Shown: piece by piece, positions 1-64,000 of the stretch
How the letters are laid out: every line of letters begins with the position of its first letter
How positions within the stretch are numbered: the first letter of the stretch is position 1
Assembly: GCA_921293015.1 (NCBI GenBank)
Contig: OV121083.1
Coordinates: 32,046,908-32,110,907 of the forward strand
DNA length: 64,000 bases
Direction of reading: 5' to 3'
Origin: Phorcus lineatus
Lineage: Eukaryota; Mollusca; Gastropoda; Trochida; Trochidae
Notes under the pieces: model-generated
Seen by the model: the letters and a program-made list of their open reading frames with translations, nothing else
Databases searched by the model: none
What the model was told of the DNA's origin: nothing
Translations under genes and position numbers: made by a program

Positions 1-1442
1 GGTGGAGTTGAAAGTAAACTGACAGCCTGGCTTGAAAGGCTGTTATCTGGAAGACAAAGAAACCATTGTCACTCAATCATTCAAATAAATCATAATGCAT
101 TGCAGTGCTGTAGGGTAAAGATAAGCATAAAGATGAGGTCTGTAAGTCTAGGCTTATGATATGTAGGCAGGTTTTGATTGCTCCTAAACTTGCCAATTTT
201 ATGATTAATATAAATTTTCAAACTGTTCGCAGAAGTTAAGGGAAGGACAAGTCGATGGTAGGTGCAATATTTCGATTACAATTGACATTTGGTATGTGAG
301 AACGCAAGCTGTTTGATGATGACTGGTTTGTTACGAATTTTATCAGTTTTGACCATTTTGTCATTATATTCACCCCAACCTTTATAATATCTCCTAAATT
401 TCCTAAAGATATTAATACAGTAATGTAAAACAAACTAATACTCATTTTGCATTTACTAGATAATTGAATTTTGTTTGAGTGCGTATCTTTACCCGCCGCG
501 TATTTTTACCCGTCACGGCTGTATATCAAGCATCATACAAATGCATAATTTTATCATAAATGTTCAATGTTGCAATGAATCCTGAATAACTCAACAAAGT
601 AGGGTAGATAATGTTAAAATTAATTATGGCTTTATATTGTTATATGATTGAACGCTAAAGAGAAAACATCAATTCGGTTATTTTAACAACAAAAGTAAGC
701 TTACTGTGTAGTGGCGTGTTAACTTGAGCACAATGTGGAGTGAAGCTCAGTAAACTGGATTGGGCTGCTGGTGTTTTGACCTGCTCTGCTGCCCCTGCTT
801 TCCTGGGGTCTGTGATAAGAACATTCAATCATGTAATACATCATTTCCTTTGCAAATTTATCAAGACTTTAAACAGACACAGTAATAGAAAGTATATCAT
901 GGTGAATGTTCTTGCAAAATTGTGCATCTATTCAATACATACAGCGCCATACCAAAATTATTTGCGGATTGAAGTTTTTTCCATAGACTTACATGTTATT
1001 TTAGTGTAGCATAAATAATTTTCATGAGATGAGTTCCGAATGGATCTTTGTTAAACTTTAAAGATTGATTTAAAATCATCTTAGCTCTAGATAACTCTAA
1101 GTACATAATTTCAATGAATTATTTGGACTAACATTTCACTATTGTTTTTAGTTTTATCTTCTTACGTACATAAATGAAAACGCTTCCCATAGAACGCCAT
1201 GTTAAACGTTTTCACTACTATGTATAAATGTTGAAAAAAATCTTGTCATTCCTCAGATAACCAAAGGAAAAGTAAATTGAAATTATGAGATTATAGCCAA
1301 GATAATTCCTCACAAAAAGTGTACAATATGGATAGTATACGACAACAATTAAATCGATGAAAATTATTTATGCTACACTGAAAATAACGTCGTGAACGTC
1401 CAACAGATGATGAATGAATCCGCTTGTACTAATCCCGATGCA
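1..1442. other. Left flank, no gene recognised
   Basis: AT-rich sequence with only short ORFs. None has a recognisable domain, biased composition or splice-site support. I see no repeat structure in this stretch. Confidence 0.5.
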
Positions 1443-1456
1443 GTCTCGAATCACAG

Positions 1457-1997
1457 GGGCGTGTATCGCTTAGAAATAGCTTTAGAAAGACATATATCCC
1501 TATAGACCCTACCCTATTACTATATAAAAGGAAAGGGATGTAACGACCAAACCACCCCATGCTCGAACAAAGTCAGTTTTCGCATCCAAAATAATTTTTC
1601 TGGACAAATTGTTCACTACGATCCGAAAGCCAAATGATTTCCCTACAAAACGAGCTATGGATTGTCAAAATCGGGTAATTATTTCAAAAGTTACATTCAA
1701 CGTGGCCCCGAAAATCGCTACTGCCGCCAGATTTTCAAGCCAAAATCCCCACTCACGAAAAACAGCAAAAACTCACCGTTTAACATCGTTTATTGATTCC
1801 AGCAATGTTGACAACACCAATGTAGAGCTCGATTCGATCGGCGACATCGAACTACATGTTCACAATATGAGAACAGCACCTAATTATTATTTCTACGAGT
1901 GCTAGCAGACATTCTATCAAAAATCATCTGCTTTGCGGTTGCCTTGTCGGCCATAGCAGTGGCCTTGACATTTATTTGACCTCGTAGCCGCAGCAAA
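1457..1997 (+). repeat. Left inverted repeat of the 6-kb element
   Basis: This copy carries a TATA-like ACTATATAAAAGG near 1520 pointing inward. Its 98-codon ORF (1609-1905) matches that of the right copy except at two residues, but nothing else suggests it is a protein. Read outward on the minus strand, the repeat has AATAAA and a GT-rich tract that could end transcription. Confidence 0.75.
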
Positions 1998-4859
1998 TAA
2001 GCAAGTGAGCGAACTCCGAACTCTGATCGAACTCCTCACAGTCCTTTCAATACCATGTTTGTAAACAACACAACGTGGTCGAAAAACGTTTAGGATTTTT
2101 AGACGTGTCCACCTTACCACAAGCAACTGGAGCTGTTTTTTTGGTTGGAAATTAGTCACATATAGTAATTTAAGAGAGCCTTTTGTAGGAGTTTGAATTT
2201 TTATGTCTGAATCGGCAAAAGAAAAAACGATTCTCCAACTCCAAGCGCTTCGAATCTCGATCTTCTCAGTTCTCTCCGCTGCTGGCAGTGCTTGGAATAA
2301 GTAATTGACCGATGCCTTCAATTTGCCAAGCTTCCATCAGGTAAGCATCGACGTATACGATGTTTTCACTGATAATTATATTTTTTTTCTTTAATTGCCA
2401 TCAATCTTTCATTTTAACATCAATTTATCATTTTACTTTAGTGATTGTTTAAACATCTCTAAAATGTTATTTATAAATCTAATTACTTTGCCAATATTCC
2501 ATCCAAAAAAAACCAATAAGACACGCTTCATTGATTATTTATTTTAGATGAAAGTGCCATGTTTTTAACATATGACAATAATATGAACTTTATCGATTAG
2601 GTATGCATGCCTTTTGAAAATGTGAAGGTGCTATATCTGTATATGATTATAAAATATATATGTGAAACTAGAGTAGGTAAATGATTAGTTCAATTAAGTT
2701 TGAAACCATTTTAACAAAAGTCTAAGTCATGATTTTTATTTTGGATTTCAGATTAAGGCATAGCACAGAATACTTATAAACAGTAAGTATTTGATTGAGA
2801 ATTTATGTCTCTTTAATTATCTTGTTATCAATTTGATATAACACCATCAAATGTATTTACCAGCACTTCTATTTCTAAGCTGCTCAATATTTGATTTTTA
2901 TTCAAGACTGTTAGAATACCTGAATTATTCCCATTTTGTAATATCATATTTATACTAGTACATGTAGATAATTTAAAGATTGAGCCTTCCGTATTACACT
3001 CACAAACTGATGGTGACAGCTGGTTAATAGCCTTCTGGCTTTTTGTAATAAATATCCAATATATGATCATGTACATATCTATTCATTTGGGTAAAAGTTT
3101 CTAAAGAGAGTAGCAGAGCAAGTATGGTATTAATTTGACAAGCACAAATACATGATGTAGCCTAGAATTATCAACAACAAAAAAATAATTTAAGAAATAA
3201 GGGGATGAAATGTACATTGATTATAATATAGAAGTGTTTTTTTAAAAAGATTCTCTCTTTGCAGACATGTGTCTCAATACAGGAGGAGAGAGTGGAGACA
3301 CTTTCCCATCATTATTTGAAAGTTTCAGGTAAGCACAACTGCCACAATCTAAAGATTTAGATCTTTGCATGATATACTTTTTAAATTTTTTGTTAATGTA
3401 TTTCAGCAGATAATGTAGAGTTTTAGATATATGGCACTGAGACATGATCCATTTGAAATATGTTTCTCAGGGTAATGTTTTAGATATATTACTTAATATT
3501 TGTGTTTACCATGAGTGAGAAAAGGGAAGACAATTGTCACAACAGGTTCAATGGGAGGAGAGGTAGTGAAAGGGCCTAACCACGGGGAAAATAAGGAGAA
3601 AAGGAGGGGGCTTTGGGGTTATTGGTTAGGTGCCATGTCTCAAGCTGTTGTTAATGCTGTATGAAACTTTTTTGGTGAAAAGTGTCACTTTGTTTCTAGA
3701 GTTTGATTAAGCAATTCTGTAAAAGAGGCAAAAGAAATCCAACTTAAATTACAACTGATTCATTTCAGCTATCTTAAAAGCAAAAGGTTGTAATTATAAA
3801 TGTTTATACAACACACCTTTACCAATGTAGATTATGATTAACCAAATATTAAGTTCCATGATTGTTTGAATTATGAGAGCAACCACTTTGACTATACTTT
3901 GTTATTTAAAATGTTAGTTTGTAACATTAAATACAATAAATATTGCAGTACTTGAGGAGCTATAATGACAATGGAACAATCTTTTTTTGCCTCATATTGA
4001 AGTTGGTTCCAATTTATATTTTTCAGTTACAAGATTCGATATCAAGAGGGGAGAATATCCTTGCTGCATACATGGAAAAGAATCTCTAATACATGGACAC
4101 TCTTGAATATTTTCTGCTATTGTAATTCAATAAAATCTTCAAATAAAATAAATAAATTGACTATCAATGAATTTATTTGTGAGGATTCTTTAATATGTTT
4201 TTGTATATATACAGACATAGAAGTGAGTCCTCAATTAATTAAGAAAACAATATATTTACTTTCATCACTTATATCCAATTATATTGATTGTATTGAATTC
4301 AATTGATTCTTATTACCGGTATTTGATATGTGATCATTATAGGTGCTTTAGCCTTCAAAGAACTCAACCTGTGTTTTGAGGAGTGTAAAGTTAGATATTT
4401 CATGTGTTTAATACATGAATTTCTAGCCACCTATGGATAACACCTCCCTTTTCAAAGTTTTAGTTTAATACCATTAACCATGAGTAATTGTTAACACTTT
4501 GCATAACTTAGATGATCAGTAGGTTGTACTTCATAAAAGCCTTTCATGATGTTTTTATGAATATTTAAAAGGTTGAGTTGGTAAATTTTAAAGGATGTTC
4601 AATACTGAATACAAATACTTTTATGACTATAATATAAACATCAATAATAGGCAAGAAAAGTTTATTTTGGCATAACTTGTAATGAGTGCTTAACAGTAGG
4701 TGAAGTATGGGCTACAAATCAAATCTGTCTGTTTGGTGCTGGATATATAACAGATGATGTACAAAGAATGTGTTTTTAGATTTTCAATTAGAATTTCTAC
4801 ATCAAATATTCTATACCAATTGAATTAAACTACAAGCAAATAAGGGATTCAATTTCACT

Positions 4860-5110
4860 TTTCACCTCATCTAGCCTGACATGGGATGGTGTCCCAATAT
4901 AATTTTGTGTACCAATTCCTTGACTACTAAGGATTTAAATTTATAAATTTGGTGACCTAAGAAAGGCCTCTATGGCCACTCCTAAAACTTATTTTCATTT
5001 TTTCTCCTGAAGATGATAGTGAAGAAACTTGAATTTTTTTTTACATTCTAATGAGGATTCTAAACTATATATTTTATATCTTGTTTGTCCCTCACTAAAG
5101 TCACACAGGT
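4860..5110 (+). repeat. Diverged copy of bivalve dispersed repeat
   Basis: The words AATTTGGTGACCTAAG, GGCCTCTATGGCCAC and ACTTATTTTCATTTTTTCTCC occur in the same order as in the multi-unit copy at 23270-23900, so the two belong to one family. Confidence 0.5.
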
Positions 5111-5200
5111 CATGGCCTTATAAATATCTTCTTCTTTAATAATCTTAATAAAGCTTAGAAAGATGGAATATTTATATGCTCCATAAGCGAGTGTTATTAT

Positions 5201-5262
5201 AATATGGCCTAGTGGTAATAGATTTTAAAGCCTGATGAGCTCCAGGGTCATGACTCTATTCT
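5201..5262 (+). repeat. tRNA-like SINE head (degenerate)
   Basis: The A box-like ATGGCCTAGTGGTAATAG is followed about 35 bp later by the B box-like GGGTCATGACTCT, a decayed GGTTCGAATCC. The spacing fits a tRNA-derived SINE promoter. The stems do not pair as in a functional tRNA. Confidence 0.35.
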
Positions 5263-6885
5263 TTTAAAACTGAGAAAAATATTACAGAACTGATGTGCCT
5301 CTGAGCCTGTGAACCTTGTAAAAAGGTTGAGTGTGTATCACTGTTAAGGTTTGTGTTATTTTATCACGCTCAACTCAAATTAATATCTGTGAGCATAATT
5401 AATTTCTTTGAAGTGTAAAAAGGTAGAGCCTTCATTTAATTACAATTCTAACCATTACAGATATGTTTATGAAAGTAAAGAGTTTATTGCTTGCAAGGCA
5501 AACAAATTCAGGACATTTTGGGGGAAATGCCCTCGTACGCAAATATTCCCCAAAAAATCACTAAATCAGATTTATTGCATTTGAAACAGCAATTTGAAAC
5601 AGTCTGGAGATCTGTCACTTCAGACATGCTTTTGTTCACCTTATACATGAAAAAATAAACTGATTACTTTAAGAATGAAATTTCTTCTCTTATTTATTGG
5701 ACACACTGTTAATGTTTGTTCCTTTATTGGGGAGAGACTGGCCTTATTGAAGTAAAAAGATACCTATCATTGCATTCTCTCTGCCAACAGGACTATATGC
5801 TCTCAACTTAATAAAATCCCCTTTTCATGAGGCAAAAAAATCTACCTTTCAACTGAACTTATAAGAAAAGTGGTTTTTTTTCAACATGATTATACATAAC
5901 TGTTAATAAGCTTTAATGCAGCATATTGTAACATAATATGTTTTTGTTGTTTTAATCTTTTAACTTTAAATTGCTTCCAATAAAGAAAACTAAGAGAGGC
6001 ATTGCATTTATGCCCCTAACCACCAGGGTGGTTGAACAGTATGAATTACAAAATACAAGTCATTATCAATGATTGCTATCCACATCTTTCATGATTTTCA
6101 TGATCTCACTCCTGAGCCAAGCCAATATTGATAAAAAAATATATAATTCTGTCTGACGTCTGAAAAATAACTATCCCCATTTTTGTCAAACAGTTTTGAT
6201 CATTTTATTTATATCACTATTGTTTGAAGAAATAACACTAAATCACAAATCTAATGGTAAACTTGTTTTATTAAATAATGTATCTGAACTCCACATCAAA
6301 TATTCAACATGGAAGTAGTTTATCTAGAATTAGGAGTTACTTTCAAATTTGCCTTTGAGATTCTAACCTCTTTACAAATTCTTTTAATTTTTGAATATTT
6401 TCTTTTCCAATTATAAAACATAACTGAGTTTTAAAAAATGTATGCTTTAATTAAGAAGAATAGCGAAATCTATCAAGTTAATATAGGTAACAGGTTAATA
6501 TTTTATATGCCATCACCTTTTGGAGAAAAAGATCAAAACAATATTTTTAGGTAAACTGAGTAAAAGTTGTTTATATTCTTTAATAAAACATGAAAAATCA
6601 TACTAATAAGTATATTGTTCTACATAAATTATTTTTAAAAAAAATTATTGTCAATTAAATCAATGGTTATGTTGCGATTTTCTAACGATTCTTGTGAAAT
6701 TTTGACATTTGCCAGTCGAATAATTACATATTTCTGGAACGTTTAAGAAAAATTATAATTTGACCCATAGTTATAAAGAACGAGTTTATTTAATATTTTG
6801 GATTCATTAAAACACACACGACTGCAGAAGGGAATTTAATAGAAAATACTCAATGTTAATTTCTACCAAATCCTATAATTTGTAA

Positions 6886-7433
6886 ATTTGCTGCGGCTAC
6901 GAGGTCAAATGATCATGTCAAGGCCACTGCTATGGCCGACAAGGCAACCGCAAAGCAGATGATTTTTGATAGAATGACTGCTAGCACTCGTAGAAATAAT
7001 AATTAGGTGCTGTTCTCATATTGTGAACATGTAGTTCGATGTCGCCGATCGAATCGAGCTCTACATTGGTGTTGTCAACATTGCTGGAATCAATAAACGA
7101 TGTTAAACGGTGAGTTTTTGCTGTTTTTCGTGAGTGGGGATTTTGGCTTGAAAATCTGGCGGCAGTAGCGATTTTCGGGGCCACGTTGCATGTAACTTTT
7201 GAAATAATTGCCCGATTTTGACAATCCATAGCTCGTTTTGTAGGGAAATCATTTGGCTTTCGGATCGTAGTGAACAATTTGTCCAGAAAAATTATTTTGG
7301 ATGCGAAAACTGACTTTGTTCGAGCATGGGGTGGTTTGGTCGTTACATCCCTTTCCTTTTATATAGTAATAGGGTAGGGTCTATAGGGATATATGTCTTT
7401 CTAAAGCTATTTCTAATTAAGCGATACACGCCC
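6886..7433 (-). repeat. Right inverted repeat of the 6-kb element
   Basis: This is the reverse complement of 1457-1997, with a 3-bp insertion (ATT) and a short indel near the inner end. On the plus strand it begins with about 38 open codons (AAATRSNDHVKATAMADK, then onward to a stop near 7003). About 90 bp later come AATAAA and a GT-rich tract. It therefore resembles the tail of a transcription unit whose body lies inside autonomous copies of the element. Confidence 0.75.
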
Positions 7434-7442
7434 GTCTCGAAT

Positions 7443-8767
7443 TGCATGCCATCTCTTAGCAAACTTTCCAAGAGGGATTCTTGACAAATTGTTTCTTCTA
7501 TTTGAGGCTCTGATACGCCGACCCATATCTCGATGACAGTAGCGCAAAATATGTAAACAACAACGCCATGCGGTTTCGATTTATATACACTCGGATATCC
7601 AGTTCAGTTTAGCGCGAGTATAAAGCCAGCGCAAAGAAAACATCGCTGAGAAGGGGGAACGCTAATTGAGATTTCCAGCTCGCGCGAGCCTTGTACCGTC
7701 GCGATTTTAAACCACTGGAAGTGGAATACGATTAGCATAGTCCCCCTTAAGATTGGATTATTTTTCAAGAATCTTCTAGTAGGCAGTTTGGATCCAAAAC
7801 TCAAACTCATGGAAAGCTAGATAGTCCCTTAATTCACTCTTCCCTAAAAATACAACTCATCAGAAGACAGCTAGTTAACCGTTTTCCTCGAAATTCGTAG
7901 GGGGGAATGAAAAAAAGGGCTGTTGTTTGGAACTTCGGACAGCTGCTAAGCTCCACCTCTATATTGGTTGACCCCTATCTGCATATTTAAAAGGGTGTCC
8001 GAGACGAAGTGACTTACCTCCCCTGAATATACCAGTCATTTTAAAGTGTTAAAATGTTATAACATCGAACAGTTGTAACCTGAAGCATTCGTAGAATAAC
8101 CTCTTTTGCTGAAAATGTCAAGCAACTAATAAGATTCACGAACAAAGCTATTCTTTCTTTTTCAAATAGGGTTTGTACGCAATTAACTCGAGCACAAGTG
8201 TCAATTTCTTATATCAATCTTTCATTAAAAAAATGCCATAGAGTTATCAATGCCCTATTACAATAGTGGTATCTGCATATCGATGTAACGTAGCTAACAC
8301 AGCTATACTAACTGTACATTTTCCATTTCTTTCTGCAAAAAATCTTCACAAATTAAAAGACTAATTGTTTGTGTAAGTTATGAGTATTTTGAGCTAATGT
8401 TTTGTACCATTTCATGCATATTTATAGTTATATATACAACAGACCATCAAATTAATTAAGTTATTATTAACAAGGTTACCATTTATGGCAAGTTTTATTT
8501 CTCTTTCGCTAAGAATGCAAAGACATCGCAGAACAAAACCGCAGAACCACTATTTAATGCACAGTACTCAAGACTATTTAACATACGATACCGATTTGGC
8601 CATCATTCATACACTTTGAATTAGATTAAATATTTTAGGACGACTCCCGGATATTTATTGATCAACTGACTCGTTGTGCATTGTCAATTGTTGGTCTTCA
8701 TCCGATAAAATTTCTTCACAGAAAATTAGAAAAAATTGTCAATGCTGTCGCTAGTTTGTGGTGCTCT
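7443..8767. other. Intergenic, GC-richer patch, one hairpin
   Basis: No coding exon recognised. The first 600 bp are less AT-rich than the surroundings and hold several TATA-like words (TTTATATACAC near 7581, GAGTATAAAG near 7616, CATATTTAAAAGGG near 7982, the last preceded by an inverted CCAAT box near 7962). A promoter is possible but I find no gene to attach to it. Confidence 0.35.
7651..7748. repeat. 98-bp imperfect hairpin
   Basis: The outer arms AAGGGGGAACGCTAAT and ATTAGCATAGTCCCCCTT pair with one bulged region. Inside them TTCCAG pairs with CTGGAA. The flanks show no inverted repeat beyond the arms. I compared it from memory with spliceosomal snRNAs and found no match. Confidence 0.5.
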
Positions 8768-8875
8768 TAATACGACATACCATGATTATTTGCATATCTT
8801 GCGCATCTGTTACTGTCAGAGAAAATGTTATCTAGCTGACGTCATCTAATCAAACGATCATGGTATGTCGTATTA
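8768..8875. mobile_element. Palindromic 108-bp MITE
   Basis: The ends are perfect inverted repeats, TAATACGACATACCATGAT and its complement, with about 70 bp between them and TA at both outer borders. This fits a TA-inserting miniature element of the Tc1/mariner type. Confidence 0.65.
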
Positions 8876-9479
8876 GGGACAGTTTCAGTTTCAAGGAAAG
8901 GATATTCTTAAATTACATGTGCGTTATTTATCATGATTATGTTTGATACCATAAATCGCTAAGAAAGGACACTTCATTGACAAATGAAACTAAGATTGTG
9001 TTTCTAAAATAGACTACCTGACAAGGACAATAATGTGCACATGTGTAATGAGTATTGAGTAGGATCTGGAAGTATTCTTGGAGATGTTTATTCAGAGGAT
9101 GTGTTGAGCACCCTGTGTATTTGTGTTGTTTCATATAGGGATATACTGATGTTGGTGTACTTTACGACTAATTCGTATGACTAAATGACTTATGATTACC
9201 AATAGGTAGTTTGAGCCTACCTTGTTGTTTTTGCGGAAGATATGTTTTGTTGTTATGATAAGTTTGCTCTTTCCATTTGTTCTTTTTGAAAATCAGGTAC
9301 TAAACACCACCAATTAAATGATTTGATATTTGGCAAACATCCAAACCATTATGCTAGCATGCTCCTATATGCAACATGATAGACAATCTGAAAATATACT
9401 GTAACAACTCTCAAGGACTAAACAATGTAAATAAGAGTAAAAATTCTCATATATGTATACACCCACTTTACACCAGATT
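8876..9479. other. Intergenic, nothing recognised
   Basis: No ORF, repeat or motif that I can support. Confidence 0.4.
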
Positions 9480-10740
9480 TGGAGGACAACACAAAAAAAG
9501 AATGCGGGTCAAAATATTGTAAATTTAGCTCTTATACATGTAGAAGTAACGCCAGAGGAGTAGCCATTTTATTCAATTAGAACTCTGAAATAAAAAATAT
9601 TGATGAATGTAAAGATGAAGAATTAGAAAACTACTTAGCATAACAGATAGAAATAGAAGAAAGAACAACCGAGATGCTCCAGAATTTATCAATACCATAC
9701 ATGACATCATAAAAAATTTCGATTCGAACTACTTCATCTTATGTGGAGACTGGAACATCATACACGATACTAAAATAGATCTTTCTAACTACAAACATGT
9801 AAATAACATAAAAGGAAAGAGATGTACTGTTAGAATATATCGATGAGTTAAACCTTATTGACTCATGGAGACATAATAACCTACTGCAAACGCGCTATAC
9901 ATGACGTCAACAAAACCCTTTTAAACAAGCAAGATTAGTATCTTCCTTTCATCAAGAAGCCTTGAAAATTCTGTAACGAACGCAGGCATAGATCAAAGCT
10001 TTAGAGCAGATCACTCAATACATTGGTTTTATTTAAAATTCACTTATTTTAAAAAAGCTCCTGGTTTTTGGAAAGTTAATAATTCATTGTTACGTGACAA
10101 TACATATGTTGACAAAGTAAAAGCAATAATGAAACCCCAATTATTCCACCCAGTATGTTTCACCTACTTAAATCATTGAAATAACACAGTATTACTACAC
10201 GGATCTTATAAAATTGAATTCAGTACTCAAATACTCCAAAGACTATTTTTAAAAGTGGGAAGAATTACTATTAGTTAATATTACTGATAGAAATCAGTGT
10301 CTGTACGGTACCATTCCATTTAAATGTGTAATCTGTAATCTTCAGTGGTTTCAATACCAAGTATTGCATTATATATTGCCAGAGAACTATGTTCTGTGTA
10401 AGATGGGATATAAAGATACAGACCGGTGTAGTTACTGTAAAAATACAGAGAAACCATATTTTATCTATTTTGTGAATGCCCAATGGTAATCTCGATTTGG
10501 ACCAAACTGAAACAGTGGCTTCAGAAGGAAGCAGATATTTGGATTAACTTTGAGGATATCAATATCCTCACGGGATATACAAATAATGCCTATAGTCCGG
10601 TCAATACAATTTTGATACTGATCAAAAAGATACATTTTGACCATAGAATAAGACACTCTGTGCCAAACTGAGATTGCCAAATAGTATAACTTAGCTAAAT
10701 ATAATGCCATTGTTAATGACAATCTTTCTATGTTTTATAA
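9480..10740 (+). mobile_element. L1/Tx1-like LINE relic with internal deletion
   Basis: Frameshifted plus-strand reading gives an apurinic-type endonuclease (YSSNARGVAILFN near 9540, FILCGDWNI near 9740). It jumps directly to the extreme C-terminal region of the same kind of protein (LQWFQYQVLHYILPENYVL, then a CSYC pair, 10340-10480). The reverse transcriptase expected between them is absent, so the copy is internally deleted. Many stops make it a pseudogene. Confidence 0.7.
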
Positions 10741-10799
10741 ACATTGGTGAATGTGTAACAAGTTGTTCATGTAAACCCATGTACTGTATGTATTGCATC

Positions 10800-12990
10800 T
10801 ACCATGTGTAACCACAAATGCAACAAAATAAAACGTTATATTGAAAAAATAATGAAAGACAAAACTAATCAAAATAGATTTAATACTTACGATACAGAAA
10901 CGCTCTTTACAATAAATGACCAATTGTTATTTGAAAAAAAATCCTTTATGATAAGGGGTTACACTAATAAATACTCCTAAGAAATGAAAAAAGCAAAATG
11001 AAAGAGAAAAATAACTTTTTGACAATATAATGGATTTAGATAAAAAAAATTAGATTTTTTAGAAAATGATGAAATCAAAAAAGATCTATTGCCACGTATA
11101 CAGAACGCGAAAACAGAATTAGAAGAAATACATAAATACAAAACAGAAGGTATAATGATGAGATCCAAAGGCAAGTGGTATGAACATGGAGAGAAGCCAA
11201 GTAAGTATTTCCTCAATATTGAAAAGCAAAATTTCATTAATAAAGGCAATTACATAATTGGATAACAAAAAAGTCGAAATTGTAACAGGTAAAACAGGTT
11301 TGATTAAAGAAGCAAAATCATTCTACAAAAAACTTTATACAAAAAAAAGATACCGAAAAGGTTAACATTCAGCAGTTATTTAAAGAAGCAATATTTCCAA
11401 AACTTAATGAAAAACAAAAACTAAGCTTAGGAGGAGAGTTATGATATGATGAAACATTGAACTCGCTTAAAAAATGAAAAATGCAAAATGTCTCGGTCCA
11501 TCTGGATTCACAGTTCAATTTACGAAATTTTTCTGGAATGATATACACCCATTTCTACTTCGAAAGTTTGCCTGTAAACATGGAGAATTATCTAGTAATA
11601 AAAAACAAGGCATTATTACTTGTATACCCCAAAGAGGTAAATCAAAACAATACCTCTCAAATTGGAGACAATACCTCTTCTTAACGTGTCGTAAAAGATA
11701 GGCTCCGGAGCAGTATCAAATAGAATTACAAAGGACTAGCATTAATTATTTACGAAGACCAAAAAGGATTCCTCGCAAATACATATACTGGAGAATGCAT
11801 AAGAATGATAAACAATATGATGGACTAAACAGAAACTATGTAAATTCCTGGAATGTTATTATTTATTGATTTTGCGTTCGACTCAGTAGACTGGAACTTT
11901 ATTAAAGACGTTTTTAAAAATATTTTTAAACTTTGGGGAATCTCTGGTTAAATTAGATTGAAATATTATACTGCAATTTTAATTAGGTTTTGGTAAATGG
12001 ATTTGGCACAGATTTTTTCAATGTTACTGGAGGCTGTAGGCAAGGTGATCCACTTTCGCCTTAAATATTTATCATATGTGCAGAAAATGTATTACTAATT
12101 ATCAGAAACAATCCGAATGTTAAGGGAATAAAAATTGGAAATACTGAATATCTAGTTGCCCAGTTTGCAGACGATACGTCCCTTGTCGTACATGATACTG
12201 AAAAGTGTCTAGAAAAAAGCATTGCAAATACTTGATGAACACACCTCCTTTTTAGGTTTTAGAATACAAGTAACAAAAACGACAGGATCTCTCAGAGGAT
12301 CATCTAACATGTAAAAAGTGGAAGTTGAACTGGTCCCAAACTGAAATGACTGTTTACTTGATTGTTTACTTGACTTATATTTACCCGTAACCACTTTAAA
12401 GACAAATTTAAAAAAAAGACAAATGCAAATATGGATGGCTAGAAACCTTACACCTCTAGATCGAATTACAATATTAATATCCTTAATACTACCGACAATA
12501 AACCACTTTCTTCTGCCTTACCTAACCAGTCAAAAGACATTATTGATGACCTAGAAAAACAATGTTCCTCTTCTGTACCAAATAAGATTAAACGTAACGA
12601 ATACCCGACATAAAACAAACTATAAAGGCCACACCAAAAACTTGGTTCAAAAGGATGATTCAAAGTTAAAGCCTCTGTTCGCCTTCAATGTGTCAAAAAA
12701 TATTAAAGAATGTAGTTTAAGGGGAGAGACATTCATAAAAGAAAGAGCTATAAGATTTATCTTAACGTAAAATGGTTGTTCTCACCAGTGATATGTCTTA
12801 TCACAATGTTTATGGTACAATGAACAGATCCCTCTGGATAAAAAACATTTATGTATCCACACTACGGGAAAATAGGCATCACTTTCGTCAACGATTTGAT
12901 AAGATATCGATGGTACAATGTATACATTTAACAAATTCTATGAGAACTATAAAGACCATTTAAATTTTTTTTTTTACAATATGCAAGTCT
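10800..12990 (+). mobile_element. L1/Tx1-like LINE relic (reverse transcriptase)
   Basis: Frameshifted plus-strand reading from about 11060 gives WYEHGEKPSKYFLNIEKQN, the region preceding the reverse transcriptase in L1-type elements. The order then continues with LGPSGFTVQFTKFFWND (11490), FIDFAFDSVDW (11870), GGCRQGDPLSP (12035), FADDTSLV (12165, the catalytic FADD box) and WMARNLTPLDRITILISL (12435). Every block is broken by stops or shifts. The element ends around 12990 after a T-rich tract. It belongs to the same family type as its neighbours on both sides. Confidence 0.8.
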
Positions 12991-13001
12991 ATTAAGAGCA
13001 G

Positions 13002-13247
13002 TCAAAGAGTATATTTTAAAAAATTATTCCTGAAATCAGCATACATGTCTTGTTCTAGGATCGGCATATTCTGTTTAATAATTCCAAATAGGTCTGGGTT
13101 TTTTGGATTATTTGTGGAAACATATGCAGCAGTTGGTTGCTCGTTGACTTCTTTATGTTTAACAACCAATAACTCGCTTGTCTTTATCGATTGTGCTTTC
13201 TTGATTCCGTCTTCTATTAAGGCAATGGGATATCCACGCTGACGCAT
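13002..13247 (-). pseudogene. Penelope-like retroelement fragment
   Basis: An 81-codon minus-strand ORF starts RQRGYPIALIEDGIKKA and continues to NPKNPDLFGIIKQNMPIL. An RRGYP-type motif followed by a segment of this kind is, from memory, found downstream of the reverse transcriptase in Penelope-like proteins. Only this piece is present. Assignment rests on motif recall, not a search. Confidence 0.45.
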
Positions 13248-13259
13248 GAAAGATGTCAG

Positions 13260-14060
13260 TCATATATATACATTTATATGTTTGTAAGCAAAATATTTTT
13301 TCATGTTGATAACAGAATTTTTAACACACAGCAAAAATAAGAAAATTAAAAACACAAAGCCCTTTCATTCACTCACTCATTCACACCCTTGTAATCCCTA
13401 AAATCATTAAATTTAGTTTTATTCCAGTATCTTGTTTTTTCTATTAAATAATAGTATTTCTATTCGTTCTTAAAATGTAATAGTTGATGGGTTATCTTAC
13501 GCAGTTTACATTTATAAATGTGGTACTTGGCTTATAGTAATATTAAATCGATATACTGCATATCTCTCGATATTACTCACTATCCTCACTCAAGTAATCT
13601 ACCTCGTAAGTTATTTAACAAATATTTACGTATTCAGGTAGTAAAGGCCGGAAGTATTTAAAGTTACGTTACATTAAATCCGCATGAACTACGATATCGG
13701 AAATATTAAAATTTTGCTCAGAACCAGAAAAGCGGAAACGACAGCAGCTATGGTCAATCTAATAACAATGTTAATACTGTGTTATTAAATTTTAATTTAC
13801 AACATTGCTTTCATAAAACATATTTCATGATTTGTTCTCAGTTCAGAGTTTAGGTAAATTCAATAGCTGCACACAATACTAGTTCAGCCGTTTCCAAGTG
13901 TCAATAATGTATCCGTTTTGTGCACAGCTAACCATAGATTTTTATATGTCCAAGCCGACAGCGGCTGTCTTAACGTTTTCATTGTTGATTGCAGGCAAAT
14001 TGCAAAGAATGTTTAGTATTTCATTGCATCGATAGAAAGGTTAAGTGAATGCATAAGTGC
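13260..14060. other. Intergenic, nothing recognised
   Basis: AT-rich spacer between two LINE relics lying tail to tail. No feature that I can support. Confidence 0.4.
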
Positions 14061-14069
14061 TCGTAAACC

Positions 14070-17000
14070 TTAAAATAGCCAATTTAAACCGTAAAAGCGT
14101 GCACTAGTGCCTTTAATCAGTTGGGTATTTACAGGTAGAATTCTGTGAAGCAGCCTGATTTGCATCCATCTTAGTTTTGGATCACAAGCAGTTTTGAATG
14201 GTTTGATAAACACATCAAGATCCTTAATATTGAACAACATCTCATCTTCCAATTTCTCAATTACCTTAAGTCTTTCATTGTTATCGGTCAATCTAAATTA
14301 TATTTTTTGGATCCCTTTTTACATTCAAAACGATTTCTCATGCTTAAAAATGTATTGTTATCTAGCGATACCTCTGTGGGGTTTTTAATATCCAGAAACT
14401 CAAGATATTTTTCAATTTCTTTTAAAATTACATTAAATTCAAGAAAATTCACTTGGAAAAACATGTCAAAATTATCCAAGAGACATAAAATCTCCATTAT
14501 CAATCAGCAAGCAGGAAATACTGATAGTGTCATACTCATAAAATGTTCTGCTTTTAAAGATTTTTGTTATCAATAAGTATATTTTTTATTATACAGGAGT
14601 GGTTCCCAAAGGAAGTCTTCACAAGTGATTGGTTTAGAATTATAGCTGTAATTAGCAAAATCATTCATAGTATCTCTCCAGAAATGATTTTCTAATGATT
14701 CTGCAAGCATAACTGGAAATTCACTGCCATTAGTTAGGATCTTTAAGTACTGTCAGCAAATCATTAGAAAATAGTTTTATCCACTTCCTGTTATAATTAG
14801 CACAAAGTAGTTTTCTCATCCATGTGATGTTTAAAGCATCAACATAGGCGTATATATTTATCATTCCAAGCCCACCTTCAGCAACTGGTCTACATACTGT
14901 TGACTGCTGTATTTTATCAGGCTTACCATCCCAGATGAAATTAAGTAATTTGGAAATGAGCAACGATTTAATAATAACAATTTTTCAAAGAGGAATTATG
15001 GTTCTTTTCATCCATCTTTTTATAATTTCTTCTATTTCATATATTTTACTTTCAAAATTAATTTTGATCATCTTATTGCAATCTATTTAGAATATCAATC
15101 CCGGAATCCTAAAATTCAGCGCAAGTTTAGGTCTGGTCTAAATTCAGTATTTACTAATTTTAGACTTTCCTATCCATTAAACTTCTGATTTTTAATAATT
15201 GATCTTCAGTCCTGAAATTTGTGCAAAGAGGTCTAAAGTGTTAATGGCAGCCTCGAAATATATCTGTGAACCATCCAGGATAAATTCTGTATCATCTGCA
15301 TATTGCGCAATCAAGTATTCGATGTTATCTATCATAATACCTTAATTTATTTTCACAAGAGCTGATAGAATTTCTGCACATAATAAAGACATATACGGTG
15401 ATAATGGATCACCTTGCCTACAGCCCCGATGAATTGATATCCATGGTGACATTCCTCCATTGCTAATCAAGCTAGATTTGGAGTCTTTATAAAGAACAGA
15501 AAACCAGTGTGAAATAGTTTCCCATATCCAAAGAATCTCAAAATTTTGAAAATAAAAGACCATGATATGGAATCAAAAGCTTTTTCAAAATCTATGAGTA
15601 ATAGCTTCAGAAAAAATGGATTCTGTAAGTAGTATCAAGTCATGTGTCATACAAATATCTTCTTCAATGTATCGATCTGACATAATTCCAGTTTTTTCTT
15701 CGCTTATTATACCCTCCGAAATTTTATTTTTGACAGAGTTATGGCCCTTGCTTCTGAAATTGGACTGGATGCTTCAATGGGGACAAGTTTTCTCAGATAG
15801 TACCACACTTAGGTGAATGAAAGTTTGGTTTGGGACACACCTGTTGAGGCTCGTGTTCGAAAGCCATTTCCGAAATATCATTTTGGAGCAATTGGACTTG
15901 TAGCGATTAACAGATCTGTTGCTCCAATGGGGACACATTTACTCTTAAACTATTACAGTAACTTTTAGTAAATCAGGTTATCCAGAATCATATATTAATT
16001 CAGAATAGATTTTTAAAAATATTTGTTAATTTTTTTCTCCTTCTCAAGTCTCAGTGACATGCTCCCTAGTAGCGGTACCGGTAACATGCACATGTAGTCC
16101 TCACTTTAACACACTATCAGTCACTACTTTATGATTGTGATAAATATCTATAGAAATTCATTTAACTTGGGATATTATTAAGCATGTACATGTAACATTC
16201 AGATCACCTATTGCAATATCATCAAAAACCTTTTGCATAGCTGGAAATCAGACGGGCTGTGGAGGTATGTGAGCCATGCTCTTTTATTATATGAGGAAGA
16301 ACTTTTTAAAATCTATTTGCAATGACGGAAGATAGAAGTTAATAAGAGGAGTTTAGCAAAGTAATTAGGCGCCAATTCTTCATAAATAGTTTTGGTTTGT
16401 CACCTTTGGGAATACAGGTTATAAACCCTTGTTTCTGAGTAGTTGACAAGTTGCCAGTTTCATAGCTAAAATTCAGTGTTCTTAGTAGAAAGTCCCCAAG
16501 GTCAATCCAGAATTGTTTTAAAAATTCATAGGAGAAACCATCAGAGCCTTGGCTCTTGTTATTTCTGGATCTTTTTTAAGTGCTTAGAGCAGTTCTTCTT
16601 TAGTTATTGGCCCTTCAACACTCTCTGGATTTTCAATCTTACAGATTTCATGCTCACTTACTAGGCTATGGAGATCAAGGTCTTTACCTAATTGTTCTTT
16701 TTGTGAATATAAATCTTCATAAAATTTTGTTGCTTCTTTTATAATGTCCTCAACAGAAGTAACTATTTTACCATAAGTTGATCATACCATCTAGCTTTCT
16801 TTGTCGTAGTTTTTGTAATTCCTGTTTTTTTGTTTTCTTATTCTTCAATAGTATCTTCTCTATATTTATTTTCAAGGTTTTCTATTTCTGAGCTTAAATT
16901 GTCCTCTTTATTGTTCATTTCGTTTTTTGTAAGTTATTGACTTTCCTCTAATATTCATAAGTAGTGTTTCAAAGAAAAGGTGGTCATTAATAGAGAATTT

Positions 17001-17800
17001 CATTTCACTATCAGAAACATTATCCACTTCATCTGATTTATAATCTGGAGACGCATATTCCTTTTTCGTGGACAAGATAAACTTTTAATTTCTTCTACAT
17101 AACATTTATTCTGTAATAAAGAATTATTAAATCTCCAATATGTGGATCTTTTTACTGGTTCTTCCATTTGTAAATTAAAGCTAACTAATGAGTGATCTGT
17201 TCTACAGCCTGGCGAAATTTTTGCTTGGGATGTATGTCTGCAAAGATTTTCTGACAAAAGAAAATAAACAAATCTAGCTTGCTTCATGGGTTTTGTACGA
17301 CGCCATGAATATTGTCTTAAACCAGGTTTACTATCCCGCCATACGTCAATTAGATTTAGTTTACCTATTAGTTCCACTAATTGCTCTCTTGCTTTAGGAT
17401 TGTTAATATTCTAATTGTTTCATGTATCCCTGTCTTGATGAAGGGTAAGGTTAAGATCACCACCAAGAAGACAAGAAACGTTACCAAAATCTTAAAATTC
17501 TGTAAGTATCATTTGATAAAATTCTGGAGAATCACAGTTTGGGCCATATATGTTACCAATAGACATTCTGCAGCCATTTAGTGTGATATCAATGAGTAAG
17601 AAATTTTCAGAGTCTTGTTTATAGACTTGATGTAACTTATATTCCGTTTTATTGTTAACAAGAAAAGCAACACCTCTGGACTGACTGGAATGGCAGTTTA
17701 AGATAACATCATTGATCTAATATATTTCTCATCTTTATGTGTAAAGTATGTAGCTTGAATTAAGTACAATGAGAATACTAGTATTGTAAATCGTTTAAAG
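14070..17800 (-). mobile_element. L1/Tx1-like LINE relic, minus strand
   Basis: Reading leftward from 17800, the order is as expected for an L1-type ORF2. The endonuclease C-terminal half is at 17377-17000 (LNLIDVWRDSKPGLRQYSWR, then CRTDHSLVSFNL and YWRFNNSLLQN). A linker and an RT start follow at 16900-16330. The RT core is at 15563-15342 (HRGCRQGDPLSPY, CAEIL), then 14963-14730 (FIWDGKPDKIQQS, VAEGGLGMINIY) and a C-terminal piece at 14291-14070 (LRWMQIRLLHRILPVNTQL). Stops and shifts are frequent. A non-LINE insertion interrupts the RT at about 15600-16330. The 3' end is near 14060. Confidence 0.8.
15600..16330. repeat. Insertion inside the minus-strand LINE
   Basis: Reverse-transcriptase similarity stops near 15600 and resumes near 16330. 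The intervening DNA holds GAGTTATGGCCCTTG, a word widespread in bivalve repeats, and two similar phrases (GATGCTTCAATGGGGACA near 15770, TTGCTCCAATGGGGACACAT near 15930). Element type is unknown and boundaries are approximate. Confidence 0.35.
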
Positions 17801-17805
17801 TTTCA

Positions 17806-18540
17806 TTGGGAGAAAATACTAGAAATGCCATTTATTCCTTATTACTTTCAATTACAAAAAGTTGCAGTATACATTACGATGTACTAAGTCACATTCCAAA
17901 CCAAACACCATATACTAATTATAAGGTGAAATGGGAAATGGACTTCGAAACAAATATATTTGTGAAAATGACTGGAAATCTTACCAAAGGATCATATATC
18001 GAGCCCATAGAAATACAGATTTAGATCATTACTGCATAAGATTTTGTCAACAAACCTACTTTTGTTAAGATGGGTTATATTCAGTCAGTTAGTCAGAGTC
18101 AGTTATGATCTGAAACTGAAAGTTTAATCCATTTTTCGACTGTCCAAAATCAAAGAAAATATGGAATGATTTATTGACTTGGGTAAAATCAAGAACAGAT
18201 ATCTACCGAATATTGATAAGGAGAAAATATCCTTTGGTTTTCCCGAGAATAGGAATGATGTCCTTTATCTAATCATACAATTGACAAATTTACACTTTAT
18301 GAAATGAAACCATACACTCGTACGCCAGGATTTGAAAAATCAGGCATAAAATTAATAAAGTCTACAATATCGAGAAAACATATGCATGTCTTCCTGCGAC
18401 ATTTGCTTCCACATCCCATTGGCGGCATGATAGAATTCTATGGGATACAGAGTACGTTGGCAGCATGTAACCAAACACTATCAGATTTGCACGATCATAC
18501 GTACCATTGTACTAAAGCAGCTGAACTAAGAGAAATGTAA
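17806..18540 (+). mobile_element. LINE 3' fragment, plus strand
   Basis: An ORF at 17806-18024 contains HYDVLSHIPNQTPY and YKVKWEMDF, matching the layout just before the terminal domain of L1/Tx1-like ORF2 proteins. The following sequence in shifted frames gives LIHFSTVQNQRKYGMIY, which parallels the histidine and tryptophan region of that domain. No intact protein. Confidence 0.45.
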
Positions 18541-18596
18541 TTTTAGGATGGTCTAATTGTTTGTCAAATGAACTAATTGTTATGGTTCGTAAAATA

Positions 18597-18672
18597 GATA
18601 AAACATGACCCGCCCACAAGCACTTTCCTACACCCTAAGGGGGCCCTCCTCACCCACGGGTCATGTTTTATC
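18597..18672. repeat. Perfect 16-bp inverted repeat, 44-nt loop
   Basis: GATAAAACATGACCCG and its exact complement flank a GC-richer loop containing a CCCTAAGGGGG core. It may be a small inverted-repeat element or a structured end of a larger one. No target duplication is obvious. Confidence 0.55.
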
Positions 18673-19289
18673 CTACACCTAATTTTCGATTACGATTACT
18701 TGATAGGTGTCATGTTCATAACCTGTTGGCCGGTCAAAATATATCACTGTGGAAATGAGGTACGTACAAGTTACATCCCGTGGTCTTACCGGTTACAACC
18801 CGGGGGAAAGAAATGTAACCATATGTGATACGATCTCGAAAAGGCTATTTGAAATGAAGCACAATACGTGAGCTTGGTTGACATAACATAATAAAACAAA
18901 CATTCATACGGTGCTTCGTTTTCTGTCATTGGTAATGAGTCAATGTAATGAGTAACGCCAATGGCGCGTAAAGCAGATTCAGGTAGCGGGAAACCGTTTC
19001 GCTTCAGTTTGTACGAGAATCACTTGTTCTTCATCTGCGATCTAACGGTATTTCAATCACCCTTCTCAACTTATATGCCATGACTTCAAATAGTAAAAGT
19101 TCTGAACATTTTCTTCTCTATACATACTCTTAAAAAAGTAGGGGATATTCAGAGACAATTCCAAACTGCGGAAATGCACTGCTGTATGTTAATAACAGGC
19201 CAATTGCCTAAACATGAACATGAACAGTTGATATGGGTGACTTACTGACACCATTTCACTCTCAAAGAGATACACTGTCAAAAGTGAAA

Positions 19290-19855
19290 ATGGACTTTTC
19301 TTGTATCGTTTTCGTGAAACAACTATTGGTATGTTTAACCAAGATTGGCGATCGACATTAGATAATAGTTTAAGATACGATTCATATCGCATTTTTAAAA
19401 CCTTACTCCAACCTGAAACTATTTACTGCAATTAACATCTAAGAAGCTAAGCCGTTCATTAATTCGCTTTAGATTAGGACTGTCAAACCTAATGATCAAT
19501 GAAGGAAGACAAAGGTGGATCGATAGAACCAAAAGAATATGCCCGATATGTAAAAATGGTATTGAAAACGAAAAACACGTTTTGTTTGTTTGTCAACCAT
19601 TCGAAGATTTGCGTAAACAGACCTAACATATCTAAGGCTCAAATCATAGCTTTCAAACAAATTCTTTCTTCTGATGTGAATACTAAAATTCTTAAGCCTT
19701 CCCAATATGTTACCTGTGCCATGTCTCTGAGAGATGACCTGTTAAAATCTACGTTGTAGCTATACTTTATGATCGAACTGTTTAACTCTATTACATATAA
19801 CTGCTATGTATATGGGCCGGAGGCCTTTCATACAATAAATATCTTTGATTTTGAC
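19290..19855 (+). mobile_element. LINE 3' fragment with terminal zinc-binding region
   Basis: A frame ending near 19620 reads RLGLSNLMINEGRQRW, then RICPICKNGIENEKHVLFVC. This is the Cys-Cys-His-Cys region found at the C-terminus of several LINE reverse transcriptases. Downstream, GGGCCGGAGGCCTTTC and AATAAA resemble a LINE 3' tail. Stops break the frame. Confidence 0.6.
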
Positions 19856-19910
19856 TGAGTAATTGCTCAACCGATCCTCAGATATTCAGCACTTCGTCGT
19901 GGCAGGCGTC

Positions 19911-20848
19911 TAATCAACCGTCCAATAACGTTTTGGGGCAATTTGTACCACTCCTTTCGCTGCGCCACGGCAAATTCTTGCAGTGTTGTTGGTTGACGTT
20001 GACGCCGACGAACACGTCTTCGGAATCATGTCCCAGACATGCTCTCTAAGGGAAAGGTCAGGTCTCATGGCTGGCCAAGGCATATTTACACTATGGTGAC
20101 GCTGGAGGTAATCATTCCCGACAAGAGCGCGTTGGGCACGGGAATCATCATCTTGAAAGATGAAACGTCGACCTGCACGTTGAGCAAAGGGAAGAACTAG
20201 CGCTTGCGGTGCAAGGATGTGGCCACGGTAGTACACACCAGTTACCCTTCCTTTAACAATATGTAAGCCCGTTCTGCCAGTCGTGGTGATTTCTCCCCAC
20301 ACCATAACAGTCCCACGCCCGAATTTGTCATGTTGTATGACGTTAACGTTACCTTGACGCTCATTTACACGCCTTCAAACGCGAACACGAAATCTCGGGT
20401 ATATCTGGACTCATCTGAGAACATTACACGCGCCCATCGACGATTATCGAAATTTATATGCTGCTTACACCATTGACTCCTGTTTGCCATGTGCTGGCGA
20501 GTTAATGGAGGCACAGCACGCTGTCGTCACGCATGCAAATTGGCTGCATGTAGGTGATTTTTAATCGTTTGGGGTGTAATACGAATTCTGTTATATTACA
20601 GAAAGCTGATTGCCCGTTTGTGCTCGATTTCGCAGGACCTGAGTGTATCGATCCTGGGCTTGTGTAGTGGCTCTAGGACGATCTGAACGAGGTCTATCAT
20701 CAACATCGAGTGCTTATTGGTACCGGTTACACTGTCTGCTGATCATAGACTGTGAAACATTAAGCATGTTGGCTACTGCTCGCTGTGTAGAACCCATTTA
20801 AAGCATGCCATTAGCACGAAGACGTTCATCGTGTTGAAGACGCCTCAT
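19911..20848 (-). pseudogene. Tc1-like transposase pseudogene
   Basis: The minus-strand start at 20848 gives a helix-turn-helix region (QRAVANMLNVSQSMISRQ, then DDRPRSDRPRATTQAQDRY). The DDE catalytic half follows in the ORF at 20305-19910, with VMVWGEITTTGRTGL, FQDDDSRAQRA (second Asp) and RPDLSLREHVWD (third acidic residue). Several stops and frame shifts separate the halves. I did not find clear terminal inverted repeats, unlike the two Tc1 copies at 31.5 and 54.7 kb. Confidence 0.8.
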
Positions 20849-20849
20849 T

Positions 20850-21700
20850 GCAAATTAAACGTAACTTATTAAAGCAAAGATAGTCTTAACAGTTAATGTT
20901 ATGCAAGAATCGATAGGGAAGTAAACATGGATAGGATAAACCAGCAGGCGGTAGTTTTCATGAACCATTCCATCGAGTGTCAAATTTGACAATGAATCCC
21001 TCCAACGTGTATAGCGCTATTGCGTGTCGCACATGCAGCTCAGTGGTTCTGTTGGGGCGATAATTTCTTCTTCCGTGAACATACTCTCAAAGCATGTGTC
21101 CATGACTATTTATCATATAGCATAGGTATTTGAATTTCAATATCCCCTGCTTAAGAGTACATATATCCTATAAAACTACTTTTTTGTCCTCTGGATTTTT
21201 CAATGCCACTCTTACATCACCTCATCATATGTATCATGTGAATGGCACGTCTCCTCAACACTCTGATTTAATTTTTTCCACCAGATCGATGTCGAGATAA
21301 GAGCAGACCCGAGACAAGAGAGGAACCGTCACTTGCGATAACCAGCCAGAGGAGATAATCAGAACTGCTCCTCTCGCAAGCAGAAAAACTTCGGGGTCAA
21401 AACAGGGGGGAAGGGGAGGGAGTGCTTCACGCATTTTGGTAACGTGGTTTCTCATTGCATGGAAAATCCAACAGAAAGAAGGGTAACAAACCTAGAGACA
21501 GTTATTTTTTAAATTTTACTAATATGATGTATAAGGTTGACTTTGCGAAGATCAAACCTTTAAAAGTGTAACTTTGTAATTTTTTAAAAGGGTGGGTTTC
21601 TTTTATATCAAATATCTTTTTTAAAATAGAAATTATTGTAAGATTTGAATGTGTATGTTGAAACTCCAATCTATTCACACATCAAATTATGTTTATTTTG
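20850..21700. other. Upstream region of the receptor gene
   Basis: Presumed promoter or 5' UTR territory for the gene starting at 21744. A GC-richer patch lies at 21240-21480, with a 66-codon minus-strand ORF that I do not accept as coding. No clear TATA box was identified and a non-coding first exon cannot be excluded. Confidence 0.35.
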
Positions 21701-21743
21701 GTTGATTATTATAGAATAACTGATTATACCAAGGCGCAAGGTT

Positions 21744-21828
21744 ATGGATCTGACCAATTTGTATCGGTACCTCGTGCTGGGTGTCATGTTTTCACAGATA
21801 AAAGCATTTCTTCCGCAAATGTATGGAG
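21744..21828 (+). CDS. Receptor exon 1: signal peptide
   Basis: The ATG opens MDLTNLYRYLVLGVMFSQIK, a basic-then-hydrophobic leader with a likely cleavage after the alanine at residue 21. The exon ends in phase 1 before GTAATA. Further 5' UTR lies upstream. Confidence 0.7.
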
Positions 21829-24800
21829 GTAATACTTCTTATGTACTTTGTATTTCATGCTTATTTATTTATTTATGTATTTATTCATGTGTGCGTGTTT
21901 CTAAGTATCTTGTTTATTTATTTATTCGATCAAAATACATTAGGTATAAACAGCTTCAGTTTTGCGAATTGTATATTTAAACCATAATAGACAGTATAGG
22001 GTAACTTGTGTGAAATGGCTATCTTTCCTACACTTAGACTTTATCAATTACATGTCCAGATTTTATGTCCCAGTCAATACCATCTTTTTCATATATTTAC
22101 GAGGAGATATAAAAATACAATTATCATCAAGAGCTACTGACCAACTCGGATAGAATTTTTGCATCAACATTAGTAATTGTTATCTAGTTAATGACCAAGA
22201 GCTATCTACTTCACCACAATCAGTCTTATGCTAGATGATTCGACACACCAGTATACTAAGTATTTAGAATAACGAGGCGCACAATGAAGTTTTGTCACTT
22301 AACTGCTTAACGTAATGACAAGATTAGATACAACTTGCATATAGGAAAGGGCTTTCCAAAAGGATAAGAGCACCGTACAAAAGTTTTGTGATGGTTCAGG
22401 AAGATCGCCATGTAAAAATAAAAATGGTTATGAATGAGTCCGGTTTGAGTTATGGCGGTGCACGGAACATCATTCACAACCAACTGCACGTGCTGTTCAA
22501 AATGTCAAAAAGCTTTTTCTCGTTAACCGACTCCTCTTCGAGGGACCTGTCCCGATAGGTGATGGAGTTTCTAGACCAGGATACAGAAGATATCTTCAGA
22601 CGCCTTAGACTATCTTGTTACCATGGTAGATCGTGAGCTTTTTTACGGCTTTCTCAGACAAAACATGAGTAAAAAGTAGACAAATGCAACGCCACCAAAA
22701 AAGAAAGGTCAAGTCCAACAGTCTGCAGTAGTGGGGCCATTCTCAACGGACTTAAAAGATAGCAGACCATCACCGGGCATAATACTGCAACCTTCTTAGC
22801 AAGATACGCGATACCATCAGACAACTACGCCGTCGGTTGTTCGCTTGCTGACTGACAACACAAAAAACCACATCAATCAAGCAGCTGTCTTGGAAGCAAG
22901 ATGAGATGACTTCGATATCCTATGGCATTGACCCAGTTCTCATTTACATTCTAAAAATGTTAAAAGGACAAAGAAGCAAAGAAAAGGTCTTCTCAATCTG
23001 AGATCTTAAAATCAGAAATCACCTATCGCTCGGCTTTACGGATCTCAACCAGGTGACCTTGCACCAATTCAAACAGACGCCCGCTAAAATAAGAGCAAAT
23101 CCTGACGAATGTCTCGTCCTTGTTTGGCTGGAGTGCAACGGTCATCTGACAAAACCACTATCGATCGTTACTAAGATAAGAAACGCAGCGAGGTACGCGT
23201 GAACGATTCGACCCCTTTTCAAAGAGGCTGAAATTCTAACCTGAAAAGTCTTGGTGATAATCATAAATTTTTAGCTCATCTGGCCTGAAAGGCTTGACGG
23301 GCTTGTAGTGGCATGACATGGCTTCCGTCCGTCCGTCTGTAGACTTTTCACTATTTCGACTTCTTCTCCAGAGCCATTGACTTAAAAAATCCAAAAGCTT
23401 GTGTACAGACTCCATGACTAATGAGTTTTCTAATTTATAGATTTGGTGACCCTGTGACCCCTGTTAAGGGCCTCAGGGGGCCACGCCTCAAAAACCTATT
23501 TTCATCTTCTCCAGAAGCAAGACACCCAGAAAACTTAGATCTCGTGTACTGACTCCTTAGCTGATAGGGTTTCTGATTTATAGGTCTGGTATTCTGTGAC
23601 CCCTCATTAGGGCCACAGGGACCACACGCTTAAAACCTATTTTCATCTTCTTATCTAGATTAAAGAGTCATAGCAAAATGAAACCATGTGTACTGGCTCG
23701 ATTGCTGATGGGGATTCTAATTCATATATTTGGTGACCCTGTGACCCTACGGAGACCACGACCTTAAAACCTATTTTCCAAAGGCAAAAGACCTTTAAAG
23801 CTAAAGTCTTGTGTACAGACGGCTTAACTGATAAGGATTATAAAAAATGGATTTGATGATCCTATGGTAGCTCATTTGGTGACCCTGTCACCATATTAAA
23901 CAATTGTAGATAGCCTGAAGAGCTACAGAGCTAATGGCTCTACTTTTATTTCTAATTACGATATTGATTAAAAAAGAATTTATTCAGGACTCTTTCATGT
24001 CAAAAAGAGGACATTGAAACTTAGTTTACAAAATTTCAATTACAGAGCTTTCTGCGTCCTATGAATTCTACTTCCTAGGAGAGACGATACAATTTACGTG
24101 TAGGGTGACCAACTCCAGTGTGCTGTCCGTTATAAATTCCTCTACAGATGATGTCTACCTCCGCCGTTCTAAATCCCATAAAGCGTTAGGTCTAGTGACG
24201 TCATGTGACAAGACGTCAGTGACGGTCGAGATGGAAGTGACGTCAATAAATGACAGGGGCATATACTACTGCACTGTGGGACCAGCACCTCAGGAGCACC
24301 TTGGCCTCGGCAACTGGTTCATTCAGGTTGAATGTAAGTATTTTGCTGTTCCTCGTTAAATAAATAAAAAGTCTCTCGGAAAAATTCCCTTTATGATTGA
24401 AGAGAGTCGCGTCAGACATGTGACAGGCCAAAACGAAAACAATTAAACACTAGATCCTATTCATAAATGCTTACTTATTGTTAAATTTTGCTGAAGTCCC
24501 TTGATAATGATAACATTGTAGAATTTTTACAACATTTGACTTTTTTCTCTGCAAATATTTGCTAATCACGTAACACGATGACATCATTACAGACCTTTCC
24601 CTTCCATTCTAAATCTTTAATTACTTTATTCACAATTTCTGTGAAAACTTCAACCCATACATAGGTCTATATCAGGATAGGACGTCATTTCGAGATTGCA
24701 CTGTATGAATCAAATGTCAAATTCAACACGAGATTTGAGTTTTTACGAGTTGTTGTTATGAATAAGTGTACTAATGCCTACAGTAAATAACGCCTACAGG

Positions 24801-27800
24801 GAAAATAGCTGTGGTTATGACACGCTAACTTGCACACAAGTGAACTGATCCAATTAGTATAAACTGTTGTATTCCAACTATAGATCTAACGCATCTTAGT
24901 TTTAAGATAATAGGTCATGAAATAATGCTATTGATGGAAAAAGAGGCTTTGGAAAAAAAATTAAATAAGTGTATTTGTGATGCTACGCAGTTAAATTCCA
25001 AACTCTGCTCATTACAACCATCACTATTAGAAGCCGCACATTTTACGAGCGCTTCTTAGTCAGATACTCGCATTCAATTTATTGACGTGTACATAGAGTT
25101 ATCTTTTCCTTTTTCGCTCTCGTACTTTCAGCTAAATAGGTGTAATGCACTTAAATAGCACTGTCGTGCATAAATTCCTACTCTGCAAATGTACCTCAGC
25201 GGGTCTAAGTCGGAAATAAATGACGAAGAACACTTCTCGTCTTTATTGAGCCGTCATAGTAGAAATTTATGTAGCCAAAGTCCGGCGCAGTGCTACAACG
25301 TGCACGAAATCTGAAGTACTTCCAATGTCTCTTCGATCAGGTACGAGGCGTATGACCGAGAAAGGTCATGAATTGTATGAACAGACTTTAGATAAACATT
25401 TTGGTGTGCCTTATCCCCCCCTCCCTTCTCTGTGTTTGCTAGTTTTCTTAGAAGGCAGGCCAAAATCAGAAATGATCCTAGTTTCTTCTATGCACCTATT
25501 GACAATATCAAGAAACCCACCCAGGCTAAACCTGAACACAGAATTGTCACGAAGAAAACAGATGTCAGTGAAGTTTGTTTGTGTCCTTTCCATGACAAGG
25601 CTGAAGGTCATACTCTGAACTACCGTCGAGCTTTCAGGAGATTGTCCATCAAAGAACGACGCGATTTTCTTGATAAGAACAACATATGTTTCCGCTGTTG
25701 CAACACAACTGGTCACAGATCTCGTGATTGTAAGCAAGACTTTCAGTGTTTCTTTTGTAAAAGTGACAAGCATGCAACAGCACTTCATATTGAAAAGCCT
25801 GACATCAAGCCGCCCTATCAAAGTGACGGAGGGGAGCCCAAGTTACAGGAATCTTCCTTCAAAATTTAAGGAGCGGAGTCAAACATTCATCGAACAGCAA
25901 GCAACTGTACCCAAATATGCGACAATCTGGTTGGTGGAAAATCATGTGGAAAGACTGTGCTTGTAAAAGTGTTTCCTAAAGACACGCCTTATAACTTTAT
26001 CTGGACTCATGCCGTATTTCACGAACAGAGCGATCGTTTACTTGCTACTTCTGAATAATTTGACAATTTCAATGAAAACGAAAGCCCAATTGAGTACACT
26101 TTGGCATCATGTGCAGGTTATGTTACTCTTAGCGGGCGACGGACCACAGGGGATGTAGTTCAATCCCCTGATGGATCTTCGTCATTAGACTTACCAGTGA
26201 TTTTTGAGTGCAATCATATCCCTGATATGGTGAAGACATTGCGACACCAGAAGCAGCCTTTCATCACCAATACCTCCGATCAAACCCGACGAGATCTTCC
26301 TGTCGCCCACCATGTACTTGAACAGAGAATAGGACTACCAACTTCGCCATTTGCTCAAAAGTTCAACCTTGGTTGGGTGATTGTTGGAGAGGTCTGTTTG
26401 GGTAACATACACAAAACAGACTTTGTGACTGTAAACAAGATACACTTGCTGAGAGACGGGCGTGCTACTGTCATGAAGCCATGCCCGAACAAATTAGAAC
26501 TAAAGGAAAGGTTTTGTGACTTTGGAGATAATGTCTTTTAGAGAACTGCTGAAGATGAGCAGTCTGCTCTGTCTGTAGAAGACAATAAGTTCCTGGATAT
26601 CATGAACACTGAGTTTCACAAGAATTCGGATGGAAACTGGACAGCGCCACTTCCATTTCGTTCTGATAGACCACGACTGCCATGTAGCAGGTCTCAGGCA
26701 GTTCATCGTGCCAAACTACTAGATACGAGTCTGCCAAAGGATCCGGTCAAGCGTGATCATATGATAACCTTTATGAAGAAAGTGATTGATAATGGACATG
26801 GAGAAATTGCACCAGTGCTTGACAGCGATCAAGAGTGCTGGTATCTTCCTTTGTTTGGAGTCTTCCACCCGAAAAAACCTGGACAAATACGGGGCATGTT
26901 TGACTCATCTGCTCATTACAAAGGTGTGTCTCTTAACAGTGTTCTTCTCACTGGGCTAAAAAGCTTTTCATTGTTTTTTTTCATTATCACTATTATACTA
27001 TGCTAGCAGGCTCAAAATGTAGAATGTCAAAACTAAACGTTGTATTTCCTGCAAAACTTTAAATGTATAGAGGATAATATTTAAACAAAAGTGATATGAA
27101 TTAATGTTAATATAAATCTTTCATCGTAGTCCTCAAAGGCATTTTCTCTCAAGGCAGTGTTTGATAAACTAAGGCATTTATATATCGAAGTCAATATTTC
27201 ATCAGAACATCTTATCTTCAAAGTAATTTTTATCAATGTCCTTTCAAAATCATTAATTGCTTTATAAAAATATTTTATCAATGTTTTTTCAAGCTAATCT
27301 TTTCATCAAATTCATATTTCAACATCATTTTTTTCCATCAAAGTCTTTTTTAATGAAGGTAATGTTTTCAAAATAATTATTTCTCAACAACTTCATTATA
27401 ATCATTGTTGTAATAATTTACTATGAACTATATTTTGTGAATGAATACTAAATGTCTTTTTCTTTTTTTCATTTTAGGCATTAATGCACAAAGGAATGGA
27501 TGATTCCATTTTGATGGTTGGTTGAAGGCAGTTAAATGCTAAACCACAAGTTCTTTGTGAAAGACTGTAGGTGTTATTTCCTGTAGGCATCAGTAGACGT
27601 CACCGTTGTTATACGAATGTGAAACATTAATCACAGTTAGAACACAGTCAAATGCTTTCGTCCAATCATATGAATGTTGGAGTACAATTATATCCCGAGA
27701 GATGTACAGATGGCAGGTTGCGTTCGTGTACATGCTCATGAACTGATTCACACACTCCTTTTAAGACGACGGCAATGCAAACTGACTGTTTATTTGTGTA

Positions 27801-30800
27801 GAACATACTGATGAACATACTAATTAGATAGAAAGTTTGATTTCGGAATGAAGAATTGAAACTGTCAGTTGATAGTCAAGGAGATCAAATCTGATCGTTT
27901 TCGGCGTTGAGGGCGAGAAGGTGAGAGTTGGGACCTACGTGGAGATAAAGTGAAGGATTTAATGGAGTCCACCCTGGCTATTGAACGTGCACGCAATATT
28001 GGACTTTAAAGAGTACACAGGCTCAACACTAAAACCAGCCCTAGACCAATTATTGCACAATTCCAGTCATTTAAGGATAAGGACATGGTAAAAGGTAAAG
28101 CAAAATCGAAACTGAAAAACAAAAACAATATCGTGTAAGTGATGATTACACAAGGAGAATCAGAGACATCAGGAAACAGCTAAGTAGGTTCCTTGAAGAT
28201 TACAGGAAAAACAGTGAACAGAACTGTTACATCTCCTATGATAAACTTATAGTGGCTGATCGTGTCTATAAATATGACAGTGAGAATGACAAGCTGATTC
28301 GAGTAGGACAACATAACACGCGCCCGTCAAGGGGAACTAAGCCACTGTAGATGTAAACACGAAATAAGGATACGGCCGAGACCATCGATATACAGTGTTC
28401 AAAATCGGATCAAGCAAGATCAACAACACACCTGATATATCCATCTTATGCTTGAATATTAATGGGCTATACTCAATGACTGTAAGTTACCTTGAAGACA
28501 GTAAGAAAATCTTATGCAGTAATAAAAGTTTTGCAATTTTAGAAATATGGACGATTGAGACTTTAATGGCATATTCACAGGTTATACAACATTTCAGTGT
28601 ATTCGCAAAATGTTAAAAGTGAAGGTAAATTTAGCGGAGGAATAGCCGTTTATATTCGAGAGACAATTAGAAACTGTTTTAGAAGAGTACACGGAGAGTG
28701 GGAAGATCGTATATTTTTCTATGAACCGGATCTTTTCAGTATTTTCAGTTATATAAGGATTTGTATACATAGATCCAAACCCATGCTATGCCGATAATAA
28801 CAGTGCTATAGATGGACTTGAACGTAAATTGTATGAGTCGAAAAATGCGTTCAGTGATTGTAAATTTCTTTTCTTCTGGTCAAATGCAAGATTTTATTCT
28901 TAATGACGAAACTACCTTCCTACCACTGGATGATACCTGCTATAGTGAAGACGATTTCAACAAACGAAAATCTAAGTATATCATATTCAACCGAGATGGA
29001 CTATCGTTAATTGATCTGTGTTGTCAGTTTGATATGCATGTTACAAATGGAAGAAGTAACGGAGACGAAAATGGCGAATATACATTCATCGGACCCCAGG
29101 GATGCAGTGTAATCGACTATTTAGTAGTGTCATCAGACATTTAAAAAATGTTAAATCCTTCATTGTTATAAGTGAAACTTTATCAGATCATATGCCCATC
29201 ACAACAACCATCATTGTGCCAAGTGATAGCGACATGACAAAACACAGCACCAACAATGCACGAGCTTCACGCTGTAACCAGCATAATCTTACTCGTATCA
29301 CATAGGAAAATTCAAAATGTTAAGCTTTTCTGGACTGCCAAGTAAAGCAAACCCACCTTACTTTGGAAACTTTTAAAGCTGTTGTAAAAAACAACATAGA
29401 TGAAGAAATTCAACTTCTGCAGAATATCTAACATTGAAAAGACACTTCAAAAACATATGCCACCAGAAGAAAAGAGAATATGAAGATAAATAGTCCACTG
29501 GCCACTAGGGGTCCCCATACTCATACTCATCTGGAATGTGCAAAGATAAGGATGCGTGACAAGTAGATGGATGGAAGTTGTTTCTCAGACATCCTTATCC
29601 TTCTTGAAGTTTTACTTGTCAGATAAAGTGGCTCTTAGGTTGTGCGATCAGATTTGTTTGGTGAGCTAGGTGCCTTCATATGTGCATTTACTGAAATTTT
29701 TTTTACATTATCATATGATTAATCTCGCTAATAAGGTTTCCTCACTATTGTTTAATGTTTACTTGTTATGGTTATATGGATCAAAATTCATATATCCTAC
29801 AACCAACCTGATGGAGTAATCATGTACTCAGGAACGTGAATTTTAAAATAAAGTTGTTAAGCAGAATTTATTTTCTTCCTTATGTATATCACTTATAAAA
29901 GTCCTATAAGGATTTCATTTTTGTTGTCTGGCTGGCATACAAAAAATGTTGATAAAGTTTGCTGTCTGCAACTGAATGACTATCGCTGTGAAGATGGGTC
30001 AAACAATGTATCATGGACACTATCATGATACCATCAAAAGCCTAGAGTATCATACAGTGCATTTCAATAAGCAGGTGGCTCTATGGTAGACATCTCATGT
30101 TCCAATGCCTGGTGTTCTTGTTGCTAATTAGAGTCATAGTTTGACTCTTGTGGATGGGAAGCTAGACCCATTGCGCTCTTCCTAGAGAGTTGGTCGACAT
30201 CAAGGCCACGCAACGTTATAGCTTTGAGGATGATAATGATGGTTGTTGTGGTGTGTGATGTATGGTGAGGTTATTGATGATGATAATGTCTCTTAAAACT
30301 ATGATTTTGATAAATTGGTGATGTCCAAAAAGCAGCTGAGTCTTATGGAGATTGAAAATAAATAACTTGCAAGAATGTACTCCTATACTACATGACTGTG
30401 ATGTGTGTTATGACGGAATTAATACATATGTGGAATCTTTCTTCTTTGTACCCTTTAAATCTATCCCTTAAAATCCCCAATGATTTAGAAGTAAAACAAC
30501 ACATTCAAAATACAAAATGAGTTTTTTCCAAGGCTGAGTTGGTGTATTTCAATGATAGTAGATTAACAGGTCTCTTGGTTTGCTTTTGGACACTTAATTT
30601 GTGTATTATAAGTACACATAAGTACACAAATGAATCACATGCACTCATCATGCTACTCTCGGTGCAAATAATGTAAAATAAAATGACATACATTAACTGT
30701 AGAGAAGAGAAAATATTTTTTTCCAAGGCTGAGTTGGTATATTTCAATGATAGTAGATTAGCGGTAGGTCCCTTGGTTTGCTTTTGGACACTTAATTTGT

Positions 30801-33800
30801 GTGTTATAAGTACACAAAAGTACACAAAAGGGTTACAAGTACTTATAATTCTCCTCTTAGTGCAAATAATGTGAAATAAAATTATATACATTAACTGTAG
30901 AGAAAATAAGATTAAAATGTTACCGATCGAAGTCATGGATGATGAGTTTTTGTAACGGAAACCTAAACTTTCGTACAAATGACTCATGGTAGCTATCTGA
31001 AATGTCTGTCAATGGATTCAGTGACCTTCTAAACATACATTTAGACACAGGGGGTGCATGGGGACCCCTAGTGGCCGGTGGACTAAAAGTTATGCAAGAT
31101 ATATATGAAACTACAATCAACAGGGACTGTAAACAATTTTGGAAGCTAGTGCAAAGATTCTCTCAAAATCAAAATCAATCTTCTCAAGAGATGCCCCAGC
31201 AATGGTTTCAATATTTCAGATACCTACTTAATCCAGATATTGAAACTGACTCTACATTTAATGAAGATGTGCAAAACTATTTTCAGGAACATCAATTTTT
31301 AGACTGTGATGACTAAGCACTATGTGATGATTTAATTGGAAGTAAAAATTCAGAGAATGACATTAAAAAGGCGATTGAAAAAATGAAAAATGGGATATCA
31401 CAAGGGCTTGATGGCATACCGCCAGAAACATTTAAAGCATCACTGGACTTTATTTTACCATATAAACTCTTCAAAAAAAGAAACTTGACACTGACTTTCA
31501 AAGTTCAATATAAAAACCTCAGATGCAAGTTAAACATTGAAATGAAAACTAAAACGCAGTTTGAAGATCTCTGTTCAGTAAATTTTATTCAGAATAAGCA
31601 TGATCTTGAAATGCACAGGTGCACAAGTGTTTCAAAATCACAGGGGTGCACAAATGTCAGTATCGGGTGTGGCCACCATTGGCATTGATTATTGCTTGGC
31701 ACCGACGACCCATGGATGCAACCAAGTTGTCAATCACAGCCTGTGGAATGTTCTGCCATTCGTGCTGAAGTGCTGCAAGAAGTCCTGGAAGTGTTTGGGG
31801 TGGTGGATTCCTACTGCGCACGCGTCGATCCAACTCGTCTCAGAGATGCTCAATTGGTGACAAATCTGGTGATCTCGCTGGCCATGGCAATGTCTGGACA
31901 TTGTTATGCTGTAAAAAGTCACGTGCAACATGTGTTCGAGCATTGTCCTGCTGAAATAGACCACCATGGACGTTGACGTGAGGAATAACGTAAGGCTGTA
32001 GGATCAAGTCCCTATACCGTACTCCTGTGAGGTTACCCACAACATGCACAAGGGGTGTCCTAACACCGTGACGAATCCCGGCCCACACCATGACACTCCC
32101 ACCTCCAAATGGGACAACCTCCTGAACACAGTTGGCAGCATAACGTTCTCCACGACGTCGGTATACACGTGCTCGTCCATCACTTCGTCGAAGCAGAAAA
32201 CGGGACTCATCAGTGAAGAGAACGGTTCTACACCTTGCACGTGCCCATCTCATCCTCTGTTGACACCACTGGAGACGTTCCGCCAGATGACGTTGCGTTA
32301 AAACGGGACGTCGAACCGGTCGTCATGGAAAAAGTCCAGCCTCTCTCAGCCTGTTGCGTACCGTTTGGTCGGAAATTCCACGCAGGCCTGCCATCTGCGT
32401 TGTTGTTGACGTTGCTGTCCTGGTGCGTTCCCGAAGGTGGAGCAGTCGGATGTACCGATCTTGGGCCCGAGTAGTCACCCTTGGTCTGCCTGACCTTGGC
32501 CTATCATCAACGCTGTTTCGGGTGTTGAAACGGGTCCACAATAAAGAGATGGTCTGTCTGGACACGCCAAAGTGTGTTGAAACATCTCGCTGCGTCGCCC
32601 TTGCTTGCAGTCTGCCAATAGCGTTGTTGCGTTGCGCTCTGTTCAGTCTTGGCATTGTTCAGGTCGCTGTACCGATGTTGTATAGTCTGAATGAACAGCG
32701 GCTGATATGGCTTTTTATACAGAAAATGCATTTGGACGAATCGCTCGTTTTCATCCCTGAACACAACGTTAACTTTTTGGGCCATAGTTTTTTTTGTAAA
32801 TTTACACTTTTGAGCAAGCCTTTCTTTAAATTACAGGTATGTATCATTAAAAAAAAAATGACCCGTTTCGAAAAAAATCAATTTCGCATGAATGTCAAGT
32901 TTCTTTTTTTGAAGAGTTTATGTGTTTCTTGTTTTACATGGTATTAGAGACTGGATATTTTCCACAAGCCTGGAACTATGGACTTATAACAACTATCTTT
33001 AAGAAAGGAAGCAGATCAGACCTTAATAACTATAGGGGAACCACTCTATTGAATGTAATGGGCAAGCTGTTTACATCAATAATAATAAGACTTACAACAT
33101 GGTTTGAACTGAAAAACTGTATCTCTGAAGTGCAATCAGGATTTAAAGAAGGACGTTCTATGATCAATAATGTATTTGTTCTACAATCATTAGCACATAA
33201 ATATTTAAGAAAAAATGTGGTAAATTTTATCATTTTCTATGTAGAACTAAAAAAACCTTTGATGTGGTGGACAGAACCAAATTACTTTATATAAGCTTAC
33301 AGAAGTGTTTACGTGGAATTAATTTTAAACTTCTCAAAAGTGTGTTCACAAATGTGAAAGCTTCAGTTAAACTAAATTCTCATCAATTCACAGAATTATT
33401 TGACACACATGTGGAATTAGACAAGGATGTATGCTGTCCCCATTATTGTTTTTTTTATCTACATTGATGAATTGGATAATACTATGAAAATTGAAAATCA
33501 CTGATTGTGATATTGATGATGTTATCTTACTTTTATTTGCAGATGATGTTGCTATATTTAGAAGAAAATGCTTTGTTTGGAAAGTATTGTACAAAATTGG
33601 GCGCTACTGATAATATTGATAAAAGTAAAATTATTGTCTTTAAAAATGGAGGTACACTTTCTCAACATGAAAAGTGGTTTGTTAACGGTAAACTTATAGA
33701 GGTTGTGTAATATTACAAATATCTGGGTATAGTTTTTTCATTTAGAATCGTTTTCTCTCATGTATGTATAACATTAGCTAAAAAGGCAAACAAGGCACTT

Positions 33801-36800
33801 TTTCCTGAAATAAGAAAAAATATTAAAGTTGTACATACAAAATATTGTAAATATGTGTTAAGAATAGCATACAGATTTTCTAATAATGCTGAACTTTGTG
33901 AGCTAGGAAGAATGAGATTGTATGAACATGGTATTATCAAGGTTATAAAATTTTGGATAAGATTGTTAAGAATGGCAACAGGCAGACAACCCAGACATTG
34001 TTATCTAATGGTTTGTAAATATGATGAGTTACTAGTTAGGGTACAGTAACTGGGTATCGTTTGTTAGATATATTCTATTTAGCTCTGGATTCGGTAGTAC
34101 TTGGATAATGCAGGACCTTATAAGATATTTATGAAAACATTTGAATTATGGTTAAGAGATGTTTTTACTCAAAATTGGTTTACTTCTATTTCTTCATCAT
34201 TTACTTTAACAAGGTATTGTACTTTTAAATCTCTCTTACAACCTGAAAAATATTTAATGTCCATTCATCCATCAAATTTGAGGTTTTTTTTCGAAATTTC
34301 GGTGTTCAAATGATTTTAAAAATAAATAGATGTAGTAAACATTTTAATGACGCTTTATGCGAATTATGTGGAACAGGGGGAGAAGATGAATACCATGTTT
34401 GTTGATATGTACATCTTATCATTATCTGCGTACAAGATATTTACCTACATACTATCATAGATACCCATCAATGTTTAAGTTTATGTCACTCATGAATACG
34501 CAAATTGATGAAGTGTTATTTAAGCTAGCTCTTTTTTGTGAAAAAAATGTTTAATTTACGAAACTTTGAAAAGCTCTAAGAGCACTTATGTATATTTTAT
34601 CATCACAAACCTTGTTACCACTGTACTATTGATCTCATGGCCAAATATACGAAATTAACTCTGTTCTGTTCTGTATTCTCTATTGCATATTTAATCTTAT
34701 AGAAGGTTGGTGAACTAGCCATGCATAGAGATGTGGGGTTCAGTAGCGGTTTGGTCGGAGCATTTTTGAAATGATTTTTCAAATGTTTCCTTGTATTCTA
34801 TAGTATAGTCAATGATTTGAAAGCAGATACGTCTTAGTGTTAGGCTATATAAGTCACCATGTTCAGGTTAACTACTATAAAACTATTCGAAAGATAAGCA
34901 CATCAATGCTAAAATTCTAAGTACACAAACTTTGACCAAAAAATATTGTTATTGTATTAAAAAAAAAAATTAATTTGATGTTGTAAACCTATTATTTGTA
35001 TATCAATATTTTCATAACGTCTTCGAACTCAAACAATAAACCATGAAAGACTGATGAACTTCAGAGCCAATGCTCTATTTCCCCTTGTTATTCTTAAAGA
35101 TAATTTAGGCCGCACATATAATTAAAAAACTTTTTTCCGCGCTTTGACAGACCAGCTAGAGGCAGTGAACAACATGAGCTGTGTGACCGAGAACTTCTTG
35201 AGCATCGCTTGTCGTTACGAGCTACCACTTGACTACATTCACCCTGAGAAAATCATTGCTACGGTATTCTACTTCCTCCCGTAAGTACACTCTGACTACA
35301 GCATTATAATCTTCTCCCCCACAAGTACACTCTGACTACAGTATAATATTCTTCCCTGCCATAAGTACCCTCTGACTACAGTATAATATCCTTCTCCTGC
35401 CATAAGTACACTCTTACTAGAGTATTATATTCTTCTCCTGCCATAAGTACATTCTGACTACAGTATAATATTCTTCTCTTGCCATAAGTATACTCTTACT
35501 ACAGTATAATATCCTTCTCCTGCCACAAGTACACTCTGACTACAGTATGATATTCTTCCCTGCCATAAGTACACTCTTACTAGAGTATAATATTCTTTTC
35601 CTGCCATAAATACAGTCTGACTAGAGTATAATATTCTTCTCCTGCCATAGGTACACTCTTACTAGAGTATAATATCCTTCTCCCGCCATAAGTACACTCT
35701 GACTCCAGTATGATAATATTCCCCTGCCATAAGTACACTCTGACGACAGTATAATATTCTTCTCCTTCCATAAGTACACTCTTACTAGAGTATAATATTC
35801 TTCTCCTGCCATAAGTACACTCTGACGACAGTATAATATTCTTCTCCTGCCATAAGTACACTCTGACGACAGTATAATATTCTTCTCCTGCCATAAAATG
35901 TTTTTTTCAAATTCTTTTCTTAATCCATCATTTAATATTGGTGTTCCAAGTTACGATTTGACATTGAGACTATTTTATAAAAAGACATTCTTAACTGTTT
36001 TGTCTGTAAATAGGATGATATATGTCATCTGCTCATTTTAAAGTGATAATTTTATTTATTGATCTGCTAACAATAGTTGTATTCTCTAATTTAGAAAAGT
36101 ATTTTGTAGGTTTTTCTCCCTCTTCAAACCATGTTATTCTATTTCTTATCTGAATACCTTTCAAGTCCTCCTCTTTTATGTGTACTAGTTCTTGTACTTT
36201 GAAAGTTCTGAGAGCATATCTTCGTCTACATTTTGAGAATCCGTTTTTAATAGTGTCTTCACAATTCGTAATTTTTGTTTCTAAATCAGATGTCTATTAT
36301 TTTTAATAAGATAAATAAGATTCAAAATATGTATTTTTGCCTCCAACAGCAAAGTCTCAATGAAAAAATTATCGCTTTTTTTTTTAGCTTAATGTAATCA
36401 AAATTCTGATTCATAAAGTTGCTTTCAGATATATCAATATCAGCATATTTTTTTTATTTTTTATTTGATCCGATGACTATATTCTGGATAAACGAGTTAT
36501 GCAGTTATTAAGGAGTTCTTGAATTTCCCTTATTCCTTACCTTCTGTTTGAATTAAAGTATGAGAGGGTGTCTGGCCGTGTGGTCTGTTTTGTAGCCTTG
36601 TAAGAAAATGGTGTTTAAAGTTATATCAAACATATCTTGAGAAATTAGGAAAAAACTTTTTCTCCACCAAGTATATTTTCTAATACTTTTATTTATTTAC
36701 CTCTATACATCAAAGAGATCAAGAGATGTTGTAAATGTTCTTTTGCAACATCTCTTGATTTGGGGTTGTTTAAATGTTGGTCACTCTCTAAATCAACCGA

Positions 36801-39800
36801 GGAGTCCAAAACTGAAGTTCAAATCTCTTTCAATTATTAATGAGTCATTGTAGAGAGTGTATACTGTGAGCACGTGCTAAGTCCAGTGTTCTACTACCAA
36901 CCGTGAGAACATTCTTACCCTAGTCTTCTATTTCCTGCCGTGTGCACGTTCTGATCTAAGTCTTCTATTTCCTGCCGTGTGCACGTTCTGATCTAAGTCT
37001 TCTATTTCCTGCCGTGTGCACGTTCTGATCTAAGTCTTCTATTTCCTGCCGTGTGCACATTCTGATCTAAGTCTTCTATTTCCTGCCGTGTGCACGTTCT
37101 GATCTAAGTCTTCTATTTCCTGCCGTGTGCACGTTCTGATCTAAGTCTTCTATTTCCTGCCGTGTGCACGTTCTGATCTAAGTCTTCTATTTCCTGCCGT
37201 GTGCACGTTCTGATCTAAGTCTTCTATTTCCTGCCGTGTGCACGTTCTGATCTAAGTCTTCTATTTCCTGCCGTGTGCACGTTCTGATCTAAGTCTTCTA
37301 TTTCCTGCCGTGTGCACGTTCTGATCTAAGTCTTCTATTTCCTGCCGTGTGCACGTTCTGATCTAAGTCTTCTATTTCCTGCCGTGTGCACGTTCTGATC
37401 AAAGCCTTCTACTTCCTACCGTGAGCACATTCTAAACCCCAGTCTTCTACTGATATGCAGACGATTTGTGTTTGTTTTCAGATAGTGTTATTGGTTTGCA
37501 AAGGAAGATCAACTTGTTGGTAGAATTTTGCAACAGATGGAGATTGATTGTTAATTTGACAAAACAGAAGTTATAGTTTTTAGAAACGGTGGAAAACTTA
37601 AGAAAAGTGAATTTTTTTTAAGAATAAAAAAAATGAAAATTTCACCTTACTATAACTATTTGGTTTAAACATATTTTATTCATTTCAAAGAAAAAAATGG
37701 ATTGGCAAACAAGCTGGAAGCTTATATTAATGCCGCTCCAAGAAAAAATTATATCTAAAACCATCGAACATACAACACGAAGTTATGGCAAACCAATACG
37801 ATGTTCAATTGCAACACAATTCGGTTAAAGAGCCACTCCGTGATTTTCATAACATATTATTTACCTTTGATACGAACCTAAATGTCATACGTGGTGATAT
37901 AAAATCAAAACATCTTAACTTTTCATGTCCCTAAGACATATATATATATATGACAAATATTGGTTTTCCATGAAAATCTAAAAACAGCCTTATAAATGCA
38001 CAGAGGTGTAGATATCACGTCCAATATTAATATGAGGGTAGTACGTCGCAATTATGATCGAAAACCGGACAGTGGCGCGCGTCAAAGAGTCAAACGGTAT
38101 TTTGGAGACTTATCTAAAACTGCCAGGAGGGCACTTAGGAGTTGATAGTGTTTGTTAGGTTATATAACTAGTATCCATGTATATTGGACCTCTGTGCATT
38201 TATAAGTCTGCTTTTAGATTTTCATGGAAAACCAGTATTTGGCATAGATAGATCTTTTGGACATGAAAAGTTAATATGTTTTGATTTTATATCACCACAT
38301 ATGACATTTAGGTTCGTATCAAAGGTAAATAATATGTTATGAAAATCACGGAGTGGCTTTTTAAGGTATTCAATATTACAAAAGCAATTTCTTCATGCTG
38401 ATTTAGAGATAATAAAGTTCAACTCATTTCTTATCAAATCTACAGGAATGGGTGATAAAAAGGTAAACATATTGTTTAATAGCCGAGTTGTCAATATCAG
38501 ATAACTCTTTATTTCCATTTAGAATTGTTTTTAAACTGTATCCATTTTTGTAGAATAACGCTTCATTTCTTAGCAGTGAGTAATTTGGATATAAGAGTAA
38601 TGGAGTAAATAATGTGATGTACCTTTGTGGTCTGCGCCGCATGAACATAACGGGTCATTTGAAATATGTCTCTCAAATTTAAGAAAATTTAGATAGCTAC
38701 ATCCTAAACGGTGTCTGCAATGGGCGATTTGACAAAATCGATTTCCGTTATCCAGATCAAATCCAAATGAATTTCCTTGTCTAGGGATTATTTTCTTAGT
38801 AGACATTTTCTGGGATTCTAACATTTTTATGTTTTTTGGTAAAGCATTCCAAAGATCAGTTGTACTTGGAAATGATTTTGAATAAGTAGATGTTTTAATT
38901 TGAATATTTTGTATCTTTTTGATGAGTTTCTTAAACCGTATGGATTTCCTGCCGATACACTGTCTGGAAGTACAGGTGTAGGTCACATAAATAATTTGGT
39001 GCTTTATCGTTTACCATTTTATAAAAAAGGGTTAATTTTTGTAAACGTCTTCTGTCATTTAGAGGTATGAAAATAGTTTCTGCATACATTTTATTATGAC
39101 TTGTGCCACATGTGGCCAAACATATACTTCTAAGTCCGTCTAATTGTAATTTTTCTAAATTGGCTTTTTGGGTTGCCATGCAGTTATCCCAAATATGACA
39201 ACAATAGTCAAAAATAGGTAAAATGAAAGACTAATACATGGTCTGTATGATTTACGCGATAGGGGGTATTTCAAACTCATTAAGCAATTGAACAGGAGTA
39301 ACTTTATCTACAATACAGACAAGCATCTTCTTGCAATATAAGACCTTATTGTTTATGTTCACCAACTTTAGTAATAGGAATACCTTGCATGTTTAAGTGA
39401 GGCTTAGAGCTGGCCACCCGCTTTTTACTAAACTGAGTTGTTTCCGTTTTTTGAGGGTTGAATTTTACTTGCTATTTAATTGCCCACATAGAATTCAAAT
39501 CATCATTAAGTTTGTTTGCTTATAAAACCGGATCTTCTATTATTACATATAACTATTTTGGATTGCTCTTTTCCAATAGGTTGTCATGGTCAAAGTCTTT
39601 CCAAAATCTTGTAAACAAAGCCTCTAATGCTCTATTTTCAGTTAAACTTCTTAGTCAAAAGATTAAAATTATCTCTCCGTTGGTGCTCTTTAGAATTCTT
39701 GATGTTCTACTTCCTACCATGAGCCCATTCTGATTCAAATTTTCTACTTCCTACCGTTTTAACGTTCTGATTTCAGTCTTCAACTTCCTTAAGTAAGCAC

Positions 39801-42800
39801 ATTTTTAAGCCAGTTTTCTATTTCTTAACCCCAGTCTTTTACTTCCTAGCGTGAGCACATTCTGATTCAAGTCTTCTACTTCCTTCCGTAAGCACATTCT
39901 GATCAAGGCCTTTAACTTTCTACCGTTACTACAATCTGATAATAGTCTTCTACTCCTTCCGTAAACACATTCTGATTCCAGTCTTCTACTTCTTTCCGTA
40001 AACACATTCTGATTCCAGTCTTCTACTTCTTTCCGTAAACACATTCTGATTCCAGTTTTCTACTTCCCTCCGTAAACACATTCTGATTCCAGTCTTCTAC
40101 TTCCTTCCGTAAACACATTCTGATTCCAGTCTTCTACTTCCTTCCGTAAACACATTCTGATTCCAGACTTCTACTTCCTTCCGTAAACACATTCTGATTC
40201 CAGTCTTCTACTTCCTTCCGTAAACACATTCTGATTCCAGTCTTCTACTTCCTTCCGTAAACACATTCTGATTCCAGACTTCTACTTCCTTCCGTAAACA
40301 CATTCTGATTCCAGTCTTCTACTTCCTTCCGTAAACACATTCTGATTCCAGTCTTCTACTTCCCTCCGTAAACACATTCTGATTCCAGTCTTCTACTTCC
40401 CTCCGTAAACACATTCTGATTCCAGACTTCTACTTCTTTCCGTAAACACATTCTGATTCCAGTCTTCTACTTCCTTCCGTAAACACATTCTGATTCCAGA
40501 CTTCTACTTCCTTCCGTAAACACATTCTGATTCCAGTCTTCTACTTCCTTCCGTAAACACATTCTGATTCCAGACTTCTACTTCCTTCCGTAAACACATT
40601 CTGATTCCAGTCTTCTACTTCCTTCCGTAAACACATTCTGATTCCAGACTTCTACTTCCCTCCGTAAACACATTCTGATTCCAGACTTCTACTTCTTTCC
40701 GTAAACACATTCTGATTCCAGTCTTCTACTTCCTTCCGTAAACACATTCTGATTCCAGTCTTCTACTTCCTTCCGTAAACACATTCTGATTCCAGTCTTC
40801 TACTTCCTACCGTAAACACATTATGATTCCAGTCTTCTACTTCCCTCCGTAAACACATTCTGATTCCAGACTTCTACTTCTTTCCGTAAACACATTCTGA
40901 TTCCAGTCTTCTACTTCCTTCCGTAAACACATTCTGATTCCAGTCTTCTACTTCCTTCCGTAAACACATTCTGATTCCAGTCTTCTACTTCCCTCCGTAA
41001 ACACATTCTGATTCCAGTCTTCTACTTCCTACCGTAAACACATTATGATTCCAGTCTTGCTGATCCCAGTCTTCTACATGCTAACGTGAGCAAATTCTGA
41101 TTCAAATCTTTTACTTCAAACGTAAGCACATTCTTATCCTTCTTCTCCTTATACTCCTTCTTCCGTGAACGTATTCCTTTCCTCACAAAGTCCGTCCAAC
41201 TACTTCTTCTGCTTCTTTTAAATTACCTAGACATATAAACACTTTGTTTGGTTATCTTAGAGACGTTTTGTTTTGCTTGTTTTGTTACCTATTCCAAAGG
41301 CGAGATTGGCAAGTTGTTTAGCGGTGTTGACTAACTCAGAGGGTGTGGGTTCGAATTCTTTAAAGTAAAAAAATGTCTACTATTGCAGATAGTGTGATTC
41401 CAAATATAGCAATATAACACTTGCCGTAAGTGTTGAAATGTGAATGATAATGGAGTAAACCATTATATGACTGTCATTGTTGCTGTTACATAGAGACTAT
41501 GAGGAGCCTGAGGAGGAGGCTTATCGAGGAGTGGAGAGAAACTTCACTCTTGGTCCGGGCAACAACTTGGACTCCAACTACACTTTCACAATACTGCTCA
41601 CACACACGGAGCGCAATGAGTCCGCACTCTCAAGCCCCTTCTTCTTCAATCCACAAACTGAAGGTATTACCTTGGACACTTATCATACGGTACAATGTAG
41701 GCTATTAATATGTAGCCACGAGCAGTCGTAACAATGAATAATGATTTTACATATTTGGACAATTAACATCCCAATCCCTTATTATGAACTCAGTGCCGAA
41801 ATTTGGTCTTTTTGAATAGAATTTCAGAAGTCTTTACAATACTATCACTTTGGGAACATCCCAATCTAAATAAATGTACATCGACAGTTTGTATTATGTT
41901 ATTGGCCTATATGAAATATCGACCCGTTGGCCTTATTGTTGGTTTGCAATGTTTTTTTTTTATTTCAAAGGTGACGATATTATGGTTGAATAGAATCATT
42001 TTTGTTATGTGAATAAAACATTTCCTGCACAGTCTGTAACACAAGTGTAGAAGCGAGCGGATCTCACACATACTATATCAGATAATTAAAAAAATACACA
42101 TCAATGTGAATTGATTAACAGTGGTTAAAATTTTACATTTGAATTTACTAAGAAGAGGGACAAACTGTTATAACCACATGAAGTCAGGCACCGGAGGAGC
42201 AGAATTTTGTAGTTACATGTTAGATCCCCTTGTCAGACTGTTTAAGAGGCGTTTTTCACTGTTGTCAAGTGTTCAAAATATTTTTTATGATATAATGTTA
42301 ACAATAATCTGTTCAGATTCAGTCATTTAGATGTTTGCGTCTTTAGAGGCGAACATAATGAAATATCAGTTTCCTTTCTTTTAATGTTTACATGGTGTAA
42401 CTATCCTGTAAAGTGTTTGGGAAATGTTCAAGACGACATAACATCTTTGAAGTCACTGTGTCACTGAAATCACAAAACAAAATTCCTTTATTGGTTTCAC
42501 CCTCAAAAGTAACACAAAGGGATGTGTATCAAGTGTGGTATAGATATCTTGTAAAGTTTGGGAGATATGCTCCAGATAAAATGACTTTCATACAGTCACT
42601 GTTTAAATAAAATTTCCATGGAAACCAAAGAATAAAATTCATTGAAGACCTAACCCGTAAAAAGCACATTTCAGGATCATGGTTGATATGTGTATCAAAT
42701 TTAGTGAAACTAACATGAAATAAGTTAAGAAGATATTCTTCTGACAAATAATTTTGTCATAGAGTAACTGTTTAGTAGAATAAATATTTGTAGAGAAACC

Positions 42801-45800
42801 CCAACAAATTCACGTGATACTTGTATTAAGTTTTCTGAAGCTGGCAGTAAGTGATAACACTCCAAACCGCCTTTTTACAGTCAGTGTTCCTAACATCCTT
42901 CTCACAATCAAAGCTCCAAACCACCTTCTCACAATCAAAGCTCAATAACGCCTTACAGACAATGATCCAAAAAACTTTCTCACTGTCAACGCTTCAAACC
43001 ACTTTCTCAAAGTCAATTCTACAAACCACTTTCTCAAAGTCAATTCTACAAACCACCTTCTCACAGTCAAAGCTCCAAACCACCTTCTCACAGTCAATGC
43101 TACAAACCGCCTTCTCAGAGTCAATACTTCAAACCGCCTTCTCACAATCAATGCTACAAACCGCCTTCTCACAGTCAATACTTCAAACCGTTTTCTCACA
43201 ATTAATGCTCCAAACCACCTTCTCAGAGTCAATGCTCCAAACTGCCTACACATAGTCAATTCCTCAAACCACTTCCTTACAGTTACTGTTACAAACCACC
43301 TTCTTACACTTAATGCTCCAAACCACCCTCTTACACTTAATGCTCCCAACCACCTTCTAACAGTCAATGCTCCCAACCACCTTCTTATAGTCAATGCTCC
43401 AAACCACCTTCTTACAGGCAATGTTCCAAACCACCTTCTTACAGTCATTGCTCCCAACCACCTTCTTACAGTTAATGTTACAAACCACCTTCTTACACTT
43501 AATGCTCCAAACCACCTTCTTACATTTAATGCTCAAAACCACCTTCTTACAGTCAATGCTCCAAACCACCTTCTTACAGTCAATGCTCCAAACCACCTTC
43601 TTACAGTTAATGCTCCAAACCACCTTCTTACAGACAATGCTCCCAACCACCTTCTTACAGACAATGCTCCCAACCACCTTCTTATAGTTAATGTTACAAA
43701 CTACCTTCTTACAGGCAATGTTCCAAACCACCTTCTTACAGTCATTGCTCCCAACCACCTTCTTACAGTTAATGTTACAAACCACCTTCTTACACTTAAT
43801 GCTCCAAACCACCTTCTTACATTTAATGCTCAAAACCACCTTCTTACAGTCAATGCTCCAAACCACCTTCTTACAGTCAATGCCCCAAACCACCTTCTTA
43901 CAGTTAATGCTCCAAACCACCTTCTTACAGACAATGCTCCCAACCACCTTCTTACAGACAATGCTCCCAACCACCTTCTTACAGTTAATGTTACAAACTA
44001 CCTTTTTATAGTTAATGTTACAAACCACCTTCTTACAGTTAATGTAACAAACTACCTTCTTACAAATAATGTAACAAACTACCTTCTTACAGTTAATGTA
44101 ACAAACTACCTTCTTACAGTTAATGTAACAAACTACCTTCTTACAGTTAATGTAACAAACTACCTTCTTACAGTCTACTTCCAAACTGCCTTCTAACAAA
44201 AAATGCTCAAAACTGAATTCTCACAGTCAATGCTTCAAACCGCCATTTTATAGTCAATCCTTTTTTTATTTTCAATGTTTCAAACCGCCTTCTAACAGTC
44301 GGTGTTCTAAACCACCTACACATCGTTAATGTTCCAAACCAACTTCTTGCAGCCAATGCCTTAAACCGGCTTTTTATTGTCGATGCTCCAAACTGCCTTC
44401 TTATAGTCTGAGTTCTTAACTGCCTTCACATTGTCAATGTTCCAAACCAACTTCTTGCAGTCAATGCCCGCAAGCACCTTCCTACGATCAGTGCTTCAAG
44501 CTGATATCTTACCCTTGGCGGTCACTCCTTGTTCTACCTTCATTGGCCTCAACTAACAGTCAGCAGCACAAACAATATCTTTCAGTCGACGGCCCTAAAC
44601 AACATTTTAAAAGCAGTTGCCACAGCATTTATATGATACTCAGTAAACTTGGCAGCTGCAACATATGTATATCAATCTGCAGTCACAATAGATATCTTAC
44701 AGTAAGCAGTCACAATAGATATCTTACAGTAAGCAGTCACAATAGATATCTTACAGTAAGCAGTCACAATAGATATCTTACAGTAAGCAGTCACAATACA
44801 TATCTTACAGTAAGCAGTCACAATAGATATCTTACAGTAAGCAGTCACAATACATATCTTACAGTAAGCAGTCACAATAGATATCTTACAGTAAGCAGTC
44901 ACAATAGATATCTTACAGTAAGCAGTCACAATAGATATCTTATAGTAAGCAGTCACAATAGATATCTTACAGTAAGCAGTCACAATAGATATCTTACAGT
45001 AAGCAGTCACAATAGATATCTTACAGTAAGCAGTCACAATACTAGTAGATATCTTACAGTAAGCAGTCACAATAGATATCTTACCGTAATCAGTCACAAT
45101 AGATATCTTACAGTAAGCAGCCATAACTGATCTTACAGTAAGCAGCCATAACTGATCTTACAGTAAGCAGCCATAACTGATCTTACAGTAAGCAGTCACA
45201 ATAGATATCTTACCGTAAGCGGCCATAACTGATAACTTACAGTCACAGTCTTATTCATATTTCTCCAACGACATGCTAACCAATTCTAGTCTTTATAATA
45301 AATGATATGTTTATTTCAAATTTTCAGGTTCCATGATCTTTAATTACTTAAAACTGTAGTGGCGACGGCCATGATACAAGTGTTCTTTCATACGCAACCC
45401 CAGAGAGCAGTCGTTATGCTCGACCTAAGGGAGTGATACTTAGTTGTTAAAGAGTCATGATTAACAGTTTCTATAATGCAAATATCAACTGAATTAAATT
45501 AATGGCCTATTTCTACCGCATTATCACTTCTGTGTTCATTGGCTATAGAAATCGAAGCAATGAATTCATGTCGAAGGGCAAGGCTTTTAAAGATAGACGT
45601 TAAGACATCTTTGCAACTTACATGATTAAAGTTAGGAAACCAACCAAACCAAATAAATGCATCGTTCTTATTTCATCAATGATGTATTAAAATATTTGAA
45701 GTATCAAAATGAAAATGTTGTTGTGTTACAGTAAAACCAGACCGAGTGAAACATCTGCGCGTAATCAATGTGACATCATCCACTGTAATTCTACGATGGG

Positions 45801-48800
45801 AGTCCCCCGACGAACAACATCATTACATCTGCTCAGTAGAATCCTTTATTGGAACTACAACACACGAGCTGGTGGGTACATCTACCAGGTCACAGTTGTC
45901 GCTTTACTATAAACAAACATAACCGTGTTCTACCCATTCATAGTCTCAAGTCTCAGAATTATATTGAAGTAAATAGGATAGTTTCAACGTCTGTACATAA
46001 GCTGTTCTACTGTAAATTTAAACGAGGTATTGTGATATATCAATGGCATTTGAGGATGAATATCTAAGATGTTTTGAAATATTTCAGCCAGTATGTTAAA
46101 TTAAGCCAAAGATAACGTCAGGAAAAGCATGGGAAGTCATTTTAACACTGGAATGTAATTAAGGCATGGATGGATCCGTGTTCAATTTAAGATAGAAAAC
46201 GGAGACTTACACTTCGATCAAATACAGGCTTACAACATTCGAAAAAAAACGTTGCTGGCAGTCAAGCATTGAGGACTATGTTTCAGAACCGGGAAGATGT
46301 TAGCACAGTGCTAGGGTCGAGTCGCGAACAGGAGATGAAGTTGTCCGGCCTTGTTCCGTCCACTACATACACTTCCAGTGTCCGGTGTAGGCCGACCAGA
46401 TGGACACACCAACCTTTCGGCTACAACAGTGACATAGTAGTCATCAGCTTCAAGACTCTGCCAGATAGTATGTATAATATAACAGTTAAAAATCAAATGT
46501 TATTTAATACTGTATAATTTGGGTATTGAATTGTAATTCAAACTGCCCCAGTAAACGTTTATTTCCTTTAGAGTGGATGTTTGATGTTTGGTATCTTTGT
46601 ATCTCCAGCGCCTGACGTTGCACCACTCCTCGCACCTGCCGTCTCCAGGCCGACGCTTCAAGACATCCAGTTGTACTGGCAGGTAATTTCCTTGAAACTT
46701 TCTAGACTAGATCGCATTGCTCATATAAACAAGACAATGAAGTGAAAAAAGGACATACATATAAATAAACCAACCTCATTCAAACCAAATAACAGAATAA
46801 AATAACGTATAAAATAAAACTATAATGGCGGTGATCCAAGATAGTTGCCCCTCAGTGTAAAAGTCATGAGTTATGGTTACTTGATGCGTTTAAGACGTGA
46901 CAATTGGGGTGTGAATTTTCGTGGAAACAAAGAGTCATATTTTATTCCTAAAGATTGAAAAGGTTGTTTGTCGATGTATTTATGAAGGTCTACGCTAACG
47001 CAAACGTTCTAATTACCGATAGAGGAATAAAATTGTGTATTGAATAGATCGATATAACTTTCGTATGTGGCACTGAACTCGAAAGCTTGACAATCTACCG
47101 TCACGCATTGAATATAACCTATTTCCTCTTATTAGGTTTCCGGGGCCCAAATTATCAACATTTGAACGCTCTTATATTGAAATATCAGCTCTTATTTTAT
47201 GCATGACCCTCATACTCTTGAAAGGTTTGACCAAAGTTAACTGAAATCATGAGCTTGGAACAAGCCTATACCTCAATATTATACTTGACGTATCACAAAG
47301 GCAATTAATTGCCAGCTAATACACCAACGTGCAAGGTGGTGGAATCACCAAGAATAATTTTCGCTTTGCGAATAATAAGATTTATTGGCCTTACTCCTCT
47401 TACCTATTTATCGCTTGCGGGCCAAAGACCTCCAAGTAATAAACAGCTGACGAATTTCCCTAATTGCCGATATGTCTCACTCAATGATATTTGGCCTATT
47501 TGTATCATAGCACATCGAATATCCAATGAACAGAGCTGTGAACCATGTGACCATGTGGGTAACAAAAAAATGTGGCATGCTTTAATGTGGAATTATATTT
47601 AGATATCATTAAAATGAAATCTAAAATGCTCCACTACAGTACGCGTGTAGATCTTACCAGGCTCCGTTACGCGTTAGGTTTGGCTCTGGCATAATTTAAA
47701 TCAGCCAATCAGCGAGTACACCCCGTACTTTAGGGTGCGGGCGAATTCAGTTCGCTTGTACGCTTTTAAGCACTCGGAAACCGAAAATTTCCGTCTGTTT
47801 TCCGAATGTCCAACTGTCCGAATGAATTAATTTATGCACTTTCAATTTACCCTAGCTCGGTTTGTTGGACAAAAAGTCAAATCGAAAGCTATGGAGTTAT
47901 CTTTCGCACAGCAAACTCTGCATACCTCAATGTAATGTTTTAGTAGACGGGACCAATCCAAAATGCTTTTACTGGAAATAAACGTTTCAAATCAGCCAAT
48001 CAGCGAGTATACCCCGTAATTTAGGGTGCAGGCGAATTCAGTTCGCTTGTACGCTTTTTAGCACTCGTAAACCGAAAATTTCCGTCGGCAACTTCCGGAT
48101 CCGGCCTTATCAACAGTAATGAGTGATAATGAAGATCAAATCTTTGATGTGTTTAGTAAATGTACCTCTTGATTCGCGATTTGCCAACTTCATAAAAATT
48201 TAAGAGTTACGTACTAGTGTATTTTGCATAGCAAGGATACAGACTATTGTTGTTTTGTGTGAGTTAATGGTCAGTGTTTGAGATAAAGAGTGTGGTACCA
48301 ATTTAGAGTGACCTAGGCCAATATTTTCAATAACTGAGAGTCTGCTGTACCTTCCTGATGAAAGGTATATATATATATAAATTAATTTTAATCTCACGGC
48401 AGTGATACATGTGTATATATCTATATTTAGATTAATAAAGGATTTTATTTTGCATTCAGTATTTGCTATATCAAATCTCGCAATTATTTAAGAATTTCAT
48501 TTCTCAAGTATAGACAGTTTTCTCCTTGTGTTATTTATGTGTTCCTTCATAACTTTTATTGTCATTTTCAGTCATTATAGCAACACACATGCATTTGCAA
48601 TTTCCTGTTTCAAGATTGTTGCATGCTTCGATTGTTATATATTGTTGATTGTGATGTAAGTTAAAGCCTGCTTGGAAATGTATTGCAAATATGAATTTGT
48701 TTCAGTTTTAACTCTTTCAACCAAATAGAATTATTAACGCTGAAAAGCATATTATTTCCATTTCCTTCAGTACTTTAGTACCGGTATGTTACCAGAGAGA

Positions 48801-51800
48801 GGCTTTTAGTTACCTAACACTTCTTTTTCACGACAGACAATATAGTCATAAAGTTATTACCTAACAGTCTACAACATAGTGCCCCACAGACCTGTACATT
48901 ATGGTAATTAAGCAATAAAGTTAATGAACTCAGCACCTGGCACATTTCCAATTAGGTAATACACAAGGCACTGATTAGTTATCTAAACTTTAACGAATGC
49001 GACCCATATCTGCATTTGGTATATATACTTGTTTACAAACAAACGCGGAGCAAGTCCTGTCTATGACGTCACATCCGCCGAAGGAGAGCTCATATGTGCG
49101 CAGCGACTTTTTTTTCAATTGTGCTTTTGAGGTGGCCAATTTCTACGCACTTTGAACCGTCATATCTTTTTAATTAAAGGACGCATCGAAACACTGTTTG
49201 GTGTTTTATTCACTTGAATGTATTGTCTATATGGAAATGGGGATTGAAGTCGGATAAAATACAACCATGATGACAATGTTTGCCGTAACCGGAGACTTGC
49301 GGTTTAAACACAGTAGAATATGGCTAAATCTGACAAAATCGAAGATACCTATAATGTCGTGTGTATAAGAGATACATAACCCACCCAACGTATGATTTAT
49401 TTGACACTCATTTAATTAAAAATGAAAGCAATGAAAAACGTTGAAATAAAATTGGAACCTTCGATACAGTCGGAATAGCATAGGGAATAGCATACACAAT
49501 AATGGAGTCTTCACGTCTTCTTGATCAGGTGTCATCAAATATGCATGTTGTCACGTTTTCATCAATTATATTGACAGTACTTAGGGCATCTAACATAACA
49601 TTAGAATGGTATTCAACTGATGTCATCTCTGATATGTTTACAGCCCTTGGAGAAGATAAGCGAGAACGGACCCCTCCGTCATTACAATTTAGAGTTGAAG
49701 TATGGCGGACACAGAGTCACGAAGAAAGTTAATATCAGTCAACATACATTGCGTCTCCCACTCGGCCTCGTCCAAACCAGGCTCCACGTGTCCCTCAGCG
49801 TGGTCAACATAGTCGGGGAGTCCCCTGCCTCCAGGCTCACCGTGTTCCCCCAACACACAGGTCCGTACATATCTGTAGCACTTTCTGGATTACCTCCTTG
49901 TTTGTTGCATACTGAATGTATGTGTGTCTCTCTCCCTGCAGAGCCTCCGATTGATCCTAAGTTCAGGGTGACTGGACGCGGCAATAACTCGGAGGTAACC
50001 TTCCACTGGACGGCGGAGGCAGGTTTCACCTGTTGTCATGTTTTTTGGTGTCAGAAGAAAATGGCAGACACAACCTGTCAGGTGAATAATCATTAAAATC
50101 CTTGCATTGGGAAAGTTAATAGAAATAGTTTGTCGATCTTCAATAGATTTCAATAGCACAAATGACATATAACGAATGATTCGGGTTTTTTTCCAAATAA
50201 TGTCCTGTTACAGTTGTAACGGTTTCTTGCATTCGACTGTTTGTGTTCATATGCAGCGCCAACTGTTCTGGAAGACATTGCCTTGTGTGAATCAGAGTGT
50301 GAAGGTGGACACAGGCCGACCAGTGGGCGAGCAAAGCCTGCTGGTGGGTTTCTCGTCACAGATGGCTGGACCACCACATTCCGGAAGCAGCATCGTCTGG
50401 ACTCACTGCATATACGTCATGCATGCTGGTTAACATCCTTATACTCTTCATCGATATCCTTAATAAATATGCTTTTAACATTGCAGTGATTATAGTTACA
50501 CAATGCAAATTGTTGAATACTATTTCATCAAGTTTATGCTATCACCAATAAAGACATCTGATAATGTGACCAGCGTGTATGATCAGTACAAACATGTGTG
50601 TATAACAAAACATTAGATCATTACATATATGAATGAAGAAAAAGAATGAGTGGTCCCGACATTTGATGTGCCATAGTGAACATAATTGTGTTTATGTGAT
50701 ACATTTATAGTATATTCTTGATATACATTTCCTAACATAACTATCCTGTACTTTGGAGGATGAATAACGTCTCTAATATATTGCCTAAACATCTGTGCAG
50801 TTTTACATATATGTATGTGCTCACAGTGCCCGGGCCGATGACGGGGTTGAAGGGGTCGAGGACGCAGCCTCCCGGAGGTATCCAGGTGGAGTGGCGCACC
50901 CCGGACTGTGTGGAGGCCCCTGTGTTCCTGTCTCACTATCTCGTCTCCTACTGTACAGTCCGGAAACGAAACCATACTTGTGCAGGTAGATGATGACAAA
51001 TGAAATTTTAGAAATTTTCGATAAATGTATAGAGAAATTTAAAACAAGGCAAATTCTTTCACAAAGCTTGAATCATAACTAATCTTATATATAGCCTGAT
51101 GACATAATCTTGAAAGAACATTAAGCGCTAGGATTTTCATGGGCTTGAGGCATCGTCAAGATGTGGGCAAAATAGTTGACATGTTTAGTACTTTGTCACG
51201 ATGATTCCGTTATTTAGTGGATCGCTTGAGAACTTAGCATTACGTAGTGTGGTAGATGATCGGCACTGATCGCATGGGAGTAGTGTCAGTATAAGGGAGT
51301 GCAATGTAACGTAGCGGGCTATCGTAATGTATCACCCAAATATGGCTCTCACAGTAAACATTTCTTGTGTGAGATCAAGCGATAACTACATATCTACAAT
51401 CAGATTGTCATAATGCTATTAACTAATCAGCTAATGACATTACAAGGGTTTGACATCGTTGAAAATGCTGTGAAATGAAGTCATATCATTTATCCTTTGT
51501 AAAAGTGTGAATAATTCAAAACAAATGTTTCACCTTTATTTCGTAAAAATTAGTTACAACTCGGCATCTTTATCACCTAATTAAAAAAGGCAAGATTACG
51601 AACCGATGGTCGATGGTGCCTCTTTGAACAATCACCCAACAAAAGTAACATGGTTTCGAAGATTTATTTCGAACTTGGATCGCATCATAGCTTAGGCTAA
51701 TGTGACCTACCATAAACGTAGCATTCGGTTGTAAGAGCAATGCGGCTAGTGTACGGTAGTGCTGATTTCTCGTTACAGGACCTGTCATGAACGACATTGT

Positions 51801-52053
51801 CTCTTCGGGGCATACACGTCACCAGATAAGAGGTCTGAAGGCGGATCTGTATCGTGTCACCGTCAGGGCAGTCTCTCTGGGCTCACAGGGACCCAACAGT
51901 TCGCCTTTGTACTTCCGCGTCAAGCCAGGTATTATTATTATTAATAATAATAACAATAATAATAATAATAATTATAATTACCCCGAAAGGAATTCATATT
52001 GTATCATTACAGAGCTGGTGAACATACAGGAAGGAAACACAGGTTACATGTGA
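21744..52053 (+). CDS. gp130/Domeless-like cytokine receptor (13 predicted exons)
   Basis: Joining 13 coding exons (listed separately) gives one open frame of 669 codons plus stop. Order: signal peptide (1-28), Ig-like domain (29-124), cytokine-receptor N-terminal FN3 (125-224), membrane-proximal FN3 of the binding module (225-352), then FN3 domains at 353-449, 450-553 and 554-656, and a 13-residue tail. Each domain is about 100 residues and every domain border is a phase 1 intron. Diagnostic features are DRGIYYC in the Ig domain, CVTENFLSIAC in D2, the SVRCRP strand in D3, and VFWCQKKMADTTC with FWKTLPC in D5, which parallels the WC...C..W..P pattern of gp130/LIFR/OSMR. The canonical WSXWS box is degenerate (GYNSD). 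Family members bind helical cytokines and signal through JAK/STAT. Here no membrane segment or Box1 is seen, so the product may be soluble. Family assignment is confident; exon ends and the 3' end are predictions. Confidence 0.8.
22380..22790 (+). pseudogene. Mariner transposase relic (intron 1)
   Basis: A plus-strand frame reads NESGLSYGGARNIIHNQLHV, matching the second helix-turn-helix of mariner transposases. Further on, PPKKKGQVQQSAVVG corresponds to the segment after the first catalytic Asp. Stops and shifts throughout; the rest of the element to about 23250 is unrecognisable. Confidence 0.5.
23270..23900 (+). repeat. Bivalve dispersed repeat, about four degenerate units
   Basis: It starts TTTTTAGCTCATCTGGCC with a CCGTCCGTCCGTC run. 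Degenerate units of about 160-190 bp follow, each with a GGTGACCCTGTGACC-like core, a GGGCCACAGGGACCAC-like core and CCTATTTTCATCTTCT. AGCTCA..TGGCC plus CCGTCC heads are, from memory, abundant in bivalve genomes. Confidence 0.65.
24046..24333 (+). CDS. Receptor exon 2: Ig-like domain
   Basis: One exon encodes a whole Ig-like fold. It has the first Cys in TIQFTCRVTNSS, VEMEVTSIN leading to DRGIYYCTVG with the second Cys, and a closing strand NWFIQVE. Both ends are in phase 1, between TTACAG and GTAAGT. It corresponds to the N-terminal Ig domain of gp130. Several N-x-S/T sites are present. Confidence 0.85.
25040..25324 (+). repeat. Possible 5' LTR remnant of the BEL/Pao element
   Basis: This directly precedes the BEL/Pao ORF. 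It contains an AATAAA (near 25215) followed by a TTCTCGTCTTTATTGAGCCG tract, as in an R-U5 region. No second LTR copy is visible downstream, so this is weak inference. Confidence 0.25.
25325..26965 (+). mobile_element. BEL/Pao LTR-retrotransposon fragment (intron 2)
   Basis: The gag-pol order of BEL/Pao is visible across broken frames. A gag start (25325) is followed by a cysteine/histidine block at 25580-25800 with CPFHDKAEGHTL and zinc knuckles FRCCNTTGHRSRDC and CFFCKSDKHAT. A protease or linker region (26100-26540) contains HHVLEQRIGLPTSPFAQKF. The RT start has LPLFGVFHPKKPGQIRGMFD followed by SSAHYKGVSLNSVLLTG. It stops there, so RT catalytic core, integrase and 3' LTR are missing. Stops at about 25868 and 26540 confirm it is dead. 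Confidence 0.85.
27000..27850. other. Intron 2 spacer, no gene
   Basis: The first 400 bp are AT-rich with loosely repeated TTTCATCAAAGTC-like words. The rest may be the 5' UTR of the following LINE. Nothing else recognised. Confidence 0.4.
29491..31085. mobile_element. TA-flanked 1.6-kb non-autonomous transposon
   Basis: The ends GTCCACTGGCCACTAGGGG and, inverted, GTCCACCGGCCACTAGGGG continue into TCCCCAT on both sides and are flanked by TA. It sits between the endonuclease and RT parts of the LINE, so it inserted later. No transposase found. The interior has a tandem duplication of 195 bp. Confidence 0.75.
30522..30911. repeat. Two tandem 195-bp units
   Basis: Each unit starts with a T-run and CCAAGGCTGAGTTGGT and includes CTTGGTTTGCTTTTGGACAC. 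They diverge moderately from each other. The 160-codon minus-strand ORF across them is an artefact of the repeat. Confidence 0.7.
31463..32920 (-). mobile_element. Tc1-like transposon, complete ends, TA duplication
   Basis: The inverted repeats AACTCTTCAAAAAAAGAAAC and onward (to CTTGACA) are identical at both ends. TA dinucleotides at 31463-31464 and 32919-32920 mark the target duplication. Removing the element rejoins the LINE reverse transcriptase on both sides, apart from a 1-base shift. It is the best preserved mobile element in the window. Confidence 0.85.
31657..32655 (-). pseudogene. Tc1-like transposase, two visible lesions
   Basis: The N-terminal half (32655-32323) has paired helix-turn-helix regions and the SVDDRPRSGRPRVTTRAQDR linker. 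The catalytic half has FTDESRF (first Asp), VMVWAGI, FQQDNARTHVARDF (second Asp) and WPARSPDLSPIEHL (Glu). Lesions seen are a frame shift near 32320, and TGA in place of the Trp codon after EHL near 31840. The C-terminus ends INANGGHTRY. The reading is otherwise close to full length for the family, so the copy is probably young. Confidence 0.85.
34690..35140. other. Intron 2 end, nothing recognised
   Basis: AT-rich intron with a polypyrimidine run (CTTTTTTCCGCGCTTTGACAG) leading into exon 3. Confidence 0.4.
35151..35280 (+). CDS. Receptor exon 3: first half of cytokine-binding D2
   Basis: It encodes NNMSCVTENFLSIACRYELP, with the paired cysteines of the first strand pair in class I cytokine receptors, and ends VFYFLP. 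Phase 1 in, phase 2 out, donor GTAAGT. The last ~17 bases of the exon recur, with the donor, in three minisatellite arrays in the next intron. Confidence 0.8.
35281..35896 (+). repeat. Minisatellite array 1, ~41-bp units
   Basis: About 15 units of the type CCATAAGTACACTCTGACTA plus a pyrimidine-rich TATAATATTCTTCTCCTG half. The array begins at the exon 3 donor, and its unit aligns with the exon end and first intron bases. The donor GT is mostly lost in the copies (ATAAGT or ACAAGT in place of GTAAGT). Confidence 0.85.
35930..36590 (-). mobile_element. L1/Tx1-like LINE fragment (intron 3)
   Basis: The minus-strand frame gives IRNRITWFEEGEKPTKYF followed by KLENTTIVSRS, the block preceding the RT in L1-type elements, with an upstream coiled region in broken frames. 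No RT core follows. Short relic. Confidence 0.55.
36718..36759. repeat. Perfect 14-bp hairpin
   Basis: ATCAAGAGATGTTG and its exact complement are separated by 14 bases. Isolated, without target duplication. Confidence 0.5.
36887..37450 (+). repeat. Minisatellite array 2, 37-bp units
   Basis: Thirteen near-perfect units (36924-37403) of TCTTCTATTTCCTGCCGTGT plus GCACGTTCTGATCTAAG, with more diverged units on both sides. The unit length and layout match array 3 and the exon 3 donor region. Confidence 0.9.
37447..37824 (+). mobile_element. LINE reverse-transcriptase fragment (intron 3)
   Basis: It begins YADDLCLFSDSVIGLQRKI, the catalytic YADD box and following helix, then RWRLIVNLTKQK. It is cut on the right by the TTAA foldback element and on the left by array 2. 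Confidence 0.7.
37825..38364. mobile_element. TTAA-flanked foldback element
   Basis: The arms are well over 100 bp, starting AGAGCCACTCCGTGATTTTC on the left and nearly identical when inverted on the right. TTAA lies at both outer borders (37825-37828, 38361-38364). No coding capacity. TTAA targets are typical of piggyBac-type insertion. Confidence 0.8.
38390..39480 (-). mobile_element. CR1/Jockey-like LINE 3' half (intron 3)
   Basis: Minus-strand ORFs give the post-RT region. From 39179 come RRRLQKLTLFYKMVNDKAP and NYLCDLHLYF. From 38986 come FPSTTDLWNALPKNI, then GNRFCQIAHCRHRLGCSYLN and DPLCSCGADHKGTSHYLLHY with the terminal Cys/His cluster. The two ORFs overlap in different frames, so at least one shift is present. 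Confidence 0.75.
39550..39725 (+). mobile_element. Short LINE fragment
   Basis: The plus-strand frame FGLLFSNRLSWSKSFQNL, continuing into NKASNALFSVK, resembles the region after the RT palm in Jockey/CR1-type elements. It runs into array 3. Confidence 0.45.
39706..41140 (+). repeat. Minisatellite array 3, 37-bp units
   Basis: Roughly 36 units of TTCTACTTCCTTCCGTAAAC plus ACATTCTGATTCCAGTC, with diverged units at both ends. By hand alignment one unit matches the exon 3/intron 3 junction at about 30 of 37 positions, and each unit keeps a CCGTAA donor-like core. Unit length is not a multiple of three, so no protein is expected. Confidence 0.9.
41299..41365 (+). repeat. tRNA-like sequence (SINE head or tRNA pseudogene)
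   Basis: GCGAGATTGGCAAGTTGTTT resembles the 5' part and A box of a class II tRNA (Ser/Leu type), and TGTGGGTTCGAATTC the B box. The stems are incomplete, so a working tRNA is unlikely. Confidence 0.5.
41494..41663 (+). CDS. Receptor exon 4: second half of D2
   Basis: It encodes acidic YEEPEEEAYRG, then NFTLGPGNN and the strand NYTFTILLTHTERNES, closing with FFFNPQTE. Phase 2 in, phase 1 out. It has no Cys, so the second disulfide pair of a typical D2 is absent. Confidence 0.75.
41670..42840. other. Intron 4, nothing recognised
   Basis: AT-rich sequence with only short ORFs and no repeat structure that I can support. Confidence 0.4.
42850..44500 (+). repeat. Minisatellite array 4, 27-bp units with higher-order repeat
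   Basis: Around 60 units of the type CCAAACCACCTTCTTACAGT plus CAATGCT. Each contains a pyrimidine tract and TTACAG, like a 3' splice site. Because 27 is a multiple of three, both strands are open for long stretches (280 codons on the minus strand), but these repeat proteins show no sign of being real. Confidence 0.9.
43394..44011 (+). repeat. Higher-order repeat: 297-bp block of 11 units, two copies
   Basis: The block at 43394-43690 recurs from 43691 with the same series of unit variants, an offset of 297 bp or 11 units. This indicates a recent segmental duplication inside the array. Confidence 0.75.
44680..45240 (+). repeat. Minisatellite array 5, 27-bp units
   Basis: About 20 units of AGATATCTTACAGTAAGCAG plus TCACAAT, degrading at the right end. 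Same period as array 4 but a different sequence apart from CTTACAGT. Confidence 0.9.
45732..45875 (+). CDS. Receptor exon 5: first half of D3
   Basis: It encodes VKHLRVINVTSSTVILRWES, the A-B-C strands of an FN3 fold with the conserved Trp. Preceded by TTACAG. The chosen donor (GTACAT at 45876) keeps phase 1 with the next acceptor; other GT positions nearby break the frame. Confidence 0.65.
46228..46467 (+). CDS. Receptor exon 6: second half of D3
   Basis: It encodes LSGLVPSTTYTSSVRCRPTR, the E-F strands with the Arg-Cys seen in gp130-type D3. GYNSD then stands where WSXWS is expected, followed by VVISFKTLPD. Phase 1 on both sides, donor GTATGT. Confidence 0.8.
46609..46682 (+). CDS. Receptor exon 7: start of D4
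   Basis: A short exon encoding APLLAPAVSRPTLQDIQLYW, the first strands of an FN3 domain. Phase 1 in, phase 0 out. Confidence 0.75.
46690..49640. other. Intron 7 contents
   Basis: No exon recognised. It holds a partial direct duplication at 47694-48090, a 97-codon ORF at 47309-47602 without domain features, and a TA dinucleotide run near 48368. Confidence 0.4.
47694..48090. repeat. Direct duplication of ~105 bp, 291-bp offset
   Basis: Both copies contain ATCAGCCAATCAGCGAGTA, a CCCCGTA..TTAGGGTGC core, GAATTCAGTTCGCTTGTACG and ACCGAAAATTTCCGTC. The DNA between them is not duplicated. Confidence 0.75.
49644..49860 (+). CDS. Receptor exon 8: rest of D4
   Basis: It encodes HYNLELKYGG, then LHVSLSVVNIVGESPAS, the classic FN3 F strand with Asn and Gly-Glu-Ser, and RLTVFPQHTG. 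Phase 0 in, phase 1 out, donor GTCCGT. Confidence 0.8.
49942..50081 (+). CDS. Receptor exon 9: first half of D5
   Basis: It encodes PPIDPKFRVTGRGNNSEVTF, HWTAEAG and HVFWCQKKMADTTCQ. The WCQ followed by a Cys about nine residues on is a gp130-family signature. Phase 1 in, phase 0 out. Confidence 0.8.
50257..50428 (+). CDS. Receptor exon 10: second half of D5
   Basis: It encodes RQLFWKTLPCVNQSVKVDTG to THCIYVMHAG, the Trp-x-x-x-Pro after the WC...C pattern. Two other frames are also open here, but this one alone joins both neighbours in phase. The donor GTTAAC is weak. Confidence 0.7.
50827..50985 (+). CDS. Receptor exon 11: first half of D6
   Basis: It encodes VPGPMTGLKGSRTQPPGGIQ, then VEWRTPDC with the FN3 Trp, and FLSHYLVSYCTVRK. 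Phase 1 on both sides. The base composition is visibly GC-richer than the introns. Confidence 0.8.
51779..51928 (+). CDS. Receptor exon 12: second half of D6
   Basis: It encodes HQIRGLKADLYRVTVRAVSL, the E-F strands of FN3, then GSQGPNSSPLYFRVKP, the closing strand. Phase 1 on both sides. In gp130 a membrane segment follows at this point. Confidence 0.8.
51929..51981. repeat. ATT/AAT microsatellite
   Basis: A run of ATT units turning into AAT units starts within two bases of the exon 12 donor and ends about 30 bp before the next acceptor. It is partly self-complementary. Confidence 0.8.
52013..52053 (+). CDS. Receptor exon 13: predicted short terminal exon
   Basis: After the acceptor TATCATTACAG, the phase 1 frame reads ELVNIQEGNTGYM and stops at TGA. 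The intron would be only 84 bp. If used, the receptor ends 13 residues after D6 without a membrane anchor. It could instead be an alternative soluble-form exon, with the true membrane exon not recognised. Confidence 0.4.
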
Positions 52054-52152
52054 TATATAAACAAACACATTCTATTAATTCAAAGATCATTTAACAGACG
52101 AACGCTGGAAGGAGTGAATGTAGTTTTACCTCTATTGGTTTTAAAACGGGGT

Positions 52153-52158
52153 AATAAA
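52153..52158 (+). promoter_or_regulatory. Polyadenylation signal candidate
   Basis: AATAAA lies 100 bp after the predicted stop and is followed by ATTTTCTGTCTG. It is the first such signal after the coding region and supports a gene end here. Confidence 0.35.
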
Positions 52159-52333
52159 TATTTTCTGTCTGAAGGAAGCTTAACGAACTCACCGTATAAG
52201 ACATGATCTGGATCAGACAAAAACTTTAGGGATTATTTCAAAATTGTTTTTTCATAAAGATACGATAAATTTGTAAACGAAACTCCGGCAATTTTCCCAG
52301 CGAACAACTTTTTCCGAGCATTAAATGTAATCT

Positions 52334-54185
52334 TTAAAGCCCAACTCACACTACGCACGATTGCACTAGGGTAACATTACGAATCGATCGTACTGGTATC
52401 GTATTGTGGTTTTTACGATCTGTAAAGTGAAAACAGTTTCTATGCGGGAGGTACACGATGTGGGAACACTCATTGCACGAAGGATCACGATTTTAACACG
52501 GCCAGAACACGATCAACACAAACCGAATGGTGTAAGAATAATGCACGATTTTAAATAATTTGTGCAAAGGCAAAAAAGGTTAACCACTGCTTTTAATGAT
52601 CAATGTAGAATTGTTATCCATCCTGTGATGCGTGGCAGCTATGAAATACAATGTCATTGCGATAAAGACATTACTAATTCTAACAATATTTTAGTTTCTT
52701 CTTATCTTCTTGCTTTAAGCAAATAACTACCGATGGTGTTTCACAGGCATTCCTTCTGATTCAAAGCAGTTAAAACCACGTAAGGAAGTTTACATCTTGA
52801 CATCGAGAAACTTGTCAAGTTGATCGATAATTTTACGACATTATGATTCGCTTCCAAACAAATTATGAAAAAATTGGCATTTCTACATACTGATCATGAC
52901 CTTCCCTTGATCTATATGAACACTGAGCGCCCAAATTACCTTTTGCGAATTCTGGGTTATTAATCGTTATCATTCCAAAAACGTGAGTCTGTGGTAAATA
53001 CTTTACAATCGGCCTGAGAGAGCAATGTCATGAGAGTCCAGCGCAATATAAGCATCCCCATTGTTATCTTCATTTCCATACCTTTGATGGTCTACTTGGC
53101 TTGTGATGAATTCTTGTGCATTTTATCATACTTTGAATCAAAATCTTGCAGCACTAGTTCATATTCGTTTTTCGTTTCTATGATTTCAAGGTATACTTTC
53201 ATGTCGAAATTTCATTGTTAGTTTTCACAAATATTGCCCATCTATGCATCTTAAAACTTGACATTCTGCACAAAATATAATTTCAAATATCTAATAATGT
53301 CAAAACTACACAAATATATTATATCGAATATGCACTTTGCACTTTGAGTCTTCTTTACACAGCAAAGCATTTTTGCATAGACTTGTGAGACGACAAATAT
53401 GTTGTCCATGCATGCAGCGTTTCCATTGGCTGAAATATTGCATTGAAGTCTGTGTATGTTGCAATATTTTGCCGTTAGGAAACCTGCTGGAAGCCCGAGA
53501 AGAGCTTGTATAAGAACATTGGTTGTGTAGGAATTAATCACGGAGCCACAACTGGACCAAACAGTCGCTATGCACAGGTAGAGAAATGTCGGCAGTAACA
53601 TGGCAGTAACGTGGCGATTCGCTCGTCTCCCTCGCTTACCATCAATTCCTTACCATCGTTTGTGCTGACATGTTTACTAAAAGTAAGACGCGCGAAGCAC
53701 ACGTGATGAAAACGCTCTTATTGGTGAAAGTTCAATCCAATATCGTGTAACGTTTGTAACCTGATCGTACAGTAATCGTGTGACTCCGTGCTCTGTACGA
53801 GCTGCCATCGTGGTCCTAAAGTTAATCACAATAAGGGTTAAGTTAACATGAGTACAATAATAGTACGATTGCAAGAGGGACAATTTATCGATCGTGTTGT
53901 GGTTGTGTTGCGGTTGTGCTGTTATCGTGTCCTAAGGCTGAAGCACGATTAACACAATCACAACACATACACTACACAATAACTACACGATCGACACGCC
54001 AACAACACGATTTTCTGAATCAGGAACATGTTTGCGATTTGAACGAATCGTGTTGGACAAATAGCACGATCAGCTCAATCACTGTACGGTAACCACACAA
54101 TAACCACACAGTTACTACACGATGACTACACGACACTTTCGTACAGCGATCGTAGTCGATCGTACGTAGTGTGAGTTTGGCTTAA
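52334..54185. mobile_element. TTAA-flanked 1.84-kb element with subterminal repeats
   Basis: The ends AGCCCAACTCACACTACG and, inverted, GCCAAACTCACACTACG are bordered by TTAA at 52334-52337 and 54182-54185. Short CACGAT, ACACGA and ACCACACA words are repeated near both ends, a subterminal layout seen in some DNA transposons. No transposase seen; one signal-peptide ORF lies inside. Confidence 0.75.
53251..53601 (-). CDS. Unrecognised ORF with signal peptide inside TTAA element
   Basis: A 116-codon minus-strand ORF starts MLLPTFLYLCIATVWSSCGS, a good secretion signal. A cysteine-rich stretch follows (KYCNIHRLQCN, ACMDN, KMLCCVKK, KC), loosely like a small extracellular disulfide domain. The last 35 residues are AT-rich and may be read-through of an intron after KC. 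It could be a host gene fragment captured by the transposon, or chance. I do not recognise the family. Confidence 0.3.
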   Translation of the reverse strand: MLLPTFLYLCIATVWSSCGSVINSYTTNVLIQALLGLPAGFLTAKYCNIHRLQCNISANGNAACMDNIFVVSQVYAKMLCCVKKTQSAKCIFDIIYLCSFDIIRYLKLYFVQNVKF

Positions 54186-54189
54186 CTGT

Positions 54190-56850
54190 TCACAACAACG
54201 TTTAAGTACGATGCCTCATAAACCATCAGGTCCCGGCGCTTTCCCTTTATTGAGATTTTCTTTAACTGTTTGTTTTGTTACAACGATGTTTTCTGCATCT
54301 TTGATGTTAAGCTTCCCGTTCACTGGTAAACTTACGCGTATAAAATCTCGCGTAGAAGTTGTTCAGTTCCTCGGCTTATTTCTTTGTTGTGTGCATGTTG
54401 TGTTGATAAGAGAACGGATCTTTGAACAGCCGATCATGTTTTTCACAACTTGCCTACTTGAGGTGTGTTGTTGACTGTGAACTGGGTTTCAATTTTCTCG
54501 TTGTAATAGTTTTTTAACATTTCTGTATCTGAAGTTTCTTTCTTTCATCTTTTGTGTAAGTTGTATATAATATCTCGTTAGCACAGAACAATCGTTTCTT
54601 TTCGTTGAGGAGTAGTTTTAGTTCTTTTGTTACCCAAGGCTTGTTGTTCGGGAAAATCGTAATGACCTTTTCAGGGATAATACTGTTGACACAGTAATGA
54701 ATATAAACTCACGGGCAAATGAAACGCCACAATGTATTTAAATCTAGATTGCAGAATAAATACAAAAGTGAGATTAAAAAAACAAAATGATTATTCAACA
54801 AGAACATGTGACGATAGCATATTCTTAAAAAATGCAACAAATCAGCTTCCGGTATCAAAAGCAAAGTCTCCGATATTGATCTGGGGGTCAAAAAGTCAAA
54901 GTTCACTGTCATGACTGATCCCGGTGCAGGGAAATCAAGGTTCAGTATTTTGAAAACAGTTCACATAAATAACGTGTGTGGCCTCCCCTTGCCACAATAC
55001 ACACATTAACCCTCCGACGCATGGAGAAAATCCATCAGCTGACGTCATTACGTGGAATGCGCTGCCATTCTACTTGGAGAGCTTGAGCAAGTGTCTGGCA
55101 GGTATCTGCAGGTGGTCATCGTTGACGAATACAACGATCCAAAGCGTCCCAAAGATTTTTGATCGGTGACATGTCAGGCGAGCATGCTGGCCACGGCAAA
55201 ACGTCGATGTTGCTGTAAGCAAGGACGTTCTGGGTAGCTCGAGCTGTGTGCGATCGGGCATTGTCCTGTTGTAAGATCACACCTTGTGCCTGTTGTCGAA
55301 GAAATGGACAGACGACGTGGTGGAGAATGTCATCGACGTAAAGTTTAGCCGTTAGATTTCCATTTGCTATAACCAGCGGCGTCTTCTTCTCTCAAAGTAT
55401 GCCTTCCCAAACCTTTCGTCACAGAAAAGCACCTCTGCCACTGACGCCGCTGCCAACGTTAAACCGTCCTCGGCCATCTCAGTCTTCGTTAGCGATGTTC
55501 GGCTGTCAACAGCTGTCCCCGGAACGGTCTCTAAGCATGGATGCCATGGGTGGCTCCCATTCTAATCATCTCGATTGCTCGCTCACGTTGTTGTAAAGTC
55601 AATTTTGCAATTCTTCAAGTGTTTTTTTACAAAGTGGGTGTCTGACAACCAATTCACATTGGTATTATACCCATCGGGCATGGGGCTATTTTGATTTGCA
55701 TGAAAAAGGTGAAACCATTATTTGACAAAAAATTGGAAAAAACATGCGTTTGATACCAGAGTTCAACATGAAACAATCATTATTGTATTTGGGAGATGAG
55801 TTTCCATGCGATAGTGTTTGAATCTGAGTTTCATTTTTTTTCGTAATTTTAACTCTAAAGTGGTAGCGTTTCTTTTCCCGTGAGTTTAGCTAGTGATGAT
55901 GTCGGTGATTTCGCATGGGTCGTCGCTGTGGCTAAAGATCATGTCCTTGTCTGTGCAATCAAAGCAACCTCATAGTCGCCGTATAGACTCAGGATCCCAT
56001 GACTTCTCACTTTTTAGTTTGCTCCTCCTGAGTTATACGTTGGTGTAAAAAAAGAGTTGTGATCTCCGAGTTGAGGTTTGGCAATCGCTTTGTACGCCTG
56101 TTTGATGTTTCGGTAGCAAAGGTCGATTGTTTTTTCTTTCCGAGTAGCACATTAACGTAGCTCATAAGTCGATCATACAGAATTCGAATATGCTGATCGT
56201 TGAAGTTACCAAGAAGATATTTTGGACGTATGAGGTTGAAGTATTAAAGCAGCATGGTTGTAGTAGGCACTTGGAGGAAATATGCACGAGAACGACAAAT
56301 ATGTGTCCGAATTCGTGGGGTAAGTACGATGGCTTAAGCGACACAATGCGAAGTTCTATGTCTGTTGTTTACAGCCTGACCTGATAACGTAGTTCTTGCA
56401 CCTTCGCTCATTAACATAAAAGCATACACAACCCCCAATGGCCTTGCCCGTATCCTCTACCCAACTGTCTAATCTTATGGGGACGCCAAATCCGGGAAGT
56501 GCTAGGGATTCGGTGAAACACAAAAGACAACTGTCTCTGTACTCAAACGTGCACACGAATCAAGTTCCGAAAGTGTGTTCCTAAGCAATCGAACATTTGA
56601 TAACAGTATGGTAGGTAACGGGGTCTAGATTTCCTCGCCCGGTTCTCCTTCTTGCTAACCTCTTTTCCTGCTGATTTTCCTACTTGATGAAGAATTATGC
56701 GGAGCACTCTCTGGTTCACATTCAGATTCAAAGGGCAGGTAAATTAGTTCTTTATTCCACTCCAACGTCTTACTCTGCAGTGTCAGCAGCTTATCACGGC
56801 TGTACTGCAGACGATGACGTCCATCTTGGTTCGCCGTTACGGAATCCACT
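54190..56850 (-). mobile_element. CR1/Jockey-type LINE relic, minus strand
   Basis: Reading leftward, a frame with RHRLQYSRDKLLTLQSKTL (56820-56650) lies at the 5' side. Endonuclease/RT linker scraps occur at 56160-55900. After the Tc1 insertion come the linker (FRYRNVKKLLQRENWN near 54520) and KGKAPGPDGL at the RT start (54240). Stops throughout. The reverse transcriptase core is missing. Confidence 0.55.
54704..55888 (-). mobile_element. Tc1-like transposon with TA duplication
   Basis: The ends AACTCACGGGCAAATGAAAC and, inverted, AACTCACGGGAAAAGAAACG are bordered by TA. The minus-strand transposase is broken. LQQDNARSHTARA keeps the second Asp, but the third catalytic position reads SPDMSPIKNLWD, with Lys in place of Glu. 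The N-terminal helix-turn-helix part is largely deleted. It interrupts the minus-strand LINE. Confidence 0.8.
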
Positions 56851-57180
56851 AACGGCTGTCACGATGATGACACATAATGCACAAAAAGACTCGCCGTTTA
56901 AAATATCCATCCTGTGTTGTCAAACATACAAATATCGTTATTCAGCACAGATTTACACACAAAATTTCAGAAACTAACGAGAGCTCTGTGTATACGTGTC
57001 GCCAGCAGAGCAGAGCAGCGCCACCTACACAATTCTGTTGTTTGTAATGCAAAGTCACCGGGCTTGCGCACCCCTACCAATAGAGTTCTAAGTTAGTAAA
57101 TGTTGAGAGTCGTATATCAGCGACTTCAACCATAACCCTAGTTGTTGACTGTCCTGGCCTGAAGTTCACAATACCATTAA

Positions 57181-57990
57181 CTAGGTGAAGTGTGGGAGTT
57201 GAGGAAGCCAAGAAATGTTTCGCTTCCTGTGGTGGCTTACCCCTGCAAATACCTGTAATAATCTGCTACAGGACGCTGGGATGGTAATAGATTTAGTTGT
57301 CTGCACACTTTCCATTCGATGAAGGTCAACCCGAGAAAAAATGAGCCACTGGCGAGCCATAGTCCATGCGGGAGATGGAGAAGCTGAAGAAGGCGACCCG
57401 AGACGACTTGAAGCAAACACCATGGCGTTGGTACCGAGGACCATAGGCACTTTGTGATAATATTGGGTTGTAGGTACAATTAGAATGGGTGATAGTACCT
57501 CAACTCCTTCACCAGGAAGGTCGCTGGGATTGCGAATAACTGAATTTACATACCCCAAATAGGGAAGCTTACAGTCACCAGCGCCTGATAAGTCCAGAAG
57601 TGAACCAAGGTTGTGAAGAGTAAGTTGATTGAGGTATTGCTTATAGAAGGCCTCCGACATGCTCGAAATCGGCGAGCCTGTGTAAGAGAACACTGCAAGA
57701 AATGCCTTAAACCTCAACAGAAGCTACATTTGAAGGTCCCACAAGATTTGGCGGCAGCCAATTGGAGCTTACATCGGAGTCCAAAACGCGCTCCATGGTT
57801 TGGACTAGGAGTTTAAAGAAATGCAACCGAAGTGCCCTCTCTTAACTCCTGGGGCTCCACAATCAAAACAATAGCTTTGATTTGGCAGAAGGCGGTGTTG
57901 GCTGTGGGGTAACTGGTGAAAAAGAGGAACCAGAAGAAGAACCTAAAGTCAAAGAGGGACCAGAAGGAGGAGGAGGTTTATGAACCTTTT
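57181..57990 (-). pseudogene. Ty3/Gypsy protease relic
   Basis: The minus-strand ORF 57717-57181 reads like a retrotransposon aspartic protease. FSYTGSPISSMSEAFYKQYL has Tyr in place of the catalytic Asp of DTGS; then come KLPYLGYVNSVI, LIVPTTQYYHKVPMVLGTN. Upstream, CFDCGAPG near 57880 is a broken zinc knuckle. Reverse transcriptase and integrase are not found. The lost Asp shows it is inactive. Confidence 0.65.
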
Positions 57991-58141
57991 GCTGAGGTAC
58001 AGGTATGCGGAAATAAAATAATGTGTTTCCACCTCAGCAACAGAAATTGGAGTCTTAAAATTTAACAAACATATTTCAAATAAATAATTATCACAATATA
58101 TCATTTAGTAAATATCATATTCATATTGCTTAATATATTAT

Positions 58142-58460
58142 TGTAGCACAATCACCAGGCACACACTTCGTAAGATTCAACAAGAAGACGAGACGTAGAT
58201 TTTCTTGGCTTTTATTTCTTCCAAGTACTCTATACTGCTCTGGTTGTCGATCTTTCTCGCCCGCTTCTCCTGGGCACCCACACGACGCCCAGCGCGTCCT
58301 TTCTCACATGGCTGGTTTTGCCTGTCACTAGCCCATGACTGAGGGCTGGCTGAGACTCAACTCTCTCTCCAGGACGATGGCTGAGAATGAACCTTCGAAG
58401 TCAAACCTGGGTCTTAAATATCCAACAAACTCAGTTGTCAACACAAAGCGCTTGACAACA
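58142..58460 (-). repeat. LTR-like block
   Basis: On the minus strand it starts TGTTGTCAAGCGC and ends GTGCTACA. It has a TATA-like GGATATTTAAGACC, and further on an AATAAA followed by a TC-rich stretch, as in an LTR. It lies on the 5' side of the Gypsy relic in the same orientation, but no primer-binding site follows. It could be a solo LTR. Confidence 0.4.
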
Positions 58461-58501
58461 GCTGATGGATTAGGGATTACTGGGGGATGGAATTAGCAGA
58501 T

Positions 58502-59338
58502 TATAACATATGTTTCATAACAACTATGTTACACTACTCCATCACCAAACAAGAAATATTGACAAAGATTTCTTCGCTCCCTTTGACCCAGGATAAGTAC
58601 ATTACAAATCTACAATTACATATACAAAATAAACTTATAACAATCATTTCCCGTGAGGGATCTATACACTTTTAAGCGCACAAGTACATCATAGTATCAT
58701 ACATACAAGAGCATATACATCACCGCGCTTATAAACATATATCGATCATTAATGGCACACAAATACATCATTCCAATAATACAATACATTAGAAATACTA
58801 ATGCCTCCTTTTAACATTTAACAATAACTTATGTAATATATTTCCATTACTGGAGAAACAAAGTCACCACATGGTGAGATAGGGTTTGAAGAGTCTCGGT
58901 TCAGTCCTGGTAAACGTAACCCACCGTCGGGCACAGCTGAATTTCCACTGTTTTCCAGAAACATTGGTCATCCTACATGGAGGCACAGTTGCATTCCATC
59001 TACTGACGTTCCCCACGTCCCCTGCTTTAGCAGACACAGGCCATGTTACTGGATTGACCAACTGCTGTTCCCACACCGACGTTCTCCATGGGTTCTCGAT
59101 CTCACAGGTCCAACCGTCCCCAATATTTACTTTTAAGCTTTAATCTCTTTAATCCAAGGAATCGATGCCTGTAGTTAACCCTAGCCTTTGCGTTGTGTAT
59201 TTCCTTTCACTACGAGGGTTACATTATTAGTTCCATCTCAGAAAACCTTAAACCCACCGTTGCCTAACCTACTGCTTGATAAGATTTTGTTCGTCTATCC
59301 TTGGCCTTCATATGTTTCATAACAACTATGTTACACTA
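58502..59338. repeat. 28-bp direct repeats ~800 bp apart
   Basis: CATATGTTTCATAACAACTA and the next 9 bases (TGTTACACT) occur near 58507 and 59309. The DNA between them has no recognised gene. They could border an insertion or mark a duplication. Confidence 0.5.
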
Positions 59339-59712
59339 TGGGTACATCATTCATATTAAAGTTATAAATATTGCACTTAGAAATTATTCCTATCAAAAAG
59401 AACATGGCATGGCCATTTTATTATTAAGATTATTAAACACTACTTCATTGAATTAAATTAATGATTTACAAATTAAATAATACTTTTATAAGTTTATTAT
59501 TATTATTATTTAGATAACATTGAGCACCTTATAAAAGAGTTTAAAGGAGAACTGAAAATACATAAGAAAATCGCCATACCTGGAAATGAAATAATGTGTT
59601 TTTACCTCAACAACAAAAATTGGAGTGAGGTGGCAAACAGGTAGGTGAAGGAAGTGGTCATAGAGGACTACAGTAGCCAATTAGCAGAGAGGTAACACAT
59701 CAAAGGTGTGAC

Positions 59713-59719
59713 CTATAAA
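59713..59719 (+). promoter_or_regulatory. TATA box of the downstream gene
   Basis: CCTATAAATAG lies 96 bp before the ATG at 59809. An initiator-like GGCATTAG about 38 bp further on would be a reasonable start. A CCAATTAG lies about 40 bp upstream of the TATA box. Confidence 0.5.
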
Positions 59720-59808
59720 TAGAACAGCGGAAGCCCAAGAGGTGGGTAGCCGGCATTAGTGGTGGTTTGCCGTTTTTCAAGGGAAGTAACTCCAAAATCG
59801 AATCCAGT

Positions 59809-59857
59809 ATGCAGAGCTATCGGTTTGTTTACGTATTCGCGCTCGCGTGGTCGGGAG
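59809..59857 (+). CDS. Signal-peptide exon of a second gene
   Basis: The ATG opens MQSYRFVYVFALAWSG, a hydrophobic leader, and the exon ends in phase 1 at a GTATGT donor. TATA box, leader and phase resemble the first exon of the receptor gene at 21744. The rest of the gene is not recognised within the window, so it presumably lies beyond 64000. It may be a related receptor, but that is inference. Confidence 0.5.
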
Positions 59858-60286
59858 GTATGTTGTCTCAAAGCTTTGACGCATTTTTGTTGTTGAAAAT
59901 CAATAAATAAACAGGTACGTTCCGATAATTGTTAGTTTGTCAAAGAATATCGGCTTCATATTAAAAGACTGTAGTGTACGTGGACCCACTGACTTCATAT
60001 GCATATCATTGTACTATAATGATGACAAGCCCCGGGGGCCTCATTTCAAGAAATCAAACAAATGTAATTTTAATATTAAACTGGAAGTCAAAACGTGGTC
60101 AACACTAGTATAAGAGAAATACTAATGAACAGGTGCCCTTAAGTTTTATTTTTAAAATTAATTTAAACAGTTTCTTCCTGTCGTTATAAATATTTTCCCA
60201 TCAACATTTAAGAAGGAAGATCTGCATCTTTTGGACTAGGCTTGTATGAATTAGATTCTAATATTTATGTTTTAGTGTAATATTTC

Positions 60287-60345
60287 AAATGTGGGCCCTT
60301 TGTTGTCAATCTCCTATAAGCGACAAACTAAGAGGGCCCACATTT
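60287..60345. repeat. Hairpin H1
   Basis: The stem AAATGTGGGCCCT pairs perfectly with AGGGCCCACATTT around a loop containing CTCCTATAAGCGAC. G-C version of the variable pair. Confidence 0.75.
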
Positions 60346-60416
60346 TAAAAACCCATGAAATCATGTACTGATATTAATTAACAGATTTTAATCTTGATGT
60401 TTTTGTGTAATATTTC

Positions 60417-60473
60417 AAATGTGGTCCCTCTTGTCACTCTACTATAAAGAAAAAAAATAGGGGGACCACATTT
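60417..60473. repeat. Hairpin H2
   Basis: AAATGTGGTCCC pairs with GGGACCACATTT; the loop has CTACTATAAAG. T-A version of the variable pair. Confidence 0.75.
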
Positions 60474-60756
60474 AAAAAAAGCATCAAATCATGATGCAAA
60501 TAGAGAAAATATGAATTCTAAAATGTTGAGAATTTAAAATTTTTATTTTTGATTTTGAGGGGAACAAAACTGTTAAATTAATTGAATTTAAGAAAACAAG
60601 AAAGGTATTTGAGAACTTATATTAAATGATTAGTTCGATGAAATCTTACCTGCTTGATTTTATTGAGATATTTCTATCAACAATTAAAAAATCCTTAACT
60701 GCATTTTCTTATATAATGGGGAACACTGTAATCTTGATATTTTTGTGTAATATTTC

Positions 60757-60815
60757 AAATGTGGTCCCTCTTGTCATTCTACTATAAAGAAAAAAAAAAT
60801 AGGGGGACCACATTT
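60757..60815. repeat. Hairpin H3
   Basis: Same stem as H2, from which it was duplicated as part of the 341-bp unit; the A-run in the loop is two bases longer. Confidence 0.75.
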
Positions 60816-61108
60816 TAAAAAAGCATTAAATCATGATGCAAATAGAGAAAATATGAATTCTAAAATGTTGAGAATTTTAAATTATTATTTTTGATTTTGA
60901 GGGGAACAAAACTGTTAAATTAATTGAATTTAAGAAAACAAGAAAGGTATTTGAGAACTTATATTAAATGATTAGTTCGATGAAATCTTACCTGCTTGAT
61001 TTTATTGAGATATTTCCATCAACAATTAAAAAATCCTTCACTGCATTTTCTTATATAATGGGGAACACTGGTATTTATAAACAGCTAGTGCGTTTTGTTT
61101 AATATCTT

Positions 61109-61167
61109 AAATGTGGGCCCTCTTTTATCAGTCACCTACATGCCACAAAATTAGGGGGCCCACATTT
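61109..61167. repeat. Hairpin H4
   Basis: AAATGTGGGCCC pairs with GGGCCCACATTT; loop with CACCTACATGCCAC. G-C version. Confidence 0.75.
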
Positions 61168-61739
61168 TTAAAAACTATAAAATCATGATTTTGATACAGA
61201 AAATGTGGATTCTAACATGTTAAGATATAAAAAAATTATTTTCATATTGAGGGGAACAAAACAATTAAATCAATTGAATTTTAAGAAAACATGATAGCAT
61301 GGTTTTGGATTTTATTGAGATGAGATGAACTGCATTTTCTTTTACACTGGTAGAAACAGATTCTGATGGTTTTTGTTTCATATTTGAAATGTGGGCGAAC
61401 TTTTGTCTAGTCTCAATCGTAGATGGAAACCACGCTCCATCACAACTTTGTCCTGACCTTGTATCAAATGCATCAACCAATGAACGTACACGGATGATCC
61501 ATGATCCCTGACCTGACCTTCTTTTGACCAATGAGAAAGCCCTGCTCGTTGCTATGGCTGCGTACACGATCGTCCTTCTCTCAGTCGGCCAAAAATAACT
61601 TGGATCCACATTAATTCGTAGAATAGTTCCCATAGTGTACTTATTTATTTAAATAATGTCGTACTTGATCCTCAAATACAATGTGGGGGCATTACATAAT
61701 ACGTTTAAAGTTATTAAGCTTCAAAAACTGTCTCGTAAG

Positions 61740-61797
61740 AAATGTGGTCCCCCTCGTTACGGCCTCTATAAGGAGCGAAAGAAGGGGGACCACATTT
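61740..61797. repeat. Hairpin H5
   Basis: AAATGTGGTCCCCCT pairs perfectly with AGGGGGACCACATTT, 15 bp, the longest stem of the series. Loop with GGCCTCTATAAGGAGCGAAA. T-A version, outside the tandem units. Confidence 0.8.
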
Positions 61798-61904
61798 GAG
61801 ATAATCTTATCTTGATGGGAAATAATCATGAAAATTATTTACACCAAAAAGGAATTCCTTAGTAATATTTTATGAAAAGATCGGCAAATTAGAATCATAG
61901 ATAT

Positions 61905-62045
61905 CGGACTTTACAGCAGGGATTCGAAACCAAATTGGTTAGCTTCTAGATGAACCGCACGAGTTATTTCCCTTGCAAAAGGGCCAACCACCACTAATTC
62001 GGTTTCGCCGGGTAGCCTATAGAGCTGAGCTATAAATAGAATAGA
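61905..62045 (-). repeat. Possible tRNA-derived SINE
   Basis: On the minus strand, TATAGCTCAGCTCTATAGG resembles an A box and GGTTTCGAATCCC a B box, but they lie about 100 bp apart, further than usual. CAAGGGAAATAACTC in between is a word I associate with bivalve repeats. Confidence 0.25.
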
Positions 62046-62647
62046 AGTGAAGAGAGATCCCTGTTGACAGGGCTCCTGAAGCAGAAGAGTAAAGGTTAGA
62101 AGTGTATAGGGGTTGCGTTCGACGGCAAACAAATACAACAGAAGACATATAAACATTTGATAAACATATAATGAAAATGAAGGACTGATATCAATGATAG
62201 GCATTATAATAAATATGCCCTGTCACACTTGTTTTCATCAAAGTTATCCTTTTAGATGCCATGTCGAAACAAATTAACCTAACCAATGCTTTTACAAAAC
62301 CTACACTCAACTTCATTCAATCATTGCATATTTCGTATTCGTTTTCCTCCCTAAGCCCCTATAGCAGCTTAGATGTCTGAAGTTATATATAATTTCAGGC
62401 AAAAGCCAAGTTTAGTGTCACGCAGCGGATGAAATATATACCCAGTTTTCCTATATGCGAACGAAGTGAACAAGGTTTGAAACGACTTTCTCTCGACTCG
62501 AATCGAAACATTATTTGTATGTCCAAATTCATTGTTCCAAAATTCAAACCAAACTGTGTTGTGTTGTGATCGAACATGTTTACGATGAAATATAATTTAA
62601 TTACAGTTTGGGACATAACTGTAGCTATTCCTAAGATAAGCCTGTCA

Positions 62648-62761
62648 AAAATATTTAAATTTGTTGAAAATATCACTATGTATTGATGTGGAAAGTTAAA
62701 GGCTAAAATATTTAAATTTGTTGAAAATATCACTATGTATTAATGTGGAAAGTCAAAGGCT
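62648..62761. repeat. Tandem duplication of 57 bp
   Basis: Two units of AAATATTTAAATTTGTTGAA followed by AATATCACTATGTATTRATG and a GGAAAGTYAAAGGCT end, differing at two visible positions. Confidence 0.85.
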
Positions 62762-64000
62762 ACAATACCAGTAATCAAAGCTATGATTACAATTTTGTCA
62801 TTTCAAAAGACATCTCAATGCAAACACTCCTCAAAGAATTTGTGACAAAAGACAAGGATTCTGTCGCAAAGTTCACAAATACTCCGACCTCACTGTAAAC
62901 AAGTTCCTACCAGGGCGTTTGCAGCACGACATTGATGGGCATGCATGAATACATGCAGTTTAATATATTAAGAATTTGGGATACATATAGACAAGTAACA
63001 CATGAACAACTTTGCTCAACTGTTTACATGTTGACTGTTGGATTCATTCAACTTATAAGCAGAGCATCAGTACAAGTAGAATTGCGTTCTTTGAAAGAAT
63101 GTTGAAAAGATACATATATACCTTTCTATTGATGGGTTTAACATGATGACTGATACTGGTCTATAGTGTTTTAAATTCAGTTTCATTAGATTTTTTACAG
63201 CTAGCATCTTGGAACATCAACTGCATCTCAGAATAGGTTTTGAATATCATTGCTCATAATACATATATATGTATAACATAGTGTAAATTGTGTCTTTCAA
63301 ATTTGAATGAATGCATTCTAACTTTACTTTACTTTAATTTAGAATTCCATCAAAATCACATCATTCCACTGAAAACTTGAAACAATGAATTCATTTATTG
63401 ATAAAACCATGGAAGGACCATGGTTAGCACGTGTTTCACTTTTGGATGCTAGCATCTAAGGTTTGGAGAAAAGCTTTTGACAACATGATTTCTTCAAAGC
63501 ACAAAAAAGTTTAAAACTACAAATACTTTGAGAAATAAGGACCGAACAATGTAAAATGACAAATCTTCATATCATAGGGATTGCATTATCAAATTTCATA
63601 ACATTTAAACTATTAGTGTCTGAGTTTAATTTAAACAAAATTAATTGTCTTCATTAAGTCTGTAGCACAAGCAATCTATAGAACTTTGAAGGTACATAAC
63701 ATAAGTATGATAAAGGCACATCTAGCAATCATAGAAAAGACATATGTTGCATGTGTTACATTTTACACAATCTTCAAACAATTTGTGTTTGAGCAATGAG
63801 AGGAACAAAAAACATGTAGTACGGAAGCTGAGATTATGAATATAGCAAATGTTCCCATTTTAAATTATTTATCAACATTGGAATTATTTATCTGAATATG
63901 CAATTAGATATTTTCTGTATAACTATTTTAACAAATTTGCACAAATAAAGCCATTTGATAAAGTGTTAATGTTTCATAAATTTGTATCATGTAGAAAGAT
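62762..64000. other. Right flank, nothing recognised
   Basis: AT-rich, presumably intron of the downstream gene. No exon with both splice signals and a protein signature was seen. Confidence 0.4.

Follow-up and report, generated by a model that had tools for sequence, protein, structure and literature searches.

The window (the whole stretch of DNA analysed, 64,000 nucleotides from the gastropod Phorcus lineatus) contains a gene that appears, from its predicted protein, to be a gp130/IL6R-like class I cytokine receptor gene. Its third intron holds three tandem arrays, laid out as follows.

24148..24333, + strand: candidate exon 2, Ig-like (DRGIYYC), ending in phase 1; picked by eye from three candidates of a splice-site and frame scan
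35151..35280, + strand: exon 3, entering in phase 1 and leaving in phase 2; first half of the second extracellular domain encoded by the gp130-like receptor gene
35264..35300, + strand: exon 3/intron 3 donor junction, the putative seed; 17 bases of exon and 20 of intron, with GTAAGT as the donor at 35281
35265..35896, + strand: array 1, 41-bp unit, with the junction as its first copy; in the 15 that follow, the donor position has no GT and mostly reads ATAAGT
36886..37453, + strand: array 2, 37-bp unit, donor position GTGTGC; degenerate old units flank both ends (36886, 37404)
37454..39700, no strand assigned: insert separating arrays 2 and 3, with a MITE-like inverted repeat of 121 nt (93%)
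39702..41153, + strand: array 3, 37-bp unit, donor position GTAAAC; degenerate old units flank both ends
41494..41663, + strand: exon 4, entering in phase 2 and leaving in phase 1; completes the domain begun in exon 3

Joined exons 3-8 matched IL6ST in a phmmer search (E 1.1e-5, residues 90-307), a similarity over several domains that fits the gp130/IL6R-like class; exons 3-5 on their own gave no IL6ST match. Exon 3 itself lies outside the alignment, and its domain was assigned by its place ahead of the aligned stretch. The gene also has an fn3 match (E 2.1e-10) and, where the cytokine-binding module begins, the C-x9-C pair typical of that module (CVTENFLSIAC). The WSXWS motif of class I cytokine receptors is absent: the protein reads NSDIV where the IL6ST alignment has WSDWS. 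Exon 3 ends with GTA TTC TAC TTC CTC CC (V F Y F L P).

TRF placed array 1 at 35265-35896 (41 bp x 15.5), array 2 at 36922-37433 (37 bp x 13.8) and array 3 at 39831-41058 (37 bp x 33.2), in agreement with a preliminary description that had put all three in one intron with units of 37 or about 41 bp. That description also let array 1 begin exactly at the donor; its actual start is 16-17 nt upstream, within the exon. The tandem signal of the array 3 region extends to about 41153, and several of the old units flanking this array retain GTGAGC or GTAAGC. The insert between arrays 2 and 3 carries TTCTACT at both edges, as judged by eye, and apparently splits an older array. A single window outside the arrays, 38554-38600, beat its 100 shuffles for tandem signal, which we took as chance.

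The array units closely resemble the exon 3 donor junction. Aligned without gaps, the junction 37-mer and the array 3 consensus are identical at 30 of 37 positions, the same figure that had been estimated by hand. When the donor consensus (-3 to +6) is omitted, 24 of 28 positions still agree, namely 13 of 14 on the exonic side and 11 of 14 on the intronic side. The array 3 units therefore combine exonic and intronic sequence of the adjoining boundary, as is characteristic of the minisatellites known as mirages. The 37-mer at 35264-35300 recurs gap-free, with 23-30 of 37 bases identical, at 65 places besides itself, all of them on the + strand within intron 3 (starts 35304-41069). Elsewhere in the 64-kb window, the best match was only 21 on the + strand outside intron 3 and 21 on the whole - strand. 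The preliminary description had named shuffled controls as the way to expose a chance likeness. None of 1000 letter shuffles of the junction reached 30 in intron 3 (best 24), nor did any of 1000 shuffles that kept the purine/pyrimidine pattern (best 29). Among 12 splice junctions compared with five arrays, the exon 3 donor alone stood out, with scores of 53, 27 and 41 for arrays 1-3; the other pairs scored at most 18. The body of exon 3 also resembles array 1, at a level equalled by 26 of 1000 shuffles, and we make no claim of it.

The repeats are specific to this locus. In the single assembly of the host genome analysed (957.8 Mb, 36% G+C), all 46 matches to the array 3 unit, searched with 3 mismatches allowed in 31 by a pattern that also catches array 2 units, lie inside intron 3 of the host gene; there were no matches on the reverse strand and none with a reversed-pattern control. 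Array 3 DNA gave four genome matches, every one at this intron. Likewise, the unit of a second, different array, found in a probable paralogue described below, had 7 of 7 genome matches within the paralogue's own intron. Both units are thus confined to the neighbourhood of the boundary they resemble, and the array 3 unit does not occur at many loci as the unit of a dispersed minisatellite-bearing element would. A search of viral contigs gave no matches, and Rfam (at gathering scores) and tRNA searches found nothing.

As the preliminary description had suggested, a tree was built, here from selected units. It comprised 33 rows over 37 columns, with few supported forks, and drew on 14 of 15 units of array 1, 3 of 13 of array 2, 6 of 30 of array 3 and 9 of 10 old units. 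The junction has an end branch of zero length and sits between array 1 on one side and arrays 2, 3 and the old units on the other. It shows no private changes, or at most one, of 12 (a small post hoc test using hand-read consensuses, P about 0.05). For array 2, array 3 and the old units, the consensuses, again read by hand, all still encode VFYFL, and their three variable sites relative to the exon are all third codon positions (P 0.015, again small and post hoc, with array 1 omitted from the count). The exonic part of array 1 has changes at -17, -10 and -7, and individual old units ignore codon positions.

Predicted donor strength differs strongly between the junction and its copies. On a sequence score computed from a splice-site frequency table, the authentic exon 3 donor reaches 6.07, the array 2 donor GTGTGC 0.65 and the array 3 donor GTAAAC between -0.64 and 0.82. 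In arrays 2 and 3, 43 of 43 units have GT at the donor position; in array 1, 0 of 15 do, and A replaces the donor G there, giving ATAAGT in most units and ACAAGT in others. Hence, none of the 58 copies in the homogeneous arrays scores level with the authentic donor; on this predicted scale the homogenised arrays carry a weakened donor core. Among the old degenerate units, 3 of 10 equal the authentic donor in score and a few exceed it. Intron 3 is not enriched in strong donors, since its 6.2 kb contain 7 GTs that match the authentic one in strength, against 83 in the 57.8 kb elsewhere. The earlier picture of dozens of decoy 5' splice sites is not supported by these counts.

A probable paralogue lies 83 kb downstream and has its own, different 35-bp array in its intron 3. 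Similarity to the host gene is clear for exon 8 (E 3.6e-11) and weak for exon 3 (tblastn E 1.1); exon 4 has a local score of 35-39 in a scan that allowed phase 2 to 1 alone and left several acceptor choices. Exons 3 and 4 are further supported by their order and by a C-x9-C pair (CEIIGQLTMWC). The array-bearing donors of the two genes are very probably homologous. A third, weak relative was found at C29:40695835 (E 0.018).

The paralogue unit scores 29 against its own exon 3 junction, a value that none of 2000 shuffles reached (mean 11.7, best 27), and units score just 12-13 against the other gene's junction in either direction. Tandem copies fill about 1.1 of the 1.2 kb of the intron (signal in 31 of 32 windows, -33 to +1052), so that, judged from the alignments, most of this intron was probably copied from the tail of the exon 3 that precedes it. 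Species with the arrays beside an unrelated boundary had been named beforehand as evidence against a junction origin; in this closely analogous case, the separate array matches its own boundary. Three of the five variable positions in the paralogue units are third codon positions, the other two being donor positions -2 and -1, and three or four sites in the intron score as high as its authentic donor. All homogenised arrays examined (three in the host gene, one in the paralogue) bear a weakened donor, each via a different change. Possibly, this could reflect neutral decay before homogenisation; selection for donor loss would be argued from these three host-gene arrays and one paralogue array, and we do not claim it as shown.

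Other arrays gave no comparable result. Arrays 4 and 5 (27 bp, intron 4) were considered as copies of the exon 5 acceptor, with which they have only TTACAGTAA in common, and this is not claimed. For array 5 and that acceptor, 1 of 300 dinucleotide shuffles did as well (60 pairs tested), as did 116 of 500 letter shuffles under another scoring. Array 4 scored 26 against the exon 4 tail, as did or exceeded 10 of 500 shuffles and 33 of 4553 windows, so derivation from that tail is suggestive only. One other array-junction pair exceeded the sampled background (23 vs 20), with the array 51 kb from the junction; we took it as chance among 18 x 20 comparisons. We also considered whether mirages are a general habit of the host genome and rejected this on the basis of baseline fn3-exon loci. 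Thirty such loci, spanning 98 kb and taken as the top 30 among 150 listed matches, with many of them in two clusters, held two arrays, neither resembling its exon. Three 10-kb stretches, whose 19 fn3 exons overlap in part with that set, held two arrays with a best exon score of 21 in a comparison made without shuffles.

We consider it likely that intron 3 carries mirage-type splice-junction minisatellites seeded by the exon 3 donor of the gp130/IL6R-like gene. That a coding exon boundary seeded the arrays had been proposed before, and the genome specificity, the tree and the paralogue array support it well. A short stretch across the donor may have been tandemly duplicated in DNA by slippage, unequal exchange or repair synthesis, with the extra copies landing downstream of the authentic donor and becoming intron. 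Whereas a duplication of 37-41 bp within the exon would break the frame, one spanning the boundary would be spliced out, and such duplications could therefore survive and expand. Expansion from this boundary probably occurred at least twice, because the intronic part of array 1 is nearest to the present junction and arrays 2 and 3 share a common older form. The older array would later have been split by the mobile-element-like insert and then locally re-homogenised, and a like process would have acted at the very probably homologous donor of the tandem paralogue.

An alternative explanation, to which we give a modest chance, might be that one ancestral array predated the gene duplication and that exon end and array were kept alike by gene conversion (concerted evolution). 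The junction is apparently the same in both genes, unit lengths are similar (35 and 37), and the tandem structure spans nearly the whole intron in the paralogue and is split in the host gene. However, the units of the two genes are dissimilar: they score 10 against each other, where shuffles average 15 and 482 of 500 do as well, and a common origin is undetectable. Moreover, host-gene units combine 17 exonic and 20 intronic bases, whereas paralogue units are essentially exon tail.

It is improbable, though not without evidence, that the array came first and that an intronic minisatellite supplied the exon end, its donor recruited from a repeat unit (exonisation). The final 30 nt of paralogue exon 3 (YTAALEYYPR) equal one whole unit, and an in-phase donor-like CAG|GTACAC stands 30 nt upstream of the exon end, which could therefore be a recruited unit. 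Yet, the tails IIATVFYFLP and YTAALEYYPR look like one strand of the domain, which would be truncated without it, and the two unrelated unit families offer no visible shared old array. A similarly low probability attaches to co-evolution of exon 3 tail and array, in which the intron would lengthen through added copies of the exon end, with units sometimes converted or spliced back in frame; units entering the exon are suggested by the same 30-nt terminal unit.

Still less probable are functional decoys, with arrays that would capture U1 snRNA and so control whether exon 3 is included, or give rise to truncated receptors. Such a role would fit the GT kept throughout arrays 2 and 3 and the sites that score level with the authentic donors among the old units and in the paralogue intron. 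Splicing from any downstream donor would bring in an in-frame TAA at the authentic donor and truncate the product, and repeat units of human IFI6 are described as acting as donors (PMC4526556). Against it stand the low predicted strength in the homogenised arrays, the missing GT in array 1, the lack of enrichment in strong donors, and amphioxus mirages, which are reported not to disturb regular splicing (PMC3087553). Insertion of a dispersed Helitron- or MITE-type repeat that has a minisatellite inside it would account for the MITE-like inverted repeat between arrays 2 and 3 but is very improbable, as neither the array 3 unit nor the paralogue unit has matches elsewhere in the genome. Chance similarity is hardly credible: both sequences are pyrimidine-rich and the pattern-keeping shuffle attains 29, but neither kind of shuffle reaches 30, agreement persists outside the donor consensus, the rest of the window lacks a comparable match, and the paralogue gives a like result.

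A splice-junction minisatellite is of a kind already known from the amphioxus mirages (PMC3087553). These are described for Adh3, the globins BflGb6 and BflGb9, and also TnC and PGBD5, with units ranging from 10 to about 160 bp; copying can involve either boundary, and array edges escape homogenisation (PMC3087553, PMC3902484). There, as here, tandem copies span the exon-intron boundary. Our locus differs in having 65 recognisable copies, in the three arrays that a single donor has given rise to, in the same boundary probably being hit in two paralogues, one with an intron that is nearly all copies, and in homogenised copies with weakened donors. In the literature searched, which covered few subscription journals, we found no mirage by that name outside amphioxus. 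Turri 1995 is said to have described an intronic minisatellite of IFI6 (6-16, G1P3) that gives splice donors. Like ours, it lies at an exon end and has units with donor motifs; its units serve as alternative donors (PMC4526556), whereas the predicted homogenised donors here are weak or missing. In human segmental duplications, tandem repeats growing at exon-intron boundaries are described as altering gene structure through new introns and exon changes (PMC2812944), whereas here an existing intron was enlarged and the exon frame kept. In the Rogers model, introns are gained when AG/GT proto-splice sites are duplicated in tandem (as cited in PMC3087553), and splice signals are likewise copied, but our intron is probably not new, because the probable paralogue has a corresponding intron of compatible phase (the phase being assumed in the scan).

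What is new are the three arrays from one boundary, the recurrence in the probable paralogue and the weakened donors of the homogenised arrays; comparable cases in the literature came from amphioxus and human. If exon tail and array do co-evolve, the array would be a reservoir for remodelling one strand of the receptor's cytokine-binding module. The locus offers a natural experiment on how spliceosomes choose the first donor when many near-copies follow it, and would allow one to ask whether arrays can expand only after the unit's donor weakens. A coding splice boundary thus seems able to seed minisatellites more than once, probably at homologous sites of two paralogues that have diverged; copies of the preceding exon's end can come to make up most of an intron, and a boundary can be copied many times over with the gene still intact.

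The junction between exon 3 and intron 3 of gene 1, the gp130/IL6ST-like receptor gene of the window, resembles the three minisatellite arrays within that intron. The features concerned are as follows; exon ends were placed by visual inspection of splice sites and reading frame.

24148-24333: possible Ig-like exon 2 of gene 1
35151-35280: predicted exon 3
35265-35896: array 1, 41-bp unit
36886-37453, + strand: array 2, 37-bp unit
39702-41153, + strand: array 3, 37-bp unit
41494-41663: predicted exon 4
45732-45871: predicted exon 5
46262-46467: predicted exon 6
46609-46682: predicted exon 7
49644-49860: predicted exon 8

Joined exons 3-8 matched human IL6ST (gp130) colinearly over residues 90-307 (E 1.1e-5) and contain an fn3 domain (E 2.1e-10). 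Exons 3-5 searched alone did not match IL6ST; the domain preceding the IL6ST-aligned part comes from exons 3 and 4. IL6R-like receptors are reported for Mollusca (PMC13203501). The G+C content of the window is 36% by base counts. Upstream of exon 3, fragments of a DDE transposase (E 1.8e-6) and a reverse transcriptase (E 7.2e-5), both below Pfam cut-offs, lie at 31840-33294. A large-period tandem repeat (342 bp x 2.6) occupies 60253-61291.

The 37-mer across the exon 3 donor (35264-35300; 17 exonic and 20 intronic bases) had 65 further gap-free matches in the window at 23-30 of 37 positions, all on the + strand with starts from 35304 to 41069. The best match outside intron 3 on the + strand, and on the whole minus strand, was only 21. 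The likeness to array 3 that the preliminary description had aligned by hand was borne out, with 30/37 positions shared with the array consensus and 24/28 when the donor consensus is disregarded; away from the arrays, the best of 58,027 further positions scored 21. Chance likeness was checked with shuffled junctions, and a score of 30 was reached by 0/1000 shuffled by letter (best 24) and 0/1000 with the purine/pyrimidine pattern preserved (best 29). Aligned to arrays 1, 2 and 3, the exon 3 donor scored 53, 27 and 41 (0/300 dinucleotide shuffles each as good). All remaining pairs among 12 splice junctions and five arrays scored at most 18; of the 12 junctions, the exon 3 donor alone shows a likeness.

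A dispersed repeat can be dismissed as the identity of the array 3 unit, because all 46 forward matches (0 reverse) of a 31-base unit pattern at up to 3 mismatches, array 2 units included, lie in gene 1 intron 3. The genome searched comprised 957.8 Mb in 74 contigs (window at C5:32046908-32110907), and the reversed-pattern control gave 0 matches. Array 3 DNA likewise had four genome matches, all within this intron, in a search that skips very common words.

On whether the exon end or the array came first, the junction was placed in a tree with 32 chosen units (14/15 of array 1, 3/13 of array 2, 6/30 of array 3, and 9/10 old units, the degenerate copies at the edges of arrays 2 and 3). Its end branch had zero length and sat between array 1 (98/97) and the remaining units; the tree rests on few columns, and most forks are open. 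Private changes of the junction numbered 0, at most 1/12 (P about 0.05 under equal rates; states counted from hand-made consensuses). Compared with the exon, the exonic part of the consensus units (arrays 2, 3 and the old set) is changed at positions 3, 9 and 15 alone; all three are third codon positions, and every one of these consensus units still reads VFYFL (P 0.015, 3 sites). Array 1, changed at -17, -10 and -7, was excluded from this count, and neither variants within array 3 nor single old units respect codons. In the probable tandem sister gene downstream (the paralogue), third positions make up 3/5 variable positions, the other two being donor -2 and -1. Both tests are small and were devised after the data were seen; the third-position pattern fits copies derived from a coding exon, with later drift at silent positions.

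The dozens of decoy 5' splice sites proposed in the preliminary description are not supported by predicted donor strength. Scored with a table of donor base frequencies, the authentic site reaches 6.07 (U1 duplex -7.1), whereas GT occupies the donor position in 0/15 units of array 1, array 2 carries GTGTGC in 13/13 units (0.65), and array 3 GTAAAC in 30/30 (-0.64 in 28 units, 0.82 in two). Among old units, 9/10 have GT and 3/10 match the authentic site in strength. The paralogue's own donor scores 5.66 and its seven homogeneous copies -0.04; values of 5.66, 5.83 and 8.69 were obtained at three old-unit sites, and 6.30 at a site near the acceptor. Judged by these predicted scores, donors are weakened in the homogenised copies, by a different change in each array, and the old copies partly retain good ones. 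This weakening may be selection or may be accident (n = 4 arrays). GTs as strong as the authentic donor number 7/375 in intron 3 versus 83 in the remaining 57.8 kb of the window. In gene 1 a TAA follows directly when the frame is read through the authentic donor, so splicing from a donor further on would give a truncated receptor.

Searched as protein across the genome, exon 8 had one relative, at C5:32193209 (E 3.4e-6; 3.6e-11 in a smaller search, where exon 7 also matched at E 0.006). The paralogue features on C5 are:

32164753: donor of probable exon 3, 82.6 kb from the gene 1 donor; tblastn E 1.1 only, C-x9-C pair
32165188-32165472: intron 3 array, 35-bp unit
32165972-32166141: probable exon 4, local score 35 (alternative acceptors in the same frame up to 39)
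32175439-32175569: predicted exon 5, score 32

The scan for exons 4 and 5 admitted expected phases only. The order of the exons, their frames and the cysteine pair are consistent; exons 3 and 4 are probable assignments, not proven ones. Against the junction of its own exon 3 the paralogue array scored 29, where shuffles averaged 11.7 (sd 2.1, best 27; 0/2000 reach 29), versus 12 against that of gene 1 (reverse comparisons 12-13). Compared directly, the units of gene 1 and of the paralogue are unrelated. With a hand-read older consensus, 31/32 successive 45-base windows from -33 to +1052 of the paralogue donor exceeded the 99th percentile of their own shuffles; the six other windows of the 38, before and after this stretch, did not. 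Intron 3 of the paralogue (1219 bases) consists almost entirely of degenerate 35-bp units copied from the tail of the exon before it (C5:32164724-32165820), and the final 30 bases of that exon equal one unit minus 5 bases. Searched across the genome with up to 3 of 32 bases mismatched, the paralogue unit has seven matches, all in this intron. At C29:40695835-40696149 lies a weak match to exons 3-4 (E 0.018, 27% identity, three TAA), possibly a third relative.

Across 184 kb (C5:32026908-32210907), 18 minisatellite arrays (period 15-120, at least 4 copies) were compared with 20 junctions of both genes. Scores of the exon 3 donors with their respective arrays were 27, 41 and 29; array 1, which overlaps its own junction, does not enter this comparison. 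The next best pair (23, sampled background maximum 20) joins an array to a junction 51 kb away and was taken as chance. A 40-bp x 83 array at C5:32175664-32178996 begins 95 nt past predicted exon 5 of the paralogue, and its consensus stands out against none of the 20 junctions. Two 27-bp arrays in intron 4 of gene 1 (42860-45250; 52 and 21 copies) contain CTTACAG motifs and yield spurious long ORFs on both strands; one of them, array 4, weakly resembles the exon 4 tail (33/4553 windows equally good). The receptor region seems array-rich, given that 98 kb surrounding fn3 exons held 2 arrays even with a looser filter. The best 30 of 150 fn3-exon loci listed in this genome held those two arrays and no mirage (a minisatellite of tandem copies spanning an exon-intron boundary), so exon-copy arrays are not the general pattern; the sample is small and clustered.

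A duplication spanning the boundary would be harmless, with all sequence beyond the first donor spliced out, and a 37-bp duplication within the exon would break the frame. Because the extra copies are spliced out, boundary-spanning duplications would survive and then expand. An older array would later have been split by a mobile-element-like insert (37454-39700, edges by eye). From the anatomy, we infer this scheme of duplication, expansion and splitting as the most likely one. Between arrays 2 and 3 lies a MITE-like inverted repeat (37825-38364; 121-nt arms at 93%, 66-nt arms at 91%). The TTCTACT present at each insert edge could reflect a target duplication, or just the repeat register.

Tandem repeats across exon-intron boundaries were named 'mirages' in amphioxus, where array edges escape homogenisation and no interference with regular splicing is reported (PMC3087553; PMC3902484). 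In human IFI6, boundary-repeat units are reported to serve as donors (PMC4526556). The arrays described here share the structural features of a mirage. New within the literature searched are the scale, the weakened donors, an intron made almost wholly of exon-end copies and, probably, the repetition of such seeding where the paralogue has its homologous boundary.
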